A stretch of 64,000 nt of DNA from positions 457,808 to 521,807 of the forward strand of contig RPFO01000130.1 in assembly GCA_009746045.1 (NCBI GenBank). The letters are read 5' to 3'. Origin of the DNA: Mesostigma viride (Eukaryota > Streptophyta > Mesostigmatophyceae > Mesostigmatales > Mesostigmataceae). The stretch's first letter is position 1, and the number at the start of each line of letters is the position of its first letter. The notes under the pieces were generated by a model. The model ran no database searches and was not told the origin of the DNA. It saw only the letters and a program-made list of their open reading frames with translations. Both the position numbers and the translations under genes were made by a program. This document shows positions 1 to 64,000 of the stretch, one piece after another.

Positions 1-661
1 GGGTAACAGTTAGGGCAAAGGCAGGCACAAGAGAAGAATAAGGGGCCGTGAAGTATAAGTGGAAATGCGGGTGGCGACATGGGGTTCGATCGGGCCTGCT
101 GATGCAAATGCAGATTTCAACTGCAGTGACAAACACAAGCGTAGACATAGGCAACGACAAATTCCTTGCATGCGTGCCTTGCTCTTCACCGGCTGGCTCG
201 TTTGCTAGTTGTCTAACAGTTTCACCGATAAACATCACTTGCCATTGTAAGGTCTGCCTTGCTGCCGTGCTAGTGGGTAGCTGGGTGATCGTGCTTGTTC
301 CTTGTCAAGGGAGGGATGCATGTGGAGTAGGTGGGTGGGTGTGCTTGTTCCTTGCCAAGGAAGGGATGCACAAAGGTTAGATAGGTGCACGTGCTTGTTT
401 CTTGTCAAGGGAGGGACGCACAAAGGGTAGGTGGGGGCACATGGTTGTGCCTCGTCAAGGGCGGGATGCACGAAGGGTAGGTGGGGGCATGTGGTTGGTC
501 CTTGTCTTTTCACCGCCCAAGCGATGGCGATGTAGCATGCATTATACATTTATTCGTGCATTAAAAATCACTTTCCTTACAAGCGGCCTTAGCCGACTCC
601 ATCTGCCGTTGCCATTTCTCCGTATTGCATTGTCCGGACACGGTTTTTGTGTCGCAGGTCT
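1..661. repeat. Non-genic start with 50-bp tandem repeat
   Basis: No convincing gene is seen. A 50-bp direct repeat begins at about 291, 341, 391, 441 and 491, each copy opening with GTGCTTGTTCCTTG or a close variant and continuing with a GGGAGGGATGCAC-like segment. Copies diverge by several bases, so the array is old. Short open frames across it look like by-products of the repeat. Confidence 0.6.
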
Positions 662-1227
662 TCCCCCGTAAAGGCACAAGCTGCCTGCGCGCGGAATTAT
701 GTGCAGACACCTCGGTTTCCAACACGACGGCTTCCCGCACATATCGAGCTCTGGATGTACAACATCTTCCCCCGGCGCACTTGCTCCCGGATGGAGCTTC
801 TGTGCGGTGCCGACATCCCCGGAGCTGTCCTAAGCACCGCATGGAAACAGTATTTCAAGCCACGAAGAGAAGCCACGAATTTGATATTGACTTGATATTG
901 TCGTCAGAAGACTTGATATGCTATTTTCTGTGAAGGCGTTGGATTTTTGTGCATGACATGTAATCCTGCATTTAATAATGAAATTTTTTATGAAATAGGA
1001 ACTCGTCTTGCATGAGCCTTGCTGCAAATGCCATTCATTTTTTTCCCCCGGGTAAATGGGTGTTAGGGGTTAGGTTGACCGAAATGATAAGTGAAATCAA
1101 AGTGAAATTCTGATAAGTGACATGCGTACTGCAATTCAGAACGACATAGCGACATGATTGTAGTACCGGTAGTGTACGCGAGAAGCATACGACGTCGTAA
1201 CCTACGGGACCGAGTACCGGGATCGTA

Positions 1228-1385
1228 AATTACCAACTCGTAAATTACTACCTCGCAAATTACTACCTCGTACCTTACTACCTCGTAAATTACTACCTCG
1301 TACATTACTACCTCGTACATTACTACCTCGTAAATTACTACCTCGTAAATTACTACCTCGTAAATTACTACCTCGTAAATTACGA
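1228..1385. repeat. 15-bp minisatellite (TAAATTACTACCTCG)n
   Basis: About ten units of a 15-bp repeat, some with a T-to-C or A-to-C change. Because the unit is a multiple of three, the minus strand stays open and reads as a repeated EVVIY/EVVMY peptide. I regard that frame as a consequence of the repeat. The second copy is at 3955-4110. Confidence 0.75.
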
Positions 1386-1534
1386 CGTCGGATCTTACCT
1401 CGGATCTAACTCGTAGCTTACGAGAAAGATCCGAACTCTTATACAAACGGTATACGTAGTCTGTGCCGTAAATTACCACCTCGTAATTTACGCCTCGGAT
1501 CATTTTTACTACCCTCGGACGAAAAGTATAGTGT

Positions 1535-2305
1535 GGATGAGGATATCCGCCCCGCCTGGAGTCGTCACCCCCAGCTGGGCCGCCACCGAGGTCTCACCCG
1601 CTGCGAGGGGCGGGCAGAAAAAGGCACGGAGCTCGGGCACCTTTTGGCGGCAGATCACTTTGCCCACGAGCTTGCGGAGCACCTCACCGCAGGCGATCGG
1701 GCGCACCTTGCCCTCCGTCGGGGGGGCAAGACACCCTTGAGCAGAGCGAGGAGGCGAGCGCCCGCTAACCACTCGCGCGCAGCGGGAGGAACGCGACCAG
1801 CCGCCAGGTCAATGTGGGTGTCAAAGAGAATGTCCTCGCCCCCATGCCCCACCAGGACCTCCAAGTGCTCGTAGCGCCAGCCCGACGGCCCGGTAGAGGA
1901 AGCCCGCGGGACCGCACCGTCGCATCACCTCCAGGAAGCAGTCGCGGTCCAGCCGGAGGGGGGCCGGCAGGGGGTCCGACACGCGGGGCAGCTGGAATCC
2001 GGGCTCCGCAGGGTGAAGAGCCTCCAAGGCCGCCAGGGTAGCCGCATTGGCTGGGGCCAGCTTGGCCATTTCCAAGCGGGTCATGGCCCGGCTGAGCTGC
2101 CCTTCGCGGACGAGGCGGATGACGTCGGCGGCCACCCGCTCGAGAAGGAGACCTCCCCCGACAGCCGGCCGGGCGCGTGCGGGGGCGGCACGCCAAACAG
2201 CCCCTCCCAGTCCCCCTGCAGAAAGCGGCGGCAACGGGCAATTACCGCACCCTGGAGGCCGCGCGGTGGGGGATCGAGGTCGGTCAGGGTAGACGTCGGG
2301 TGCAC
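1535..2305 (-). pseudogene. RLE-type LINE fragment (reverse transcriptase region), copy in block 1
   Basis: The minus strand encodes the same protein segments as the LINE at 50.6-51.45 kb, for example RLVREGQLSRAMTRLEMAKL and ETSVAAQLGVTTPGGADI. It covers the region just upstream of and into the reverse transcriptase. Roughly 130 bp equivalent to 50,612-50,742 are missing. The reading frame changes at a seven-G run (1720-1726 on the plus strand), the same place as in the longer copies. Truncated at both ends, hence not functional. Confidence 0.8.
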
Positions 2306-3268
2306 GCATATATGTAGTGATTGTTGTGTGTGTGTGGCTGCGCTGGCCACTGGGCAGGCCTGTCGACCCATAAAATTTCTGCCTGTTCCGCCAAACTTAA
2401 AATTTAAATCTCCGAAGTCTCCATGGGCAGGTCAGGTATAACCCGTTGCACGGTTGTTCGTTTCAGTTAATAAGGGTGGGAAGAGGATGAGTGGTGCGTC
2501 ACAGCATGCACCCACTCTCCGTCCTATGTTGGCTACCTAATCTGCCCGATGTGAGTCATCCTTGCTTTTGTTACAACAATGATTCTGACATTGAAAGAAT
2601 ATATCAATTTACGGAGTGGCAACCATCACATGAAGAAAGACTGGTTCAATTCCGAATTCCAGCCAATGGCCTATCTAGTGCTTGAGCTAGCTGGCAGTAT
2701 CCGACATAGCCGACCTTGGCTATTTTACGACCTGCCCTCCTGCAAAAGATGGGAGGAGACCTATTTCTCTTGAGCCCCCAAAACCAGCCCGGCTACATGA
2801 ACCCTAGAATCCTCACCAACGTTGTCTGGGTATCCAACCCAAGCACACGTCCTTAGATGACACATTGCCCCGACTCTTTCCATCATTGAACATGTCCCTC
2901 TCATGACAAGAACCACAAATGCGACCATGTCGGAGGCCGCACCCGGGTTGTTCACCTAGTGCATCACATGGCGACAACATAAAACTACGTTGTGAGTGAA
3001 GAACTGAAACGAACAACGTCCAACAAAGCTGCTCGTTTCTCCTTTTATAGCCTAGCCAGCCGTCATGCAAGACGACAAGCTGTGGGCAGTGCCGACATTC
3101 ACAAATCGGCACATAATGCATTGCTGTCAATTGTCAATATGCTGGAACTATTGCAGCCAAACCATTGACGAACCGTCGTCGCACAAGCCAGTGTGACACA
3201 ACCTGCTGAAACACACACGGTGCAGTCCATACTGCCAAAAGTGCCGTTGAGCTACAATCCACAGCCAC

Positions 3269-3392
3269 NNNNNNNNNNNNNNNNNNNNNNNNNNNNNNNN
3301 NNNNNNNNNNNNNNNNNNNNNNNNNNNNNNNNNNNNNNNNNNNNNNNNNNNNNNNNNNNNNNNNNNNNNNNNNNNNNNNNNNNNNNNNNNNN
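3269..3392. other. Assembly gap (124 N)
   Basis: A run of 124 undetermined bases. The sequence on its left ends exactly where block copy 1 ends, and the sequence on its right starts exactly where copy 2 starts, as expected for two overlapping contig ends that were not merged. Confidence 0.99.
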
Positions 3393-6005
3393 TCCCCCGT
3401 AAAGGCACAAGCTGCCTGCGCGCGGAATTATGAGCAGACACCTCGGTTTCCAACACGACGGCTTCCCGCACATATCGAGCTCTGGATGTACAACATCTTC
3501 CCCGGCGCACTTGCTCCCGGATGGAGCTTCTGTGCGGTGCCGACATCCCCGGAGCTGTCCTAGCACCGCATGGAAACAGTATTTCAAGCCACGAAGAGAA
3601 GCCACGAATTTGATATTGACTTGATATTGTCGTCAGAAGACTTGATATGCTATTTCTGTGAAGGCGTTGGATTTTTGTGCATGACATGTAATCCTGCATT
3701 TAATAATGAATTTTTTTTATGAAATAGGAACTCGTCTTGCATGAGCCTTGCTGCAAATGCCATTCATTTTTTTTTTCCCCGGGTAAATGGGTGTTAGGGT
3801 TAGGTTGACCGAAATGATAAGTGAAATCAAAGTGAAATTCTGATAAGTGACATGCGTACTGCAATTCAGAACGACATAGCGACATGATTGTAGTACGGTA
3901 GTGTACGCGAGAAGCATACGACGTCGTAACCTACGGGACCGAGTACCGGGATCGTAAATTACCAACTCGTAAATTACTACCTCGCAAATTACTACCTCGT
4001 ACCTTACTCCTCGTAAATTACTACCTCGTACATTACTACCTCGTACATTACTACCTCGTAAATTACTACCTCGTAAATTACTACCTCGTAAATTACTACC
4101 TCGTAAATTACGACGTCGGATCTTACCTCGGATCTAACTCGTAGCTTACGAGAAAGATCCGAACTCTTATACAAACGGTATACGTAGTCTGTGCCGTAAA
4201 TTGCCACCTCGTAATTTACGCCTCGGATCATTTTTACTACCCTCGGACGAAAAGTATAGTGTGGATGAGGATATCCGCCCCGCCTGGAGTCGTCACCCCC
4301 AGCTGGGCCGCCACCGAGGTCTCACCCGCTGCGAGGGGCGGGCAGAAAAAGGCACGGAGCTCGGGCACCTTTTGGCGGCAGATCACTTTGCCCACGAGCT
4401 TGCGGAGCACTCACGCAGGCGATCGGGCGCACCTTGCCCTCCGTCGGGGGGGGCAAGACACCCTTGAGCAGAGCGAGGAGGCGAGGCCCGCTAACCACTC
4501 GCGCGCAGCGGGAGGAACGCGACCAGCCGCCAGGTCAATGTGGGTGTCAAGAGAATGTCCTCGCCCCCATGCCCCACCAGGACCTCCAAGTGCTCGTAGC
4601 GCCAGCCCGACGGCCCGGTAGAGGAAGCCCGCGGGACCGCACCGTCGCATCACCTCCAGGAAGCAGTCGCGGTCCAGCCGGAGGGGGGCCGGCAGGGGGT
4701 CCGACACGCGGGGCAGCTGGAATCCGGGCTCCGCAGGGTGAAGAGCCTGCCCAAGGCCGCCAGGGTAGCCGCATTGGCTGGGCCAGCTTGGCCATTTCCA
4801 AGCGGGTCATGGCCGGCTGAGCTGCCCTTCGCGGACGAGGCGGATGACGTCGGCGGCCACCGCTCGAGAAGGAGACCTCCCCCGACAGCCGGCCGTGCGC
4901 GGGGGCGCACGCCAAACAGCCCCTCCCAGTCCCCCTGCAGAAAGCGGCGGCAACGGGCAATTACCGCACCCTGGAGCCGCGCGGTGGGGGATCGAGGTCG
5001 GTCAGGGTAGACGTCGGGTGCACGCATATATGTAGTGATTGTAGTCGCTGTGTGGCTGCGCTGGCCCACTGGGCAGGCCTGTCGACCCATAAAATTTCTG
5101 CCTGTTCCGCCAAACTTAAAATTTAAATCTCCGAAGTCTCCATGGGCAGGTCAGGTATAACCCGTTGCACGGTTGTTCGTTTCAGTTAATAAGGGTGGGA
5201 AGAGGATGAGTGGTGCGTCACAGCATGCACCCACTCTCCGTCCTATGTTGGCTACCTAATCTGCCCGATGTGAGTCATCCTTGCTTTTGTTACAACAATG
5301 ATTCTGACATTGAAAGAATATATCAATTTACGGAGTGGCAACCATCACATGAAGAAAGACTGGTTCAGCCAATTCCGAATTCCAGCCAATGGCCTATCTA
5401 GTGCTTGAGCTAGCTGGCAGTATCCGACATAGCCGACCTTGGCTATTTTACGACCTGCCCTCCTGCAAAAGATGGGAGGAGACCTATTTCTCTTGAGCCC
5501 CAAAACCAGCCCGGCTACTGAACCCTAGAATCCTCACCAACGTTGTCTGGGTATCCAACCCAAGCACACGTCCTTAGATGCACATTGCCCCGACTCTTTC
5601 CATCATTGAACATGTCCCTCTCATGACAAGAACCACAAATGCGACCATGTCGGAGGCCGCACCCGGGTTGTTCACCTAGTGCATCAACATGGCGACAACA
5701 ATAAAACTACGTTGTGAGTGAAGAACTGAAACGAACAACGTCCAACAAAGCTGCTCGTTTCTCCTTTTATAGCCTAGCCAGCCGTCATGCAAGACGACAA
5801 GCTGTGGGCAGTGCCGACATTCACAAATCGGACACATCACAAATCGGCACATAATGCATTGCTGTCAATTGTCAATATGCTGGAACTATTGCAGCCAAAC
5901 CATTGACGAACCGTCGTCGCACAAGCCATGTGACACAACCTGCTGAAACACACACGGTGCAGTCCATACTGCCAAAAGTGCCGTTGAGCTACAATCCACA
6001 GCCAC
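3393..6005. repeat. Duplicated 2.6-kb block, copy 2
   Basis: Near-identical direct repeat of 662-3268 with scattered one-base indels. It includes the 15-bp array (3955-4110) and the antisense LINE fragment (4255-5025). Downstream the sequence continues without interruption into unique DNA, so this copy joins the right-hand contig. Confidence 0.85.
4255..5025 (-). pseudogene. RLE-type LINE fragment, copy in block 2
   Basis: Second copy of the antisense LINE fragment described at 1535-2305, with additional one-base indels that break it further. The G run at the frameshift position is eight bases here rather than seven. Confidence 0.75.
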
Positions 6006-6149
6006 GTGTGCTGTAAAAATCTCAGCGAATAGGGCTCGGACCAATACAACCACCGCCGCCAATTCCAAGTGGACGGCACTCCACAAATATCTCACAATGG
6101 TCGGAAAAAGGCACATATCTCCGCCTCAGTCAGACGTTATGGTACGGTG

Positions 6150-6430
6150 TGCGACAGGACAAGCTTCTATTCCTCAAACGTCGCAAGCGGCTCAAGAGGA
6201 CTCCCTACACATTGGACGACGACTTGACATGGCGCAGCTACAACGGCGACGGGAGCTACGGCCGACTACCTCTGGCTCCGGCAGGCAGCGGCAGGGAAGA
6301 AGCCGTTATACTGGAGGTGGGCGGTCATCTATGTCGACCACAAGCCCTGGCAGGCGACCCCATGCAGGTTGTAGCCTAGAATGTATTAAAAACCATATCA
6401 AGTAGACAACCAGCGCAGGCCATATGCCCC
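6150..6430 (+). pseudogene. LINE ORF1 C-terminal fragment and 3' UTR
   Basis: Decayed copy of the end of the ORF1 found at 8400-8550 plus 19,216-19,315. Mixed frames give FLKRRKRLKRTP, LDDDLTWRSYNGDG and, near the end, a PQALAGDP segment matching the HKPWQATP region of the better copy. Several frameshifts make it non-coding. Its 3' UTR is interrupted at 6444 by another LINE and resumes at 6758. Confidence 0.7.
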
Positions 6431-6443
6431 TTCTCAGGGACAT

Positions 6444-6757
6444 TAAATTAAATTATAACATGCCTCCGTTGGGAGATCATGTAGCACATATTCCTTGATG
6501 GGTGGTGGAGTGGAAAGAGCCGCGTAATCGGACTATCCTATCTATCTAGTCTAGAAAAATCCTAACTACCCTACTCATCAAAACGCCTCCTCCTCTTGGG
6601 GGGAGGTGGCTTGCCCACAGGGTCGGGCGTGTGAGCCTTGACAATCCTCTGCCACCGCGTCTTGTTCTGCATGGCAGTCCAAAGAAGGGACAGAGAGTGG
6701 ATGCGGTATTCAAACTGGGCTGGGACCAGTAGGTTGTCCAGCAACATCTGGATGTAT
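6444..6757 (-). mobile_element. 5'-truncated L1-like LINE insertion with 11-bp target duplication
   Basis: The minus strand encodes the last ~65 residues of an L1-like ORF2 (stop at 6571-6573; ending PPPPKRRRRFDE), the same C-terminus as the LINE ending at 49,093. It is followed by the same 3' UTR and an A/T-rich tail beginning at 6444. The 11-mer CTCAGGGACAT stands at both edges (6433-6443 and 6758-6768), a clean target-site duplication of target-primed reverse transcription. The target is the 3' UTR of another LINE. Confidence 0.85.
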
Positions 6758-6815
6758 CTCAGGGACATGTGTTACATATTCTCCCCACGGAGATATGTTA
6801 CAATTTAATTTTAAT
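6758..6815 (+). repeat. Resumed LINE 3' tail after nested insertion
   Basis: After the second target duplication the interrupted 3' UTR continues with TGTTACATATTCTCCCCACG, a GGAG pairing partner and an A/T-rich tail. The same order is seen at 19,705-19,758. Confidence 0.65.
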
Positions 6816-6868
6816 GTAACTAGGAACTAGGTATTTTGTCTCCTTGAGATATAGCTACATTACTACAC

Positions 6869-7018
6869 ACCATCATAGCGATTCGGGCCGCGGTGCCCAC
6901 ACCCCTGTAACTAGGACCTAGATAGCTTATACCATCCATTCCATCCCATGTTCCCCTCCCACTGAAGACTTATGGTCACGTGACGCAGTCACGTGTCTAT
7001 TAATTAATTAATTAATTA
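6869..7018. repeat. 150-bp dispersed repeat with palindromic CACGTGAC motif
   Basis: Nearly identical to 59,224-59,372. Contains the inverted repeat CACGTGAC-GCA-GTCACGTG followed by a (TTAA)n stretch. No coding capacity. Probably a retroelement tail or a short non-autonomous element; the class is not clear. Confidence 0.6.
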
Positions 7019-7240
7019 CTGCACACCATCCCATTACATTTCTGCCCTGCGTTGGTTGTCTCCTTGACATTCCTACACACCATCCCATGTCTATAACGAG
7101 CCACGAGGTAGCCATGGCTGACGGCGGCGCTCATAACTTTCACGTTTGAGCACCGAATTTAGTCGTGAATATCACAATCGCTTCGTCTTTCTAAGACGCA
7201 CATGCTGATATAATTTTCCGACGCTATTACGCAATATACG

Positions 7241-8550
7241 ATGAGCAAACGCCCATCGACGCAACGCAGCCTGACGGCTGCGCTCGGCAATGAAAATACA
7301 TCTGCAGCTCCGGCTGCAGCTTTGCCATCAGGGCCGGAAGGCAGTGGTGACACTAGTCGCGCACTGGTGGTCGCCCAGAACCCTCCCGGGCTCTCCTCGC
7401 CCTCTGCATCGCCTGACCCAAAGCGCAGTCGCCCAGGCGAACCTGGCTGGTCTGAGCGTGATTTTGACGTCGATAGGCTCTTTACCACCTTCGACGTCAA
7501 CAGGCCTGCCTTTTTCGACATGCCACCCATCAAGATACTGGAGCTCGTGTTTTACGGGTCACACGCCTCACTGCTGGCCCTGTGCCAGCAACTCCATTCC
7601 AACACCCACTTTTTTCGCAACGGAGTTGACGGCCGGTATTCCCACTGCGTATCAGACCGCGTCGACACCAACCTGGCCGGCTGGTCTCGCCCCCGCCTTC
7701 ACCTCGCAGCTCTCTTTACCCTCACTAAGCGCTCGGCCGAGGACCTTCTGCACTCCGCCCCCATTACCGAATCCACCTTCGTCCACCACCTCCACGCCGC
7801 CCTCTCACAGCACGTGACGCCCATTGCTGCAGATGTGGCGGCAATTGGCGGCACGCTGGCTGCTGAGCTCCCCACCATCCCCACCGCCACCGCCGCCCTC
7901 CTCGCCTCCACCCCCCCCCCCCTCCGCCTCCACCGACTCCATCACCGCCCAGCTCCGCGACATCGACCAGCGTCTTAAGGACAACGCCATTGCTATCGAG
8001 GTTCTGCAGAACACCGCAGGCCTCACCGCCCAGGCGGTGAAGGACATTGCCGCCAAGCCAGCCCCGGCTGGCCTGGCCGGCGATGCTCCTCCCATCACCA
8101 CCTGGGCGGACATGCTTAAGCAACACACCACCTCCACCACCTCCGCCGTCGCAGCCCAGCTTCAACGGCAGACGCTTGACCTCCGCGAGGAGGCCGAGCT
8201 CGCCAAGCGCAGCCTCAACGTCATTGTCAAGAATCTCAAGATGGAGGAAGGTAAGAATTCCGAGAAGCTTGCGCGTGCTTTTGAGAGAGAAATCCTTGAT
8301 CGCATGGGCCTTACTGGTGAGATCGAGCTGGCCGCCCACCGCCTTCCCCGCGCGCGGGGTAAGGCAGGGCCGCCCCCGCTCCTTCTCACCTTTAAGACCC
8401 CGGCGGACAAGATTTCTTTTCTCAGACGCCGCAAGCGGCTCGAGAAGACTCTCTTCATGCACCCTTGATGACGACTTGACCCTGGCGCAGCAACAACGGC
8501 GACGGGAGCTATGGCCGACCTACCTCCAGCTCCGGCAGACCAAGGCGGGG
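7241..8550 (+). pseudogene. LINE ORF1 (L1-type RNA-binding protein), first part
   Basis: Starts MSKRPSTQRSLTAALG. The N-terminal half is proline and alanine rich. The C-terminal half (about 8170-8550) resembles the RNA-binding and C-terminal domains of L1 ORF1 proteins: SLNVIVKNLKMEE, AHRLPRARGKAG, LLTFKTPADKISFLRRRKRL, and a QQRRRELWPTYLQLR end. The reading frame changes at a 12-C run (7911-7922) and again near 8466, where one extra base makes a TGA. The frame is then cut by the gypsy element at 8551 and resumes at 19,216. Homopolymer sequencing error could account for the first shift; the second looks like decay. Confidence 0.7.
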
Positions 8551-9827
8551 TGTCGCGTCTGCGTGCCACAATCTCCGGCGCCACCATGGCGGCTGGCCAC
8601 TCAGCTTAATTTGGTAAAACCCAAATGAGCTGAGCTGATGTGCCTGCCTTAACTGCATGCCCTGTGGGGTGGGCGAGGACCTGTCCCATGATTAAAGAAA
8701 GGAGGGCTCTCAGCCGAGGACAAGGAACTGTCCCTCGTGCCTGAACCACCTTATTGCCTCCCCTGCTATAGAATAATGCTTTCAAAACACACACTTTGCA
8801 CAGTCTGATGATGAAGCCGCACATGCGGAATTTATTGAGAAAGTTAATACAATTACAACACGTTGATAGTCTCAATATCGATGCACTCCATGCTCACGAG
8901 CCCGCAGTTAGGCAGCGCTCCATGACATGCTACCGGCCTTGCTCCCAAGGAAAGGGAGAAACACGAAGGCCACTAACGAGAGACTCGAAGAGACTACACG
9001 CTGCGTGAGAGTCCTCTTCGACTATGAACCAAACCATTCGTCATGCCACACGCATGACACACGCCACACTTGTCAGTCCAGCCAGGAATGCCAAAACTAT
9101 CTTGCTGCCTGAACCATGCGAATAGAAACCGCATTCCAGTTGCCGTCCTGGCTTTCTACCACACATGCCAACAAAAGCAGGAAGGCATCCCGACAAATCT
9201 AAATTGCTACCCTGTTGCCGATCTCATCTCCTAGAGGCTCCGGCATTTCTGTCCCTGGGAATGTCCGACATTGAGTCACGTCCAGCAAGGTCGAAGCATA
9301 ATATCCTTCAGACAATCTGCACGCTCACACCTTGCGTGTGAGTGGCCCAGCAAACATTGCGTCTAATCGTTCCTTTCTAGAAGAAATCCCTTTTTAGGGC
9401 TGCCAGCGATTTCGCATTCATTCCAGCGATCTGGCTCCGCACCGCAAATTGTCCTTTTCCATTTTCTGTCCAGTCCTCATAACGTTGACCCGCTATTCTA
9501 CACCACAAAGACACCTGGCCTGTCAATAGCCTCGGCGCTGTTGAAGTCCAGCAGTCCAGCTTCAGCTCCAGCTGTCCACTAACACGCGTATGATCCTCTC
9601 GACGCTGCACACTTGTGCTGCCGTCCGCTCAAGTCAGTGCTGCGCGCCCAGCTGTGCCTGGCCCGGCGCGCGTGCACGTACACTTTCGTCCGCTCTTATG
9701 CTGCAAGTGCTAGTGTCCCCCCCGGTCACTAGCCTTTGTCGAAAATGCGTAGAAGACAAATTCCTTGCGCACGTCACCGGTCTTGTGCATAGTGGGCGCC
9801 CGGATGACATAGCGCGCGTCCGTGACA
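8551..9827 (-). repeat. 3' LTR of gypsy element (core plus 143-bp terminal segment)
   Basis: Core 8697-9827 matches 18,082-19,215 with about five small differences. The outer 143 bp (8551-8693) is absent from the other LTR but is repeated directly inside the element at 9830-9972. Ends are TG...CA. Confidence 0.85.
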
Positions 9828-9829
9828 GC

Positions 9830-9972
9830 TGTCGCGTCTGCGTGCCACAATCTCCGGCGCCACCATGGCGGCTGGCCACTCAGCTTAATTTGGTAAAACC
9901 CAAATGAGCTGAGCTGATGTGCCTGCCTTAACTGCATGCCCTGTGGGGTGGGCGAGGACCTGTCCCATGATT
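9830..9972 (-). repeat. Second copy of the 143-bp LTR terminal segment
   Basis: Identical or nearly so to 8551-8693. It lies between the polypurine tract and the 3' LTR core. The junction with the core is the perfect palindrome GACAGCTGTC at 9824-9833. Confidence 0.85.
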
Positions 9973-9983
9973 CCCCCCCTCGC
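9971..9983 (-). promoter_or_regulatory. Polypurine tract of the gypsy element
   Basis: The minus strand reads GCGAGGGGGGGAA immediately after the pol stop codon and just upstream of the LTR-related sequence. This is the expected position and composition of the plus-strand primer for reverse transcription. Confidence 0.7.
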
Positions 9984-9998
9984 TGGCGACCGGCCCCA

Positions 9999-12900
9999 TC
10001 ACGAAGACAGCGATCGTACCAAGACAAGGGCAGCGGTGACCGCAGTCAAGCTGCGGGAGGTAAACTGCGCAGCGGTGCACACTGGACAAAACCAATCCCC
10101 CTCCGGAATGCTGGTGACCACGGGCTGCAAGCACTGCATGTGCCAACCACAGTTACACTGATCACACAATAACATGGACTCCGCCTGATCGACCCGGTGA
10201 CAAACCTGACACTGGGCGTCCTTGACTCGGCGAGATGTGTGCGGTTGGAGGTCGTGGACCAAATTGGGCAGTGAGCAGGGACTGAGATTGCTGAGGTTGT
10301 CTGTCGTACGGCTCCCGTCGGCGCCCTCCAAAATTGCCACTCCCGATGGTTTGATAGCCACAATGCGCAAAATGGTGGGCCCCGCCTCCACATCCAAAGT
10401 GTGCTTCAGCTGAGTGCGCAGGAAAACATACTGCCCTGGCCTAAACCGCAGCTGGCGAGCCATGTATGCGCCCCCCCGGCGCTGAGCGTAACGCAGGGAG
10501 TCCCTGTGCTGAGCAATGAACAAGTTGTTCATCGCGATGGGCATGACCTTCTTAAAAGTCTCTGCCCTGGCCAGCACCTCAACCAAAAATTGCTGAGCGT
10601 TGTCGAAGGCCATGGGTTCGGGGTGCGCAACCTGTGCCTCCGTAGGCAAAAGAGGATTACGCCCGAACAGAAGGAAATACGGGGAGAAGGTAGCGAGAGA
10701 CTCCTGGGGAGACATGCGATAACCCATGGCAATCCATGCCAACTCGCGATCCCACCTGGCCGACTCCGGCACCTGCAGGCTCCACTTGCGCAGCGCCTGC
10801 TTGACGGTCTGCACCAATCTCTCAGCCAAACCATTGGCCTGAGGATGCTCCCGAGAAGTGCGACGGTGATCAATAAGACATCCATCCAGCAACTCCTGGA
10901 ACTCACCCCTGAACTCACCACCCTGGTCCGTGACTACCTCCGCGGGAGCCCCAAACCTGGTGATGATGTCTGCAAAATGCTTCGCTGTGGTAGCGGCATG
11001 CTTGTCAGCAATGGGGATCAACTCAACCCATTTGCTAAAGCTCTCCACGCATACCATGACATAGAGGTTGCCGTCAGGGCTCTCCTGAAACGGCCCGCAC
11101 AGATCGACGTGCCAGCGATAAAACAAGCCCTTGATGGGAAGCGACATCAGCTCCTTGGCACCATGATCTGCGCTAAAGTTAGCCTTGGTTCGAGCACACG
11201 GGACACAGCTGGCCACTACCTGGGCCACTGTGTGTCGCATGTTATTCCACCAATAGCTGGTCCGTACGAGGCTGAGCGTGCGATTGCCACCCAAGTGACC
11301 ATACCGCTCGTGGTACGCCTGCACTATAGCAACGCGCTTGTCAGGCGGTGGGACGACCACCCTACGCTTGCCCAACAGCTTGTACAAAACCCCATCTTCC
11401 CAACCATAGGTTGCAGCCCTGTGCTGCACCCTGTTCAACTCCGTCGCCTTCTGAGCAGGAGTCCAATCGACTGGAGTAGGAGTCAAGACAGCACCCTGCA
11501 CTTGCTCCAAAACTCGACCATCTAGCCAGATATCAGCGGTGTAGCAATCAGCAAGAGAGCTACGCGCTAAGAGAGCCTGCACAGCGATCAGCTGCTGCAG
11601 AGAAGGATCAATGTCAAAGGACAGAGACCTACCCTCTTCCATAGCGCACACAGCTTTGGATGGCGTGAATGGCGACGGCCGCACCGGGTCGTCGCTGATG
11701 CCGAAGTCCGCCACAGAGTACTCGACACTGCGCCACCACGCCTCCTCCTCATCGTCGGCCGCATACCCAGCAGCGTTCACAAAGACCACAGAACCCGACG
11801 AGCCCTCGGCACCCATGGCCCGGGCTCCAGTGTGGTCAACAGTGGTAGGCATGGCGTATCGGGATAGCACATCGGCGTTGACATGGTCCTTGCCGGCCCG
11901 ATGCACAATGGTCATGTGGTACTCCTGGATAATCATGGCCCATCGGGCGAGCTTACCCGTCAGGTTGGTGTTGGTCATTAGCCACTGAAGCGGCTGGTGG
12001 TCTGTCACCAGAGTAAACACGCGCCCAACTAAATACGGGCGAAAGTGCTTGATGGCCCACACCACAGCCAGTGCCTCCCCCTCATAGGAAGAATACCGGC
12101 TCTCCGCTGGGTTGTTGCTGCGACTAGCATAAGCAATAACGTGCTCGCGCCCATCACCATCCTTTTGCGCCAAGACCGCACCCAGTCCTACCTTGGACCA
12201 GTCGGTATATAACACAAATGGCAAAGCATAGTCAGGGGCGCGCAGAATCGGGGCCGACGTGAGCTCCTGCTTGATTGTCTCGATGGCGCGTTGCTGTGCG
12301 GGACCCCACGCCCACACGCACCCCTTCTTGAGTAACTCGGTCAAGGGCTTCACCTTGCTGCTGAAGTTCTCAATGTAACCTCGGTAATAGCCAGCCAAAC
12401 CCAAATACGCCCGCACCCCTGAGACATCCGTGGGTACGGCGGCCTGCACAATGGATTCGACCTTGGCGGCATCAGGCGTCCGGCCACCCGGCACAATCTG
12501 ATGACCAAGGAATGAGAGGGTCCGCTGGGCGAACTTGCACTTCTCAGGGTGCAGCCGCATATTATGCTCCTCGAGAGCCAAGCGAACCTGCTCCAAGTGC
12601 GCCAGGTGCTCCTCAAATGTCGCGCTAAAGACGATTACATCATCAATGTAACAAGCGGCGAAAGGAAGACCTGCAAGCACTTTGTCCATAGCTCGTTGGA
12701 AAACAGCACTAGCGTTGCGGTGCCCAAAGGGCATGCGCACCCACTCATACAAATTGCCGCCCCCCCAGAATGCAAGCTTCCGCTGATCCTCCGGCGCAAC
12801 TGCGATCTGATGAAAGCCGCTACGCAGGTCCAGCGAGGACACAAACTTCACATGAGGAGATATCTTATCCAGGACATCATCCACACGTGGCATGGGGTAA

Positions 12901-15900
12901 CGGTCCACGGGTGTGTGTGCATTCAGCAACCGCAGATCGGTGGCCATGCGCATACCCGTCCATGCCCCGGTGATAGCGTCCTTCTTGGGCGCAACGACAA
13001 CGGCAGCGGCATAGCTGGAGGAAGATTGCCTGATGATACCGGCATCCTCTAACTCCTTGCATTGCTCGGCTACAAAATCCAACTCGGCCTGACTCAGGCG
13101 ATGCTGGCGTCGGAACAAAGGAGTGTCAGTGTCCAATGGAACACGCATGGTCCCACCATTGAAACACCCCAGTTCATCACTTGTGAAAGCGAAGGCCCCC
13201 CTTGCAGTGCCTAGCCACTTTAGCATGGCTGAGCGCTGCGCATCAGAAAGGTGTTCGCCAATAGCCCAGGGGTGCGTATCCGCGGGATCACCCACAGCTA
13301 CCGCATGTGCCTCAAGATGCGGCGCCCTAGCCGCATCGTCGTGGAACAAGGAAAAGGCTGCCACGCCTGGTGTGACACCCACCGCCGGAGCCTCGCGTGC
13401 CGCACGGTGTATTACCCGATGCAGCGTGGGCTCGCCGGCCAGCACGGTGCTGGTCAGCAGGGCGGTCATGAGAATGATAGTCCACACCTGTCGCAGACGC
13501 CACCCCCATGCTGATGAAGTCCCCGTCGCTGCAGGGCGCTTCAGTTTGGCTGCGCGCGCCTCAACCTGCTGAGGCGGATTGGCTGGGGACGCCCCCCCAG
13601 ACTGGCGCACGGCAACCGATGCAAGCAGCACATACCCGACCTGCAACACCGACATAGCCTGGCCTATCAAAGACCAGCGCTCACTCTCGAGCACGCCCGG
13701 CAGCGCCGAGGCCCCGACATGAAAACCCATGCTGGCCTCACGAAATTCTGCGGGTGGCTGCACCAACAGACCGGTGGTAGTGTCCCAAACGAGACCCTTA
13801 CCCCGATCACGGTATGCTGTCGACCCTTGGTAACTGACCAGGGTCGGCAGTGCACACATGGGGCTCCCGACCCGGTTGACGCGTGCATACGGTGGGCGAT
13901 CCTCGCTATCCACCTTCTGCGTGACTAGGTGGGAAGGCAATGCTACCTCCGCAGACACACTCGGATGCTGCCTTGCTACGGCCCCCAAGACCGCCTGCAC
14001 ATCGGTCGCACACGCCACGTTGGTCCAATAGGCACGCAAACGATGCGTGAGCCCACCCAGCCCTGCGTTGTCACACACGATGGGCTCCCCCAGGAGTGCC
14101 ACGATTGTAGCCCAGTCCTCCCGCACCGCCTGATGTGGGCTGTCACCCGCCACAACGTTCTCAAACAGATACGCAGGCGGATGGGGCTGACGCGACTGCA
14201 ACAGTCCCACCACACGCAACAGTTCCCAGAACAGCGCGCTACGCGGATCGGCTAGCCCCCGCCCTTGCCCTGCCTGGCTCAGGCCCTGGCACTCCCAACC
14301 CGCAATTACCAAGTCGATGGCATGATGCCTGCGCAACAACTGCTGCACCTGCACCTCACCGATGGCTCGGATATCTTGAGGACATTCCCCAAACGGGTCA
14401 CGCCATGCTGATGGCGGAAACTGCGCGGGATACTCTCGCGACAACACGCCACAGTGACTGAAGTACACCTGACGCGCCTTGTGCGATGGCTCTACCGCGA
14501 TGAGTTTACGGCACACGCCGCCTGCGGCCAAAAAGCCTGCAATGCCCCCTCCGATCCCCGCAAACAGTTCCAACACTACCGCACCCTTGGCAAAATCAGG
14601 GGCCTGCGGTAAGATTGCAGCAGAAAAATTACCTTGGGCCTCCGAGACACCCGGTTGCAGCAAAGTGAGGCCATGGCTGGCCATCTGAGGAATGGTGATG
14701 ACGGCTTCAGTCACCCGCTTGCGCATAGCCAGCTGCCGCGTGGACGTCACAGCATCCAGCGACCACTGCGTGCGCATCTTGGCAATGCTCGCCGTTGGCT
14801 GGGGCAGCACCGTCCGATGCTTGTCCCACGCCGATGAGCCCGCCGCCCGTACCTCCACCATGCTGACCTCCACCACGCCCGCAGCCGCGGAAGGGTTGAG
14901 GCGTGCAGCCCCGGCTGAAGAACTGAAGCATGAGACCGGCACACTGGCCCGCTTCAGGCCAGCCCCATCCCAATCAGGGATGTAAGATGCCTCCTCCGCC
15001 CTATAGTCCACCTGAACCATGGCGCGAGCAAGGACATCCACCCCGAGTAGTGCGGAATATCCACACTTGTTGACCACCAGCGCATACGCGGACACGGTGG
15101 TCATGCTAGAGGCGCGCAACGGATTGAAAATCACGTTGACTTTAACCGCCGTCATAGCGTACGGCTTACTAGCCGGACCCTGCCAACCTGACACAGACAC
15201 GGGGCTTTCCACTAAGCCACCGTTCTCGTAGGTCAGGTTCAGCATGGTGGCCAAGTCCGTGCTGATGACTAGCGGCTGAGCACCGCTATCAAGCTTGACT
15301 GCGCCAACCAACGGACATGTCACCATGTCGCTCCATACATCTCCACAGGCTCCAACTGCTTGGAACGCCATGGACGGCTCACCATTGGGGTATGGAACCA
15401 CCGTGGGAACCTGGGGGACTGCACTAGTGCGCTGCTGGCTACTTGTGCTGACCACTCCCGCTTGCACCACGGGCACTGCGGCTTCTACCGGCTGGCGCCC
15501 GTAGGTGACGGACTCAGAATTGCGCAAGGTGCGCACATCATGCCCATCTGCGAACAACTGGATCTCGGACACAACCGACCCCAGCCACTCAACCCCCTTC
15601 TGCCCGAAGGTGTCGACCACCTGCCGTGCTGAAAACATGGGTACGTCCACAATGAACGGCATTGGGTACACAGGCGCCAATCGCCTACGCTGCTCCAGCC
15701 CAGCAGGGTTCGCATGCTCAAAAGCAGATTGCACCCCAGCCAGCGGCATGGAAAAGGACGCGGGCAACTGCCCGGCAGGCAACATGGGTGCCTGCTGAAA
15801 AGAAAGCGGGCTGCGTGCCTGCTTGCCTTTGGTAGCCTCCGCAGCGTTGATCTCGACGTCACCCGGCATGGGCGCCCAGAATGGGTCCTCCCGGTACACC

Positions 15901-16037
15901 GTCTCGAATTGGTTGGGGGGCGCCGTCGCCTCCTCACCATGCTTGATGGCAGCCACCTGGGCTTCCATCGAGTCGGTCTTGCCCGCCATCTCGGCGAAGT
16001 GGACCGTCTTGATGCCCGCGGCTGGACACTTGTTCAT
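9999..16037 (-). CDS. pol: Pol polyprotein: protease, C5-DNA methyltransferase, RT, RNase H, integrase, PHD
   Basis: 2012 residues from the first Met; the frame is open further upstream and includes a CCHC zinc knuckle (CFLCDKDGHLSREC). Domains in order: aspartic protease with LDSGA near residue 249; C5-cytosine methyltransferase about 480-805; a hydrophobic segment 851-870; reverse transcriptase with YIDD at 1130; RNase H from about 1265 (YTDWSK, EGEALAVVW, TDHQPL, NADVLSR); integrase from about 1565 with an HHCC finger and DDE residues in WHVDLCGPF, VVTDQGGEF and HPQANGLAERL; PHD finger 1943-1987. No internal stop or frameshift in this frame, so the element may be competent. The catalytic sets look intact; activity is inferred. 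The methyltransferase may act on the element's own DNA or at the target, and the PHD finger may guide integration through histone tails. Confidence 0.93.
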   Translation of the reverse strand: MNKCPAAGIKTVHFAEMAGKTDSMEAQVAAIKHGEEATAPPNQFETVYREDPFWAPMPGDVEINAAEATKGKQARSPLSFQQAPMLPAGQLPASFSMPLAGVQSAFEHANPAGLEQRRRLAPVYPMPFIVDVPMFSARQVVDTFGQKGVEWLGSVVSEIQLFADGHDVRTLRNSESVTYGRQPVEAAVPVVQAGVVSTSSQQRTSAVPQVPTVVPYPNGEPSMAFQAVGACGDVWSDMVTCPLVGAVKLDSGAQPLVISTDLATMLNLTYENGGLVESPVSVSGWQGPASKPYAMTAVKVNVIFNPLRASSMTTVSAYALVVNKCGYSALLGVDVLARAMVQVDYRAEEASYIPDWDGAGLKRASVPVSCFSSSAGAARLNPSAAAGVVEVSMVEVRAAGSSAWDKHRTVLPQPTASIAKMRTQWSLDAVTSTRQLAMRKRVTEAVITIPQMASHGLTLLQPGVSEAQGNFSAAILPQAPDFAKGAVVLELFAGIGGGIAGFLAAGGVCRKLIAVEPSHKARQVYFSHCGVLSREYPAQFPPSAWRDPFGECPQDIRAIGEVQVQQLLRRHHAIDLVIAGWECQGLSQAGQGRGLADPRSALFWELLRVVGLLQSRQPHPPAYLFENVVAGDSPHQAVREDWATIVALLGEPIVCDNAGLGGLTHRLRAYWTNVACATDVQAVLGAVARQHPSVSAEVALPSHLVTQKVDSEDRPPYARVNRVGSPMCALPTLVSYQGSTAYRDRGKGLVWDTTTGLLVQPPAEFREASMGFHVGASALPGVLESERWSLIGQAMSVLQVGYVLLASVAVRQSGGASPANPPQQVEARAAKLKRPAATGTSSAWGWRLRQVWTIILMTALLTSTVLAGEPTLHRVIHRAAREAPAVGVTPGVAAFSLFHDDAARAPHLEAHAVAVGDPADTHPWAIGEHLSDAQRSAMLKWLGTARGAFAFTSDELGCFNGGTMRVPLDTDTPLFRRQHRLSQAELDFVAEQCKELEDAGIIRQSSSSYAAAVVVAPKKDAITGAWTGMRMATDLRLLNAHTPVDRYPMPRVDDVLDKISPHVKFVSSLDLRSGFHQIAVAPEDQRKLAFWGGGNLYEWVRMPFGHRNASAVFQRAMDKVLAGLPFAACYIDDVIVFSATFEEHLAHLEQVRLALEEHNMRLHPEKCKFAQRTLSFLGHQIVPGGRTPDAAKVESIVQAAVPTDVSGVRAYLGLAGYYRGYIENFSSKVKPLTELLKKGCVWAWGPAQQRAIETIKQELTSAPILRAPDYALPFVLYTDWSKVGLGAVLAQKDGDGREHVIAYASRSNNPAESRYSSYEGEALAVVWAIKHFRPYLVGRVFTLVTDHQPLQWLMTNTNLTGKLARWAMIIQEYHMTIVHRAGKDHVNADVLSRYAMPTTVDHTGARAMGAEGSSGSVVFVNAAGYAADDEEEAWWRSVEYSVADFGISDDPVRPSPFTPSKAVCAMEEGRSLSFDIDPSLQQLIAVQALLARSSLADCYTADIWLDGRVLEQVQGAVLTPTPVDWTPAQKATELNRVQHRAATYGWEDGVLYKLLGKRRVVVPPPDKRVAIVQAYHERYGHLGGNRTLSLVRTSYWWNNMRHTVAQVVASCVPCARTKANFSADHGAKELMSLPIKGLFYRWHVDLCGPFQESPDGNLYVMVCVESFSKWVELIPIADKHAATTAKHFADIITRFGAPAEVVTDQGGEFRGEFQELLDGCLIDHRRTSREHPQANGLAERLVQTVKQALRKWSLQVPESARWDRELAWIAMGYRMSPQESLATFSPYFLLFGRNPLLPTEAQVAHPEPMAFDNAQQFLVEVLARAETFKKVMPIAMNNLFIAQHRDSLRYAQRRGGAYMARQLRFRPGQYVFLRTQLKHTLDVEAGPTILRIVAIKPSGVAILEGADGSRTTDNLSNLSPCSLPNLVHDLQPHTSRRVKDAQCQVCHRVDQAESMLLCDQCNCGWHMQCLQPVVTSIPEGDWFCPVCTAAQFTSRSLTAVTAALVLVRSLSS
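10062..10214 (-). other. PHD finger at the integrase C-terminus
   Basis: Full Cys4-His-Cys3 pattern between pol residues 1943 and 1987: CQVC, LLCDQC, GWHMQC and WFCPVC. It follows an integrase C-terminal region with a GQYVFLR-type motif. PHD fingers usually read the N-terminal tail of histone H3. The position equals that of the chromodomain in chromoviruses, so a targeting role is a reasonable inference. Confidence 0.88.
13623..14600 (-). other. C5-cytosine DNA methyltransferase domain inside pol
   Basis: About 325 residues with the family motifs in canonical order: motif I VLELFAGIGGG (SAM binding), motif IV GWECQGLSQAG with the catalytic Cys at pol residue 583, motif VI FENV, motif VIII THRLRAYW, motif IX region REASMGF and motif X GQAMSVLQVGY. 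The usual Pro before the catalytic Cys is Glu here. All motifs lie in one uninterrupted frame between the protease and reverse transcriptase, so the domain is part of the element. Cytosine methyltransferases captured by retrotransposons are known from dinoflagellates and a charophyte alga; I cannot place this one among them without a tree. Confidence 0.9.
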
Positions 16038-17806
16038 CAGGTGCCACTTCGTGTCTGCCCCATGCGGCTTCGTGCAGCGGCTTGGACACTCGCGACTAAG
16101 GTGCCCATCCTTGTCGCAAAGGAAGCAGCCCGATTTGCGCGCATCCGTCCTAGTACCCGTCTGTGAGGACGTGCCCCCCCAGCTCGCGTCGGGGCGGCAG
16201 CGTCTTTGTTGCCGCCAGCGGCGTTACCCTGGGTTGCATCATGCGATGAGGCGTTGCGAGACCCCCCTTGGTTCCTGCTAGCACCGTGGCCGCCTTGCGG
16301 GCGCGCTTGTCTTGTGGCAGACGACTCACCCGACTTGGCCTTGGTCAGCGCGTCGACCTTGGCCTGCAGCTCGGCCACCACCGTGCTTACCGAGATCCGG
16401 CCTTGCGCGTGTCGTCGCATCATGGCCCTGACCTCAATGCACAGTGACCGCAATCGCCACGGCTGGCCGTTGGGCGGCGTGGGCAGCTCCATCTCCTTGG
16501 AGCCTAGCGCTTGCAGCCATTTCTGACACGCCAGCTTTTCGGACCAGTCCTCCACTTCGCCGGCGAACTCCATGAGGCGCTCGTAAGATTGCTCCGGGGT
16601 TTCACCCTCGGCTATCTTGAAACTGCGCCACTCACGCTCTGCCTTGATGGTCTCCACCGGGTATTCCTGGCGAAGGAGGCCCCACAGTTCCTCGGCAGGG
16701 TCGACACCATACATGATGTTGTCATAGTCGGGCTGGCCACGCCCGTCGAAGCCGAACCACACGTCCGTGTGACGCGTGTACAGCGAGACCTCTCTCCACT
16801 GCTCCACCAGCCTAGCCACTCGCCTCAGCGTAAGGCCGTGAAAGAAAAAATGCATGTTGTTCATCACAAACTCATGCATTACAGCGCCTTGCGTAGTCAT
16901 GTATTGCAGATCAATCCATGACTTGTACGCGTTGTAGGCCTGCGCCAGCGTGGCCAGATTGCCGGTTGTGGAGAACTTCTCGCGCATGTCCACCCGTGGT
17001 AGGGTGGGCATCTTCGCGCCTTCCGGTATGAGGCGCACCCTTTGCGGGTACTGCACCCCATCGGCATCCTCCGGCGGTCGCTGAGCTGCGCGTCCCTGCG
17101 CCAGCGTGCTTGGTCGTGCTGCCTCCCGTACTCGGAAAGCCAGCGGCGTGGTTATGTCCTCCATGGGCGGAATGCGCCCGATTGGCACACTTGACCACCG
17201 TGCAGTCGACCCGCCGGTCAGCGCCCCACCGCCTCGCCCAAACGGAATTGAGGCCCCGCCTGGCAGCATGCGTCCTGGTGCACCCCTGTGTGGGTCCATC
17301 GCGCGCGCCAGCCCTGCCCCGTTCTCCTCGTGCAATCCGTCTCGCGCTTGATCGAAAGGCAGGCGCCTGGGCGCCAGCGTATACTCGCCCCGTGGCTGAC
17401 CATCCGCCTCACCAAGCAAGTCGTGTTGGGTTAGCGACCCAGCCAAAACCCCCGGTTCCATCGAAGCCCTTCCCGCCGCATTACCTGAGGTTGGCGGCTG
17501 GTCCCGCTCCCTCGGCTCCGCGGCAACACCACTGGGGCCCGGCATCGATGCCTGCCCGTCCCATGGTGTGGACTGCAGATGACGACCCTCTACGGCCACC
17601 AATCTGTCGGTCACTTCCCGCATCTGCAGCGCCAATTGCTGCTGCAACTGTTGCGACTGTTGCTGCATCTGCGCTTGCATCTGCGCGAACAGCGCCACCA
17701 TACTCAGCGGCGCTTCTTGGTCGCGACTCTCACCCACTGCGGGTACGGCGGGAGGAATCCGCCATTCGACCCCGGAGCGGACGTGTGGCATCTGCTCTAT
17801 TTGCAT
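16037..17806 (-). CDS. gag: Gag polyprotein of the gypsy element
   Basis: 589 residues. A Gln-rich coiled-coil segment near residues 38-65 (MQAQMQQQSQQLQQQLALQ) is followed by a long disordered Gly/Pro/Arg region and then a capsid-like region (MNNMHFFFHGLTLRRVARL; EELWGLLRQEYPVET; EREWRSFKIAEGETPEQSYE). The nucleocapsid zinc knuckle is not in this frame but in the pol frame, entered by a -1 shift near a seven-G run around 16,177. Downstream of that run the gag frame is low-complexity and ends at 16,037. Either a programmed shift or a one-base homopolymer error explains this. Confidence 0.85.
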   Translation of the reverse strand: MQIEQMPHVRSGVEWRIPPAVPAVGESRDQEAPLSMVALFAQMQAQMQQQSQQLQQQLALQMREVTDRLVAVEGRHLQSTPWDGQASMPGPSGVAAEPRERDQPPTSGNAAGRASMEPGVLAGSLTQHDLLGEADGQPRGEYTLAPRRLPFDQARDGLHEENGAGLARAMDPHRGAPGRMLPGGASIPFGRGGGALTGGSTARWSSVPIGRIPPMEDITTPLAFRVREAARPSTLAQGRAAQRPPEDADGVQYPQRVRLIPEGAKMPTLPRVDMREKFSTTGNLATLAQAYNAYKSWIDLQYMTTQGAVMHEFVMNNMHFFFHGLTLRRVARLVEQWREVSLYTRHTDVWFGFDGRGQPDYDNIMYGVDPAEELWGLLRQEYPVETIKAEREWRSFKIAEGETPEQSYERLMEFAGEVEDWSEKLACQKWLQALGSKEMELPTPPNGQPWRLRSLCIEVRAMMRRHAQGRISVSTVVAELQAKVDALTKAKSGESSATRQARPQGGHGASRNQGGSRNASSHDATQGNAAGGNKDAAAPTRAGGARPHRRVLGRMRANRAASFATRMGTLVASVQAAARSRMGQTRSGT

Positions 17807-18081
17807 CCGCCATGGCTCGAGTCTGCGCTCGCGTCAGTGGCATGCACCAGCTGACCGATGGGCAAAACAAGAACCAACAAGCCTAGGTTAGCCTGCCAGA
17901 AAAAGACAAGAGCCAGCAAATTCTGGCTAGTTCTATTTTCTTAAAATCTGTCTCAAGACACTTCCTTTACAAACTGTCAGCCAGGCCGTTCCCTGTACTG
18001 CTGATGGTTGATAAACACTAAAGCCAACGTCTTGGCTTCAAACAGAAGGAAGCAGACTACCGGGTAGTCTCTTCGAGTAAC
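17807..18081 (-). other. Gypsy leader between 5' LTR and gag
   Basis: 275 bp of untranslated leader. I looked for a primer-binding site starting TGG next to the LTR and found none I would defend. The sequence beside the LTR instead contains a small hairpin (GACTACC/GGTAGTC). Confidence 0.5.
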
Positions 18082-19215
18082 GAAAGGAGGGCTCTCAGCC
18101 GAGGACAAGGAACTGTCCCTCGTGCCTGATAACCACCTTATTGCCTCCCCTGCTATAGAATAATGCTTTCAAAACACACACTTTGCACAGTCTGATGATG
18201 AAGCCGCACATGCGGAATTTATTGAGAAAGTTAATACAATTACAACACGTTGATAGTCTCAATATCGATGCACTCCATGCTCACGAGCCCGCAGTTAGGC
18301 AGCGCTCCATGACATGCTACCGGCCTTGCTCCCAAGGAAAGGGAGAAACACGAAGGCCACTAACGAGAGACTCGAAGAGACTACACGCTGCGTGAGAGTC
18401 CTCTTCGACTATGAACCAAACCATTCGTCATGCCACACGCATGACACACGCCACACTTGTCAGTCCAGCCAGGAATGCCAAAACTATCTTGCTGCCTGAA
18501 CCATGCGAATAGAAACCGCATTCCAGTTGCCGTCCTGGCTTTCTACCACACATGCCAACAAAAGCAGGAAGGCATCCCGACAAATCTAAATTGCTACCCT
18601 GTTGCCGATCTCATCTCCTAGAGGCTCCGGCATTTCTGTCCCTGGGAATGTCCGACATTGAGTCACGTCCAGCAAGGTCGAAGCATAATATCCTTCAGAC
18701 AATCTGCACGCTCACACCTTGCGTGTGAGTGGCCCAGCAAACATTGCGTCTAATCGTTCCTTTCTAGAAGAAATCCCTTTGTAGGGCTGCCAGCGATTTC
18801 GCATTCATTCCAGCGATCTGGCTCCGCACCGCAAATTGTCCTTTTCCATTTTCTGTCCAGTCCTCATAACGTTGACCCGCTATTCTACACCACAAAGACA
18901 CCTGGCCTGTCAATAGCCTCGGCGCTGTTGAAGTCCAGCAGTCCAGCTTCAGCTCCAGCTGTCCACTAACACGCGTATGATCCTCTCGACGCTGCACACT
19001 TGTGCTGCCGTCCGCTCAAGTCAGTGCTGCGCGCCCAGCTGTGCCTGGCCCGGCGCGCGTGCACGTACACTTTCGTCCGCTCTTATGCTGCAAGTGCTAG
19101 TGTCCCCCCCCGGTCACTAGCCTTTGTCGAAAATGCGTAGAAAACAAATTCCTTGCGCACGTCACCGGTCTTGTGCATAGTGGGCGCCCGGATGACATAG
19201 CTCGCGTCCGTGACA
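18082..19215 (-). repeat. 5' LTR of gypsy element (core only)
   Basis: Matches 8697-9827 almost perfectly but lacks the 143-bp segment that ends the other LTR. Its outer end, GTGACA on the plus strand, abuts the GGGG target duplication. Confidence 0.85.
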
Positions 19216-19315
19216 GGGGCAGCCGGTGTACTGGAAGGGGGCGGCCATCTACGTCGGCCACAAGCCCTGGCAGGCGACCCCCGCGGCCCCAGCGACTCCA
19301 GGCGCCCCAGCTTAG
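19216..19315 (+). pseudogene. LINE ORF1, second part after gypsy insertion
   Basis: Continues the ORF1 interrupted at 8550: QPVYWKGAAIYVGHKPWQ then a short Ala/Pro tail and TAG at 19,313-19,315. Together with 7241-8550 it makes one ORF1. No ORF2 follows. Confidence 0.75.
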
Positions 19316-19760
19316 GGGAATACAGCAGTAGTAGTGTAGAATAGATAGACCGTGGCCATGTACTTGTACGCCTCCTAGAGGCCCTATCCCAGCTAAGCCA
19401 CGCGCTTTATTTAATCATGTACATGTGTGCCTATGATGAGCCACACTCCAGATGATGCCTAGCTTTATTTAGTTATGTTGTGCCCATGCAGGGAGTAACT
19501 CTCTGCTGAGCCGCCATGCCCTAGCCTCTTTGTATAGCTATGCTGATCTTCCCCCCCATGACAGGCTCCCCCTTCGCCGGGCATAGCTTGAAGATCATGG
19601 GGATGCACGTGCCCTGGTGCACCTAGAGCAAGGGTCCTTTACATCCCCACCCTTGCAGGAAGTAGCTTAGGATGTATGATAGGCCATATGCCCCCTCTCA
19701 AGGGCTATGTGCTACATATACTCCCACCGGAGTTATGTTACAATTCAATTCAATTCAATC
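19316..19760 (+). other. 3' UTR and tail of the ORF1-only LINE
   Basis: About 445 bp without coding potential. It ends with CTACATATACTCCCACCGGA and a (CAATT)n tail at about 19,738-19,758. The same tail architecture closes the L1-like copies at 6444 and 49,236, linking this element to that family. Confidence 0.65.
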
Positions 19761-20266
19761 CCATATCCATTTCCCTGAGGACTTATCCTCATGTGACGAA
19801 GTTAAGTGTAAATCAATTAATTAATGATGCGGAGAGAGCGCTCTGTGGCCTGCCCACTTGGGGCAGTGAGAGAAGCTAGGGCGCTCTCCCTCCTCATTTT
19901 GTATAGGGTGTAGGGTTTATTGGTACCCACGTGACGCAGTCTACGTGCTAATTTAACTATTTAGTTGTACCATGTACAACTAGGTAGAGCGTTTTACACT
20001 CCCACCATCCATCCCATCCTCACTCATTCAGGATGTATGCCCACGTGACAAGATGCCACTTAAGTTCAAAACAGGTACATCTAATTTTCAAGAGGTTGTT
20101 TGGGGACAAGTGGATTGCAAAATGAAAGGAATGAACGCTGGGCGGTGTTTTTCAGGACTTGCCTATGGATTAATTAATTAACTAATTAATAGACACGTGC
20201 CTGTGGATACGCGATCCCAATTTTGAAAATGGTGCTCAACCAGATACTTGCAGCAGATAATTCCGC
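19761..20266. other. Intergenic, A/T-rich repeat debris
   Basis: Contains several degraded copies of the CACGTGACGCAGTC-type repeat (about 19,925 and 20,040) and (TTAA)n stretches. No gene seen. Its right end is downstream of the YchF stop codon and should hold that gene's 3' UTR. Confidence 0.5.
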
Positions 20267-23200
20267 TTAGACATTAAACCGGAAAAGCATCACGTCACCC
20301 TCTGCAACAACGTACTCTTTGCCTTCTAGCCGCAGCTGCAAGGATCAGAAGCATGAAAAAACATTAAGTCACAGAAAAGCCAAAGTCAGCAACCATTTTG
20401 GCTCGTAACAACAAACAAAAACGCACAATTACAAATCGCACAAACATCTTGTTGGAGCCAGCAAGCTCCACTTAAAAGCTGCGTCAAACGAACCTCCGTA
20501 AAGATTGTTAGGGTGTACTGCTGAAGGATTCCAATGAAAAACGAGTGTCAGCATAGCCTTGAAACTTCCTGCAAGGGTTTCACGCATGGACACTGAAGAC
20601 ATTTTGTAATGATGTGCTGTTGCCACACTTGCACAGGTTGCAGCAACCTTAGACAAGAGTAGCGCCATTAATGACCCTGATTTTCAGGCTGCGACATAAA
20701 CATCCTGGCATAATCTCACCTGCCGCCTGGTCTAAGAATTCTGGCTCATACCCTTGTCTAATCATTATGCACAGCCATGTGCACAGCAGGTCCCCTGATG
20801 CCTTTGGCCCATCGCCTGCGAACCCGTCCTGGCATGCACCCGTCCGCAAACCCGTCCTGGCATGCTATCAACCTGCTGGCCGTGTGCCCCACCACACAGG
20901 ACATGGGGTGCTTGCAACCGGCCAGTCATACAGCCACTCGCTAACTAGCATGGGTTCCACAGAGAAAGGGACATCTGTACGCTCTAGTAGGGCTATCATT
21001 ATTCAACAAAACCACCGGTGTGTTGCCAGGTTTGTTGCTCCCTTCACCAACATGACTGCGCGGGCATGCTGGGTGCGCCATGCTGCCCCAGCCATGGGCC
21101 TGTGCACTGCCCGTAAGTCGTTGGTGCATCTATTGGGAATGGCTGGCCTAGCAGCCCAAGTAAGAGTGGACTGCAAGCGCCCTGCTGGCAGCCTAGGGTC
21201 TGGCAGCACGGTTTCCCGTTGTTTCTGGCCCCTGGCTCCGGCGCTGCGCCGGGTCACTATCGGCAACTACGGCGCCAGTTGTTCTCACCCAGCGTCTAGC
21301 TATCGTAAAGGTTCAGAACCCGTGATGCGCGGCAGCACTCTGCGCAGAGCATCTAGCAGGTGGACGCACGGCACGGCTAGCGTAACAGCCAAGCTTATTG
21401 CCTTGAAGACCGACCCACTTGCTTGCTGGGACGAGCGAGATGACCGCGGCACAAAGGGGGAAATACAAGACAAGAGCCCACGGCCACTTGGAATACATCT
21501 ATAATACTCGGTAAGTATTGCTAAGAAATGCATGTAACCACCAGGCGTATTGCTGTTCACAAAAACCAGTCTCTTGTGGTCTCAACCTGGCCATTCCAAA
21601 TAACATCAAGACTTGACTATCCTATTCTTTTACAGTCTGTTGTTGTGTCAATCTGGCCATCCGCCACGTGCATTTCCATTGCCGTGGTTGAAGCCACACC
21701 GATTTACATCCAGGCCCTCCATGCCCACCTCGGCTCCCCCCTGACCTGCCCCTATCGGACAAGGATGCAAGGGGCCTACAGGACAAGGACGCAAGGGGCC
21801 TACAGGACAAGGACGCAAGGGGCCTACAGGACAAGGACACAAGGGGCCTACAGGACAAGGACGCAAGGGGCCTACAGGACAAGGATGCAAGGGGCCTACA
21901 GGACAAGGACGCAAGGAGCCTACAGGACAAGGACGCAAGGGGCCTACAGGACAAGGACGCAAGGGGCCTACAGGACAAGGGTACAAGGGGCCTACAGGAC
22001 AAGGATGCAAGGGGCCTACAGGACAAGGACGCAAGGGGCCTACAGGACAAGGACGCAAGGGGTCTACAGGACAAGGACGCAAGGGGCCTACTGGACAAGG
22101 ATGCAAGGGGCCTACTGGACAAGGATGCAAGGGGCCTACGGGACAAGTACGCAAGGGGCCTACAGGACAAGGACGCAAGGGGCCTACAGGACAAGGACGC
22201 AAGGGGCCTACAGGACAAGGACGCAAGGGGCCTACAGGACAAGGACGCAAGGGGCCTACAGGACAAGGACGCAAGGGGCCTACAGGACAAGGACGCAAGG
22301 GGCCTACAGGACAAGGACGCAAGGGGCCTACAGGACAAGGACGCAAGGGGCCTACAGGACAAGGACGCAAGGGGCCTACAGGACAAGGACGCAAGGGGCC
22401 TACAGGACAAGGACGCAAGGGGCCTACAGGACAAGGACGCAAGGGGCCTACAGGACAAGGACGCAAGGGGCCTACAGGACAAGGACGCAAGGGGCCTACA
22501 GGACAAGGACGCAAGGGGCCTACAGGACAAGGACGCAAGGGGCCTACAGGACAAGGACGCAAGGGGCCTACAGGACAAGGACGCAAGGGGCCTACAGGAC
22601 AAGGACGCAAGGGGCCTACAGGACAAGGACGCAAGGGGCCTACAGGACAAGGACGCAAGGGGTCTACAGGACAAGGATGCAAGGGGCCTACAGGACAAGG
22701 ACGCAAGGGGCCTACAGGACAAGGACGCAAGGGGCCTACAGGACAAGGACGCAAGGGGCCTACTGGACAAGGATGCAAGGGGCCTACAGGACAAGGACAC
22801 AAGGGGTCTACAGGACAAGGATGCAAGGGGCCTACAGGACAAGGATGCAAGGGGTCTACAGGACAAGGACGCAAGGGGCCTACAGGACAAGGACGCAAGG
22901 GGCCTACAGGACAAGGACGCAAGGGGCCTACAGGACAAGGACGCAAGGGGCCTACAGGACAAGGACGCAAGGGGCCTACAGGACAAGGACGCAAGGGGCC
23001 TACAGGACAAGGGCGCAAGGAGCCTGAAGGAAACCCAATGTACCGCTGATCATCTGTACTGTACACACCCGTAGACACATCATAAACACACAGCCGATTT
23101 AGGGTGTAGGTTTATTCACCTTGTAGAGCTGACCACGGGCAGCTAGCCAACAAGTGGCTGACGATATGCTACTTGCTTTGAAGCGTGCAAAAAATACAAC

Positions 23201-26200
23201 ATGCACTCACCAGCCCACTCTCTCGTGCAGCAGCCAGGGATCCAGCCTTGACATAGTCATCATAGGCCACCTGCAGGTGTGGCGAACCCCAACAGGGGCA
23301 GGTGCATGAGCAGAGGGCAGGAGAGCGGCAGGTGCATGAGCAGAGGGGAGGCGATGGAGCACACAAGGAGTACCCCCACATCCACACAAGGAGTGGTACC
23401 CCAACATCCATGCCGCAGCTGCAGCCACTTCGCAACTAAGATATTTGGTGAAGATGGGAAGAGCAACTGCGTGGAGAAATCAGCAACTGTGGTTGCTCAG
23501 AAGGAACGAATGAGCCCACAATCGGATCAAGCGACTTATGAGGCCTGTTGCTTAAAGGGAAAAGGGCAGGAGGGCAGGCCAAGACACCATTGAAGCGATT
23601 CAGTGATGCGCAGGCTCCACGCAACAAACCTGGGTTTTAAAGGGAAGTACAGGAATGCCGGCAAGCTGCTTTCCTTGGACAGCATCCCCCGTGTTCACTC
23701 TGACGTCCTGCTCACCGGCAACAATCCAAACTTAGCCATCACTTGTTGCCCAGCTTGGAGACTTGGACCATCGCGGAAAAGTCGTACTGTCAGATAACAC
23801 AAACCTATTTCCATCACCATGCCAGCATCGAGGCCGCCTGCGAGAAACGCCCAACCAGGTAGGACAGGTACCACTAGATAACCCCGCCAAGAAACAAGTG
23901 CGCAGACGGTATCCATTTCGCCCCTCGCGTCAAAAAGGACCCACGAAAGAAGACGCAACGCGAGTCGCTCACCGTCTCTGCGCGGATGAAGCCGCGCTCA
24001 AAGTCCGTGTGGATGACGCCCGCGGCCTGCGGCGCGGTCATGCCTGCGCGATCCGGTCAAATTACGTGAGGGAAGAGTTGTGAGCGGGGACGAGTTGTGT
24101 GTGATGAGCGTGAGGTGAGGAGCAGGAACTGCCCCAGTGGGAGATGACAATGCACCCCAGATGTTCGAAATGCCCTAGTGAACCACTCTGAGTACGTACT
24201 CTGGGTAGATGCGAGAAAACGACCCTGATGTCCAAGCACCCATGTGGGCCTGGATAAATATAGAAAGCAAAAACTCGCTGGGCAGTGCTACTGCGGCTTG
24301 CAGCCCATGCGACCTTGTCTAATTAACTCCCAAAAAAATGATATCCATAAGATTTGGAATGGTGAACGAGCCTGAGATGAAGCCCATATACAATGCATCG
24401 CATATATGACAGACCTGACCCATAGTGGCCCCCTACCGGCATCGTGGTGGGCTTGCACCGGCATGCATGCATGCTCTGTACCAGAACACAGGGCCACAAT
24501 GTAGATGTGCGTACCCCGCACGCTGCCACCTGGCCACGATGCAACAGGGTTGACGAGAATTCTTTTCTTCTCTATGGGAACTTATGCCAATGTTGTGCCA
24601 CATTGATCCACACACACGAAGTGGTCGAGAGTTTCGTGCGCCTGATCCCCTTCTCACTTCGTCTCCCATCTTAGGGTCGAGGTCGAACAGGCAAGATCAA
24701 CGTCAGAAGTGCCAGCTTGAAACCCTTCCTTTTTCTTCATAAAATTTTTGCCCTACTGTCACCGTCAAGCCCAAATAAGTGTCCGTTCACCAGGTTAGAT
24801 GCTTTGCTGCAAGGGAAAGGGGTCACAAAAAAGGGGTAAACGCATATCTAAAAGGGGATCCTCCTATGCACACGCACCTGCGTGGATGGTCCACGCGCGC
24901 GTCTCCTTTTCCCCCGTCGTGAAGTAGGTGCGCAGGCCCAAAATGTTGTAGGCCGCGCGCACCACGGTGGCCAGGCCCCCCTCGGTCGCACCCAGAGACG
25001 CCAGGAACTCCTTGCGCTCCGCCTCGTCCAGCTCAATCAGCTCCGCCTCCACCTGCATGTGCCCAGGACAAGGGTGTGGTTAGCCATGTTGTGGCATATA
25101 TCAGGACCAGCTCCATCAGCTCCGCCTCCACCTGTTCAGGGTTTAGGGTTTAGGGGATGGTGAGCAACAGTGCGGGTAGGGTATGCGCACACCACTTGGA
25201 CACCACAAGTCCGAGCTGAACCCCCCCCTGCAAACAATACTTAACCTGCCTCCACCTGTCACTGGCCCACACCCCCACCTGCGCGGAACGCTGCCATACG
25301 TTGGACGGCCCACTCACCCCACCTTCGCACAAGAATTCGACATGCGTCATTGACCACCCATCCCACCTGCGCGTAACACTTTCCACAGGTTTCATGTACC
25401 CCGCGACACACACCTGCGCGGACACAACGGCAACGTCGCGCCTGCACTGCTCCGCCACACCTGAGCAGACACTGCTCTCTCTCTACCATGGCCCAAGCCC
25501 CCCACCTGAGCAGACACGACGACGACGTCGCACTTGTCCTGCTCCGCCTTCTTGCGCAGCGCCTGCACAAACTTGTTGCTGGCGGCCTGGTCGGCCAGGT
25601 CCTCCTCCGGTACGTTGGCCGCGTACAGCATGGGCTTGGCTGTCAGCAGGCACAGCGGCTTGATCTGCGGAGCAAGGTAGTCGGGCAGGCAACGTATTGA
25701 TGGAGCAAGATCCAGGCCGTTCCATGACTTATAAAGGGGCAGCACCAATGACACTTGTTTGATCTACGCAAGTATTTTCCTTTTTTAACTTTCAGGCAAG
25801 AGTTCGATTAATTAGGCCTTAGCTGGCATAGCAGATTAGAAGATGTATCTCTGGACCATTGCGGAAGCTGTTTGTCAATGCCCATGGACATGGTGCATTT
25901 TGCTAAGGACCGGAGGTTCTGCAGCAACCTGATAGGCCTGCGCTTGCAAATCCAATCCTGCGCTGGACACGAGGTTCTGCTGCAGCCTGACAGGAGCTCC
26001 TGACTTGTGAAGAGACCACAAAGAGCCACATGCCAACACCAGGGTAGTGCGGCGTTCAGCACCAGAGGCCAGACTAGTGGCACTGCCGTGCAAATATGGC
26101 ACACCTACACTCACGGACAAGCCCTTTGAATGGTCGCGAGCACAATTGAGCAAGCACGCACATCAAGTCCTTCCACCCAACCCAACCATAGCAGCCTTCA

Positions 26201-29200
26201 CCCATCCCGCACCCAGGCATGCCATGGCTTGATACGTTGAGTGTAAGACCTGCGGCGTTTGCTTGCTATTCAATCTAGGCTGAAGGTGTGGCCGGATCGC
26301 TGTGCTGATGGCAACGCACAACTATCCGTCATGTGCCTGCGTGCGCCACCACGCAGCGACACACGCACGCGATTCATGCCACCAACCACCAGACACACGC
26401 GATTCATGCCACCAACCACCAGACACACGCATGCAATTCATGCCACCAACCACCAGACACACGCACGCGATTCATGCCACCAACCACCAGACACACACGA
26501 TTCATGCCACCAACCACCAGACACACGATTCATGCCACCAACCACCAGACACGCGATTCATGCCACCAACCACCAGACACACGATTCATGCCACCAACCA
26601 CCAGGCACACGATTCATGCCACCAACCACCAGGCACACGATTCATGCCACCAACCACCAGACACACGATTCATGCCACCAACCACCAGACACGCGATTCA
26701 TGCCACCAACCACCAGACACAACGATTCATGCCACCAACCACCAGACACGTGATTCATGCGACCAACCACCAGACACGCGATTCATGCCACCAACCACCA
26801 GACACACACGATTCATGCCACCAACCACCAGACACACGATTCATGCCACCAACCACCAGACACACGCGATTCATGCCACCAACCACCAGACACACGATTC
26901 ATGCCACCAACCACCAGACACACGATTCATGCCACCAACCACCAGACACGCGATTCATGCCACCAACCACCAGACACACGATTCATGCCACCAACCACCA
27001 GACACACACGATTCATGCCACCAACCACCAGACACACGATTCATGCCACCAACCACCAGACACAGCGATTCATGCCACCAACCACCAGACACGCGATTCA
27101 TGCCACCAACCACCAGACACACGCGATTCATGCCACCAACCACCAGGCACACGATTCATGCCACCAACCACCAGACACACGCGATTCATGCCACCAACCA
27201 CCAGACACGTGATTCATGCCACCAACCACCAGACACACGCGATTCATGCCACCAACCACCAGACACAGCGATTCATGCCACCAACCACCAGACACGCGAT
27301 TCATGCCACCAACCACCAGACACACGATTCATGCCACCAACCACCAGGCACGCGATTCATGCCACCAACCACCAGGCACACGATTCATGCCACCAACCAC
27401 CAGACACACGATTCATGCCACCAACCACCAGACACACGCATGCAATTCATGCCACCAACCACCAGGCACACGCGATTCATGCCACCAACCACCAGACACA
27501 CACGATTCATGCCACCAACCACCAGACACACGATTCATGCCACCAACCACCAGACACACGATTCATGCCACCAACCACCAGACACACGTGATTCATGCCA
27601 CCAACCACCAGGCACACACGATTCATGCCACCAACCACCAGGCACACGCGATTCATGCCACCAACCACCAGACACACGCGATTCATGCCACCAACCACCA
27701 GACACACGATTCATGCCACCAACCACCAGACACACGATTCATGCCACCAACCACCAGACACACGCGATTCATGCCACCAACCACCAGGCACACGCGATTC
27801 ATGCCACCAACCACCAGACACACACAATTCATGCCACCAACCACCAGACACGCGATTCATGCCACCAACCACCAGACACACGATTCATGCCACCAACCAC
27901 CTGACACACGATTCATGCCACCAACCACCAGACACACGATTCATGCCACCAACCACCAGGCACGCGATTCACGCCACCAACCACCAGACACACGCGATTC
28001 ATGCCACCAACCACCAGGCACACGATTCATGCCACCAACCACCAGACACACGATTCATGCCACCAACCACCAGGCACACGATTCATGCCACCAACCACCA
28101 GACACGCGATTCATGCCACCAACCACCAGACACACGATTCATGCCACCAACCACCAGGCACACGATTCATGCCACCAACCACCAGACACACGCGATTCAT
28201 GCCACCAACCACCAGACACACGCGATTCATGCCACCAACCACCAGACACACGATTCATGCCACCAACCACCAGACACACGATTCATGCCACCAACCACCA
28301 GGCACACGATTCATGCCACCAACCACCAGACACACGTGATTCATGCCACCAACCACCAGACACGCGATTCATGCCACCAACCACCAGACACACGCGATTC
28401 ATGCCACCAACCACCAGGCACACGATTCATGCCACCAACCACCAGACACACGTGATTCATGCCACCAACCACCAGACACGTGATTCATGCCACCAACCAC
28501 CAGACACACGATTCATGCCACCAACCACCAGACACGCGATTCATGCCACCAACCACCAGGCACACGATTCATGCCACCAACCACCAGACACACGTGATTC
28601 ATGCCACCAACCACCAGACACGCGATTCATGCCACCAACCACCAGGCACACGATTCATGCCACCAACCACCAGACACACGTGATTCATGCCACCAACCAC
28701 CAGACACGTGATTCATGCCACCAACCACCAGACACACGATTCATGCCACCAACCACCAGACACGTGATTCATGCCACCAACCACCAGGAACACGATTCAT
28801 GCCACCAACCACCAGACACACGATTCATGCCACCAACCACCAGACACACGATTCATGCCACCAACCACCAGACACACGCGATTCATGCCACCAACCACCA
28901 GACACACGCGATTCATGCCACCAACCACCAGACACACGATTCATGCCACCAACCACCAGACACACGCGATTCATGCCACCAACCACCAGACACACGCGAT
29001 TCATGCCACCAACCACCAGACACACGATTCATGCCACCAACCACCAGACACACGCGATTCATGCCACCAACCACCAGACACGCGATTCATGCCACCAACC
29101 ACCAGACACACGATTCATGCCACCAACCACCAGACACACGATTCATGCCACCAACCACCAGACACAGCGATTCATGCCACCAACCACCAGACACACGCGA

Positions 29201-32200
29201 TTCATGCCACCAACCACCAGACACACGATTCATGCCACCAACCACCAGACACACGCGATTCATGCCACCAACCACCAGACACACGATTCATGCCACCAAC
29301 CACCAGACACACGATTCATGCCACCAACCACCAGACACACGCGATTCATGCCACCAACCACCAGGCACACACGATTCATGCCACCAACCACCAGACACAC
29401 GATTCATGCCACCAACCACCAGACACACGATTCATGCCACCAACCACCAGGCACGCGATTCATGCCACCAACCACCAGACACACGATTCATGCCACCAAC
29501 CACCAGACACGCGATTCATGCCACCAACCACCAGACACACACGATTCATGCCACCAACCACCAGGCACACGCGATTCATGCCATAAACCACCACACACGC
29601 GATTCATGCCACCAACCACCAGACACACGATTCATGCCACCAACCACCAGACACGCGATTCATGCCACCAACCACCAGACACACGATTCATGCCACCAAC
29701 CACCAGACACACGATTCATGCCACCAACCACCAGGCACACGATTCATGCCACCAACCACCAGACACGCGATTCATGCCACCAACCACCAGACACACACGA
29801 TTCATGCCACCAACCACCAGACACACGATTCATGCCACCAACCACCAGACACGCGATTCATGCCACCAACCACCAGACACACACGATTCATGCCACCAAC
29901 CACCAGGCACACGCGATTCATGCCATAAACCACCACACACGCGATTCATGCCACCAACCACCAGACACACGATTCATGCCACCAACCACCAGGCACACGA
30001 TTCATGCCACCAACCACCAGACACACGATTCATGCCACCAACCACCAGACACACACACGCGATTCATGCCACCAACCACCAGACACACGATTCATGCCAC
30101 CAACCACCAGACACACGATTCATGCCACCAACCACCAGACACGCGATTCATGCCACCAACCACCAGACACACGATTCATGCCACCAACCACCAGACACAC
30201 GATTCATGCCACCAACCACCAGACACACGCGATTCATGCCACCAACCACCAGACACGCTCACACCATTCATGCCACCAACCACCAGACACACACGATTCA
30301 TGCCACCAACCACCAGACACACGATTAATGCCACCAACCACCAGACACACGATTCATGCCACCAACCACCAGACACGCGATTCATGCCACCAACCACCAG
30401 GCACACGATTCATGCCACCAACCACCAGACACACGATTAATGCCACCAACCACCAGACACACGATTCATGCCACCAACCACCAGGCACACGTGATTCATG
30501 CCACCAACCACCAGACACACGATTAATGCCACCAACCACCAGACACACGATTCATGCCACCAACCACCAGACACACGCGATTCATGCCACCAACCACCAG
30601 GCAACACGATTCATGCCACCAACCACCAGACACACGATTCATGCCACCAACCACCAGGCACACGTGATTCATGCCACCAACCACCAGACACGTGATTCAT
30701 GCCACCAACCACCAGACACACGATTCATGCCACCAACCACCAGACACGCGATTCATGCCACCAACCACCAGACACACGCGATTCATGCCACCAACCACCA
30801 GACACACACGATTCATGCCACCAACCACCAGACACACGTGATTCATGCCACCAACCACCAGACACGTGATTCATGCCACCAACCACCAGACACACGCGAT
30901 TCACGCCACCAACCACCAGGCACACACGATTCATGCCACCAACCACCAGACACACGCGATTCATGCCACCAACCACCAGGCACACACGATTCATGCCACC
31001 AACCACCAGACACACGCGATTCATGCCACCAACCACCAGACACGCGATTCATGCCACCAACCACCAGACACAGCGATTCATGCCACCAACCACCAGACAC
31101 ACGATTCATGCCACCAACCACCAGACACACGATTCATGCCACCAACCACCAGACACGCGATTCATGCCACCAACCACCAGACACGCGATTCATGCCACCA
31201 ACCACCAGACACACGATTCATGCCACCAACCACCAGACACACGCGATTCATGCCACCAACCACCAGACACACGCGATTCATGCCACCAACCACCAGACAC
31301 ACACGATTCATGCCACCAACCACCAGACACACGCGATTCATGCCACCAACCACCAGACACACGATTCATGCCACCAACCACCAGACACACGCGATTCATG
31401 CCACCAACCACCAGACACACGCGATTCACGCCACCAACCACCAGGCACACACGATTCATGCCACCAACCACCAGACACACGCGATTCATGCCACCAACCA
31501 CCAGGCACACACGATTCATGCCACCAACCACCAGACACACGCGATTCATGCCACCAACCACCAGACACGCGATTCATGCCACCAACCACCAGACACAGCG
31601 ATTCATGCCACCAACCACCAGACACACGATTCATGCCACCAACCACCAGACACACGATTCATGCCACCAACCACCAGACACGCGATTCATGCCACCAACC
31701 ACCAGACACACACGATTCATGCCACCAACCACCAGGCACACGCGATTCATGCCATAAACCACCACACACGCGATTCATGCCACCAACCACCAGACACACG
31801 ATTCATGCCACCAACCACCAGGCACACGATTCATGCCACCAACCACCAGACACACGCACGCGATTCATGCCACCAACCACCAGACACACGCGATTCATGC
31901 CACCAACCACCAGGCACACGATTCATGCCACCAACCACCAGACACACGCGATTCATGCCACCAACCACCAGGCACACGATTCATGCCACCAACCACCAGA
32001 CACGCGATTCATGCCACCAACCACCAGACACGCGATTCATGCCACCAACCACCAGACACACGATTCATGCCACCAACCACCAGACACACGATTCATGCCA
32101 CCAACCACCAGACACGCGATTCATGCCACCAACCACCAGACACACGCGATTCACGCCACCAACCACCAGGCACACACAATTCATGCCACCAACCACCAGA

Positions 32201-35200
32201 CACACGCGATTCATGCCACCAACCACCAGACACACGTGATTCATGCCACCAACCACCAGACACACGTGATTCATGCCACCAACCACCAGACACGCGATTC
32301 ATGCCACCAACCACCAGACACACGATTCATGCCACCAACCACCAGACACACGCGATTCATGCCACCAACCACCAGACACACGCGATTCACGCCACCAACC
32401 ACCAGGCACACACGATTCATGCCACCAACCACCAGACACACGCGATTCATGCCACCAACCACCAGGCACACACGATTCATGCCACCAACCACCAGACACA
32501 CGCGATTCATGCCACCAACCACCAGACACGCGATTCATGCCACCAACCACCAGACACACGCGATTCATGCCACCAACCACCAGACACACGCGATTCATGC
32601 CACCAACCACCAGACACACGATTCATGCCACCAACCACCAGACACACGATTCATGCCACCAACCACCAGCACAGGATTCATGCCACCAACCACCAGACAC
32701 AGTGATTCATGCCACCAACCACCAGACACACGCGATTCATGCCACCAACCACCAGACACACACGATTCATGCCACCAACCACCAGACACACACCATTCAT
32801 GCCACCAACCACCAGACACACGATTCATGCCACCAACCACCAGACACACGCGATTCATGCCACCAACCACCAGACACACGATTCATGCCACCAACCACCA
32901 GACACGCGATTCATGCCACCAACCACCAGACACGCCATTCATGCCACCAACCACCAGACACGCGATTCATGCCGCCAACCACCAGACACACGATTCATGC
33001 CACCAACCACCAGACACACGCGATTCATGCCACCAACCACCAGACACACGTGATTCATGCCACCAACCACCAGGCACGCGATTCACGCCACCAACCACCA
33101 GACACACGCGATTCATGCCACCAACCACCAGGCACACGATTCATGCCACCAACCACCAGACACACGATTCATGCCACCAACCACCAGACACGCGATTCAT
33201 GCCACCAACCACCAGACACAGTGATTCATGCCACCAACCACCAGGCACACACGATTCATGCCACCAACCACCAGACACACACGATTCATGCCACCAACCA
33301 CCAGACACACACCATTCATGCCACCAACCACCAGACACACGCGATTCATGCCACCAACCACCAGACACACACCATTCATGCCACCAACCACCAGACACAG
33401 CGATTCATGCCACCAACCACCAGACACACGATTCATGCCACCAACCACCAGGCACGCGATTCATGCCACCAACCACCAGACACACGCGATTCATGCCACC
33501 AACCACCAGACACACGCGATTCATGCCACCAACCACCAGACACAGTGATTCATGCCACCAACCACCAGACACACGATTCATGCCACCAACCACCAGACAC
33601 ACGATTCATGCCACCAACCACCAGACACACGCGATTCATGCCACCAACCACCAGGCACACACGATTCATGCCACCAACCACCAGACACACGCGATTCATG
33701 CCACCAACCACCAGACACACGATTCATGCCACCAACCAGCAGGCACACGATTCATGCCACCAACCACCAGACACACGATTCATGCCACCAACCACCAGGC
33801 ACACGCGATTCATGCCACCAACCACCAGGCACACGATTCATGCCACCAACCACCAGACACACACGATTCATGCCACCAACCACCAGACACACGATTCATG
33901 CCACCAACCACCAGACACAACGATTCATGCCACCAACCACCAGGCACACGCACGCGATTCATGCCACCAACCACCAGACACAACCTGGATGCGCAAACAC
34001 CCCAGAACCACAGCCAGCCGCAGACCTGCATTCGCAAACACCCCAGAACCACTGCCAGCTGCAGACCTGCATACGCAAACACCCCAGAACCACAGCCAGC
34101 CGCAGACCTGCATTCGCAAACACCCCAGAACCACAGCCAGCCGCAGACCTGCATTCGCAAACACCCCAGAACCACAGCCAGCCGCAGACCTGCATTCGCA
34201 AACACCCCAGAACCACAGCCAGCCGCAGACCTGCATTCGCAAACACCCCAGAACCACTGCCAGCTGCAGACCTGCATTCGCAAACACCCCAGAACCACAG
34301 CCAGCCGCAGACCTGCATTCGCAAACACCCCAGAACCACAGCCAGCCGCAGACCTGCATTCGCAAACACCCCAGAACCACAGCCAGCCGCAGACCTGCAG
34401 TCGCAAACACCCCAGAACCACAGCCAGCCGCAGACCTGCATTCGCAAACACGCCAGAACCACAGCCAGCCGCAGACCTGCAGTCGCAAACACCCCAGAAC
34501 CACAGCCAGCCGCAGACCTGCATTCGCAAACACGCCAGAACCACAGCTAGCCGCAGACCTGCATACGCAAACACCCCAGAACCACAGCCAGCCGCAGACC
34601 TGGACACGCAAACACGCCAGAACCACAGCCAGCCGCAGACCTGGATACGCAAACACCCAAGAACCACAGCCAGCTGCAGGCCTGCATACGCAAACACCCC
34701 AGAACCACAGCCAGCCGCAGACCTGGATACGCAAACACCCAAGAACCACAGCCAGCAGTCGCCTGCCGCATGCTCTCAACGGCGCGCATCGCATGCACCC
34801 CTACCAGCTCCTTTTGCTCGTCGGTGAGCGGGTAGGAGCGCACGGGCTTGGCATCCTGCAGCGCGCCCTCCAGCAGCTTGAGCACCTCAATCTCCTCCTC
34901 CTCCTGCGCAGTGAGGGGAGCGGGGGGAGGGGGGAAGGGGCAGAGGGATGCACGAGGTGGTGTGGTCGTGAGGGAGACATGGCAGGTGCTTATTGTAGGC
35001 GATTATTGTCATTGGCCACTTTGATTGTGTGGATTCGATGGATTGATTAAACTGACGTACGCGTCAATGACGTGGCACACGCCTTCGTGGAAAGGGTTGG
35101 CTATGGAGCACTCGTAGTGAAGCACCTGACCAATGTGGGACCTTGGGGGCGCTTGACTGCCCTCCCTCACTTAAGCGCGGGCCTGTCTAGTTTGGATAGA

Positions 35201-37702
35201 TTTTAGTTACTTGCTGACAGGGTATCTACAGAGAAAGCAACAAATACCGAACGCCCAAAACAAACGTTGTGCAGGATTAGCAGCAAGAAATGGCCAGCTA
35301 TCTCCCTGGGCGTAAACGACAACCTCTCTGCCTGTCTCAACAAAGCCAGGATTGCCGTGGCCATGTGCCATGCACGCCTTCCAAGTTGGTCAGCCTTCAG
35401 TCTAACGTGGGCATGAGGGCAGCGTTGCACCTATTGCCATGGCCTGGACGTGTATCGAAGCCATCAGCACTTTGCACGCCATGGACGAGCAGTGCCTGCC
35501 GCCGACACCACAGCTGCCCACAAACATCTGCTGGCACGGGGTGCATGTTACAGCAACCAGGTGCACCTGTGCTGGTGCGCGCCGCCGTACCTTCTTCTTC
35601 TGCGTGGCATCCTTGGACCGCCCCTTGCCCAGCCGCTCCAAACGCTTCTCGATCTGGGCAGGGAAGTGACGCCGGATTTAGGATTTTGGCAATGACAGGA
35701 GATGTCAGACTCTGCTGAAAGTTCACGCCAATTCTACTGACAATGATGATCGTCAATCTACTTAGGGTTTACTTATTGAAGTACTAATTAAAATACTAGC
35801 TACTATGGTAATCCTCACTCTGTCCGTAGATTATAATACCGACAAGGTCTTGTGGCAAACTGTCTTCGATAAGTTACAGCTCTTGACCATGGAAGCTATG
35901 CCCATGGAAGCGACGCGGCCCGGTCAAGGCACAAAGCAGACAGGAGTCTCTTGGACAACCATGTCTCCTTCACGCAACGGGAAGCGACATGTCCCCAAAG
36001 AAAACCAGACAGTAAAAAAACAAAGCCATCAAGTCACAAGCATTGTAACTGGAATGGCCAGATTGCCCATGATCATCCACCCCCATTTCGTAAGACTACG
36101 CCCGCCGACCCGCCCACCCGCCCGGCCGCCCACCCCGCCCGCCCTGCCCACCCGGCCGCCCACCCACCCGCCCACCCGCCCAGCCGCCCGCCCCGCCCGC
36201 CCCGCCCGCCCCGCCCGCCCCGCCCGCCCCGCCCACCCGGCCGCCCAGCCGCGGGTCCGCCCGTCCGCCTGCCCGGCCGCTCGCCCGCCCTCCCGTCCGC
36301 CCGTCTGCCCGTCGGCCCACCCGCCCGCCCGCCCGCCCGCCCGCCCAGCCGCCATGCCCTGTGCCCCCTCAACCCCCTCCCCCGCCCGCCCGCTCGCCTG
36401 CCCCAACCACCTGCGCGGCGTCGGCCAGCGCCAGCTCCAGGTTGATCACGTCCGTGTCCTCCACAGGGTCCACCTTGCCCGCCACGTGGATGATGTCATT
36501 GTCCTCAAAGCAGCGCACCACCTGCAGGGAGAAGGGCGGGCGGGTAGCCAGCAGGGGAGGCAGCCGGCCAGAGGCTGAGTGACGTCAGGAGGCCAAACCC
36601 TTTGGTCCACAAATACAAAGTTGACAAAGGAAAATATGCAGCCTCCAATACTTGCTCAAGCAGACAGGCAACTCTGCCCTCCATGACACCAAACCCGGTT
36701 CCATTCCATCAATCCCTGTTCCCAAAATAGGCCAAGAATGTCCAAATCACAGGATTAAACGTCCTAGAGGGAACACGTGCAGCAAGCCCTTCAATAGGCA
36801 ACCTACCCAGAAAAAGTTGCCATTAGCAACCCATGTTAATCAAACACTGTCGGAACATGCCCCTTGAAAGTTGTCACCACTCCGGTCTTCTTTCTGTCAC
36901 CAAAAGCAGCCACCCCAAGTAGCCCACAAGCCTGGAACGCATTGCAGCGAGTTTACGTGGGTATGATGCTCGCAAATGACAACCGCTGTACTGTGGTATG
37001 CAAACGGTATTGTTGAGGGCAAACAAGGAAAGGACTACACGGAAACGTCTGAATGCTACTTGAATTGCACAAGCTGAAACTTGCCTGGAAAAAAAACATC
37101 TGAGTCAACTGAATAGAGGATACTCACGCAAAACACACACAAGGTACTTGTTTCTTCCAATAAGGAGTGAGCTGGTTCCAATCAGCAGCACGCTGGTTCC
37201 AATGAGCAGCACGCTGGTTCCAATCAGCAGCACGCTGGTTCAAATGAGCAGCACGCTGGTTCCGATAAGGAGCACGCTGGTTTCCCACCTATCCATCGAA
37301 AGATCAAAAGAACATCCTCACAACTGCTTGAGGCCATCCCATTCTACCGCCCTGCTCCAGCGTCCACAGATGTATCCCCAAGATAGGCATTCCAAACCCT
37401 CGAATGCATCTTGCCTCAATTCCTTGGCCCCCAAATGCAGGCCATACATACTAACTCCTGAGCTATACATGCGCAATGTACAGACATGGGTGGCCTACCC
37501 ATGTGAATGATGTCCTTACCCCCCAACCCCCCAATGCAGGCCTAATGCCATACTCCCTGTGCTCTCTACATGAACATGCTCCTGAATTAAACCAGCGCGC
37601 CTGCTCACGTGGACGATGGCATCGACCTCGCGGATGTGGGAGAGGAACTTGTTGCCCAGACCCTGCGGGCACAACCACGGGCATGCAGTGCACGCACACC
37701 CA

Positions 37703-37741
<39 letters not shown>

Positions 37742-37772
37742 GCGCAGGCGCAGGCGCAGGCGCAGGCGCAGG

Positions 37773-37809
<37 letters not shown>

Positions 37810-39648
37810 ATGGCACACATCACACAAACAAGGTGCATGCGAAACAGCATGTAAAGATAAGCCATCTCGTCCAAGGGGGTTTTCGCACCGATCAAATGTG
37901 CGAGCAGAAACTGAACTGCGCCAACATGCTTGACAGTGACCAATAACACCTCCACCATTACTCCAACAATTCAAACCCCCCATCACGCACGCCCATGATA
38001 CATGCGGCAGCGTCTAGTTGGCGCTAACGGGCCATCTGGCTAGCTGGCGCACACCGGCAACCTGGCCCATCATAGCTTGGTGCAGCAGCTGCTTTTGAAC
38101 TAGATAGCACGACATGCACTGACGGAAGCCTGACAGTCTGCGATGCAACCAGGTGAGGAGTGGGTGCCGTGCGAAGACGGCAGGCGCTTGCAACCGCGAG
38201 CACTTCCGGGACGGCCGCCAGATGAAAGAAGAGCTCCTTGTGTGCCAGCTTGATGGTTCTTACAAGAACAGCCACCACGCGTGGCAGCGCCTGGTCCCTG
38301 TCCCTGCCCATCGCACATGCCATGGGCGCGCACCCTTACCTGCCCCTCGCTCGCGCCCTTGACGAGGCCCGCGATGTCTACAAACTCGACCTGCGCGGGG
38401 ATGAGCTTCTTCGACCCGCTCAGCTTGGACAGCACCGCCAGGCGCGCATCGTCCACCGGGACCAGGCCCACATTGGGCTCTGCAGCAAGGGGGGGCATGC
38501 GCGGTGAGGGTAGGAGCTATTCTTATCCATAGAGGCGCAACACGGGCACAACGTGGGAAAACCTTGCATTCTAAAAAAAAAAATTGACTAAATGTTAAGA
38601 CTATGTTGTGCAAGGACAGCTCACTCAAGTCTTATTTTAGTCTTCTCATGGATCTCCATCAATCCCTAGAGCAGTTGCTGTGAACATTGCATGATGGTCT
38701 ATGCAGACTCTGGTCTGCCTGCCATAGAAGCCATTGGGAGAAGAACAGCGTCATTTTCTGTTGCATGACTTGAAGACAAGGCCACGACCAACATCAGGGT
38801 TTTGTAAATATTTATCTAGGACAAGCAGGAGAGTAGCTCAACACAGTACAAATCTCAGCCCAACGCAGCAACAGAACCAAATGATGGATTCCTTGGTCGA
38901 AGGAACAGGCTGCCGAGCAAATCGAAGAAGTAGTTGCTGTTGTCAAGCAACCGCGGTTGCCCCAGTTGAAGTCTGTAGGGACATATCGAAAATTATATGC
39001 ATTAAGGCAATAAAATAAAACAGGCAATAAAATATAACGCCGATTACTCCTCCTATCAGCCAATGAATATTTTAAAACAGACCGTAATCAGCATATCTTA
39101 TGACTTAAATCCTATCAGCCTCTACAGTGTTTTCTGGAAGAAATTCTTTATTGGAGAGACGTTATCGATACACGGCGCGTTTGCCTAAGAGATAAAGAAC
39201 TAATTGTGCGTAGACTCTTACCGATTGTGCAAAATGGAAAATTTTCAGCCTGGGCCTTCCCATTGACCACCATTGCGTTAAAAAGCGTTGATTTCCCAAC
39301 GTTCGGAAGTCCGACAATGCCTGCTTTCAAGGACATGCTGACGCGCACGGTATTGTGAAACAGCCGAGCTCCTCCCAACAGACCACACCCCTCGTTCCTG
39401 CAACTCCCTGACACAATCCCGCCTTGAATGAAATTTGAAGAAGCCAACTGCGACACCGACACGCGACCATGTGAGGCGGCGTGCTTTTGATAATGTGCGC
39501 GCGAACAGGAGCCCTTACGGGCAGAAGTTGGCGCAATCGCAGAAACGCGGAAATTGCTAGCCGAACTCCTGACGGCAGCAGGCGATGCTTGGCGAGCAAG
39601 CCCGAGATGGCGACAGCACCAAGCTACCGGCGAAATTACTGCCGCCAT
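20267..39648 (-). CDS. ychF: YchF/OLA1-type P-loop NTPase, probably organelle-targeted (11 exons)
   Basis: Exons in transcript order: 39648-39222, 38479-38340, 37662-37609, 36521-36411, 35653-35591, 34903-34805, 25664-25506, 25052-24878, 24043-23973, 23270-23211, 20335-20267. All introns are GT-AG and all junctions keep phase, giving 475 residues and a TAA stop. Residues 1-104 form a Ser/Ala/Arg-rich extension, probably a plastid or mitochondrial transit peptide. The conserved core follows: GLPNVGKST (P-loop, from 112), FPFCTIEPNVG, DIAG (177-180), NVPE in place of NKxD (315-318, typical of ATP preference in this family), a charged helical region, and a C-terminal TGS domain (about 389-475) ending [21 protein letters not shown] minus its last residues in related proteins. 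Homologues bind ribosomes and act in translation or stress control. An upstream in-frame ATG at 39,699 is a less likely start. Confidence 0.93.
20336..23210 (-). other. YchF intron 10
   Basis: 2.9-kb intron between GAGAGTGGGCTG|GTGAGT and TTGCAG|CTGCGG. About 1.27 kb of it is the 24-bp minisatellite at 21,752-23,025. The rest has no recognisable gene. Confidence 0.85.
21752..23025. repeat. 24-bp minisatellite, about 53 units, in YchF intron 10
   Basis: Unit contains AAGGGGCCTACAGGACAAGG plus a variable last four bases (mostly ACGC, also ATGC, ACAC). Long stretches in the middle are identical, while edge units carry substitutions. Because 24 is divisible by three, several frames are open throughout (AYRTRTQG on plus, SCRPLASL and GPLRPCPV on minus). 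Their length comes from the repeat; I do not annotate them as genes. Confidence 0.95.
23271..23972 (-). other. YchF intron 9
   Basis: Contains two small tandem duplications: a GCAGGTGCATGAGCAGAG unit at about 23,298-23,350 and a CACACAAGGAGT unit at about 23,360-23,400. No gene. Confidence 0.7.
26358..33985. repeat. 7.6-kb minisatellite of a ~28-bp unit (about 265 units)
   Basis: Each unit has an almost invariant 20-bp core, ATTCATGCCACCAACCACCA, and a variable 8-12 bp linker of GACACACG, GACACGCG, GGCACACG, GACACACGCG, GACACGTG and similar. Copy number is estimated from length. Larger blocks are themselves duplicated, for example 30,897-31,080 recurs at 31,427-31,610. Long open frames such as [20 protein letters not shown] run through it because linker lengths often add back to multiples of three; they are not genes. 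On the transcribed strand each core reads GGTGGTTGGTGG. Confidence 0.97.
33990..34757. repeat. 41-bp minisatellite, about 18 units
   Basis: Unit contains CGCAAACACCCCAGAACCAC followed by AGCCAGCCGCAGACCTGCAT plus one base. It starts abruptly where the 28-bp array ends and stops about 48 bp from exon 6 of YchF. Variation is mainly in the last five bases (CATTC, CATAC, CAGTC, GGATA). Confidence 0.95.
36097..36352. repeat. (CCCGCC)-type GC repeat in YchF intron 4
   Basis: About 250 bp of imperfect CCCGCC/CACCCGCC/CCGGCCG units, nearly pure G+C on one strand. Irregular unit length. Lies 60 bp downstream of exon 4 in transcript sense. Confidence 0.85.
37172..37283. repeat. 21-bp tandem repeat in YchF intron 3
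   Basis: Five units of CTGGTTCCAATCAGCAGCAC plus one base, alternating with an AATGAGC variant in the middle units. Confidence 0.9.
37703..37809. repeat. (GCAGAC/GCAGGC)n hexanucleotide repeat in YchF intron 2
   Basis: About 18 hexamers in three blocks: GCAGAC, then GCAGGC, then GCAGAC again. Ends about 40 bp from exon 3 on its acceptor side, so it sits where the branch point would be expected. Confidence 0.92.
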
Positions 39649-40740
39649 TTTTACGTTAAGCTGTGCACTGGTACGCGCACCGAGAATATATCCACACACT
39701 GTTTACCCACGTCTTTCCGCTCTTGCTGGCAATAATTGCTTGGAGGCGGTCACTCGTGGAGACTGGAGAGCGGAGACTCGTGTCTCGTCTTGGTCTCGTG
39801 GTCGACGGGAACATCCTTTGCTTTTATTATGCTGCCAGCCGTTGAGTAACGACCTATAAAACAAAGTTGAGTTAGTTGACGTGACGGCGCCCGGCGGAAT
39901 GACTGGTCGTGTATGTGATTGTGCCAGACGACAGAAGTATCTCTAAGCATAACTACAGAGTACAGAGCACGTTGTTGTTGTTGTCATGCCGTAGGCCGTG
40001 GTAGGGCTGAGAATATGTAGTACGCGAGTTCAGCTCAGTAACTTCAGTTTTAATATTGTCCCATAGTAACTTCAGTTTTAATATTGTCCCATTCTAACTA
40101 GTACAAACTAAACTAGTACGCGTCAGCCGAGTGAGCCGACAGCCATAATCAGAAGTCAGTCAGTCAGTGACGTGGCTGGCTTGTGTGCCCGTAAATATTG
40201 GATCTGAAGACTCAAGATTCAAGAAATCGAGATTCGGATTAATCGTCGTCGAAAGTACGGTTGACATACTAGGTATACGTGGAGGGAAATGGACGGAAAT
40301 CATCGACCACATGCCACTCGTAGGGGGGTCTGCGGACGTGGCTGGCTGGCTGGACGACTGAGTGTTTGCCACGGTTGATTTCCGGTCTGTTCATGCTCGC
40401 GCACGTTTTGACGCCTCGATTTGAATACAACAGGCGTTGCTGCTCGCGGCAATGCCACATGTTTGGCATTGAAGAATGCTTGTCGTACGGATGATGACTC
40501 AGGCATTCTCCGATGCGCTGTCGCCAAATACGGATTGCAGTGGCGCCCCAGCTTCACTGGCATGGGGCGCAGGATGGCAAAATGCCGCTCGGCCATGTTG
40601 GATTCCATTCTGAGCGTAGGGCAGCTCAACTGCTGCACGGGGATCCACGCGGGGAGAGCCGCACCTTGTCCTTGGAGGTAAGGTGATGATAACTATTACC
40701 AAGTAATTGTCCGCAAAAGTTAAGCGAGAGATTAATCGCC
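39649..40740. promoter_or_regulatory. Divergent intergenic region between YchF and KCS
   Basis: 1.09 kb separating two start codons on opposite strands, so it should contain both promoters. A 26-bp element (TAACTTCAGTTTTAATATTG plus TCCCAT) is directly repeated at 40,039-40,064 and 40,067-40,092. A (GTCA)n run is at about 40,155. No TATA box or known algal motif is asserted. Confidence 0.6.
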
Positions 40741-43700
40741 ATGGACAACCGAAGGGTGAATGGCGAGGCGCCTCGGCGGAGAATGATGCCTGATTTTCTG
40801 GGCAGCATTGATCTAAAATATGTGAAGCTGGGATACCACGTCCTCATTACCCACGCATGGAAACTTCTTCTGCTGCCACTGCTGCTGGCTTCGGGTGTAG
40901 AAGTTGTACACATGGACCGGCATGCGTTCGTGCAGCTTTGGGAGGAGTTACAGTACAACTTGCTGCATGTGGTAGTGGTGTCTGTGACTCTGGCGTTTGT
41001 AGCGACAGTGTACCTCCTGAAGCGTCGACGCCCAGTGTACCTGGTGGATTACGTCGCTTGGAAGCCACCTAGGTACGTCTCGCCATCGCCACGCTGGCGT
41101 ACCGCAAGTCCGAGTAAATGTGTCATGGCATGTCAAAGTTATGCAGGGAACGCAAAATTGTAGCGCGCGCCATCCCGACTGATAGCGTCATTGGCATATC
41201 TGAGCAGTGAAAAAAATTTTGTCCCCTAGCGTATTCTCAGACCTACATTATCACGTCCTCTAAGTGCATGCTGGCCCAAAGTTGGCGAAAGTTCTATCTT
41301 CACTACTTCTAAGCACATTGGCTACTGCCTACTGGAGAAATGCTGGTTGAGTGCGTCAGCTCGCATGCAGATCCTTTTGTAGTACTCACGCAGGTGGCAC
41401 ACATTCCTATCCTGGTTTAGCGCCCGGCCAGAAACATTCTCCTCCCATTATTATTAGCCCCATCTTCGTTCATTGAACGTTGTGAATGCAGTTTGCATGC
41501 AAAATTGGCAGCTCATCGGTTAAGAAATAGGTATGCGGGACGTCCTGGAACTGATATTAGCAAACTCTCATATGTCCCTGAGGGAAAAATGCCGACTGGA
41601 GTAGGTTCCCCAACCCCCAGCGCATCTTTTGATGTTTAGGTTCTCATTGTTGGCAATCTTGTGCAGAGAGCAAGAAGCGATGGAAGGGGAATGGTCACAC
41701 CAGTTCCTCCTCACCTGCATTGCATGTATTGTGTGTCACTTCCATGCAGCTATGTTCGCCACACGATTGTGGTTAGCGTCACCCTTTGAACGCCTCTCAA
41801 ATGTTTGTTGGTATGGCTGTTCACCCCCCCTCTGATTTTGTTCCATCGTTTCTTCCATGGCAGCGAGATGGAAGTGACGGTCGAGGAGTTCATCACCAAG
41901 ACCAACAGCAGCGGCAAGTTCACGCCCGAGAGCTGCGTATTCCAGGAGAAGATCATCCGCCGTTGTGGCATCGGCAACCAGACCTACCTGCCCCACGCCG
42001 TAAAGACCACGCCGCCCAATGTGAGCGCTGCCTGCTTCATCTTAACCAGGCGCTGAAAACGTCGGCTGGGAGGGATGGCTTGTTATCCATGTCCTTAACT
42101 TTGACTTTCCGGTGGGGGGGATGGAATACAGGGGAAACCCTGCTGGCACATGCACCTCCTTAACCTGGCAACCGTGGCTGCCGCGTCAACCCAACTGGCA
42201 TTGCGAAAATTGTCAACCACTGGGCTGCATTGTGTGCTAGCAGTGTTGCGTGCTTTTCCTGCAGGCTCTTCACGCAGCGCCCCCCCACAGCCGTACAGCA
42301 TCGCCAGGTTAGGGCTAGGGTACCCCTCAGTGTCGCTACCCCATGCGCACTGCCCTGCCCTTCTGGCAAGTATGGTAGCTGCAAAGTATCGCGAGAAGGT
42401 ATGGCCGTGGCCATAGACATTAGCCAAGGAGAACAAGGCCATAGCTGTAGCCAAAGCCGTTCCTTACGGTAATTCATTCTTGCAGGTGGTGTCCTGTCTG
42501 TAACTCATGCCTGACACGTGGCAAGCTGTCAAGGGGGCTGTAACATCGACATCTGCCCCTTTCATGTTGGCCTCCTGACGATTTCCAAACTGCGGCCGCG
42601 TTGCGGCCCCGCCTCACCATGCTGTCCGCGTGTCCCCCCCCTTCCCCCCCCTTCCCCACCCTTCCCCACCCTTCCCCACCCTTCCCCACCCTTCCCCACC
42701 CTTCCCCACCCTTCCCCACCCTTCCCCACCCTTTCCCCCCTTCCCCACCCTTCCCCACCCTTCCCCACCCTTCCCCACCCTTCCCCACCCTTCCCCACCC
42801 TTCCCCACCCTTCCCCCCCTTCCCCACCCTTCCCCACCCTTCCCCACCCTTCCCCCCCTCCGCCCCTCCCCTCCCCTCCTCCCCTCTTCCCCCCCTCTCC
42901 CCCCTTCCCCCCCTTGTGTGGTCGCGCCAGATCACCATGGCAGCGTCGCGCGAGGAGGCGGAGCTGGTCATGTTCGGTTCGCTGGAGCAGCTGTTCAAGA
43001 AGACCAAGCTGCACCCCAAGGACATTGATATCCTCATCGTAAACTGCTCGCTCTTCAACCCGACGCCCTCGCTGTCCGCCATGATCATCAACCACTTCAA
43101 GCTGCGCTCCAACATCCGCTCGTACAACCTTTCCGGCATGGGATGCTCGGCGGGCGTCATCTCGCTCGACCTGGCCAAGGACCTGCTGCAGGTATGGCCT
43201 AGAGATGCCTCGCCTGCGACAGCTGGATGAAGGAATGGTGGCCTCCCACAGACATGTTCTCTCCTTGCCTGAGAAGAACAAGGGACCCTGGCAGAAGGGA
43301 CCCTGGCAGAAGGAGAGACATGGCAGAAGAGTTTACCATAGCAAGTTGGGGGGAGAGGGTGGGCCTTGTTCTGCACTCGGTTTGTGCCAGCGATGCATCT
43401 CCTCCGGTGGATTGGGGGTTGGATTAGGAAAATGTGGTTCATGCCCTGCTCGTGGAATGCAGCGGAAAGTTAGTGGGCCTTGGCTGTTGACTTGATAATC
43501 TCAGCCTTCCGGGGATCACCCTTGCCCCTGTTGCCAGTGGTGGGAGCCCAAGGCACACAACCGGCGTCCAACAATTCCTGGGGTTTCGTGGTGTGCTCCG
43601 CTGTAACTGTGTGGGTCTGTTTTCTTCTACACTTTTTTTCCGGGGCCTAATAGCAGCTTGCACCAGCAACAACAGTCCATGCGTGCCTCGCAGCCATTTT

Positions 43701-45544
43701 GCCAGTGTCCCATGATTGAAATGCTATCTCACATTCCCATATCTGTGGCTGCTCAGCATGAATGTGGAAGTAGCACGCATATATGGCATGGCACCGCACT
43801 GTTCTTTCAAGGAAACCCCCACTTTCTCAATATCATTCCCCTCCTCCCCACCTTCCCCCTTTTGCTTTCCCTTACTTCCCAGGTGCACCCCGGCTCGCGC
43901 GCGGTCGTCCTGTCGACGGAGAACATCACACAGAACTGGTACTTTGGCAACGACCGGTCGATGCTCATCCCCAACACCATCTTCCGTGTCGGCTGCGCGG
44001 CCATGCTCCTGTCCTCGCGCCGCCGCGACCGCTGGCGTGCCAAGTACGAGCTGCTGCACGTTGTGCGCACGCACAAGGGGGCCGACGACAAGAGCTACAA
44101 CTGTGTCTTCCAGAAGGTGAGCGAGCGGCACTAGAGCTGTACTGGTTATCTATAAGCAGGGTTACAAGCACGCGTGGTTTGATAATGACAAGAGCTACAA
44201 CTGCGTCTTCCAGAAAGGTGAGCGAGCGGCACTATAGCTGTACTGGTTATCTATATGCAGGGTTACAAGCACGCGTGGTTTGATAATGACAAGAGCTACA
44301 ACTGCGCCTTCCAGAAGGTGAGCGAAGTGTTACCAAGGATGCCTGTGTGTATATTCTATGATGACTTCCAAATTTGGTGTGGGCATGTCCCCTGGATGAA
44401 TGCGACCAGGGTGCCTCCCAAACATGGTGGGGGGGGATCCGTAGAAGGTGCTAAGCTCTATGTCCTGAGAATTTATGTACTGACATCGGAGCAGGTATTC
44501 CGGGCAGCAACCTGTAAATGCTAGTCCTTGTGTACTACTACTTAAAGGGCCAGTGCAGATGGGGCGCCAAATACTGCGAGTTGAAAGTGGCAAGTTATTC
44601 ATAGAGAAGTTGCGAGTTTTGCTACAGGGGTCCCTACTAAGACATAAATTGATGATAAATTGATGTCCATTTGTTCTGCCTCTGTGACATTTAGCCAGCC
44701 ACATCCTCTTGTCTTTCTTGCATGTTTGGCACGCCTTGCAGCAGCCGTGCTGTGCCGACATCTAGTTGTAGCATTGACAAAGCTATGCACCTGATATGCT
44801 ATAGCCTGATATATGATGACAAAATTTTTACGGATATTACCCTGGCCATTTGTCATCAGTCCCCCCGCTTACCTCTGCCCCCCACCTACCCCTTTACCCC
44901 ATCTCCCCCCCCCCCCCTTCTCCCTCTCGTCCTGCCCCTGTTTTCCCTGTCCCGCCCCCGTCTACCAGGAGGACAAGGAGGGCAACACGGGCGTGATGCT
45001 GTCCAAGGACCTGATGGCAATTGCGGGCGACAGCCTCAAGACCAACATCACCACGCTGGGCCCGCTGGTGCTGCCCTTGTCCGAGCAGCTGCTCTTCTTC
45101 GCGACGCTGGTCGCGCGCAAGCTGCTCAAGATGAAGGTCGCGCCCTACATCCCCGACTTCAAGCTGGCGTTTGAGCACTTCTGCATCCACGCGGGCGGCC
45201 GCGCGGTCATCGAGGAGCTGGAAAAGAACCTCAAGCTCACGCTGCACGACTCAATGCCCTCGCGCGCCACACTCTACCGCTTTGGCAACACGTCCTCCTC
45301 CTCTATCTGGTACGAGCTCAAGTTCAGTGAGGCTTTTGGCCGCATCCGCAAGGGCGACCGCGTGTGGCAGATTGCGTTCGGGTCGGGCTTCAAGTGCAAC
45401 TCGGCCGTCTGGCAGGCGCTGCGCACCATCCCCGCACAGGCCGACCCCGCGGATAACCCCTGGGTCGGCTTTGACCCAGAGATGGTCATCAAGTACATGG
45501 AGGCCGAGAACCTGTACGTTGGCGGCACCCAGCCTGCCCACTAG
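40741..45544 (+). CDS. KCS: 3-ketoacyl-CoA synthase, FAE1/KCS family (5 exons)
   Basis: Exons 40741-41072, 41864-42020, 42931-43191, 43883-44116 and 44969-45544; all introns GT-AG, all junctions in phase, 519 residues. KCS condenses malonyl-CoA with an acyl-CoA, the first step of very-long-chain fatty acid elongation at the ER. Two N-terminal hydrophobic segments ([31 protein letters not shown]) anchor it in the membrane, followed by [12 protein letters not shown]. Catalytic residues by family comparison: Cys235 in GMGCSAG, His402 in FCIHAGGRA and Asn435 in RFGNTSSSS. Other hallmarks are [28 protein letters not shown] and GSGFKCNSA. Length is normal for the family (about 500). The ATG sits in GCCATGG. 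Confidence 0.95.
42021..42930 (+). other. KCS intron 2 with 10-bp (CCCTTCCCCA)n tract
   Basis: From about 42,636 to 42,915 the sense strand is almost pure pyrimidine, built of CCCTTCCCCA units with slippage variants. The tract ends about 15 bp before the 3' splice site (GCGCCAG|ATCACC) and would act as an extreme polypyrimidine tract. The mirrored purine/pyrimidine composition could also form triplex DNA. Confidence 0.9.
44087..44325 (+). repeat. Triplicated exon-4 end and 5' splice site in KCS
   Basis: A roughly 100-bp unit starts at 44,087, 44,187 and 44,288. Each begins GACAAGAGCTACAACTG and includes the last 30 coding bases of exon 4 plus the donor site AAG|GTGAGC. Copy 2 has one extra A before the donor. 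The first donor (44,116/44,117) gives the correct protein; the other two lie in the intron and could be used as alternative donors. Confidence 0.9.
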
Positions 45545-46786
45545 GGCGGCACTGGAACGCGCACCCATCACAGGATGGCCGGGTCGTAGCCACCCAGAAC
45601 TAGAGTGCACGTGCCTGGGAGCGCACGTAACTGACGCTTTGCCGGCCTTGGAAACTCCCATATTGCTCGGGGAAGCGATGCTGGTTGTGACACTTGAGTG
45701 TGGCTGTTTACGGACTGGCATGTTTTGTGACAGCGACATTACACAGGCAGTGATGACGGTGAAAAAGACTCGATGCTTTACAAGATAGGGGTCACGCGCC
45801 CATTCAGATAGCGTTCACAAGGTGTGTGAAACTAAGTGTGTGTGAAACAATATTCCCGGGTGGGAGATACATGCCGCACGAGAGGGAGAGGGTATGCCTC
45901 TTGTCAGTGGCTCAGTGCACCAGAGAACTGCCACGCTCGTGCTTGTTCCTGGCAGATTTGCGCTCGAGGGCAGCATGGGGTGCACAGCACGTTCTGTATT
46001 TGTTGTTGCTCATCGTGAGTGCTTGCGGGCGTGGGCAATGGCACGACACACAGTACTCTACCAGGCCTGCCCACCATCTGTTGAGCAAGACAACCAATTC
46101 TGGACCCAGGGCATGGCGATGCCTGTGTGTTTGCCCTCAGTCCAGGGCAATGGTGCCTCTATTGTGAGCAACTGCGCCTTGCTTGAGCCACCCATGATTG
46201 GGTGAGAAACAGCGGCTGTCCTCTCAGTCCATTGAGTTAGCTTACTACCGACAGTTTTGATGAACACTTTCCGCCTTTTGCTAGCTAGTTTATTGATTGC
46301 ACCTGTCAATGCTTGTGCATTGGAGAGCAAGAAAGATGGTTCGTACGTGCACCAATGATGCAAGCAGAGCAGACCTGATTCTTTACCTCCCCCAGCAGAG
46401 GGGGTATGCCATGGAGTATGGTGAACAAGCCAACCGATCCTGCACTTGCTTTACTTGTAGGTTGATGTAATAAATTGTTTGAATGTTCTTTACCTTTCAT
46501 TATTCTACTTTTTTTTTTTAAAGATGATTCTCGGAGCTCCGAGTTGTATGTAAAAGTTTCGGATTTCTCTGAAAATAGTTTATTGAACAAAATGCGGGAA
46601 AGAAACTAGCCGGCACAACCTTGTGGCTGTACATGCAGAAAGGCTTGTTAGAGGAGTGGGGACGGCTTGTTGTTTACCGGGGAACCCCACTGGCAACTAG
46701 CTTTGCCTTTTGTAAGTCAGGCGCCGTTTGTTTGAACGGCCGGCCATGTGTGGAATGCTGACGGAAGTTTGTGCACGTTATGGCGG
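45545..46786. other. Intergenic after KCS
   Basis: About 1.2 kb without a supported gene. TGTAA, a frequent polyadenylation signal in green algae, occurs at about 46,467 and 46,549, next to A/T-rich sequence; whether KCS transcripts extend that far cannot be told. Confidence 0.45.
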
Positions 46787-49093
46787 TCCGGGGAGATCCT
46801 GAGGACTGGACGGACGCCGAGCACGCGCGGAACCGGTGCCGACTGGAGTACCTGTCGGCCCTGGACGCCCGGGCGGACGTCGACGAGCTGGACCAGGGTG
46901 CCCCCAACGCCGCCATTTTCGCGGGCTTTGCGGCCCGTGCCCCGTTGCTGGCGGCCCGGCACCTGCCGGTCATGCCCCGCCACCGCCCCGGCCCGCTCTA
47001 CCGCCAGGACCCCAAGGTCTTGGCCGCCCGGCACCGCCTCAAGCGTAACCGGGACCCGCTGCAGACACCAGTGCTCAAGGCCGCCCTCGTGGAGGCCTAC
47101 GAGCACGCTCAGGACGCGGAGGCGGCCCAGTGCATCGCAGATGCCAAGGCCTGCCAAGCTCGCAACCAGGGCAAGGACATGTGGTATCACCTCGACCGGC
47201 TCGGCGGCCGGCGGCAGCGCACCCCGGTGGAGCACACGGGGGACGGCACGGCGCCGGTCAGCCTTGACCGCTGGTTGGCCCACAATGTTTCCTTGACCGG
47301 TGGGGCTCGCGCCCCCCCCCCCGCCGCTTCACCCCGAGGCGGGTTGCCGGACCCCCGCCGCCGCCAGCGCCCCCCTCCTCGGCCGCGGACTACCAAGTCC
47401 GCGCCTTGCAGGAGGGCTGCCTTGCCACCAACGACGTCGTCCACCCCTTCACTTTGAAGGAATTGGACGGCGCCCTTGCTCGCCTGCGGTACGATGCGGC
47501 GGTCGGTGCCGACCACCTGTCTGCTGAGCTGCTGAAGACCCCTGATCCGGCGGTTAGGGATCTTCTGCTGGCGTTCTGCTCTCTGACGAGCCTCCGCCTG
47601 CGCTGAGTGGCAGACGGCCATCCGCGTCATGCTGTACAAGAAGGGCTCTGCTGCTGACCCCGGTAACTACCGGGGTGTCTGCCTCCAGAGCGCCGCGCTG
47701 AACTTCTTCATGCGCATGATGCTGCACAGGCTCCGCGCCGCGCTGGACCCACACCTGGGTGAGTCTCAGATGGGTTTCCGTCGTGGTCGTAACACTGCAT
47801 GGCTGTGTTTGTCGCGCGCCGGTTGATGGAGGAGGTGCGTCGCCTTTGCCCTGACAGTTTGCCGCTGGTCTTCATTTTTGTTGACTATATCAAGGCCTTT
47901 GACACGGTCCTCTGGGAGGCTCATCCTAGCTCTGGATCGGGTGCCACCAGCGTTTATTGCTGCCATCCGTCGTCTGTATGAGGGCTCACAGGCCGTAGTG
48001 CGGACTGCGGAAAGCACCACCCCACCATTCCCCCTTCACTACGAGGTGTGGCAAGGTTGTGTCCTGTCCCCATACCTGTTCATTATTGTCGTGGATCACG
48101 TCATGCGCCGGGCACGTGCGCGCTTTTACTGCTTTCAAGGGATTCGAGCCAGGCTTGGACATCCTTAACGAGAAAGAGCACGGCGGGGTTAAACGTGGTT
48201 ACCGCCTGGCAGACCTGATTTATGCGGATGACATCACCCTCATCGCGAGCCCCGAGCACATTCAGACCTGGCTGGACTGTCTGGGCCTGGAGGCGAGGGC
48301 GGTGGGGTTGGAGATTAGTGTCAAAACTGAGGCGATGGTGATAGGGGCCTCCAGTACACCGCCGCTGCCGCGCCTGCTCGACGCCCGGGACGGCGGTCCC
48401 GTTCCGCGATCGCTTCAAACTGTTGGGGAGTTGGCTCCCTGACACCGCCGACGATGTGGACATCCGCATCGGCCTGGCCTGGGCTAGGCTTCGTTCGCTT
48501 AACACCTACTGGCGCTCCAAGGGCTGGGCGAGCACCGCAAGCGCATGCTCTTCAAGGTCCTCGTCCTCACGGTACGTGCTCACGTATGGCGCCGAGGCGT
48601 GGACACTCACACCCACACTGGCAGCTAAGCTTGACGGCACAGTTTACAGGATGCTCCGACAGGTCCTGAACGTAGGGTTTTCCAAGCGCCCGTCATTAGA
48701 GTCTTTGTATCAGGGCATGCCTCGTATTTCGGACGAGATTAGACAGCGTAGGATAGCATTTGTAGGACACCTTGCTCGCACCAGCCAGGTCGACACCGCC
48801 CTTGGTCTGGCCGGCCCCCAGCGGCTTGGCCAGCCAGGGCGGCATATTCTGACCTGGCCTGGCCCCAAGGGCATACCCAAAAGGGTACGGGGAGACATTT
48901 CCCGAACTACATCCAGATGTTGCTGGATGACCTACTGGTCCCAGCCCAGTTTGAATACCGCATCCACTCTCTCTCCCTTCTTTGGACTGCCATGCAGAAC
49001 AAGACGCGGTGGCAGAAGATAGTCAAGGCTCACATGCCCGACCCTGTGGGCAAGCCACCTCCCCCCAAGAGGAGGAGGCGTTTTGATGAGTAG
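46787..49093 (+). pseudogene. L1-like ORF2 reverse transcriptase, frameshifted
   Basis: Reverse transcriptase pieces appear in successive frames: a pre-RT region (GKDMWYHLDRLGGRRQRTP), ELDGALARLRYDAAVGADHL, YKKGSAADPGNYRGVCL, LVFIFVDYIKAFDTV, QGCVLSPYLFIIVVDHVMRR, LADLIYADDITLIA with the catalytic YADD, and after it LTYGAEAWTLTPTLAAKLDG and AFVGHLART. It ends PPPPKRRRRFDE and TAG at 49,091-49,093. At least five frame changes, one at a C-run near 47,311, leave no functional protein. The same C-terminus occurs at 6571-6768 on the minus strand. Confidence 0.85.
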
Positions 49094-49236
49094 GGTAGTT
49101 AGGATTTTTCTAGACTAGATAGATTAGCGTTAGGTTAGTTAGATTACGCGGCTCTCTCCACTCCACCATCCATCAAGGAATATGTGCTACATGATCTCCC
49201 AACGGAGGCATGTTATAATTTAATTTAATTTAATTT
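46787..49236 (+). mobile_element. 5'-truncated L1-like LINE with 9-bp target duplication
   Basis: Contains the C-terminal two thirds of a LINE ORF2, a 143-bp 3' UTR and a (TTTAA)n tail. TTATGGCGG occurs at 46,778-46,786 and directly after the tail at 49,237-49,245, a probable target-site duplication. The endonuclease and ORF1 are missing. Confidence 0.8.
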
Positions 49237-49401
49237 TTATGGCGGCACCACGCACGTGACCAGTGCGCCTGGGCTCCCTGGCATCGTCTAGGTGCTATTA
49301 AACGTAGATATGGAGGTCCCCTCCTCACGTGGGCCGGGCCCAGCAATGCTCACCGCCACAAGGCCCACACCTTTATTTAAAGTTAACAGCTAGTCGCAGA
49401 C

Positions 49402-49549
49402 ATGGGGGGCCTAGGTCTCTCCGTGATTTGGAACAAGATGATGGACAAGGCCAAGTGGGCCCAGGTTATAGAGGACAACGACCCCCCCCCCGTGGGGAAG
49501 CTCCCGCGTGTGCAAACATACGGGCGGCACGCCAGACAGGTCCACTAGG
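49402..49549 (+). pseudogene. LINE ORF2 C-terminal fragment
   Basis: One frame reads LGLSVIWNKMMDKAKWAQVI and then a VGKLPRVQTYGRHARQVH end. The spacing of W, K and the PPPVGK motif resembles the end of the L1-like ORF2 (WTAMQNKTRW...PVGKPPPP), so it is a diverged relative. Confidence 0.5.
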
Positions 49550-49597
49550 GTAGAGAGCTTAGACTAGTTGTTGTAGATAGATGTTGTAGATTAATTA

Positions 49598-49660
49598 ATT
49601 AATTAAGATCATAGCTCCGTGGGGAGCATATGTAACACATAGCCCTGAGAAAGGGGCATC
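49598..49660 (-). repeat. Solo LINE 3' tail
   Basis: The minus strand has TGTTACATATGCTCCCCACG, a GGAG partner and a (TTAA)n tail, the same order as the other LINE 3' ends here, but no coding sequence attached. Confidence 0.6.
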
Positions 49661-50357
49661 TATGGGTTTGTAATACAATCAGGGCCACAACCTGCAGGTG
49701 TAGGATGTACAGCTGTCACCTGCTCTGGGTGCACAAGGTGCATCTGCACCGCCATGATGGTTCATGCCTCCTGATCGAGCTCACACAGGGCGGCTCGGGG
49801 AGGGCCTAGGAGGCCTGCATGACATATGGGGTGGAAGATATATATACGCAGATATATATACTGCGCTTCCTCTCGGCCCGCCCCCGGTCTCGCTGGGTCC
49901 CCTGCCGGGTCCCCACCGGGCCCCGGGGCCAGCTGCCTCCCCGACCCCTCGGCCGCCGCCCCCGGCCTCGTTGCCGGGGCCTGGGGTGGTCGCGGGCGCG
50001 CTGGCGAGTCCCCCTGGGAGGGGCGCCGGCGTTCTCGATCCCCCTCCGCTGGGGGTCTCCCCGGTGGGCACTGCCTCCTCCGTGGCCCCGGCGGGCATGC
50101 CGGGCGCTGGTCGGGTCGTGGTGCGCGCGCCTGCCGGCCCGGCTGGGGAGACGCCGCAGGCCCCACGTCCTGCCTTTGCTGGCGCCGCTCCCCGCCACTC
50201 AGCGCCCGCCGACGGCCTTCACCGGTGTGCCGTGCTGCTTCCCACGGGGGTCCCCGTGTGCTGGTGTGTTCCACAACCGTAACCTCCTCTGCCAGCACCT
50301 TCGCGCTGTGCACCCCGATCTCGGCGCGGCGGATCTGCAGGCCATGAGCTGTTACCG

Positions 50358-51332
50358 GTGCCCGGAAGCTCACTGCCAGCGGGTGTACTCCATTCACGGG
50401 CGCGCTCAGCACGCGCGCGCCTGTGTTGCTCAACGGCCCCTCAACCGGCCAGCAGTCCCGGCCCCCTCCCCCCTCCCGCCTCGGCTCCCACCGGCTCCCA
50501 GCCCCCGCCGCCCGACTACTCGGCCAGTTGGCGTTGGCTTGACACGGTTCCCTGGGATGCATGCGCCATCAACCCGACGTCTACCCTGACCGACCTCCCC
50601 CACCGCGCGCGTAGCCTTTTCGCGCAATGTGCAATCGTTTCTCTCCGGCGCATGCACGCCGCTCCGGACGACCCGCTGGGCTTTAAACTGCACATGGTGA
50701 CCCCCCGCCTGCTCCTCACCCCTCTCGGGCGTGGTGTGCGCGGCCTCCAGGGTGCGGTTATTGCCCGTTGCCGACGCTTTCTGCAGGGGGACTGGGAGGG
50801 GCTGTTTGGCGTGCCGCCCCCGCGCACGGCCCGGCTGTCGGGGGAGGTCAACTTCGAGCGGGTGGCCGCCGACGTCATCCGCCTCGTCCGCGAGGGGCAG
50901 CTCAGCCGGGCCATGACCCGCTTGGAAATGGCCAAGCTGGCCCCCGCCAATGCGGCTACCCTGGCGGCCTTGGAGGCTCTTCACCCTGCGGAGCCCGGAT
51001 TCCAGCTGCCCGTGCCGGACCCCCTGCCGGCCCCCCTCCGGCTGGACCGCGACTGCTTCCTGGAGGTGATGCGTGCGGTCCCGCGGGCTTCCTCTACCGG
51101 GCCGTCGGGCTGGCGCTACGAGCACTTGGAGGTCCTGGTGGGGCATGGGGGCGAGGACATTCTCTTTGACACCCTCATTGACCTGGCGGCTGGTCGCGTT
51201 CCTCCCGCTGCGCGCGAGTGGTTAGCGGGCGCTCGCCTCCTCGCTCTGCTCAAGGGTGTCTTGCCCCCCCCGAGGGCAAGGTGCGCCCGATCGCCTGCGG
51301 TGAGGTGCTCCGCAAGCTCGTGGGCAAAGTGA
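50358..51332 (+). CDS. RLE-type LINE: region upstream of reverse transcriptase
   Basis: Frame containing RRFLQGDWEGLFGVPPP, RLVREGQLSRAMTRLEMAKL, FLEVMRAVPRASSTGPSGWR and REWLAGARLLALLKGVLPP. In related non-LTR elements the segment with GPSGWRYEHL-like sequence leads into the reverse transcriptase. The frame runs into an eight-C run (51,264-51,271), after which the conserved protein continues in the -1 frame. The same arrangement is present at 63,912-63,919 and in the older fragments near 1720 and 4446. Confidence 0.75.
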   Translation: MPGSSLPAGVLHSRARSARARLCCSTAPQPASSPGPLPPPASAPTGSQPPPPDYSASWRWLDTVPWDACAINPTSTLTDLPHRARSLFAQCAIVSLRRMHAAPDDPLGFKLHMVTPRLLLTPLGRGVRGLQGAVIARCRRFLQGDWEGLFGVPPPRTARLSGEVNFERVAADVIRLVREGQLSRAMTRLEMAKLAPANAATLAALEALHPAEPGFQLPVPDPLPAPLRLDRDCFLEVMRAVPRASSTGPSGWRYEHLEVLVGHGGEDILFDTLIDLAAGRVPPAAREWLAGARLLALLKGVLPPPRARCARSPAVRCSASSWAK

Positions 51333-53428
51333 TCTGCCGCCAAAAGGCGCCCGAGCTCCGTGCCTTTTTCTGCCCGCCCCTCGCAGCGGGTGAGACCTCG
51401 GTGGCGGCCCAGCTGGGGGTGACGACTCCAGGCGGGGCGGATATCCTCATCCATTCGGTGCAGGCCTACCTCGAGGCCCACCCCACCCACGCTGTCGTCA
51501 AGGTCGACTGCCACAACGCGTTCAACAGTCTGTCCCGCGCCAGCATGTTTGCGGCCGTCATGGAGTCCTTCGAGGACTTGTACGCTTGGACAGCCGTGTG
51601 CTACGGCCAGCCCGGCCAACTGGTTCACATCATGGAGGACGGCACTCGCGGCGGCCTGCTGTCGCGGTCGGGCACCCAGCAAGGGGACCCCCTGGGACCC
51701 CTGTACTTTGCCGCCCCCCTCCAGGGTTGCCTCCAAGCGGTCCATGCTGCCCACCCGGCGGTCGCTATTCAGGCCTACTTGGATGATATCTACCTTCTGG
51801 GCCCTGTGCCGGACACCACCGCGGCTCTGCTGGCACTGCAGACCGCGGTGGCCGACATCAACCTCCAGTTGACCCTGGCCAAGTGCGCGGTGTACTCGCC
51901 CCAAGGTGATTGCTCCGGCTTTCCGCCCCAGCTCTTGGGCCGGGACGAGCGCCTCCATGGGTTGGATGTCCTCGGCGTTCCGGTTGGCGACCCCGCGTTT
52001 GTCATCGATGCTCTGCGGGCCGCCCTCGAGGCACGCACTGAGGTACTGCCCTTGATTGCGCGCCTTCATGATTCGCAGACCAAGGGTCTGCTTCTGTGGT
52101 TTTGCGCTCACCCTCGCGTCGTTCACTGGCTCCGGGGCGCTCTTCCGTCTCAGGTCCGGCTGGCCGCCGAGGGCCACGACGAACGCATCCAGTCGGCCTT
52201 GGCGCAGCTGGTCCCGGGCCCCGACCTCCCGCCACATGCTATTCGCATTGCCTCCCTGCCTGCACGGATGGGTGGCTGCGGTCTGACTCGTGCCGCCCGG
52301 CTGGCCCCAGCAGCCTTTTTGGGCTCCGTCGCTCAGTCGTGGGCGGAAAGCTGCCGGCTCCTGCCCCTTTTGGCAACGGCAGCGCCTGACCTCCTGGACC
52401 CCAGCAGCCCTTTGCCCTTCGTCACCGCCATCCAGGAGGCCTATGCTGAGATCCAGCAGGCCTGTTCTCCCGTCCGTGCCGCTCAGGCGGTACAGCGCCA
52501 CCTCCCTCGCGGCACTCCCTCGGTCGCCTCCGTTCAATCTCCCGCCGCATTCCCTGCTCGCGTCATCGATAAACACCAGAAAACCTACGCGGGTATTCTG
52601 CACACGGCTGATTGGATTGCTCTTTTCGCGGACCTCAACGCCCAGGGACGTGCGTGGCTGTTCTCGCTTTCCTTGCGGAGTGTGGGCTCGGCGTACCTTC
52701 GTGCTCTTCCCATGGCCCCCCCATTCGCCTTGGCTCCCAGCCACTACTCGGTGGCGCTCCGGCACCAGCTATTTGCCCCGCAGCCTCTTGTTCCGGCCGG
52801 GCGGCCTTGTGGTAGCTGTGGGCAGCCGCTGGATCCCACGGGGACTCACTACCTTGCCTGCATGGGGGGCCAACAGAATCAGAATTGGTATTTGTATTTG
52901 CACACTGTCCTCCTGACGGTGGTGCTCGCCATGATTCGGTCGGTTTTCCCCCACGCGAACATCCGGTCCGAGGATGCGGATGGCGCTGCCTTCTATTCCC
53001 CCAACCACCGGCCTGACATCGTGGTGCTGGACTTTGAGGGGGGTGGCCGGCATCTGCTTATTGACGTTTCGGTGGCGCGGCCCTTGGCTCTTAGCCACGT
53101 GGCTGGGGCCTCCCTCACGGCAGGTTACACGGCGGACCGGGCGGAGCGGGCCAAGCTCCTGGCCTACGGCGACGTCGGGCACCATCGTGTGGTGCCCTTT
53201 GTCCTGGAGGAGTTTGGGGCCATGGGGCCCCTGACCTCCGCCTTCTTCAAGGAGTGTTGCCGGCTCCGGGAGGACCGGCTGGACCTGGAGGGCCAGCGGG
53301 CCCCATGGTCGGCGCGGACCTGGACGTCATATTGGCGTCAGCGCTTGTCGGTGGCGCTGACTCGGGCCATGGCTGACATCATGCTCCGCCGTACGCGGGC
53401 TGATTTTGCGGTGCAGCAGGGCTATTAG
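51218..53428 (+). CDS. RLE-type LINE: reverse transcriptase, CCHC and PD-D endonuclease domain
   Basis: 736-residue open frame; the useful part starts after the C run at 51,264. Reverse transcriptase motifs: VRPIACGEVLRKLVGKVI, AVVKVDCHNAFNSLSR, GTQQGDPLGPLYFA and the catalytic AYLDDIYLLG (YLDD at residue 187). Later, CGSCGQPLDPTGTHYLAC (Cys531, Cys534, His544, Cys548) forms a CCHC knuckle directly ahead of HRPDIVVLDFEGGG...LLIDVSV, with Asp600 and Asp616. A CCHC followed by a PD-x12-16-D motif is the signature of the restriction-like endonuclease of R2-type non-LTR elements. No APE endonuclease is seen. The frame has no internal stops, so the copy is young. Confidence 0.85.
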   Translation: MVSGRSPPRSAQGCLAPPEGKVRPIACGEVLRKLVGKVICRQKAPELRAFFCPPLAAGETSVAAQLGVTTPGGADILIHSVQAYLEAHPTHAVVKVDCHNAFNSLSRASMFAAVMESFEDLYAWTAVCYGQPGQLVHIMEDGTRGGLLSRSGTQQGDPLGPLYFAAPLQGCLQAVHAAHPAVAIQAYLDDIYLLGPVPDTTAALLALQTAVADINLQLTLAKCAVYSPQGDCSGFPPQLLGRDERLHGLDVLGVPVGDPAFVIDALRAALEARTEVLPLIARLHDSQTKGLLLWFCAHPRVVHWLRGALPSQVRLAAEGHDERIQSALAQLVPGPDLPPHAIRIASLPARMGGCGLTRAARLAPAAFLGSVAQSWAESCRLLPLLATAAPDLLDPSSPLPFVTAIQEAYAEIQQACSPVRAAQAVQRHLPRGTPSVASVQSPAAFPARVIDKHQKTYAGILHTADWIALFADLNAQGRAWLFSLSLRSVGSAYLRALPMAPPFALAPSHYSVALRHQLFAPQPLVPAGRPCGSCGQPLDPTGTHYLACMGGQQNQNWYLYLHTVLLTVVLAMIRSVFPHANIRSEDADGAAFYSPNHRPDIVVLDFEGGGRHLLIDVSVARPLALSHVAGASLTAGYTADRAERAKLLAYGDVGHHRVVPFVLEEFGAMGPLTSAFFKECCRLREDRLDLEGQRAPWSARTWTSYWRQRLSVALTRAMADIMLRRTRADFAVQQGY

Positions 53429-54276
53429 GTTCCTCCCGTTAGGCGTTTCCATTGGTCTTATCGTAGTATAGAGCTTTGACATGGCTCTGTATATAGGTTT
53501 ATAGCTGGGCGTTTGCTTTGGTTTGAGTGATTTCACTCTGCTGTAAGTAATTATATTTTTAATATATTTTTTTTAAAAATATAATTACTTACAGCAGAGT
53601 GAAATCACTCAAACCAAAGCAAACGCCCAGCTATAAACCTATATACAGAGCCATGTCAAAGCTCTATACTACGATAAGACCAATGGAAACGCCTAACGGG
53701 AGGAACCTAATAGCCCTGCTGCACCGCAAAATCAGCCCGCGTACGGCGGAGCATGATGTCAGCCATGGCCCGAGTCAGCGCCACCGACAAGCGCTGACGC
53801 CAATATGACGTCCAGGTCCGCGCCGACCATGGGGCCCGCTGGCCCTCCAGGTCCAGCCGGTCCTCCCGGAGCCGGCAACACTCCTTGAAGAAGGCGGAGG
53901 TCAGGGGCCCCATGGCCCCAAACTCCTCCAGGACAAAGGGCACCACACGATGGTGCCCGACGTCGCCGTAGGCCAGGAGCTTGGCCCGCTCCGCCCGGTC
54001 CGCCGTGTAACCTGCCGTGAGGGAGGCCCCAGCCACGTGGCTAAGAGCCAAGGGCCGCGCCACCGAAACGTCAATAAGCAGATGCCGGCCACCCCCCTCA
54101 AAGTCCAGCACCACGATGTCAGGCCGGTGGTTGGGGGAATAGAAGGCAGCGCCATCCGCATCCTCGGACCGGATGTTCGCGTGGGGGAAAACCGACCGAA
54201 TCATGGCGAGCACCACCGTCAGGAGGACAGTGTGCAAATACAAATACCAATTCTGATTCTGTTGGCCCCCCATGCA
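52859..54276. repeat. Perfect palindrome: 709-bp inverted repeat at the LINE 3' end
   Basis: Arms 52,859-53,567 and 53,568-54,276 are inverted copies with constant symmetry about 53,567.5, so there is no net indel, and no mismatch was noticed apart from the A/T-rich centre. The arm includes the last ~190 codons of the LINE frame and its 3' UTR, so two LINE tails meet tail to tail. Confidence 0.92.
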
Positions 54277-54299
54277 ATTAATTGATATATATCCCGGGG

Positions 54300-54478
54300 G
54301 CATTGGCGCGGGCGCGTGGTTTCTCGTGCCTGGGCGTCCCTGTGGGTGACCCTGACTACATCGAAGAGGAGCTCCGGGCCACCGTGGAACAGCGCACCCA
54401 TGTCCTCGAGACTTGGGCGCGCCTCAAGGACCCCCAGACCAAAGGGCTCCTCCTGTGGTTTTGCGCCCACCTGATGTT
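54300..54478 (+). pseudogene. RLE-type LINE RT fragment
   Basis: Encodes FSCLGVPVGDPDYIEEELRA and QTKGLLLWFCAH, homologous to LDVLGVPVGDPAFVIDALRA and QTKGLLLWFCAH in the copy at 51,970-52,110 but clearly diverged. Ends in a (TTAA)n run. Confidence 0.8.
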
Positions 54479-54523
54479 CCTAATTAATTAATTAATTTAT
54501 TAATTAATGCACATGCATTCGCC

Positions 54524-54835
54524 ATGACACTCCGCCTCTTATTAGACGACACCGAGGTCCCCTACCCTACTTCAGGCCGCTTCAAGCTGCTCGGCAGTTG
54601 GTTTCCCGACTGCGAGGACGACCTGACGACACGGATTGGCATGGTGTGGGCGAACCTCCATGACCACCGCCGCTGGTGGAGCAACCCCGCCCTAGCCCGG
54701 ATCAAGCGTGACCTCTTCAAGGTCATCATTCTGACGATCCTGACCTACGGCGCCGAGACCTGGACACTGACGCAGGAGCTGGAGCAACGACTCGACGGCA
54801 CCGTTGACCACCAAGATGCTGCGCAAGGCCCTTAA
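54524..54835 (+). pseudogene. L1-like ORF2 fragment (post-RT region)
   Basis: Encodes FKLLGSWFPDCEDDLTTRIG and LTYGAETWTLTQELEQRLDG, matching FKLLGSWLPDTADDVDIRIG and LTYGAEAWTLTPTLAAKLDG of the L1-like LINE at 48.4-48.65 kb. Fragment only. Confidence 0.8.
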
Positions 54836-55939
54836 GGGGATGTGGCACCTCAAAACCCTTAAAATTGACATATGCTAATATCACTTGAAATTCATTTGCA
54901 CAATGCTAAGTTATGATTGGGGGCACTAAATAACATCTCTAGTGAGTTGTCCATGCACTTCTTGGGGGTACTACCCCCATATATACGCCGATAATGCGCT
55001 ATAAATAGCAAAAGACGCTAACTAGGGCTGGTTATGCCCCAGCCAATCCACAAAACAGGTTGACCCAAAAAGCACAAGCCACGTAGTAACTTCCTGGCAC
55101 ATCGCAAACAGCAACTTACATGGGGCATATGGACACCGCCGTTCAAAAAAAATAGCCCGTGGCGCCAAAAACGCGATTTTTTTCACTTCAAAATATAAAA
55201 CAATTCATAAACTTGTCAGATCAAGCCAAAAAGCACTATTAAATTTTGGCACGGGTGGTCCCAGCCACGGTCCAAGTTTGAGGTCAATCGGACAACCCTA
55301 GCTCAAGTTATTGCGTTTGGCAGATGCCACTCTCACGACCGCTAAAGAAGGTTTTTCTTTGTACAAGGCCACTTAGGCACGATGTTTTCCATCCAAAGAG
55401 CCTGAAAGCATGCCCTACTCGATCACAAAACATAAGCAAACGCCTAGGCACCTCATCTGCCCTCACCTGCCCTCGGCATGGCCAACCTTGCCAGCGCAAG
55501 CATAGCAACACGATCGCTAGGCATACATGCCAAGAGAGCATACACTATACTCAACCCAAGGTTACCTTGTAAACTTCATGCCAAGAACTCAGCAAATCTA
55601 TGACCAAAAGCACCTCTAACTCTTGCTCACTGATGACGACACATGCTCAAGGTCGGGGGTCACTGTGGCACGCACTGATGGGTTCCCTAGACGACCACCT
55701 GACAAGGCGCTAAGAACCACTCAGTAACCAAGTAAACTCAATTACACTTTACATGCCATCCAACATGCATCAAATACATGCTGAATATGTTATATGAAGT
55801 ACAAATGGGTGGCCACACACCTCATACACCTTCACCGTCCCTCGAGCATGGCCAGACTTATAAGCATGTGAATAGCAATAATGATGATGGCACTAAAATG
55901 CCTAATCAGCATTTTCTATGTTTCTCCCAGGTTAGAGTG
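54836..55939. other. Non-coding A/T-richer region
   Basis: No gene, repeat array or recognisable element. Base composition is visibly lower in G+C than the neighbouring LINEs. Confidence 0.5.
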
Positions 55940-55943
55940 TTAA

Positions 55944-57642
55944 CCCCTAAATGGTCTTGCTGCCGATTTTCCGCCAAAAAGTGACTTACAGCCGATTTGT
56001 CGGCACCTACTCGGGGGACCAGTTTGCGAGAATACTATTGGGAATTAGGAAACGTTTAGCTGAGAAGAATGAAAGTTTATAAGTTTCTCCAGAACATGAT
56101 ACTAGGGTTTGCTATATTTTGACCAAGTTTAACAGGTGTTCCAGACCGTCAAAGTACAAGGGGTCAGGGTACTTTTTCACGTACAACGTGCATTCCGGAA
56201 AACGACGACCTGGCCATGGCGGCTTGCGCCCACGCATGGCATTTACGTTTGCGTTCGAATTTTCTGGCCAAACTTAGGATATTGATTTTATACGTCCTAA
56301 AGATGATACAGGCCAATTTTTGGTTCGCGGGAATGCCATTTGATAGGTGTCGGCAGCGTTCTTGCTGGAAAAAACTGCGATCAGGCCGGACGATAGAAAC
56401 GTTGACAGCAATACCTTTCCGGCGTATTTTAAAGGATATATCGGTTTCTTTGTACTTTTTATGATACATATTAGTCGTAAACGTGCAAGGGTGGCCAGAA
56501 ATCGCCGAATCCAGCGACCATGCTGCACAACTTTGGTGTGCCGAAATGCGCCATTTTGCGGCCACCGCCTGGGCCAAGGTAACGCCATCCATGCCTGGTA
56601 AAGCTTAAGCATCGTTTTCCTATCGATGTTTGACGTTTATATATACGTTCTAGCTGGTGTAGCACATTCTTTTTGCATTATTCATGCTCTTTCTTGACCC
56701 TGGCCTGGCCCCTTTCTAAAACACCCTTCTTAGATGCTTCCCTCAGTCAGTTGACCTGCCACAGGGTGATGGTGATAAGTTTTAGAGGCTGTATGGGTTT
56801 GAATACCTCCATATATGTTTGTTATACATTTCCCACACACATATTGCATGAGTGTGAGGCAGTTGGCTGGTCTCTGTGGCATCATCAAGCATGTAACCGG
56901 TGAGTAGAAGCTTCCCATTGTCAGCATGTGCCACCAGGTGTGCTGGCCATCACCTGGAAAGCTATAGCAGCTTAGGCCTAGTTTATCCTTGCTAGGGCAG
57001 GCTGAAATAGGCTTAAAATCACTAGTTTGTTGGTGGCTGCCTCCTAGAATGCATGCCTTGCGTAGGGTATCCGTACCACGTTACCTACGTGCATGGACAA
57101 GGTGGCACCTGCACATAGGTGCCATGTAAGGGCAGTGTGATGATGCAGTTATGTTTCCCCATCATTGTGGAAGGGAAATGTATTGTTTGGCATGGTTGGG
57201 GGCCATGTTAGTAGGTATTAGTAGGTAGTATGCCCACTCCTACCCCCTTGGTTGCTTTTTACCAACGGTACCCCTATGGGCTGTACTGGGTGTAACTGCT
57301 GGTATACCCACCCAAATGATGACCCCAATGGCTCAAACTGTTCAGCAACTAATTGTTTATCATCCCTGAAGTGGTAGGTGCCTAGCTCTTACAACATAAT
57401 TCAAAATGCACATTCTACCAAAAATGAAAACGCTCGTCTTGACCCCCCTGACTTTGACGGCAGTTATACATGGCCTACGATGAATATATGTGAGGTTGTG
57501 ATATATCATGGCTTAGGGCAACTCATGGACATGCTTGCCCCCCAAGGACAGCCATTGGATATTGCTAGGTTGTACAGGGGCTGGTTTACAAAATAGGTGA
57601 GTTACTGCCGATTTATCGGCAGCATTTCCGCCCATTTAGGGG
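55944..57642. mobile_element. TTAA-flanked piggyBac-like non-autonomous element
   Basis: 1.7 kb bounded by TTAA on both sides (55,940-55,943 and 57,643-57,646) with terminal inverted repeats CCCCTAAATGG / CCATTTAGGGG. Inside the ends are subterminal hairpins GCCGATTTGTCGGC (about 55,992) and TGCCGATTTATCGGCA (about 57,606). TTAA target duplication with termini beginning CCC is the hallmark of piggyBac. No transposase with DDD residues is present; the longest frame (56,164-56,592, minus) has no recognisable domain. Confidence 0.7.
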
Positions 57643-57646
57643 TTAA

Positions 57647-58884
57647 GGTTTATGCCAACCAAGCTAATCAACACTGCAGCGACTCCTTAACTGCCCTACC
57701 TGAGATGGGCAACAAACTGGAACGATGGAGGGCAAGGAACCATGGAGATCATGGCATACAAAGCTTGCATGCAGTCAACCATGTCAACCATCAGCACATT
57801 GCAGACTTTTCACATCATCATATCAAGGGAAAGCTCAAATAAACCAATGGTGGCAGCTATCTACATGCAGTCACACAAATGCAATATCTCCAACATGATC
57901 GTCAGTAAAACACTTCCTCCCCTGCAATGATGATAAAATGGAAAGAAACCATTGGCGGGCCCCCAGCGCATGAGCGCTGTGATGCCGCTGCGAAGAGAGG
58001 GTGCGTCACTCTCACACAACTAGAAGCTTCCATAAGCACAACATCCTTGCCAGAACACGTTTCATGAAATACCTGAAGCCTTCCCGAGAAGCAATAGGCT
58101 TCGACTGAAGCGGCCTTGACCACGACATCAACGAAAACAATCTAAAGCTGCCAGGTATTCGACAACACCACGGCAAGCAACGGCGAGCTAGCTGGCGGAA
58201 ACTGCCCAAAAAGAACGGGAAAAACTTCGAACGATGAGCTAATAGAAGAAAGAACTGATAGCACAGAACATTCGCGACAAATCTATACCTTGACTTCGCA
58301 GATCCCTCGCCCAGGCGCGCAACAACGGCCGTTCTTCCATATATGGAAGGTTCCGACATGCATTGCGGAGGCCTGAAGAATTACTTAGCGAGAATGGCCG
58401 AAAATGTAGCAAAAAGCACCAGTTCGGTTTGGAATTCAATGCTACCGATACGAATTCATCCTTCGCGGTCAAAAAGCCCCCGAAAACTGCGAATTTACAG
58501 CCGCTATCACGAATTCTATTTTATTCCGCGCGACGAAAAAATGCAGTTTACCCCCCATGCCGATGGCAGTAAAAGAAAGCAGCGATATTGTAAATCAGCT
58601 ACTTGCCGCCACAAACCAACATCATTCAATCATCGTCTTCAACATTCGAGCATTTTTTTGGCATTTCTCTAGCCTTACATTGCTAGTTTCGCCTAAACGC
58701 AGTCGCCATGGCCACTTCCGCAAGGGGTGCGCGCACCGTGCACCCACTTTTCACGGTACGGCTGGTACCGCGAATTTTTTGGCGCGGAAAAAATTCGGCG
58801 CGCCGCGTCCCCTTAACACATCCCCTTTGGTTTGCACATTAGTAATGAGGATTTGTACGCTGATTTGCCCTATGTTTCCCACAT
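57647..58884. other. Non-coding region
   Basis: No gene or named repeat is supported. Short frames near 58.0-58.6 kb show no domain, codon bias or conserved motif. Confidence 0.5.
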
Positions 58885-59215
58885 TATTAGGCACAGGCGC
58901 CTGGGCCTAGCCGGGCACCTGGCCCGCACAGATCATGCAGGTAGACACATCAGATAGACTAGCTGGCACCAAAACCGCCCAGCCTGGGCGATATGTCCTC
59001 ACCTGGCGTGCCCCAGGCCGCGCGCGGCAGGGCCGCCACCCGTGGACTTTTCGTGATGGACTCGGCATGGACATGTGCTACACTAGACGCGACGGGCTCA
59101 CGCCCGGGCAACCTCCTGGTTTGTGTGTAATATGGAGGCAGATGGTACGCAAGGATAGATTGCAAGTAGTGATGAAGGAGACCACCCCCAAGTCTGTGGG
59201 GGCTCCGCGTGTGAT
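58885..59215 (+). pseudogene. Degraded L1-like ORF2 fragment
   Basis: Broken frames give LGLAGHLART, QPGRYVLTWRAPG and VVMKETTPKSVGAP, matching AFVGHLARTSQ, QPGRHILTWPGPKG and the IVKAHMPDPVGKP end of the L1-like LINE at 48.75-49.05 kb. Confidence 0.65.
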
Positions 59216-59223
59216 CGCGTATG

Positions 59224-59372
59224 GCATTCATAGCGATTCGGGCCGCGGTGCCCACACCCCTGTAACTAGGACCTAGATAGCTTACACCATCCATTCCATC
59301 CCATGTTCCCCTCCCACTGAGGACTTATGCTCACGTGACGCAGTCACGTGTCTATTAATTAATTAATTAATC
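59224..59372. repeat. 150-bp dispersed repeat, second copy
   Basis: Matches 6869-7018 with few differences, including CACGTGAC-GCA-GTCACGTG at about 59,333-59,351 and the (TTAA)n run. Confidence 0.7.
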
Positions 59373-59399
59373 CATTCCATCCCATCTTCATGAGGATTT

Positions 59400-59965
59400 T
59401 GATGCGGATTTACAATATATATACTCTCCATACAGCTCTCCTCCGGGTGGTGTGTGCCATGGTTCGGTCGGTAGTTTCCCCACGCCACCATCAAGTGCGA
59501 GGACGCGATGGGGCCGCCCTCTACTCACCCAACCACCGCCCCGACATTACCGTGCTTGACTACGGCGGGCAGGGTTGCCACCTGCTCATCGATGTCTCCG
59601 TGGCTCGGCCGCTCTCCGGTCGCCACATCCTCCGGGCGGCTGTGGATGCCGGCGCTGCTGCCGCTGTGGCTGAGCGCGACAAGTTTGCCTCCTACGGCAA
59701 TGTGGGGCCCCACTGGGTCATCCCCTTTGTCCTTGAGGAGTTCGGGGCCATGGGCCCCAAGACGGCGGAGTTTTTCCACGACTCAGTGCTGCCAGCGCCG
59801 TGAAGACCGCCTCGACCTCGAGGGTCAGACCGCCCCGTGGTCTGCCCGCACGTTGTCCTCGTATTGGCGGCAGCGCCTGCATGTCACTCGCCCTCACTCG
59901 CACCGTGGCTGATGTGTTATTCCGCCGCACCCGGGCCGACTTTGTCGCGACCCATGCGGTCTAGA
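59400..59965 (+). pseudogene. RLE-type LINE 3' end (endonuclease domain), diverged copy
   Basis: Encodes ALYSPNHRPDITVLDYGGQG, LLIDVSVARPL and PFVLEEFGAMGPKTAEFF, aligned with the C-terminal domain of the LINE at 52.97-53.25 kb. The PD and downstream D are kept. A frameshift near 59,800 moves EDRLDLEGQ into another frame, and a later shift is needed for the RRTRADF end. Confidence 0.8.
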
Positions 59966-59984
59966 TCCCTTCCAGGCCTGCATG

Positions 59985-60387
59985 GTGGGCTGGCAGCTCT
60001 GTTGCTGCGTGTAGTTTTGTGATGTATAGTTAGTTGTACCTTGTGCAGCTGGCGTGATCCTTGGATGTCCGTGTCAGATTACTATTATAATTTCTTCAGC
60101 GTTATTCTCCCAGTTATCGGGTTTTTCCTTATGTTGCATGCCAATCTCACCACCGTAACTTATCACTCAGTGAATATATCTTTCATATGTTTAGATATAT
60201 TCATTGAGAATGATAGATTACGGAGGTGAGATGGGCATGCAACATAAGGAAAAACCTGATAAGGAGAACAACCCTGAAGAAATTAATAGGAATCTGACAC
60301 GGACATCCAAGGATCACGCCAGCTGCACAAGGTACAACTAACTACATCACAAAACTACGACACGCAGCAACAGCGCTGCCGGCCCAC
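59985..60387. repeat. Imperfect fold-back, ~195-bp arms, at a second LINE 3' end
   Basis: Left arm 59,985-60,180 and right arm 60,194-60,387 are inverted copies with several mismatches and small indels around a 13-base A/T-rich loop. It directly follows the LINE 3' fragment, like the palindrome at 53,568. Confidence 0.85.
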
Positions 60388-60518
60388 AAGATGAAAAGTC
60401 GCGCGGATGCAAGTGATGTCCGGGGATTTCAGGTGACACCTCACGCCTAGCGCTTTGAACTGACCACTGGAGCGTTCGCCATGCACGTTGAGCCGGGCAC
60501 ACCGTTAACGAATATATA

Positions 60519-60801
60519 ATTTTGGGCTCCAGATTTAAATGCAACGTGCGGTTTGAGGCAGGGGAAAACATGCGTGGACGATAGGAATTATAGCACCGGC
60601 GGGCTTCAAAGTGCCGGACGGCAGGCGGTACCACCACTCCGTGGCAGCTTGGCCCAGTTTGCTACCGGCTGGCACACGTTTTCCGTGAATTTTGGGCTCC
60701 AGATTTAAATGCAACGTGCGGTTTGAGGCAGGGGAAAACATGCGTGGACGATAGGAATTATAGCACCGGCGGGCTTCAAAGTGCCGGACGGCAGGCGGTA
60801 C
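60519..60801 (+). promoter_or_regulatory. Two direct 113-bp repeats upstream of a LINE, 170-bp period
   Basis: Copy 1 at 60,519-60,631 and copy 2 at 60,689-60,801, starting ATTTTGGGCTCCAGATTTAA and ending GGCAGGCGGTACC. They precede the start of the long LINE copy by about 110 bp. Their position is like that of the tandem 5' UTR monomers that serve as promoters in some LINEs; that function is inferred. Confidence 0.6.
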
Positions 60802-60817
60802 CGCGACCGCAGCGCGT

Positions 60818-60893
60818 TGGGGGGCTGCCGCCCCCCAAACCCCCCGCGTGGGGGGCTCCGCCCCCCACACCCCCCGCCCCCCCCTCGGTGGCT
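60818..60893. other. Paired G6/C6 hairpins
   Basis: Two short perfect hairpins, GGGGGGCTGCCGCCCCCC and GGGGGGCTCCGCCCCCC, separated by a C-rich spacer, just before the LINE start. Strong structure in DNA or RNA is expected. Confidence 0.7.
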
Positions 60894-60909
60894 GCCACGC
60901 CTGCCCTGA

Positions 60910-61674
60910 TTGTTCATGGACGACCCACGACCCCCTTCGCCCAACGGCTCCCCCGCTCCCCGGTTGGCGCCTCGGCGGTCCTCTCGGCTTGCGGCCCTTC
61001 TTGCGGAGGTGGGCGACCCGGCTGCGGGGGGCTCGGGCGCCCCGGTCTCCCCCTCCTTGGTCTGCGAGGTCTGCCGGAGCGGGCACCGCGGGCACCACAT
61101 GTTAGTTTGTGATGCTTGCAATTCCGGGTGGCACTTGCAGTGTCTTACTCCCCGGCTCTACCGGGTCCCGCCGGGCTCCTGGACGTGCCCGCGCTGTCCC
61201 CCCCGGCGGGCCCCCGGGCTGCCCTCCCCGCTGGGTGCTCCGGCCCCCTGCCCCGTGTGCCCCCCTGCCGAGGCCCTCGGGGCGGGCCGTGGCCTGCCCG
61301 ATGGGGCCGCCGTTGCTCGGGCCCTGGCGCCCTCGGCCCCGGGGCCCCACCCGTCGCCTGGCCCCGCCGACGGGGGCGCGGCGCTGTCGCCTGGGCTGGG
61401 CCCGGCCGACCCCCGGCGGGCCTGGCGACCCCGGCGCCCGCCCCCGGCCCCTCGCTCCCCGACGCTCTGGCCTCCCTTCCCCGGCCGCGGTTGGCCACCC
61501 AGCCGCCACCCCCGTCCTTGCCGCGTGGGACGGCGGCCCCCGGGCCCACGCGTTCACCTCGTGGCCGCCCTCGCACATTGTCGGCGTGGTGGGCCGCGCC
61601 ACCTTTTCTTGGGCGTACTGCCCTTTGTTGCTGGACGCGGTCGGGCTCCAGGCCGCCTTCCCCTCGCTCCCTAG
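60910..61674 (+). CDS. LINE N-terminal protein with PHD finger
   Basis: Starts MFMDDPRPPSPNG. A complete PHD finger lies at about residues 50-97: CEVC, LVCDAC, GWHLQC and WTCPRC, the Cys4-His-Cys3 set. PHD fingers are known in ORF1 proteins of some CR1-type LINEs. Downstream the frame becomes Pro/Arg-rich and I think the true protein moves to another frame by about 61,550, where AFTSWPPSHIVGVVGRATF begins a less biased region. Confidence 0.65.
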   Translation: MFMDDPRPPSPNGSPAPRLAPRRSSRLAALLAEVGDPAAGGSGAPVSPSLVCEVCRSGHRGHHMLVCDACNSGWHLQCLTPRLYRVPPGSWTCPRCPPRRAPGLPSPLGAPAPCPVCPPAEALGAGRGLPDGAAVARALAPSAPGPHPSPGPADGGAALSPGLGPADPRRAWRPRRPPPAPRSPTLWPPFPGRGWPPSRHPRPCRVGRRPPGPRVHLVAALAHCRRGGPRHLFLGVLPFVAGRGRAPGRLPLAP

Positions 61675-62330
61675 GCCCCCGGCCTTCCTGGCCCTAGTTG
61701 CGCAGGTGCGGGCGACATTTCTTTCCGCCGCCCCCCCGGTGACGGCCTCGACTCTTTGGGGGTATGTCTTGGAAGGATATCACGCCGGCTGCCGGCTGCC
61801 GTGGCATCTCCCGGCCGCCCGGCAGGAAGAGCTGCTTTCCCTGGACGAGCGGGTGGGTCAGGAGGTGGTCGAGTTCGTCACGGCGGTGGCTCGAGACGCA
61901 CAGGTCTCGGTGCGGGCGGCCTACCTCGCGGGCGGCGCCGACCTGGGCCTCATGTCCCCGCGGCAGCTTCGCCTCTTCTTGGACGCCCAGGCCCCGCCTC
62001 CCGGCCCGGTTGCCAGTGGGGGCTTTCTCATCACCTCCCTCAGCCTGGCGCAGGCCGCCATGCTGCGTGTGGAGTTCGGGGCCCCCATCGCGGTTCAGGG
62101 CGGCCAGGCCATCTTGGTGGACTCGGCCGGGCGCGCCCAGCCCCTAACCGCGGGGACGCCTGTTTCTGCCTTCCTCCACGACATCCTGGAGTTGGCAGGC
62201 ATCCCGCACGAATGGCACCCCGCGGCTGACCAACCGGTCGGCATCCTCTCGCGCGCCCAGATTGCCGCTCTCCCGGGTTGCTGGGAGGCCGGCTGGGACC
62301 CGCCCCCCCTCATGTCCGGTCCCTTCTGGA
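61550..62330 (+). CDS. LINE middle region of unknown function
   Basis: About 250 residues in one open frame with normal-looking composition: SWAYCPLLLDAVGLQAAF, LWGYVLEGYHAGCRLPWHL, RVGQEVVEFVTAVARDAQV, LRVEFGAPIAVQGGQAILV and FLHDILELAGIPHEWHP. I do not recognise the fold. It sits between the PHD and RING fingers. Confidence 0.5.
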
Positions 62331-62500
62331 GGGGGACGACCCCGAGTCGGGCTCCTGTGCCATCTGCCTTGAGCCCTTCCGGCCGGGGGATGGCTTGTGT
62401 CGCCTGCCCGCGTGCGGCCACACATTCCATCAAGCGTGCATCGCGCGCAGCTTGCTCCACTCCGTGCCGCGCTGCCCGTTGTGCCGGGCTGTTGTGCCGC
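62331..62500 (+). CDS. LINE RING-H2 finger region
   Basis: Frame encodes CAICLEPFRPGDGLCRLPAC, then GHTFHQACIARSLL and VPRCPLC: C-x2-C, C-x1-H, H-x2-H, H-x2-C, C-x2-C, the full RING-H2 set. RING-H2 domains usually act as E3 ubiquitin ligases. The corresponding region is absent from the truncated copy at 49.86 kb because that copy starts just downstream. The frame differs from the preceding region by -1. Confidence 0.75.
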
Positions 62501-62839
62501 CCCCTGGGACTGCGCTTCCTCTCGGCCCGCCCCCGGTCTCGCTGGGTCCCCTGCCGGGTCCCCACCGGGCCCCGGGGCCAGCTGCCTCCCCGACCCCTCG
62601 GCCTCCGCCCCCGGCCTCGTTGCCGGGGCCTGGGGTGGTCGCGGGCGCGCTGGCGAGTCCCCCTGGGAGGGGCGCCGGCGTTCTCGATCCCCCTCCGCTG
62701 GGGGTCTCCCCGGTGGGCACTGCCTCCTCCGTGGCCCCGGCGGGCTGCCGGGCGCTGGTCGGGTCGTGGTGCGCGCGCCTGCCGGCCCGGCTGGGGAGAC
62801 GCCGCAGGCCCCACGTCCTGCCTTTGCTGGCGCCGCTCC

Positions 62840-63935
62840 CCGCCACTCAGCGCCCGCCGACGGCCTTCACCGGTGTGCCGTGCTGCTTCCCACGGGGTCC
62901 CCGTGTGCGGGTGTGTTCCACAACCGTAACCTCCTCTGCCAGCACCTTCGCGCTGTGCACCCCGATCTCGGCGCGGCGGATCTGCAGGCCATGAGCTGTT
63001 ACCGGTGCCCGGAAGCTCACTGCCAGCGGGTGTACTCCATTCACGGGCGCGCTCAGCACGCGCGCGCCTGTGTTGCTCAACGGCCCCTCAACCGGCCAGC
63101 AGTCCCGGCCCCCTCCCCCCCTCCCGCCTCGGCTCCCACCGGCTCCCAGCCCCCGCCGCCCGACTACTCGGCCAGTTGGCGTTGGCTTGACACGGTTCCC
63201 TGGGATGCATGCGCCATCAACCCGACGTCTACCCTGACCGACCTCCCCCACCGCGCGCGTAGCCTTTTCGCGCAATGTGCAATCGTTTCTCTCCGGCGCA
63301 TGCACGCCGCTCCGGACGACCCGCTGGGCTTTAAACTGCACATGGTGACCCCCCGCCTGCTCCTCACCCCTCTCGGGCGTGGTGTGCGCGGCCTCCAGGG
63401 TGCGGTTATTGCCCGTTGCCGACGCTTTCTGCAGGGGGACTGGGAGGGGCTGTTTGGCGTGCCGCCCCCGCGCACGGCCCGGCTGTCGGGGGAGGTCAAC
63501 TTCGAGCGGGTGGCCGCCGACGTCATCCGCCTCGTCCGCGAGGGGCAGCTCAGCCGGGCCATGACCCGCTTGGAAATGGCCAAGCTCGCCCCCGCCAATG
63601 CGGCTACCCTGGCGGCCTTGGAGGCTCTTCACCCTGCGGAGCCCGGATTCCAGCTGCCCGTGCCGGACCCCCTGCCGGCCCCCCTCCGGCTGGACCGCGA
63701 CTGCTTCCTGGAGGTGATGCGTGCGGTCCCGCGGGCTTCCTCTACCGGGCCGTCGGGCTGGCGCTACGAGCACTTGGAGGTCCTGGTGGGGCATGGGGGC
63801 GAGGACATTCTCTTTGACACCCTCATTGACCTGGCGGCTGGTCGCGTTCCTCCCGCTGCGCGCGAGTGGTTAGCGGGCGCTCGCCTCCTCGCTCTGCTCA
63901 AGGGTGTCTTGCCCCCCCCGAGGGCAAGGTGCGCC
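62840..63935 (+). CDS. LINE C2H2-like region and pre-reverse-transcriptase segment
   Basis: One open frame: CAVLLPTGSPCAGVFHNRNL, LCQHLRAVHPD, MSCYRCPEAHCQRVYSIHGR and AQHARAC give paired C2H2-like spacing, often used for target DNA binding in RLE-type LINEs. It continues through YSASWRWLDTVPWDACAINP and MTRLEMAKLAPANAATLAAL to LLALLKGVLPP at the eight-C run (63,912-63,919). Confidence 0.75.
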
Positions 63936-64000
63936 CGATCGCCTGCGGTGAGGTGCTCCGCAAGCTCGTGGGCAAAGTGATCTGCCGCCAAAAGGCGCCC

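Follow-up and report, generated by a model that had tools for sequence, protein, structure and literature searches.

Integration of retroviruses and LTR retrotransposons is taught as the insertion of a linear cDNA that is processed at its ends. In LTR retrotransposons of the Tf1/sushi type, the primer site that adjoins the 5' repeat is complementary to the 5' end of the RNA itself instead of a tRNA. Linear DNA is described as the accepted retroviral integration precursor, the two-LTR circle having been considered in the 1980s and then dropped (PMC11054761), and cleavage by integrase of the palindromic junction between the LTR ends of two-LTR circles is reported for PFV (PMC1180852) and HIV-1 (PMC1905944). 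Gypsy elements bearing a DNA methyltransferase are already known. KnitGypsy-Dnmt3 of Klebsormidium nitens was described in 2018 as an intronless Gypsy element that carries a DNMT3-type domain in pol, is under purifying selection and has the repeat structure of a DIRS element (de Mendoza et al. 2018, PMC5890265); how these repeats arise does not appear to be accounted for there. The same paper describes SymbioDIRS-Dnmt3, with repeats in the order A-coding-B-A-B, and SymbioLINE-Dnmt.

Here, we analysed a stretch of 64,000 nucleotides of the Mesostigma viride genome (the window; contig RPFO01000130.1), which at 8551..19215 on the minus strand contains what is by its sequence a Ty3/Gypsy element encoding a gag-like protein and a 2012-residue pol protein. 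A first-pass annotation of the window had placed the element at these coordinates, correctly, and its uninterrupted pol frame is borne out as well (9999..16037, minus strand like all features below, ORF translation without a stop). The gag-like ORF (589 aa; 16037..17806) found no match in a Pfam search, and its TGA stop shares a single base with the ATG of pol. In pol, Pfam recovers the domain content that had been claimed, that is DNA_methylase (E 9e-11), RVT_1, RNase H, Integrase_H2C2, rve and a C-terminal PHD finger. The reverse transcriptase (12483..13085; PF00078, E 1.6e-27) has Ty3 as its best profile match among solved structures and is followed by RNase H (11838..12320; PF17917/PF17919). 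The integrase (residues 1555-1850; 10488..11375) comprises an H2C2 part (PF17921) and a DDE core, whose D1645, D1704 and E1739 are invariant in seven aligned pol proteins, and gives PDB profile matches to PFV integrase. A protease had also been annotated; Pfam calls none in the window protein, and what stands is a protease-like stretch (residues 225-350; 14988..15365) deduced from homologous proteins, 7/28 of which match Asp_protease_2, with D250 and G252 invariant in seven aligned sequences. The PHD finger (residues 1943-1987; 10077..10211; PF00628, E 1e-8) has zinc ligands conserved to 94-100% in 132 sequences. Its top matches are readers of the unmodified H3 tail, which also fits a motif rule for this function; it thus resembles such readers and is not a demonstrated methyl reader.

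The methyltransferase domain (MT; residues 478-830, 13548..14606; PF00145) is full length and its AlphaFold2 model (mean pLDDT 93.2) is DNMT3-like, in line with the earlier description of a complete enzyme. The 50 structural matches listed by Foldseek for this model are all DNMT3A/B/C entries and a profile search matched DNMT3A at 2e-25, whereas a single-sequence search placed plant DRM best, at 6e-5; going by the profile and fold matches, the MT is of the DNMT3 type. Motif IV reads ECQ, not PCQ, Glu replacing Pro before the catalytic Cys (codons for E582-C583 at 14289..14294), and among 127 family sequences with a residue at position 582, E is found in 84 and P in 28. This Glu may abolish methyltransferase activity. 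The domain is under purifying selection (dN 0.28 and a saturated dS of ~2.8 between two subfamilies at 65% identity), and in a volvocine-containing group the catalytic motif is lost while the domain persists. The MT-PHD fusion is, as judged from related proteins, not unique to the window element: both domains are present at the family-profile threshold in 117/151 proteins examined, which is no frequency because this set was gathered by searching with the two domains, and the ten MT/PHD proteins that carry organism names are all from green algae. A scan of a viral contig collection yielded 12 loci, with every match within the methyltransferase.

Green algal pol proteins of the order RT-RNaseH-MT-integrase-PHD (Haematococcus QJQ45_013313; C. 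reinhardtii CHLRE_09g398141v5, with a decayed MT) share the MT family and the integrase-PHD module of the window element. However, their MT lies between RNase H and integrase, whereas that of the window precedes the reverse transcriptase; the two positions separate with two changes on the MT tree and one on the pol tree. The partial K. nitens protein KFL_009030040 likewise has its MT before RT and groups with the window protein on both the MT and the pol tree, support within the MT clade being low. KnitGypsy-Dnmt3 resembles the window element in its Gypsy domain set, the DNMT3 in pol and, by the paper's description, its DIRS-like repeats, but has PC instead of EC in motif IV, and no PHD finger appears in the main text on it (PMC5890265) or was found in the partial KFL_009030040. 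SymbioDIRS-Dnmt3 and SymbioLINE-Dnmt have in common with the window element that a DNMT was captured by a retroelement, but employ a tyrosine recombinase or LINE machinery in place of the DDE integrase (PMC5890265).

The first-pass annotation had taken the repeats for LTRs with cores of nearly identical sequence. The near-identity holds (~99.5% between the A repeats), but the repeats are split: in coding-strand order, the element consists of A1 (18079..19215), the coding part, B1 (9830..9972), GC, A2 (8694..9827) and B2 (8551..8693), the 143-bp B copies being 100% identical and the A repeat spanning ~1.13 kb. This layout, which had been missed, is the most unusual feature of the element. It starts with TGTC and ends with GACA, and GGGG at 8547..8550 and at 19216..19219 forms a 4-bp target duplication around it. 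Where B1 meets A2, a palindrome GACA-GC-TGTC arises (9824..9833), the putative opening site for integrase; A2 and B2 meet at 8693/8694, the presumed end-to-end joint of the cDNA. A polypurine tract, GAGGGGGGG (9973..9981), lies directly upstream of B1, where the B-GC-A unit that reverse transcription would define as the LTR begins, and a putative primer-binding site, ACTCGAAGAGACTAC (18064..18078), immediately follows A1. The latter is an exact 15-nt complement to 8983-8997 and to the candidate self-primer GTAGTCTCTTCGAGT inside A1 (18370..18384), the predicted 5' end of the RNA. Scanning the window with Rfam and for tRNAs gave 0 matches, and the fold of the leader RNA has an uninformative z of -1.2. 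Split direct repeats in the order A-coding-B-A-B are common to the window element and DIRS/PAT elements. The latter have a tyrosine recombinase in place of an integrase and lack a target duplication; membership in DIRS was rejected in view of the DDE integrase, the target duplications and the absence of a tyrosine recombinase among the Pfam matches of the two ORFs.

The element appears to have been amplified recently in M. viride. At least 40 other places in the genome carry a 100% identical copy of the 1059-bp MT stretch, a lower bound because scoring covered 40 of the 316 candidates from a first look, the window's own copy lying outside the 40. Therefore, the MT is not confined to one copy, and together with the near-identical A repeats this upholds the young, multi-copy state proposed before. 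We compared 35 copies including the window, some of which are probably one insertion on a second contig (C598 = window; perhaps C887 = C488): 21 have the long form, four a short form (A-coding-B) and ten are unclassifiable. Many copies lie on short contigs, and the 5' end of one short copy (C563) was not readable, and a further search for it gave no match. The frame is broken within 4 kb around the MT in 15/30 copies, 11 of these 15 having the same longest frame. One further contig, C111, holds a head-to-tail tandem, coding-B-GC-A-coding. An exact 4-bp target duplication flanks 15 of the 18 copies in which both flanks are readable and is absent from the other three; the duplicated bases differ between loci sharing the layout. 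TG...CA ends and a duplication within the 4-6 bp of Gypsy elements are thus present, but the integrated copy does not begin and end with the same complete LTR, A standing at one end and B-GC-A|B at the other. The coding machinery is that of Gypsy, and the integrated form is unlike a standard LTR element.

Three families whose repeats are mostly dissimilar, the second without detectable blastn similarity to the window family, agree in that the unit expected from reverse transcription should be B-GC-A. In the window family, the self-priming complement starts at the first base after A and the polypurine tract ends at the base preceding B. Its 15-nt exact self-complement compares with a maximum of 12 in 154 control segments, that of the second family (15 nt) with a control maximum of 10 in 204, and that of the third (14 nt) with one of 11. 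A G-rich purine run abuts B in all three, and all three contain the same ten bases, GACAGCTGTC (GACA-GC-TGTC), at the joint. A complement of the predicted RNA 5' end after the 5' repeat, which would correspond to that of the Tf1/sushi type, is seen in three families. The ends of a Tf1 copy are those of its LTRs, whereas copies of the window type are bounded at the palindrome, inside the B-GC-A unit. The two joints also behave differently among copies: B|A is unvaried in 14/14 copies where A2 visibly follows B1, whereas A|B differs in 3/21 long copies, three of the ten differences counted over a 209-base stretch falling within five positions at this joint and seven outside (binomial p 0.0014).

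We consider it quite probable that this element, a Gypsy element with MT and PHD finger in pol, integrates after end-joining of its cDNA and cleavage of the joined DNA by integrase at the palindrome. The RNA would start ~830 bases into A and self-prime as in Tf1, and reverse transcription would yield a linear cDNA, B-A-coding-B-A, with ends that lack CA. Such cDNAs would be joined with themselves or with the cDNA of a partner, probably into a circle or else into a concatemer. The DDE integrase would then cut this joined molecule at the palindrome within the 5' repeat, an opening expected to produce recessed CA-OH ends and 2-nt overhangs, and would insert it as a circular permutation of the cDNA. 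In retroviral circles, it is the joining of LTR ends that creates the palindrome (PMC1180852, PMC1905944), whereas the window element encodes its palindrome within the LTR, and its genomic copies terminate at that site. Short copies might stem from one-repeat circles or from later recombination between B repeats. If the circle had two repeats and were symmetric, opening at the 3' repeat would be expected just as often, but the mirror form, A|B-GC-A-coding-B, was not seen among the 24 copies in which it could be excluded; some asymmetry of opening is thus required, the cause of which we can only guess at. From the domain types, our guess is that the MT most likely targets the cDNA or a new insertion of the element itself and that the PHD finger probably tethers integrase to histone H3.

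A composite on contig C133 speaks for this route. In it, the predicted linear cDNA of the window family (B-A-coding-B-A) sits exactly inside a copy of another element, with joints that coincide to the base with the start of B and the end of A, and the entire structure lies within a single GGGG duplication, present on both outer sides. It is a single case on a 40-kb contig, in which the polypurine tract and each of the two B-GC-A repeats were read; of the coding part between them, the reading covers the MT, which is identical. This contig could be misassembled. Homologous recombination or misassembly might in fact account for both this composite and the C111 tandem, leaving them uninformative on integration and the layout to arise otherwise. 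The tandem is within reach of unequal recombination, short contigs abound, and the last bases of the partner's B_v repeat and of B are nearly alike, so the repeats of the partners are not wholly unlike. Yet the C133 joints are exact where the two families differ (no blastn match between the window A and the partner stretch at 1e-10), and a single duplication surrounds the whole; we regard this explanation as improbable.

Replication as in DIRS/PAT elements could also yield the layout: the RNA would run from A1 into B2, the A2|B2 joint would be copied from template, and the B1-A2 junction would restore both ends on a circle inserted by the DDE integrase. Such a route fits the repeat order, as compared for KnitGypsy-Dnmt3 and SymbioDIRS (PMC5890265), and accounts for the absence of the mirror form, but gives no reason for the polypurine tract abutting B1 or the primer site abutting A1, and leaves unexplained both the differences clustered at A|B beside an unvaried B|A and the exact ends of B-A-coding-B-A within the composite. 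We deem it unlikely, if somewhat less so than recombination or misassembly. Taken alone, the repeats of the window would also permit a standard LTR retrotransposon in which the 5' repeat became rearranged once the element had inserted; as two other families share the arrangement, we lend this reading next to no credence. A rearranged or tandem LTR as a one-locus accident is ruled out by the many loci that share the layout with different target duplications. Compatible with end-joining and opening at the palindrome is the proposal of the first-pass annotation that the new copy is methylated by the encoded methyltransferase and that integration is steered to marked chromatin by the PHD finger. 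It is in keeping with the recurrence of both domains across the family, with purifying selection on the MT and with CG methylation by SymbioDIRS methyltransferases in yeast (PMC5890265). Against it stand the Glu in motif IV, the decayed motifs of the volvocine-containing group and an undepleted CpG (0.85 in the element vs 0.84 in the rest of the window), and the KnitGypsy methyltransferase gave no methylation in yeast, a result reported by its authors as inconclusive (PMC5890265). We hold this proposal as tentative, with somewhat less than even prospects.

Taken together, the permutation of the copies, the constancy of the internal palindrome and the variation at the cDNA end joint make a circle or concatemer route directly testable, and joined cDNAs would explain the DIRS-like look of a Gypsy element. 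For annotation tools that presume identical terminal LTRs, such elements are a warning. A Glu for Pro common to most of the DNMT3-related family, along with motif decay in volvocine algae, in which the domain persists, raises the question of what the captured methyltransferase does. Those sections of the report on Troyka elements (PMC12440569) that we draw on describe no permuted copies. By a narrow balance of probability, the circle-junction route is used throughout a clade of Gypsy elements from green algae, with a palindromic site borne by the LTR, cDNAs end-joined also with those of partners and opening by a DDE integrase, the joined intermediate possibly being marked by the element's own MT. 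Such a clade, if real, would exemplify in nature the circle-junction integration that was proposed, and then set aside, for retroviruses.

The Ty3/Gypsy element at 8551–19215 (–) encodes its pol polyprotein in the one uninterrupted frame of 2012 residues proposed in the first-pass annotation, located at 9999–16037 (–). The gag-like ORF (16037–17806, –; 589 aa) overlaps the pol start with its stop codon as TGATG, the A being the common base. Pfam recovered most of the domains previously read from pol, that is RVT_1, two RNase H models, Integrase_H2C2, rve, a PHD finger (residues 1943–1987; E = 1e-8) and DNA_methylase (residues 488–628, E = 9e-11), the latter covering model positions 3–111 of 324. 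For the proposed protease no Pfam model matched in the window pol; Asp_protease_2 was matched in 7 of 28 aligned proteins.

For the methyltransferase (MT) domain (METHYLTRANSFERASE), a structure model built from 40 sequences has a mean pLDDT of 93.2. All 50 Foldseek matches listed, of 172 with E values up to 0.001, are DNMT3A/B/C entries, and the profile of the MT set matches DNMT3A at 2e-25. As a single sequence, the window domain gave weak matches to solved structures, the best being plant DRM (6e-5), followed by HaeIII and HhaI. Motif IV reads GWECQ in the window; Cys 583 is retained in 113 of 126 sequences, and position 582 is E in 84 and P in 28 of 127, with at least nine changes between the two needed on the tree. 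Among solved structures, the PHD finger is closest to BAZ2B, Lid, CHD4 and BAZ2A, and its zinc ligands are 94–100% conserved (132 sequences). Readers of H3K4me3 usually carry a Trp two residues before the His. Because a Gly replaces this Trp here, we expect the finger to read the H3 tail in its unmodified state.

Homologue searches returned 27 proteins with the MT region, 7 with the MT domain alone and 223 with integrase-PHD (120 of 223 listed). The family set of 151 proteins, which includes the window pol but no gag, was scored with family-built profiles. MT and PHD were both found in 117 proteins, partial in some, the order RT-RH-MT-IN-PHD in 86 and MT-RT-RH-IN-PHD in 12, the window pol among them; these counts are not frequencies, since the query domains are also the counted domains. 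Ten of the 117 carry an organism name: Tetrabaena (3), Haematococcus (3), Pleodorina, Astrephomene, C. reinhardtii and C. eustigma. A Klebsormidium protein has the MT and no PHD. On FastTree phylogenies, midpoint-rooted for drawing, the two MT positions (before RT versus between RH and IN) fall into separate groups, requiring a minimum of one change on the pol tree (113 proteins) and two on the MT tree (129), as compared to at least 11 and 13, respectively, in 200 label shuffles. So few changes on both trees indicate joint inheritance of MT and pol, the two positions being due either to a single relocation or to two early captures of related domains. The pol tree also includes 16 pols labelled as having no well-covered MT; 11 of these are short proteins that group in a single clade, and their sequences may start downstream of the domain.

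In an MT-tree group of 13, including C. reinhardtii P0078 as well as Tetrabaena, Pleodorina and Astrephomene proteins, motifs IV and VI are lost in the alignment rows printed. In these volvocine relatives (P0060, P0061, P0078, P0090 and kin) the MT domain is still in frame, and loss of the motifs with the domain kept suggests a non-catalytic role or slow decay. Two pols of an RT-RH-MT-IN-PHD subgroup, P0017 (2046–2084) and P0112 (1738–1770), have an extra C-terminal stretch that contains a DPFAGSGT motif and weakly matches D12 (N6-adenine) methyltransferases (E about 0.003, under Pfam's cut-off); perhaps this subgroup holds two methyltransferases within one pol.

Within the assembly (439.9 Mb, 2243 contigs; window at C1513:457808–521807), the genome-wide copy search found the MT at no fewer than 40 further places, each 100% identical over the 1059-bp MT stretch. 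This is a lower bound, scored from 316 first-look candidates and not counting the window's own copy. When extended by 1.5 kb on each side, 28 of 30 copies align to the window across 4059 bases at 99.6–99.95% identity, and the other two over a shorter length at 99.9% or more. The frame is open throughout in 14 copies and broken in 15, and in one it is open over a stretch truncated by the contig end. Since the longest frame is the same in 11 of the 15 broken copies, a single break was probably passed on among copies; some breaks may be assembly errors. The element shows no sign of methylation-driven CpG loss (observed/expected 0.85 vs 0.84 in the rest of the window), although copies so young would show little. 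The genome also holds another subfamily, L080. A Mesostigma viride gene model, P0030, matches L080 at 98.9% identity along its entire 278 aa, and on this ground we regard M. viride as the host. L080 shares 65% identity with the window MT (dN 0.28; dS about 2.8, that is saturated; dN/dS near 0.1) and 80% in RT plus integrase.

The repeats are arranged in an unusual manner, with a 143-bp repeat B on both sides of repeat A at one end of the window element and none at the other. End stretches were taken from 34 further copies. Including the window, 21 of 35 copies are long (A-coding-B-GC-A|B), four are short (A-coding-B) and ten, with an end missing or shifted, are unclassified. Copies start with TGTC at A and finish with GACA at B. 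An exact 4-bp duplication flanks 15 of 18 copies with both flanks readable and is absent in three. One of the 15, on contig C598, matches the window in both flanks and probably represents the same insertion; the copies on C887 and C488 share their right flank. Directly after A1, the first A copy, lies ACTCGAAGAGACTAC, a 15-base exact complement to a stretch inside A (longest complement in 154 control segments of the element, 12). L080, whose A and B gave no blastn match to those of the window at E 1e-3, likewise has 15 exactly complementary bases past A1 (at most 10 in 204 controls), at nearly the same relative position in A (883 of 1127 vs 832 of about 1135). A third family is represented by a short non-autonomous element (C133:12190–14671; 1040-bp A, 309-bp interior, 90-bp B), which has self-priming, purine-run and palindrome features as in the window family; its complement spans 14 bases and lies at 485 of 1040 in A (no control exceeded 11). 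The last 17 bases of its B are nearly all shared with the B of the window family, so that the repeats of the two families have at least some relation. In all three families a G-rich purine run directly precedes B1. Since the self-complement adjoins A and the purine run adjoins B1, the unit between the minus- and plus-strand start marks known from self-primed LTR elements, and thus the predicted cDNA unit, is B-GC-A and not A-B.

The ends of such a cDNA would be AATC... and ...CTTT, both lacking CA. DDE integrases use such a CA. The B-GC-A unit contains the palindrome GACA-GC-TGTC (GACAGCTGTC), which is identical in all 14 copies with B1 seen running into A2 and likewise in the two other families. 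Cutting it after CA on both strands would leave 2-nt 5' overhangs and recessed CA ends, that is the usual product of 3'-processing. Earlier papers report integrase cleavage of two-LTR palindromes for PFV (PMC1180852) and HIV-1 (PMC1905944). The A2|B2 joint, where the cDNA ends would have been joined, reads CTTT|AATC in 18 of 21 long copies; the three variants have one added G, three bases fewer and one substitution, respectively, the added G being the base that precedes B1 in the polypurine tract. In a 209-base stretch with the joint, three of ten differences from one reference copy fall within five positions at the joint and seven elsewhere (binomial p 0.0014). Contig C133 carries a composite, GGGG-A_v-309 bp-purine run-B_v-GC-A_v|B-GC-A-coding-B-GC-A|B_v-GGGG (v, third family), in which the window-family part is bounded exactly by the predicted ends of the linear cDNA, starting with the first base of B and finishing with the last of A. 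Its repeats lie at 14672–15951 and about 24119–25401, with a polypurine tract and the identical MT stretch; the coding part between them was read in part. The A_v copies differ by two bases and the B_v copies by none. The simplest reading is that two cDNAs were end-joined and then integrated once.

The best explanation for the layout, which we consider quite probable, is that cDNA was joined end to end and opened at the internal palindrome before it integrated. A closed two-repeat circle opened at random would be expected to yield half of the long copies as the mirror form A|B-GC-A-coding-B, and this form is found in none of the 24 copies where it could be excluded (21 long copies and the three short ones that have both flanks; the remaining short copy, whose 5' end is not readable, stands outside the 24). 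This absence counts against the explanation. The history and rejection of the circle model are recounted in PMC11054761. B lies upstream of A1 in two copies, the C133 composite and a head-to-tail tandem on C111 (coding-B-GC-A-coding), which could also have been made by recombination. For end-joined cDNA, the opened site would always have been that in the 5' repeat. As a guess, this could be the sole duplex site as long as fill-in of the 3' repeat is incomplete; alternatively, integrase might pick whichever palindrome is closer to the fresh joint (143 vs about 1130 bp).

Elsewhere in the window, a 61-bp stretch just past the element's right end (19221–19281) recurs with 89% identity at 6301–6361, on the left side of the element and at a distance of 12.9 kb. 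A 499-aa open frame holds about 53 copies of a 24-bp unit (21757–23025), and its repetitiveness probably accounts for the match to Pfam Fibrinogen_BP. At 26464–34756, a 28-bp unit repeated about 260 times makes up a 7.5-kb minisatellite and is followed by about 19 copies of a 41-bp unit, with more than one frame open over 1000–1600 codons. Another retroelement is indicated by a 736-aa open frame at 51218–53428 (+) with a reverse transcriptase domain (E = 7e-11).

PMC5890265 describes KnitGypsy-Dnmt3 as having Gypsy domains and repeats structured as in a DIRS retrotransposon; the words PHD, chromodomain, Volvox and chlorophyte are absent from the main text of that paper. Retrotransposon-embedded DNMT3 is also mentioned in a 2025 DNMT survey (PMC12344493). 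In searches of an open-access library, we found no description of circularly permuted Gypsy insertions or of a pol with MT and PHD. The 2011 review of eukaryotic DNA methylation enzymes by Iyer and colleagues may mention algal retroelement DNMTs. The window element is a new member, and a variant, of the DNMT-bearing algal Gypsy group, and the fusion of MT and PHD is real and recurs in green algae.
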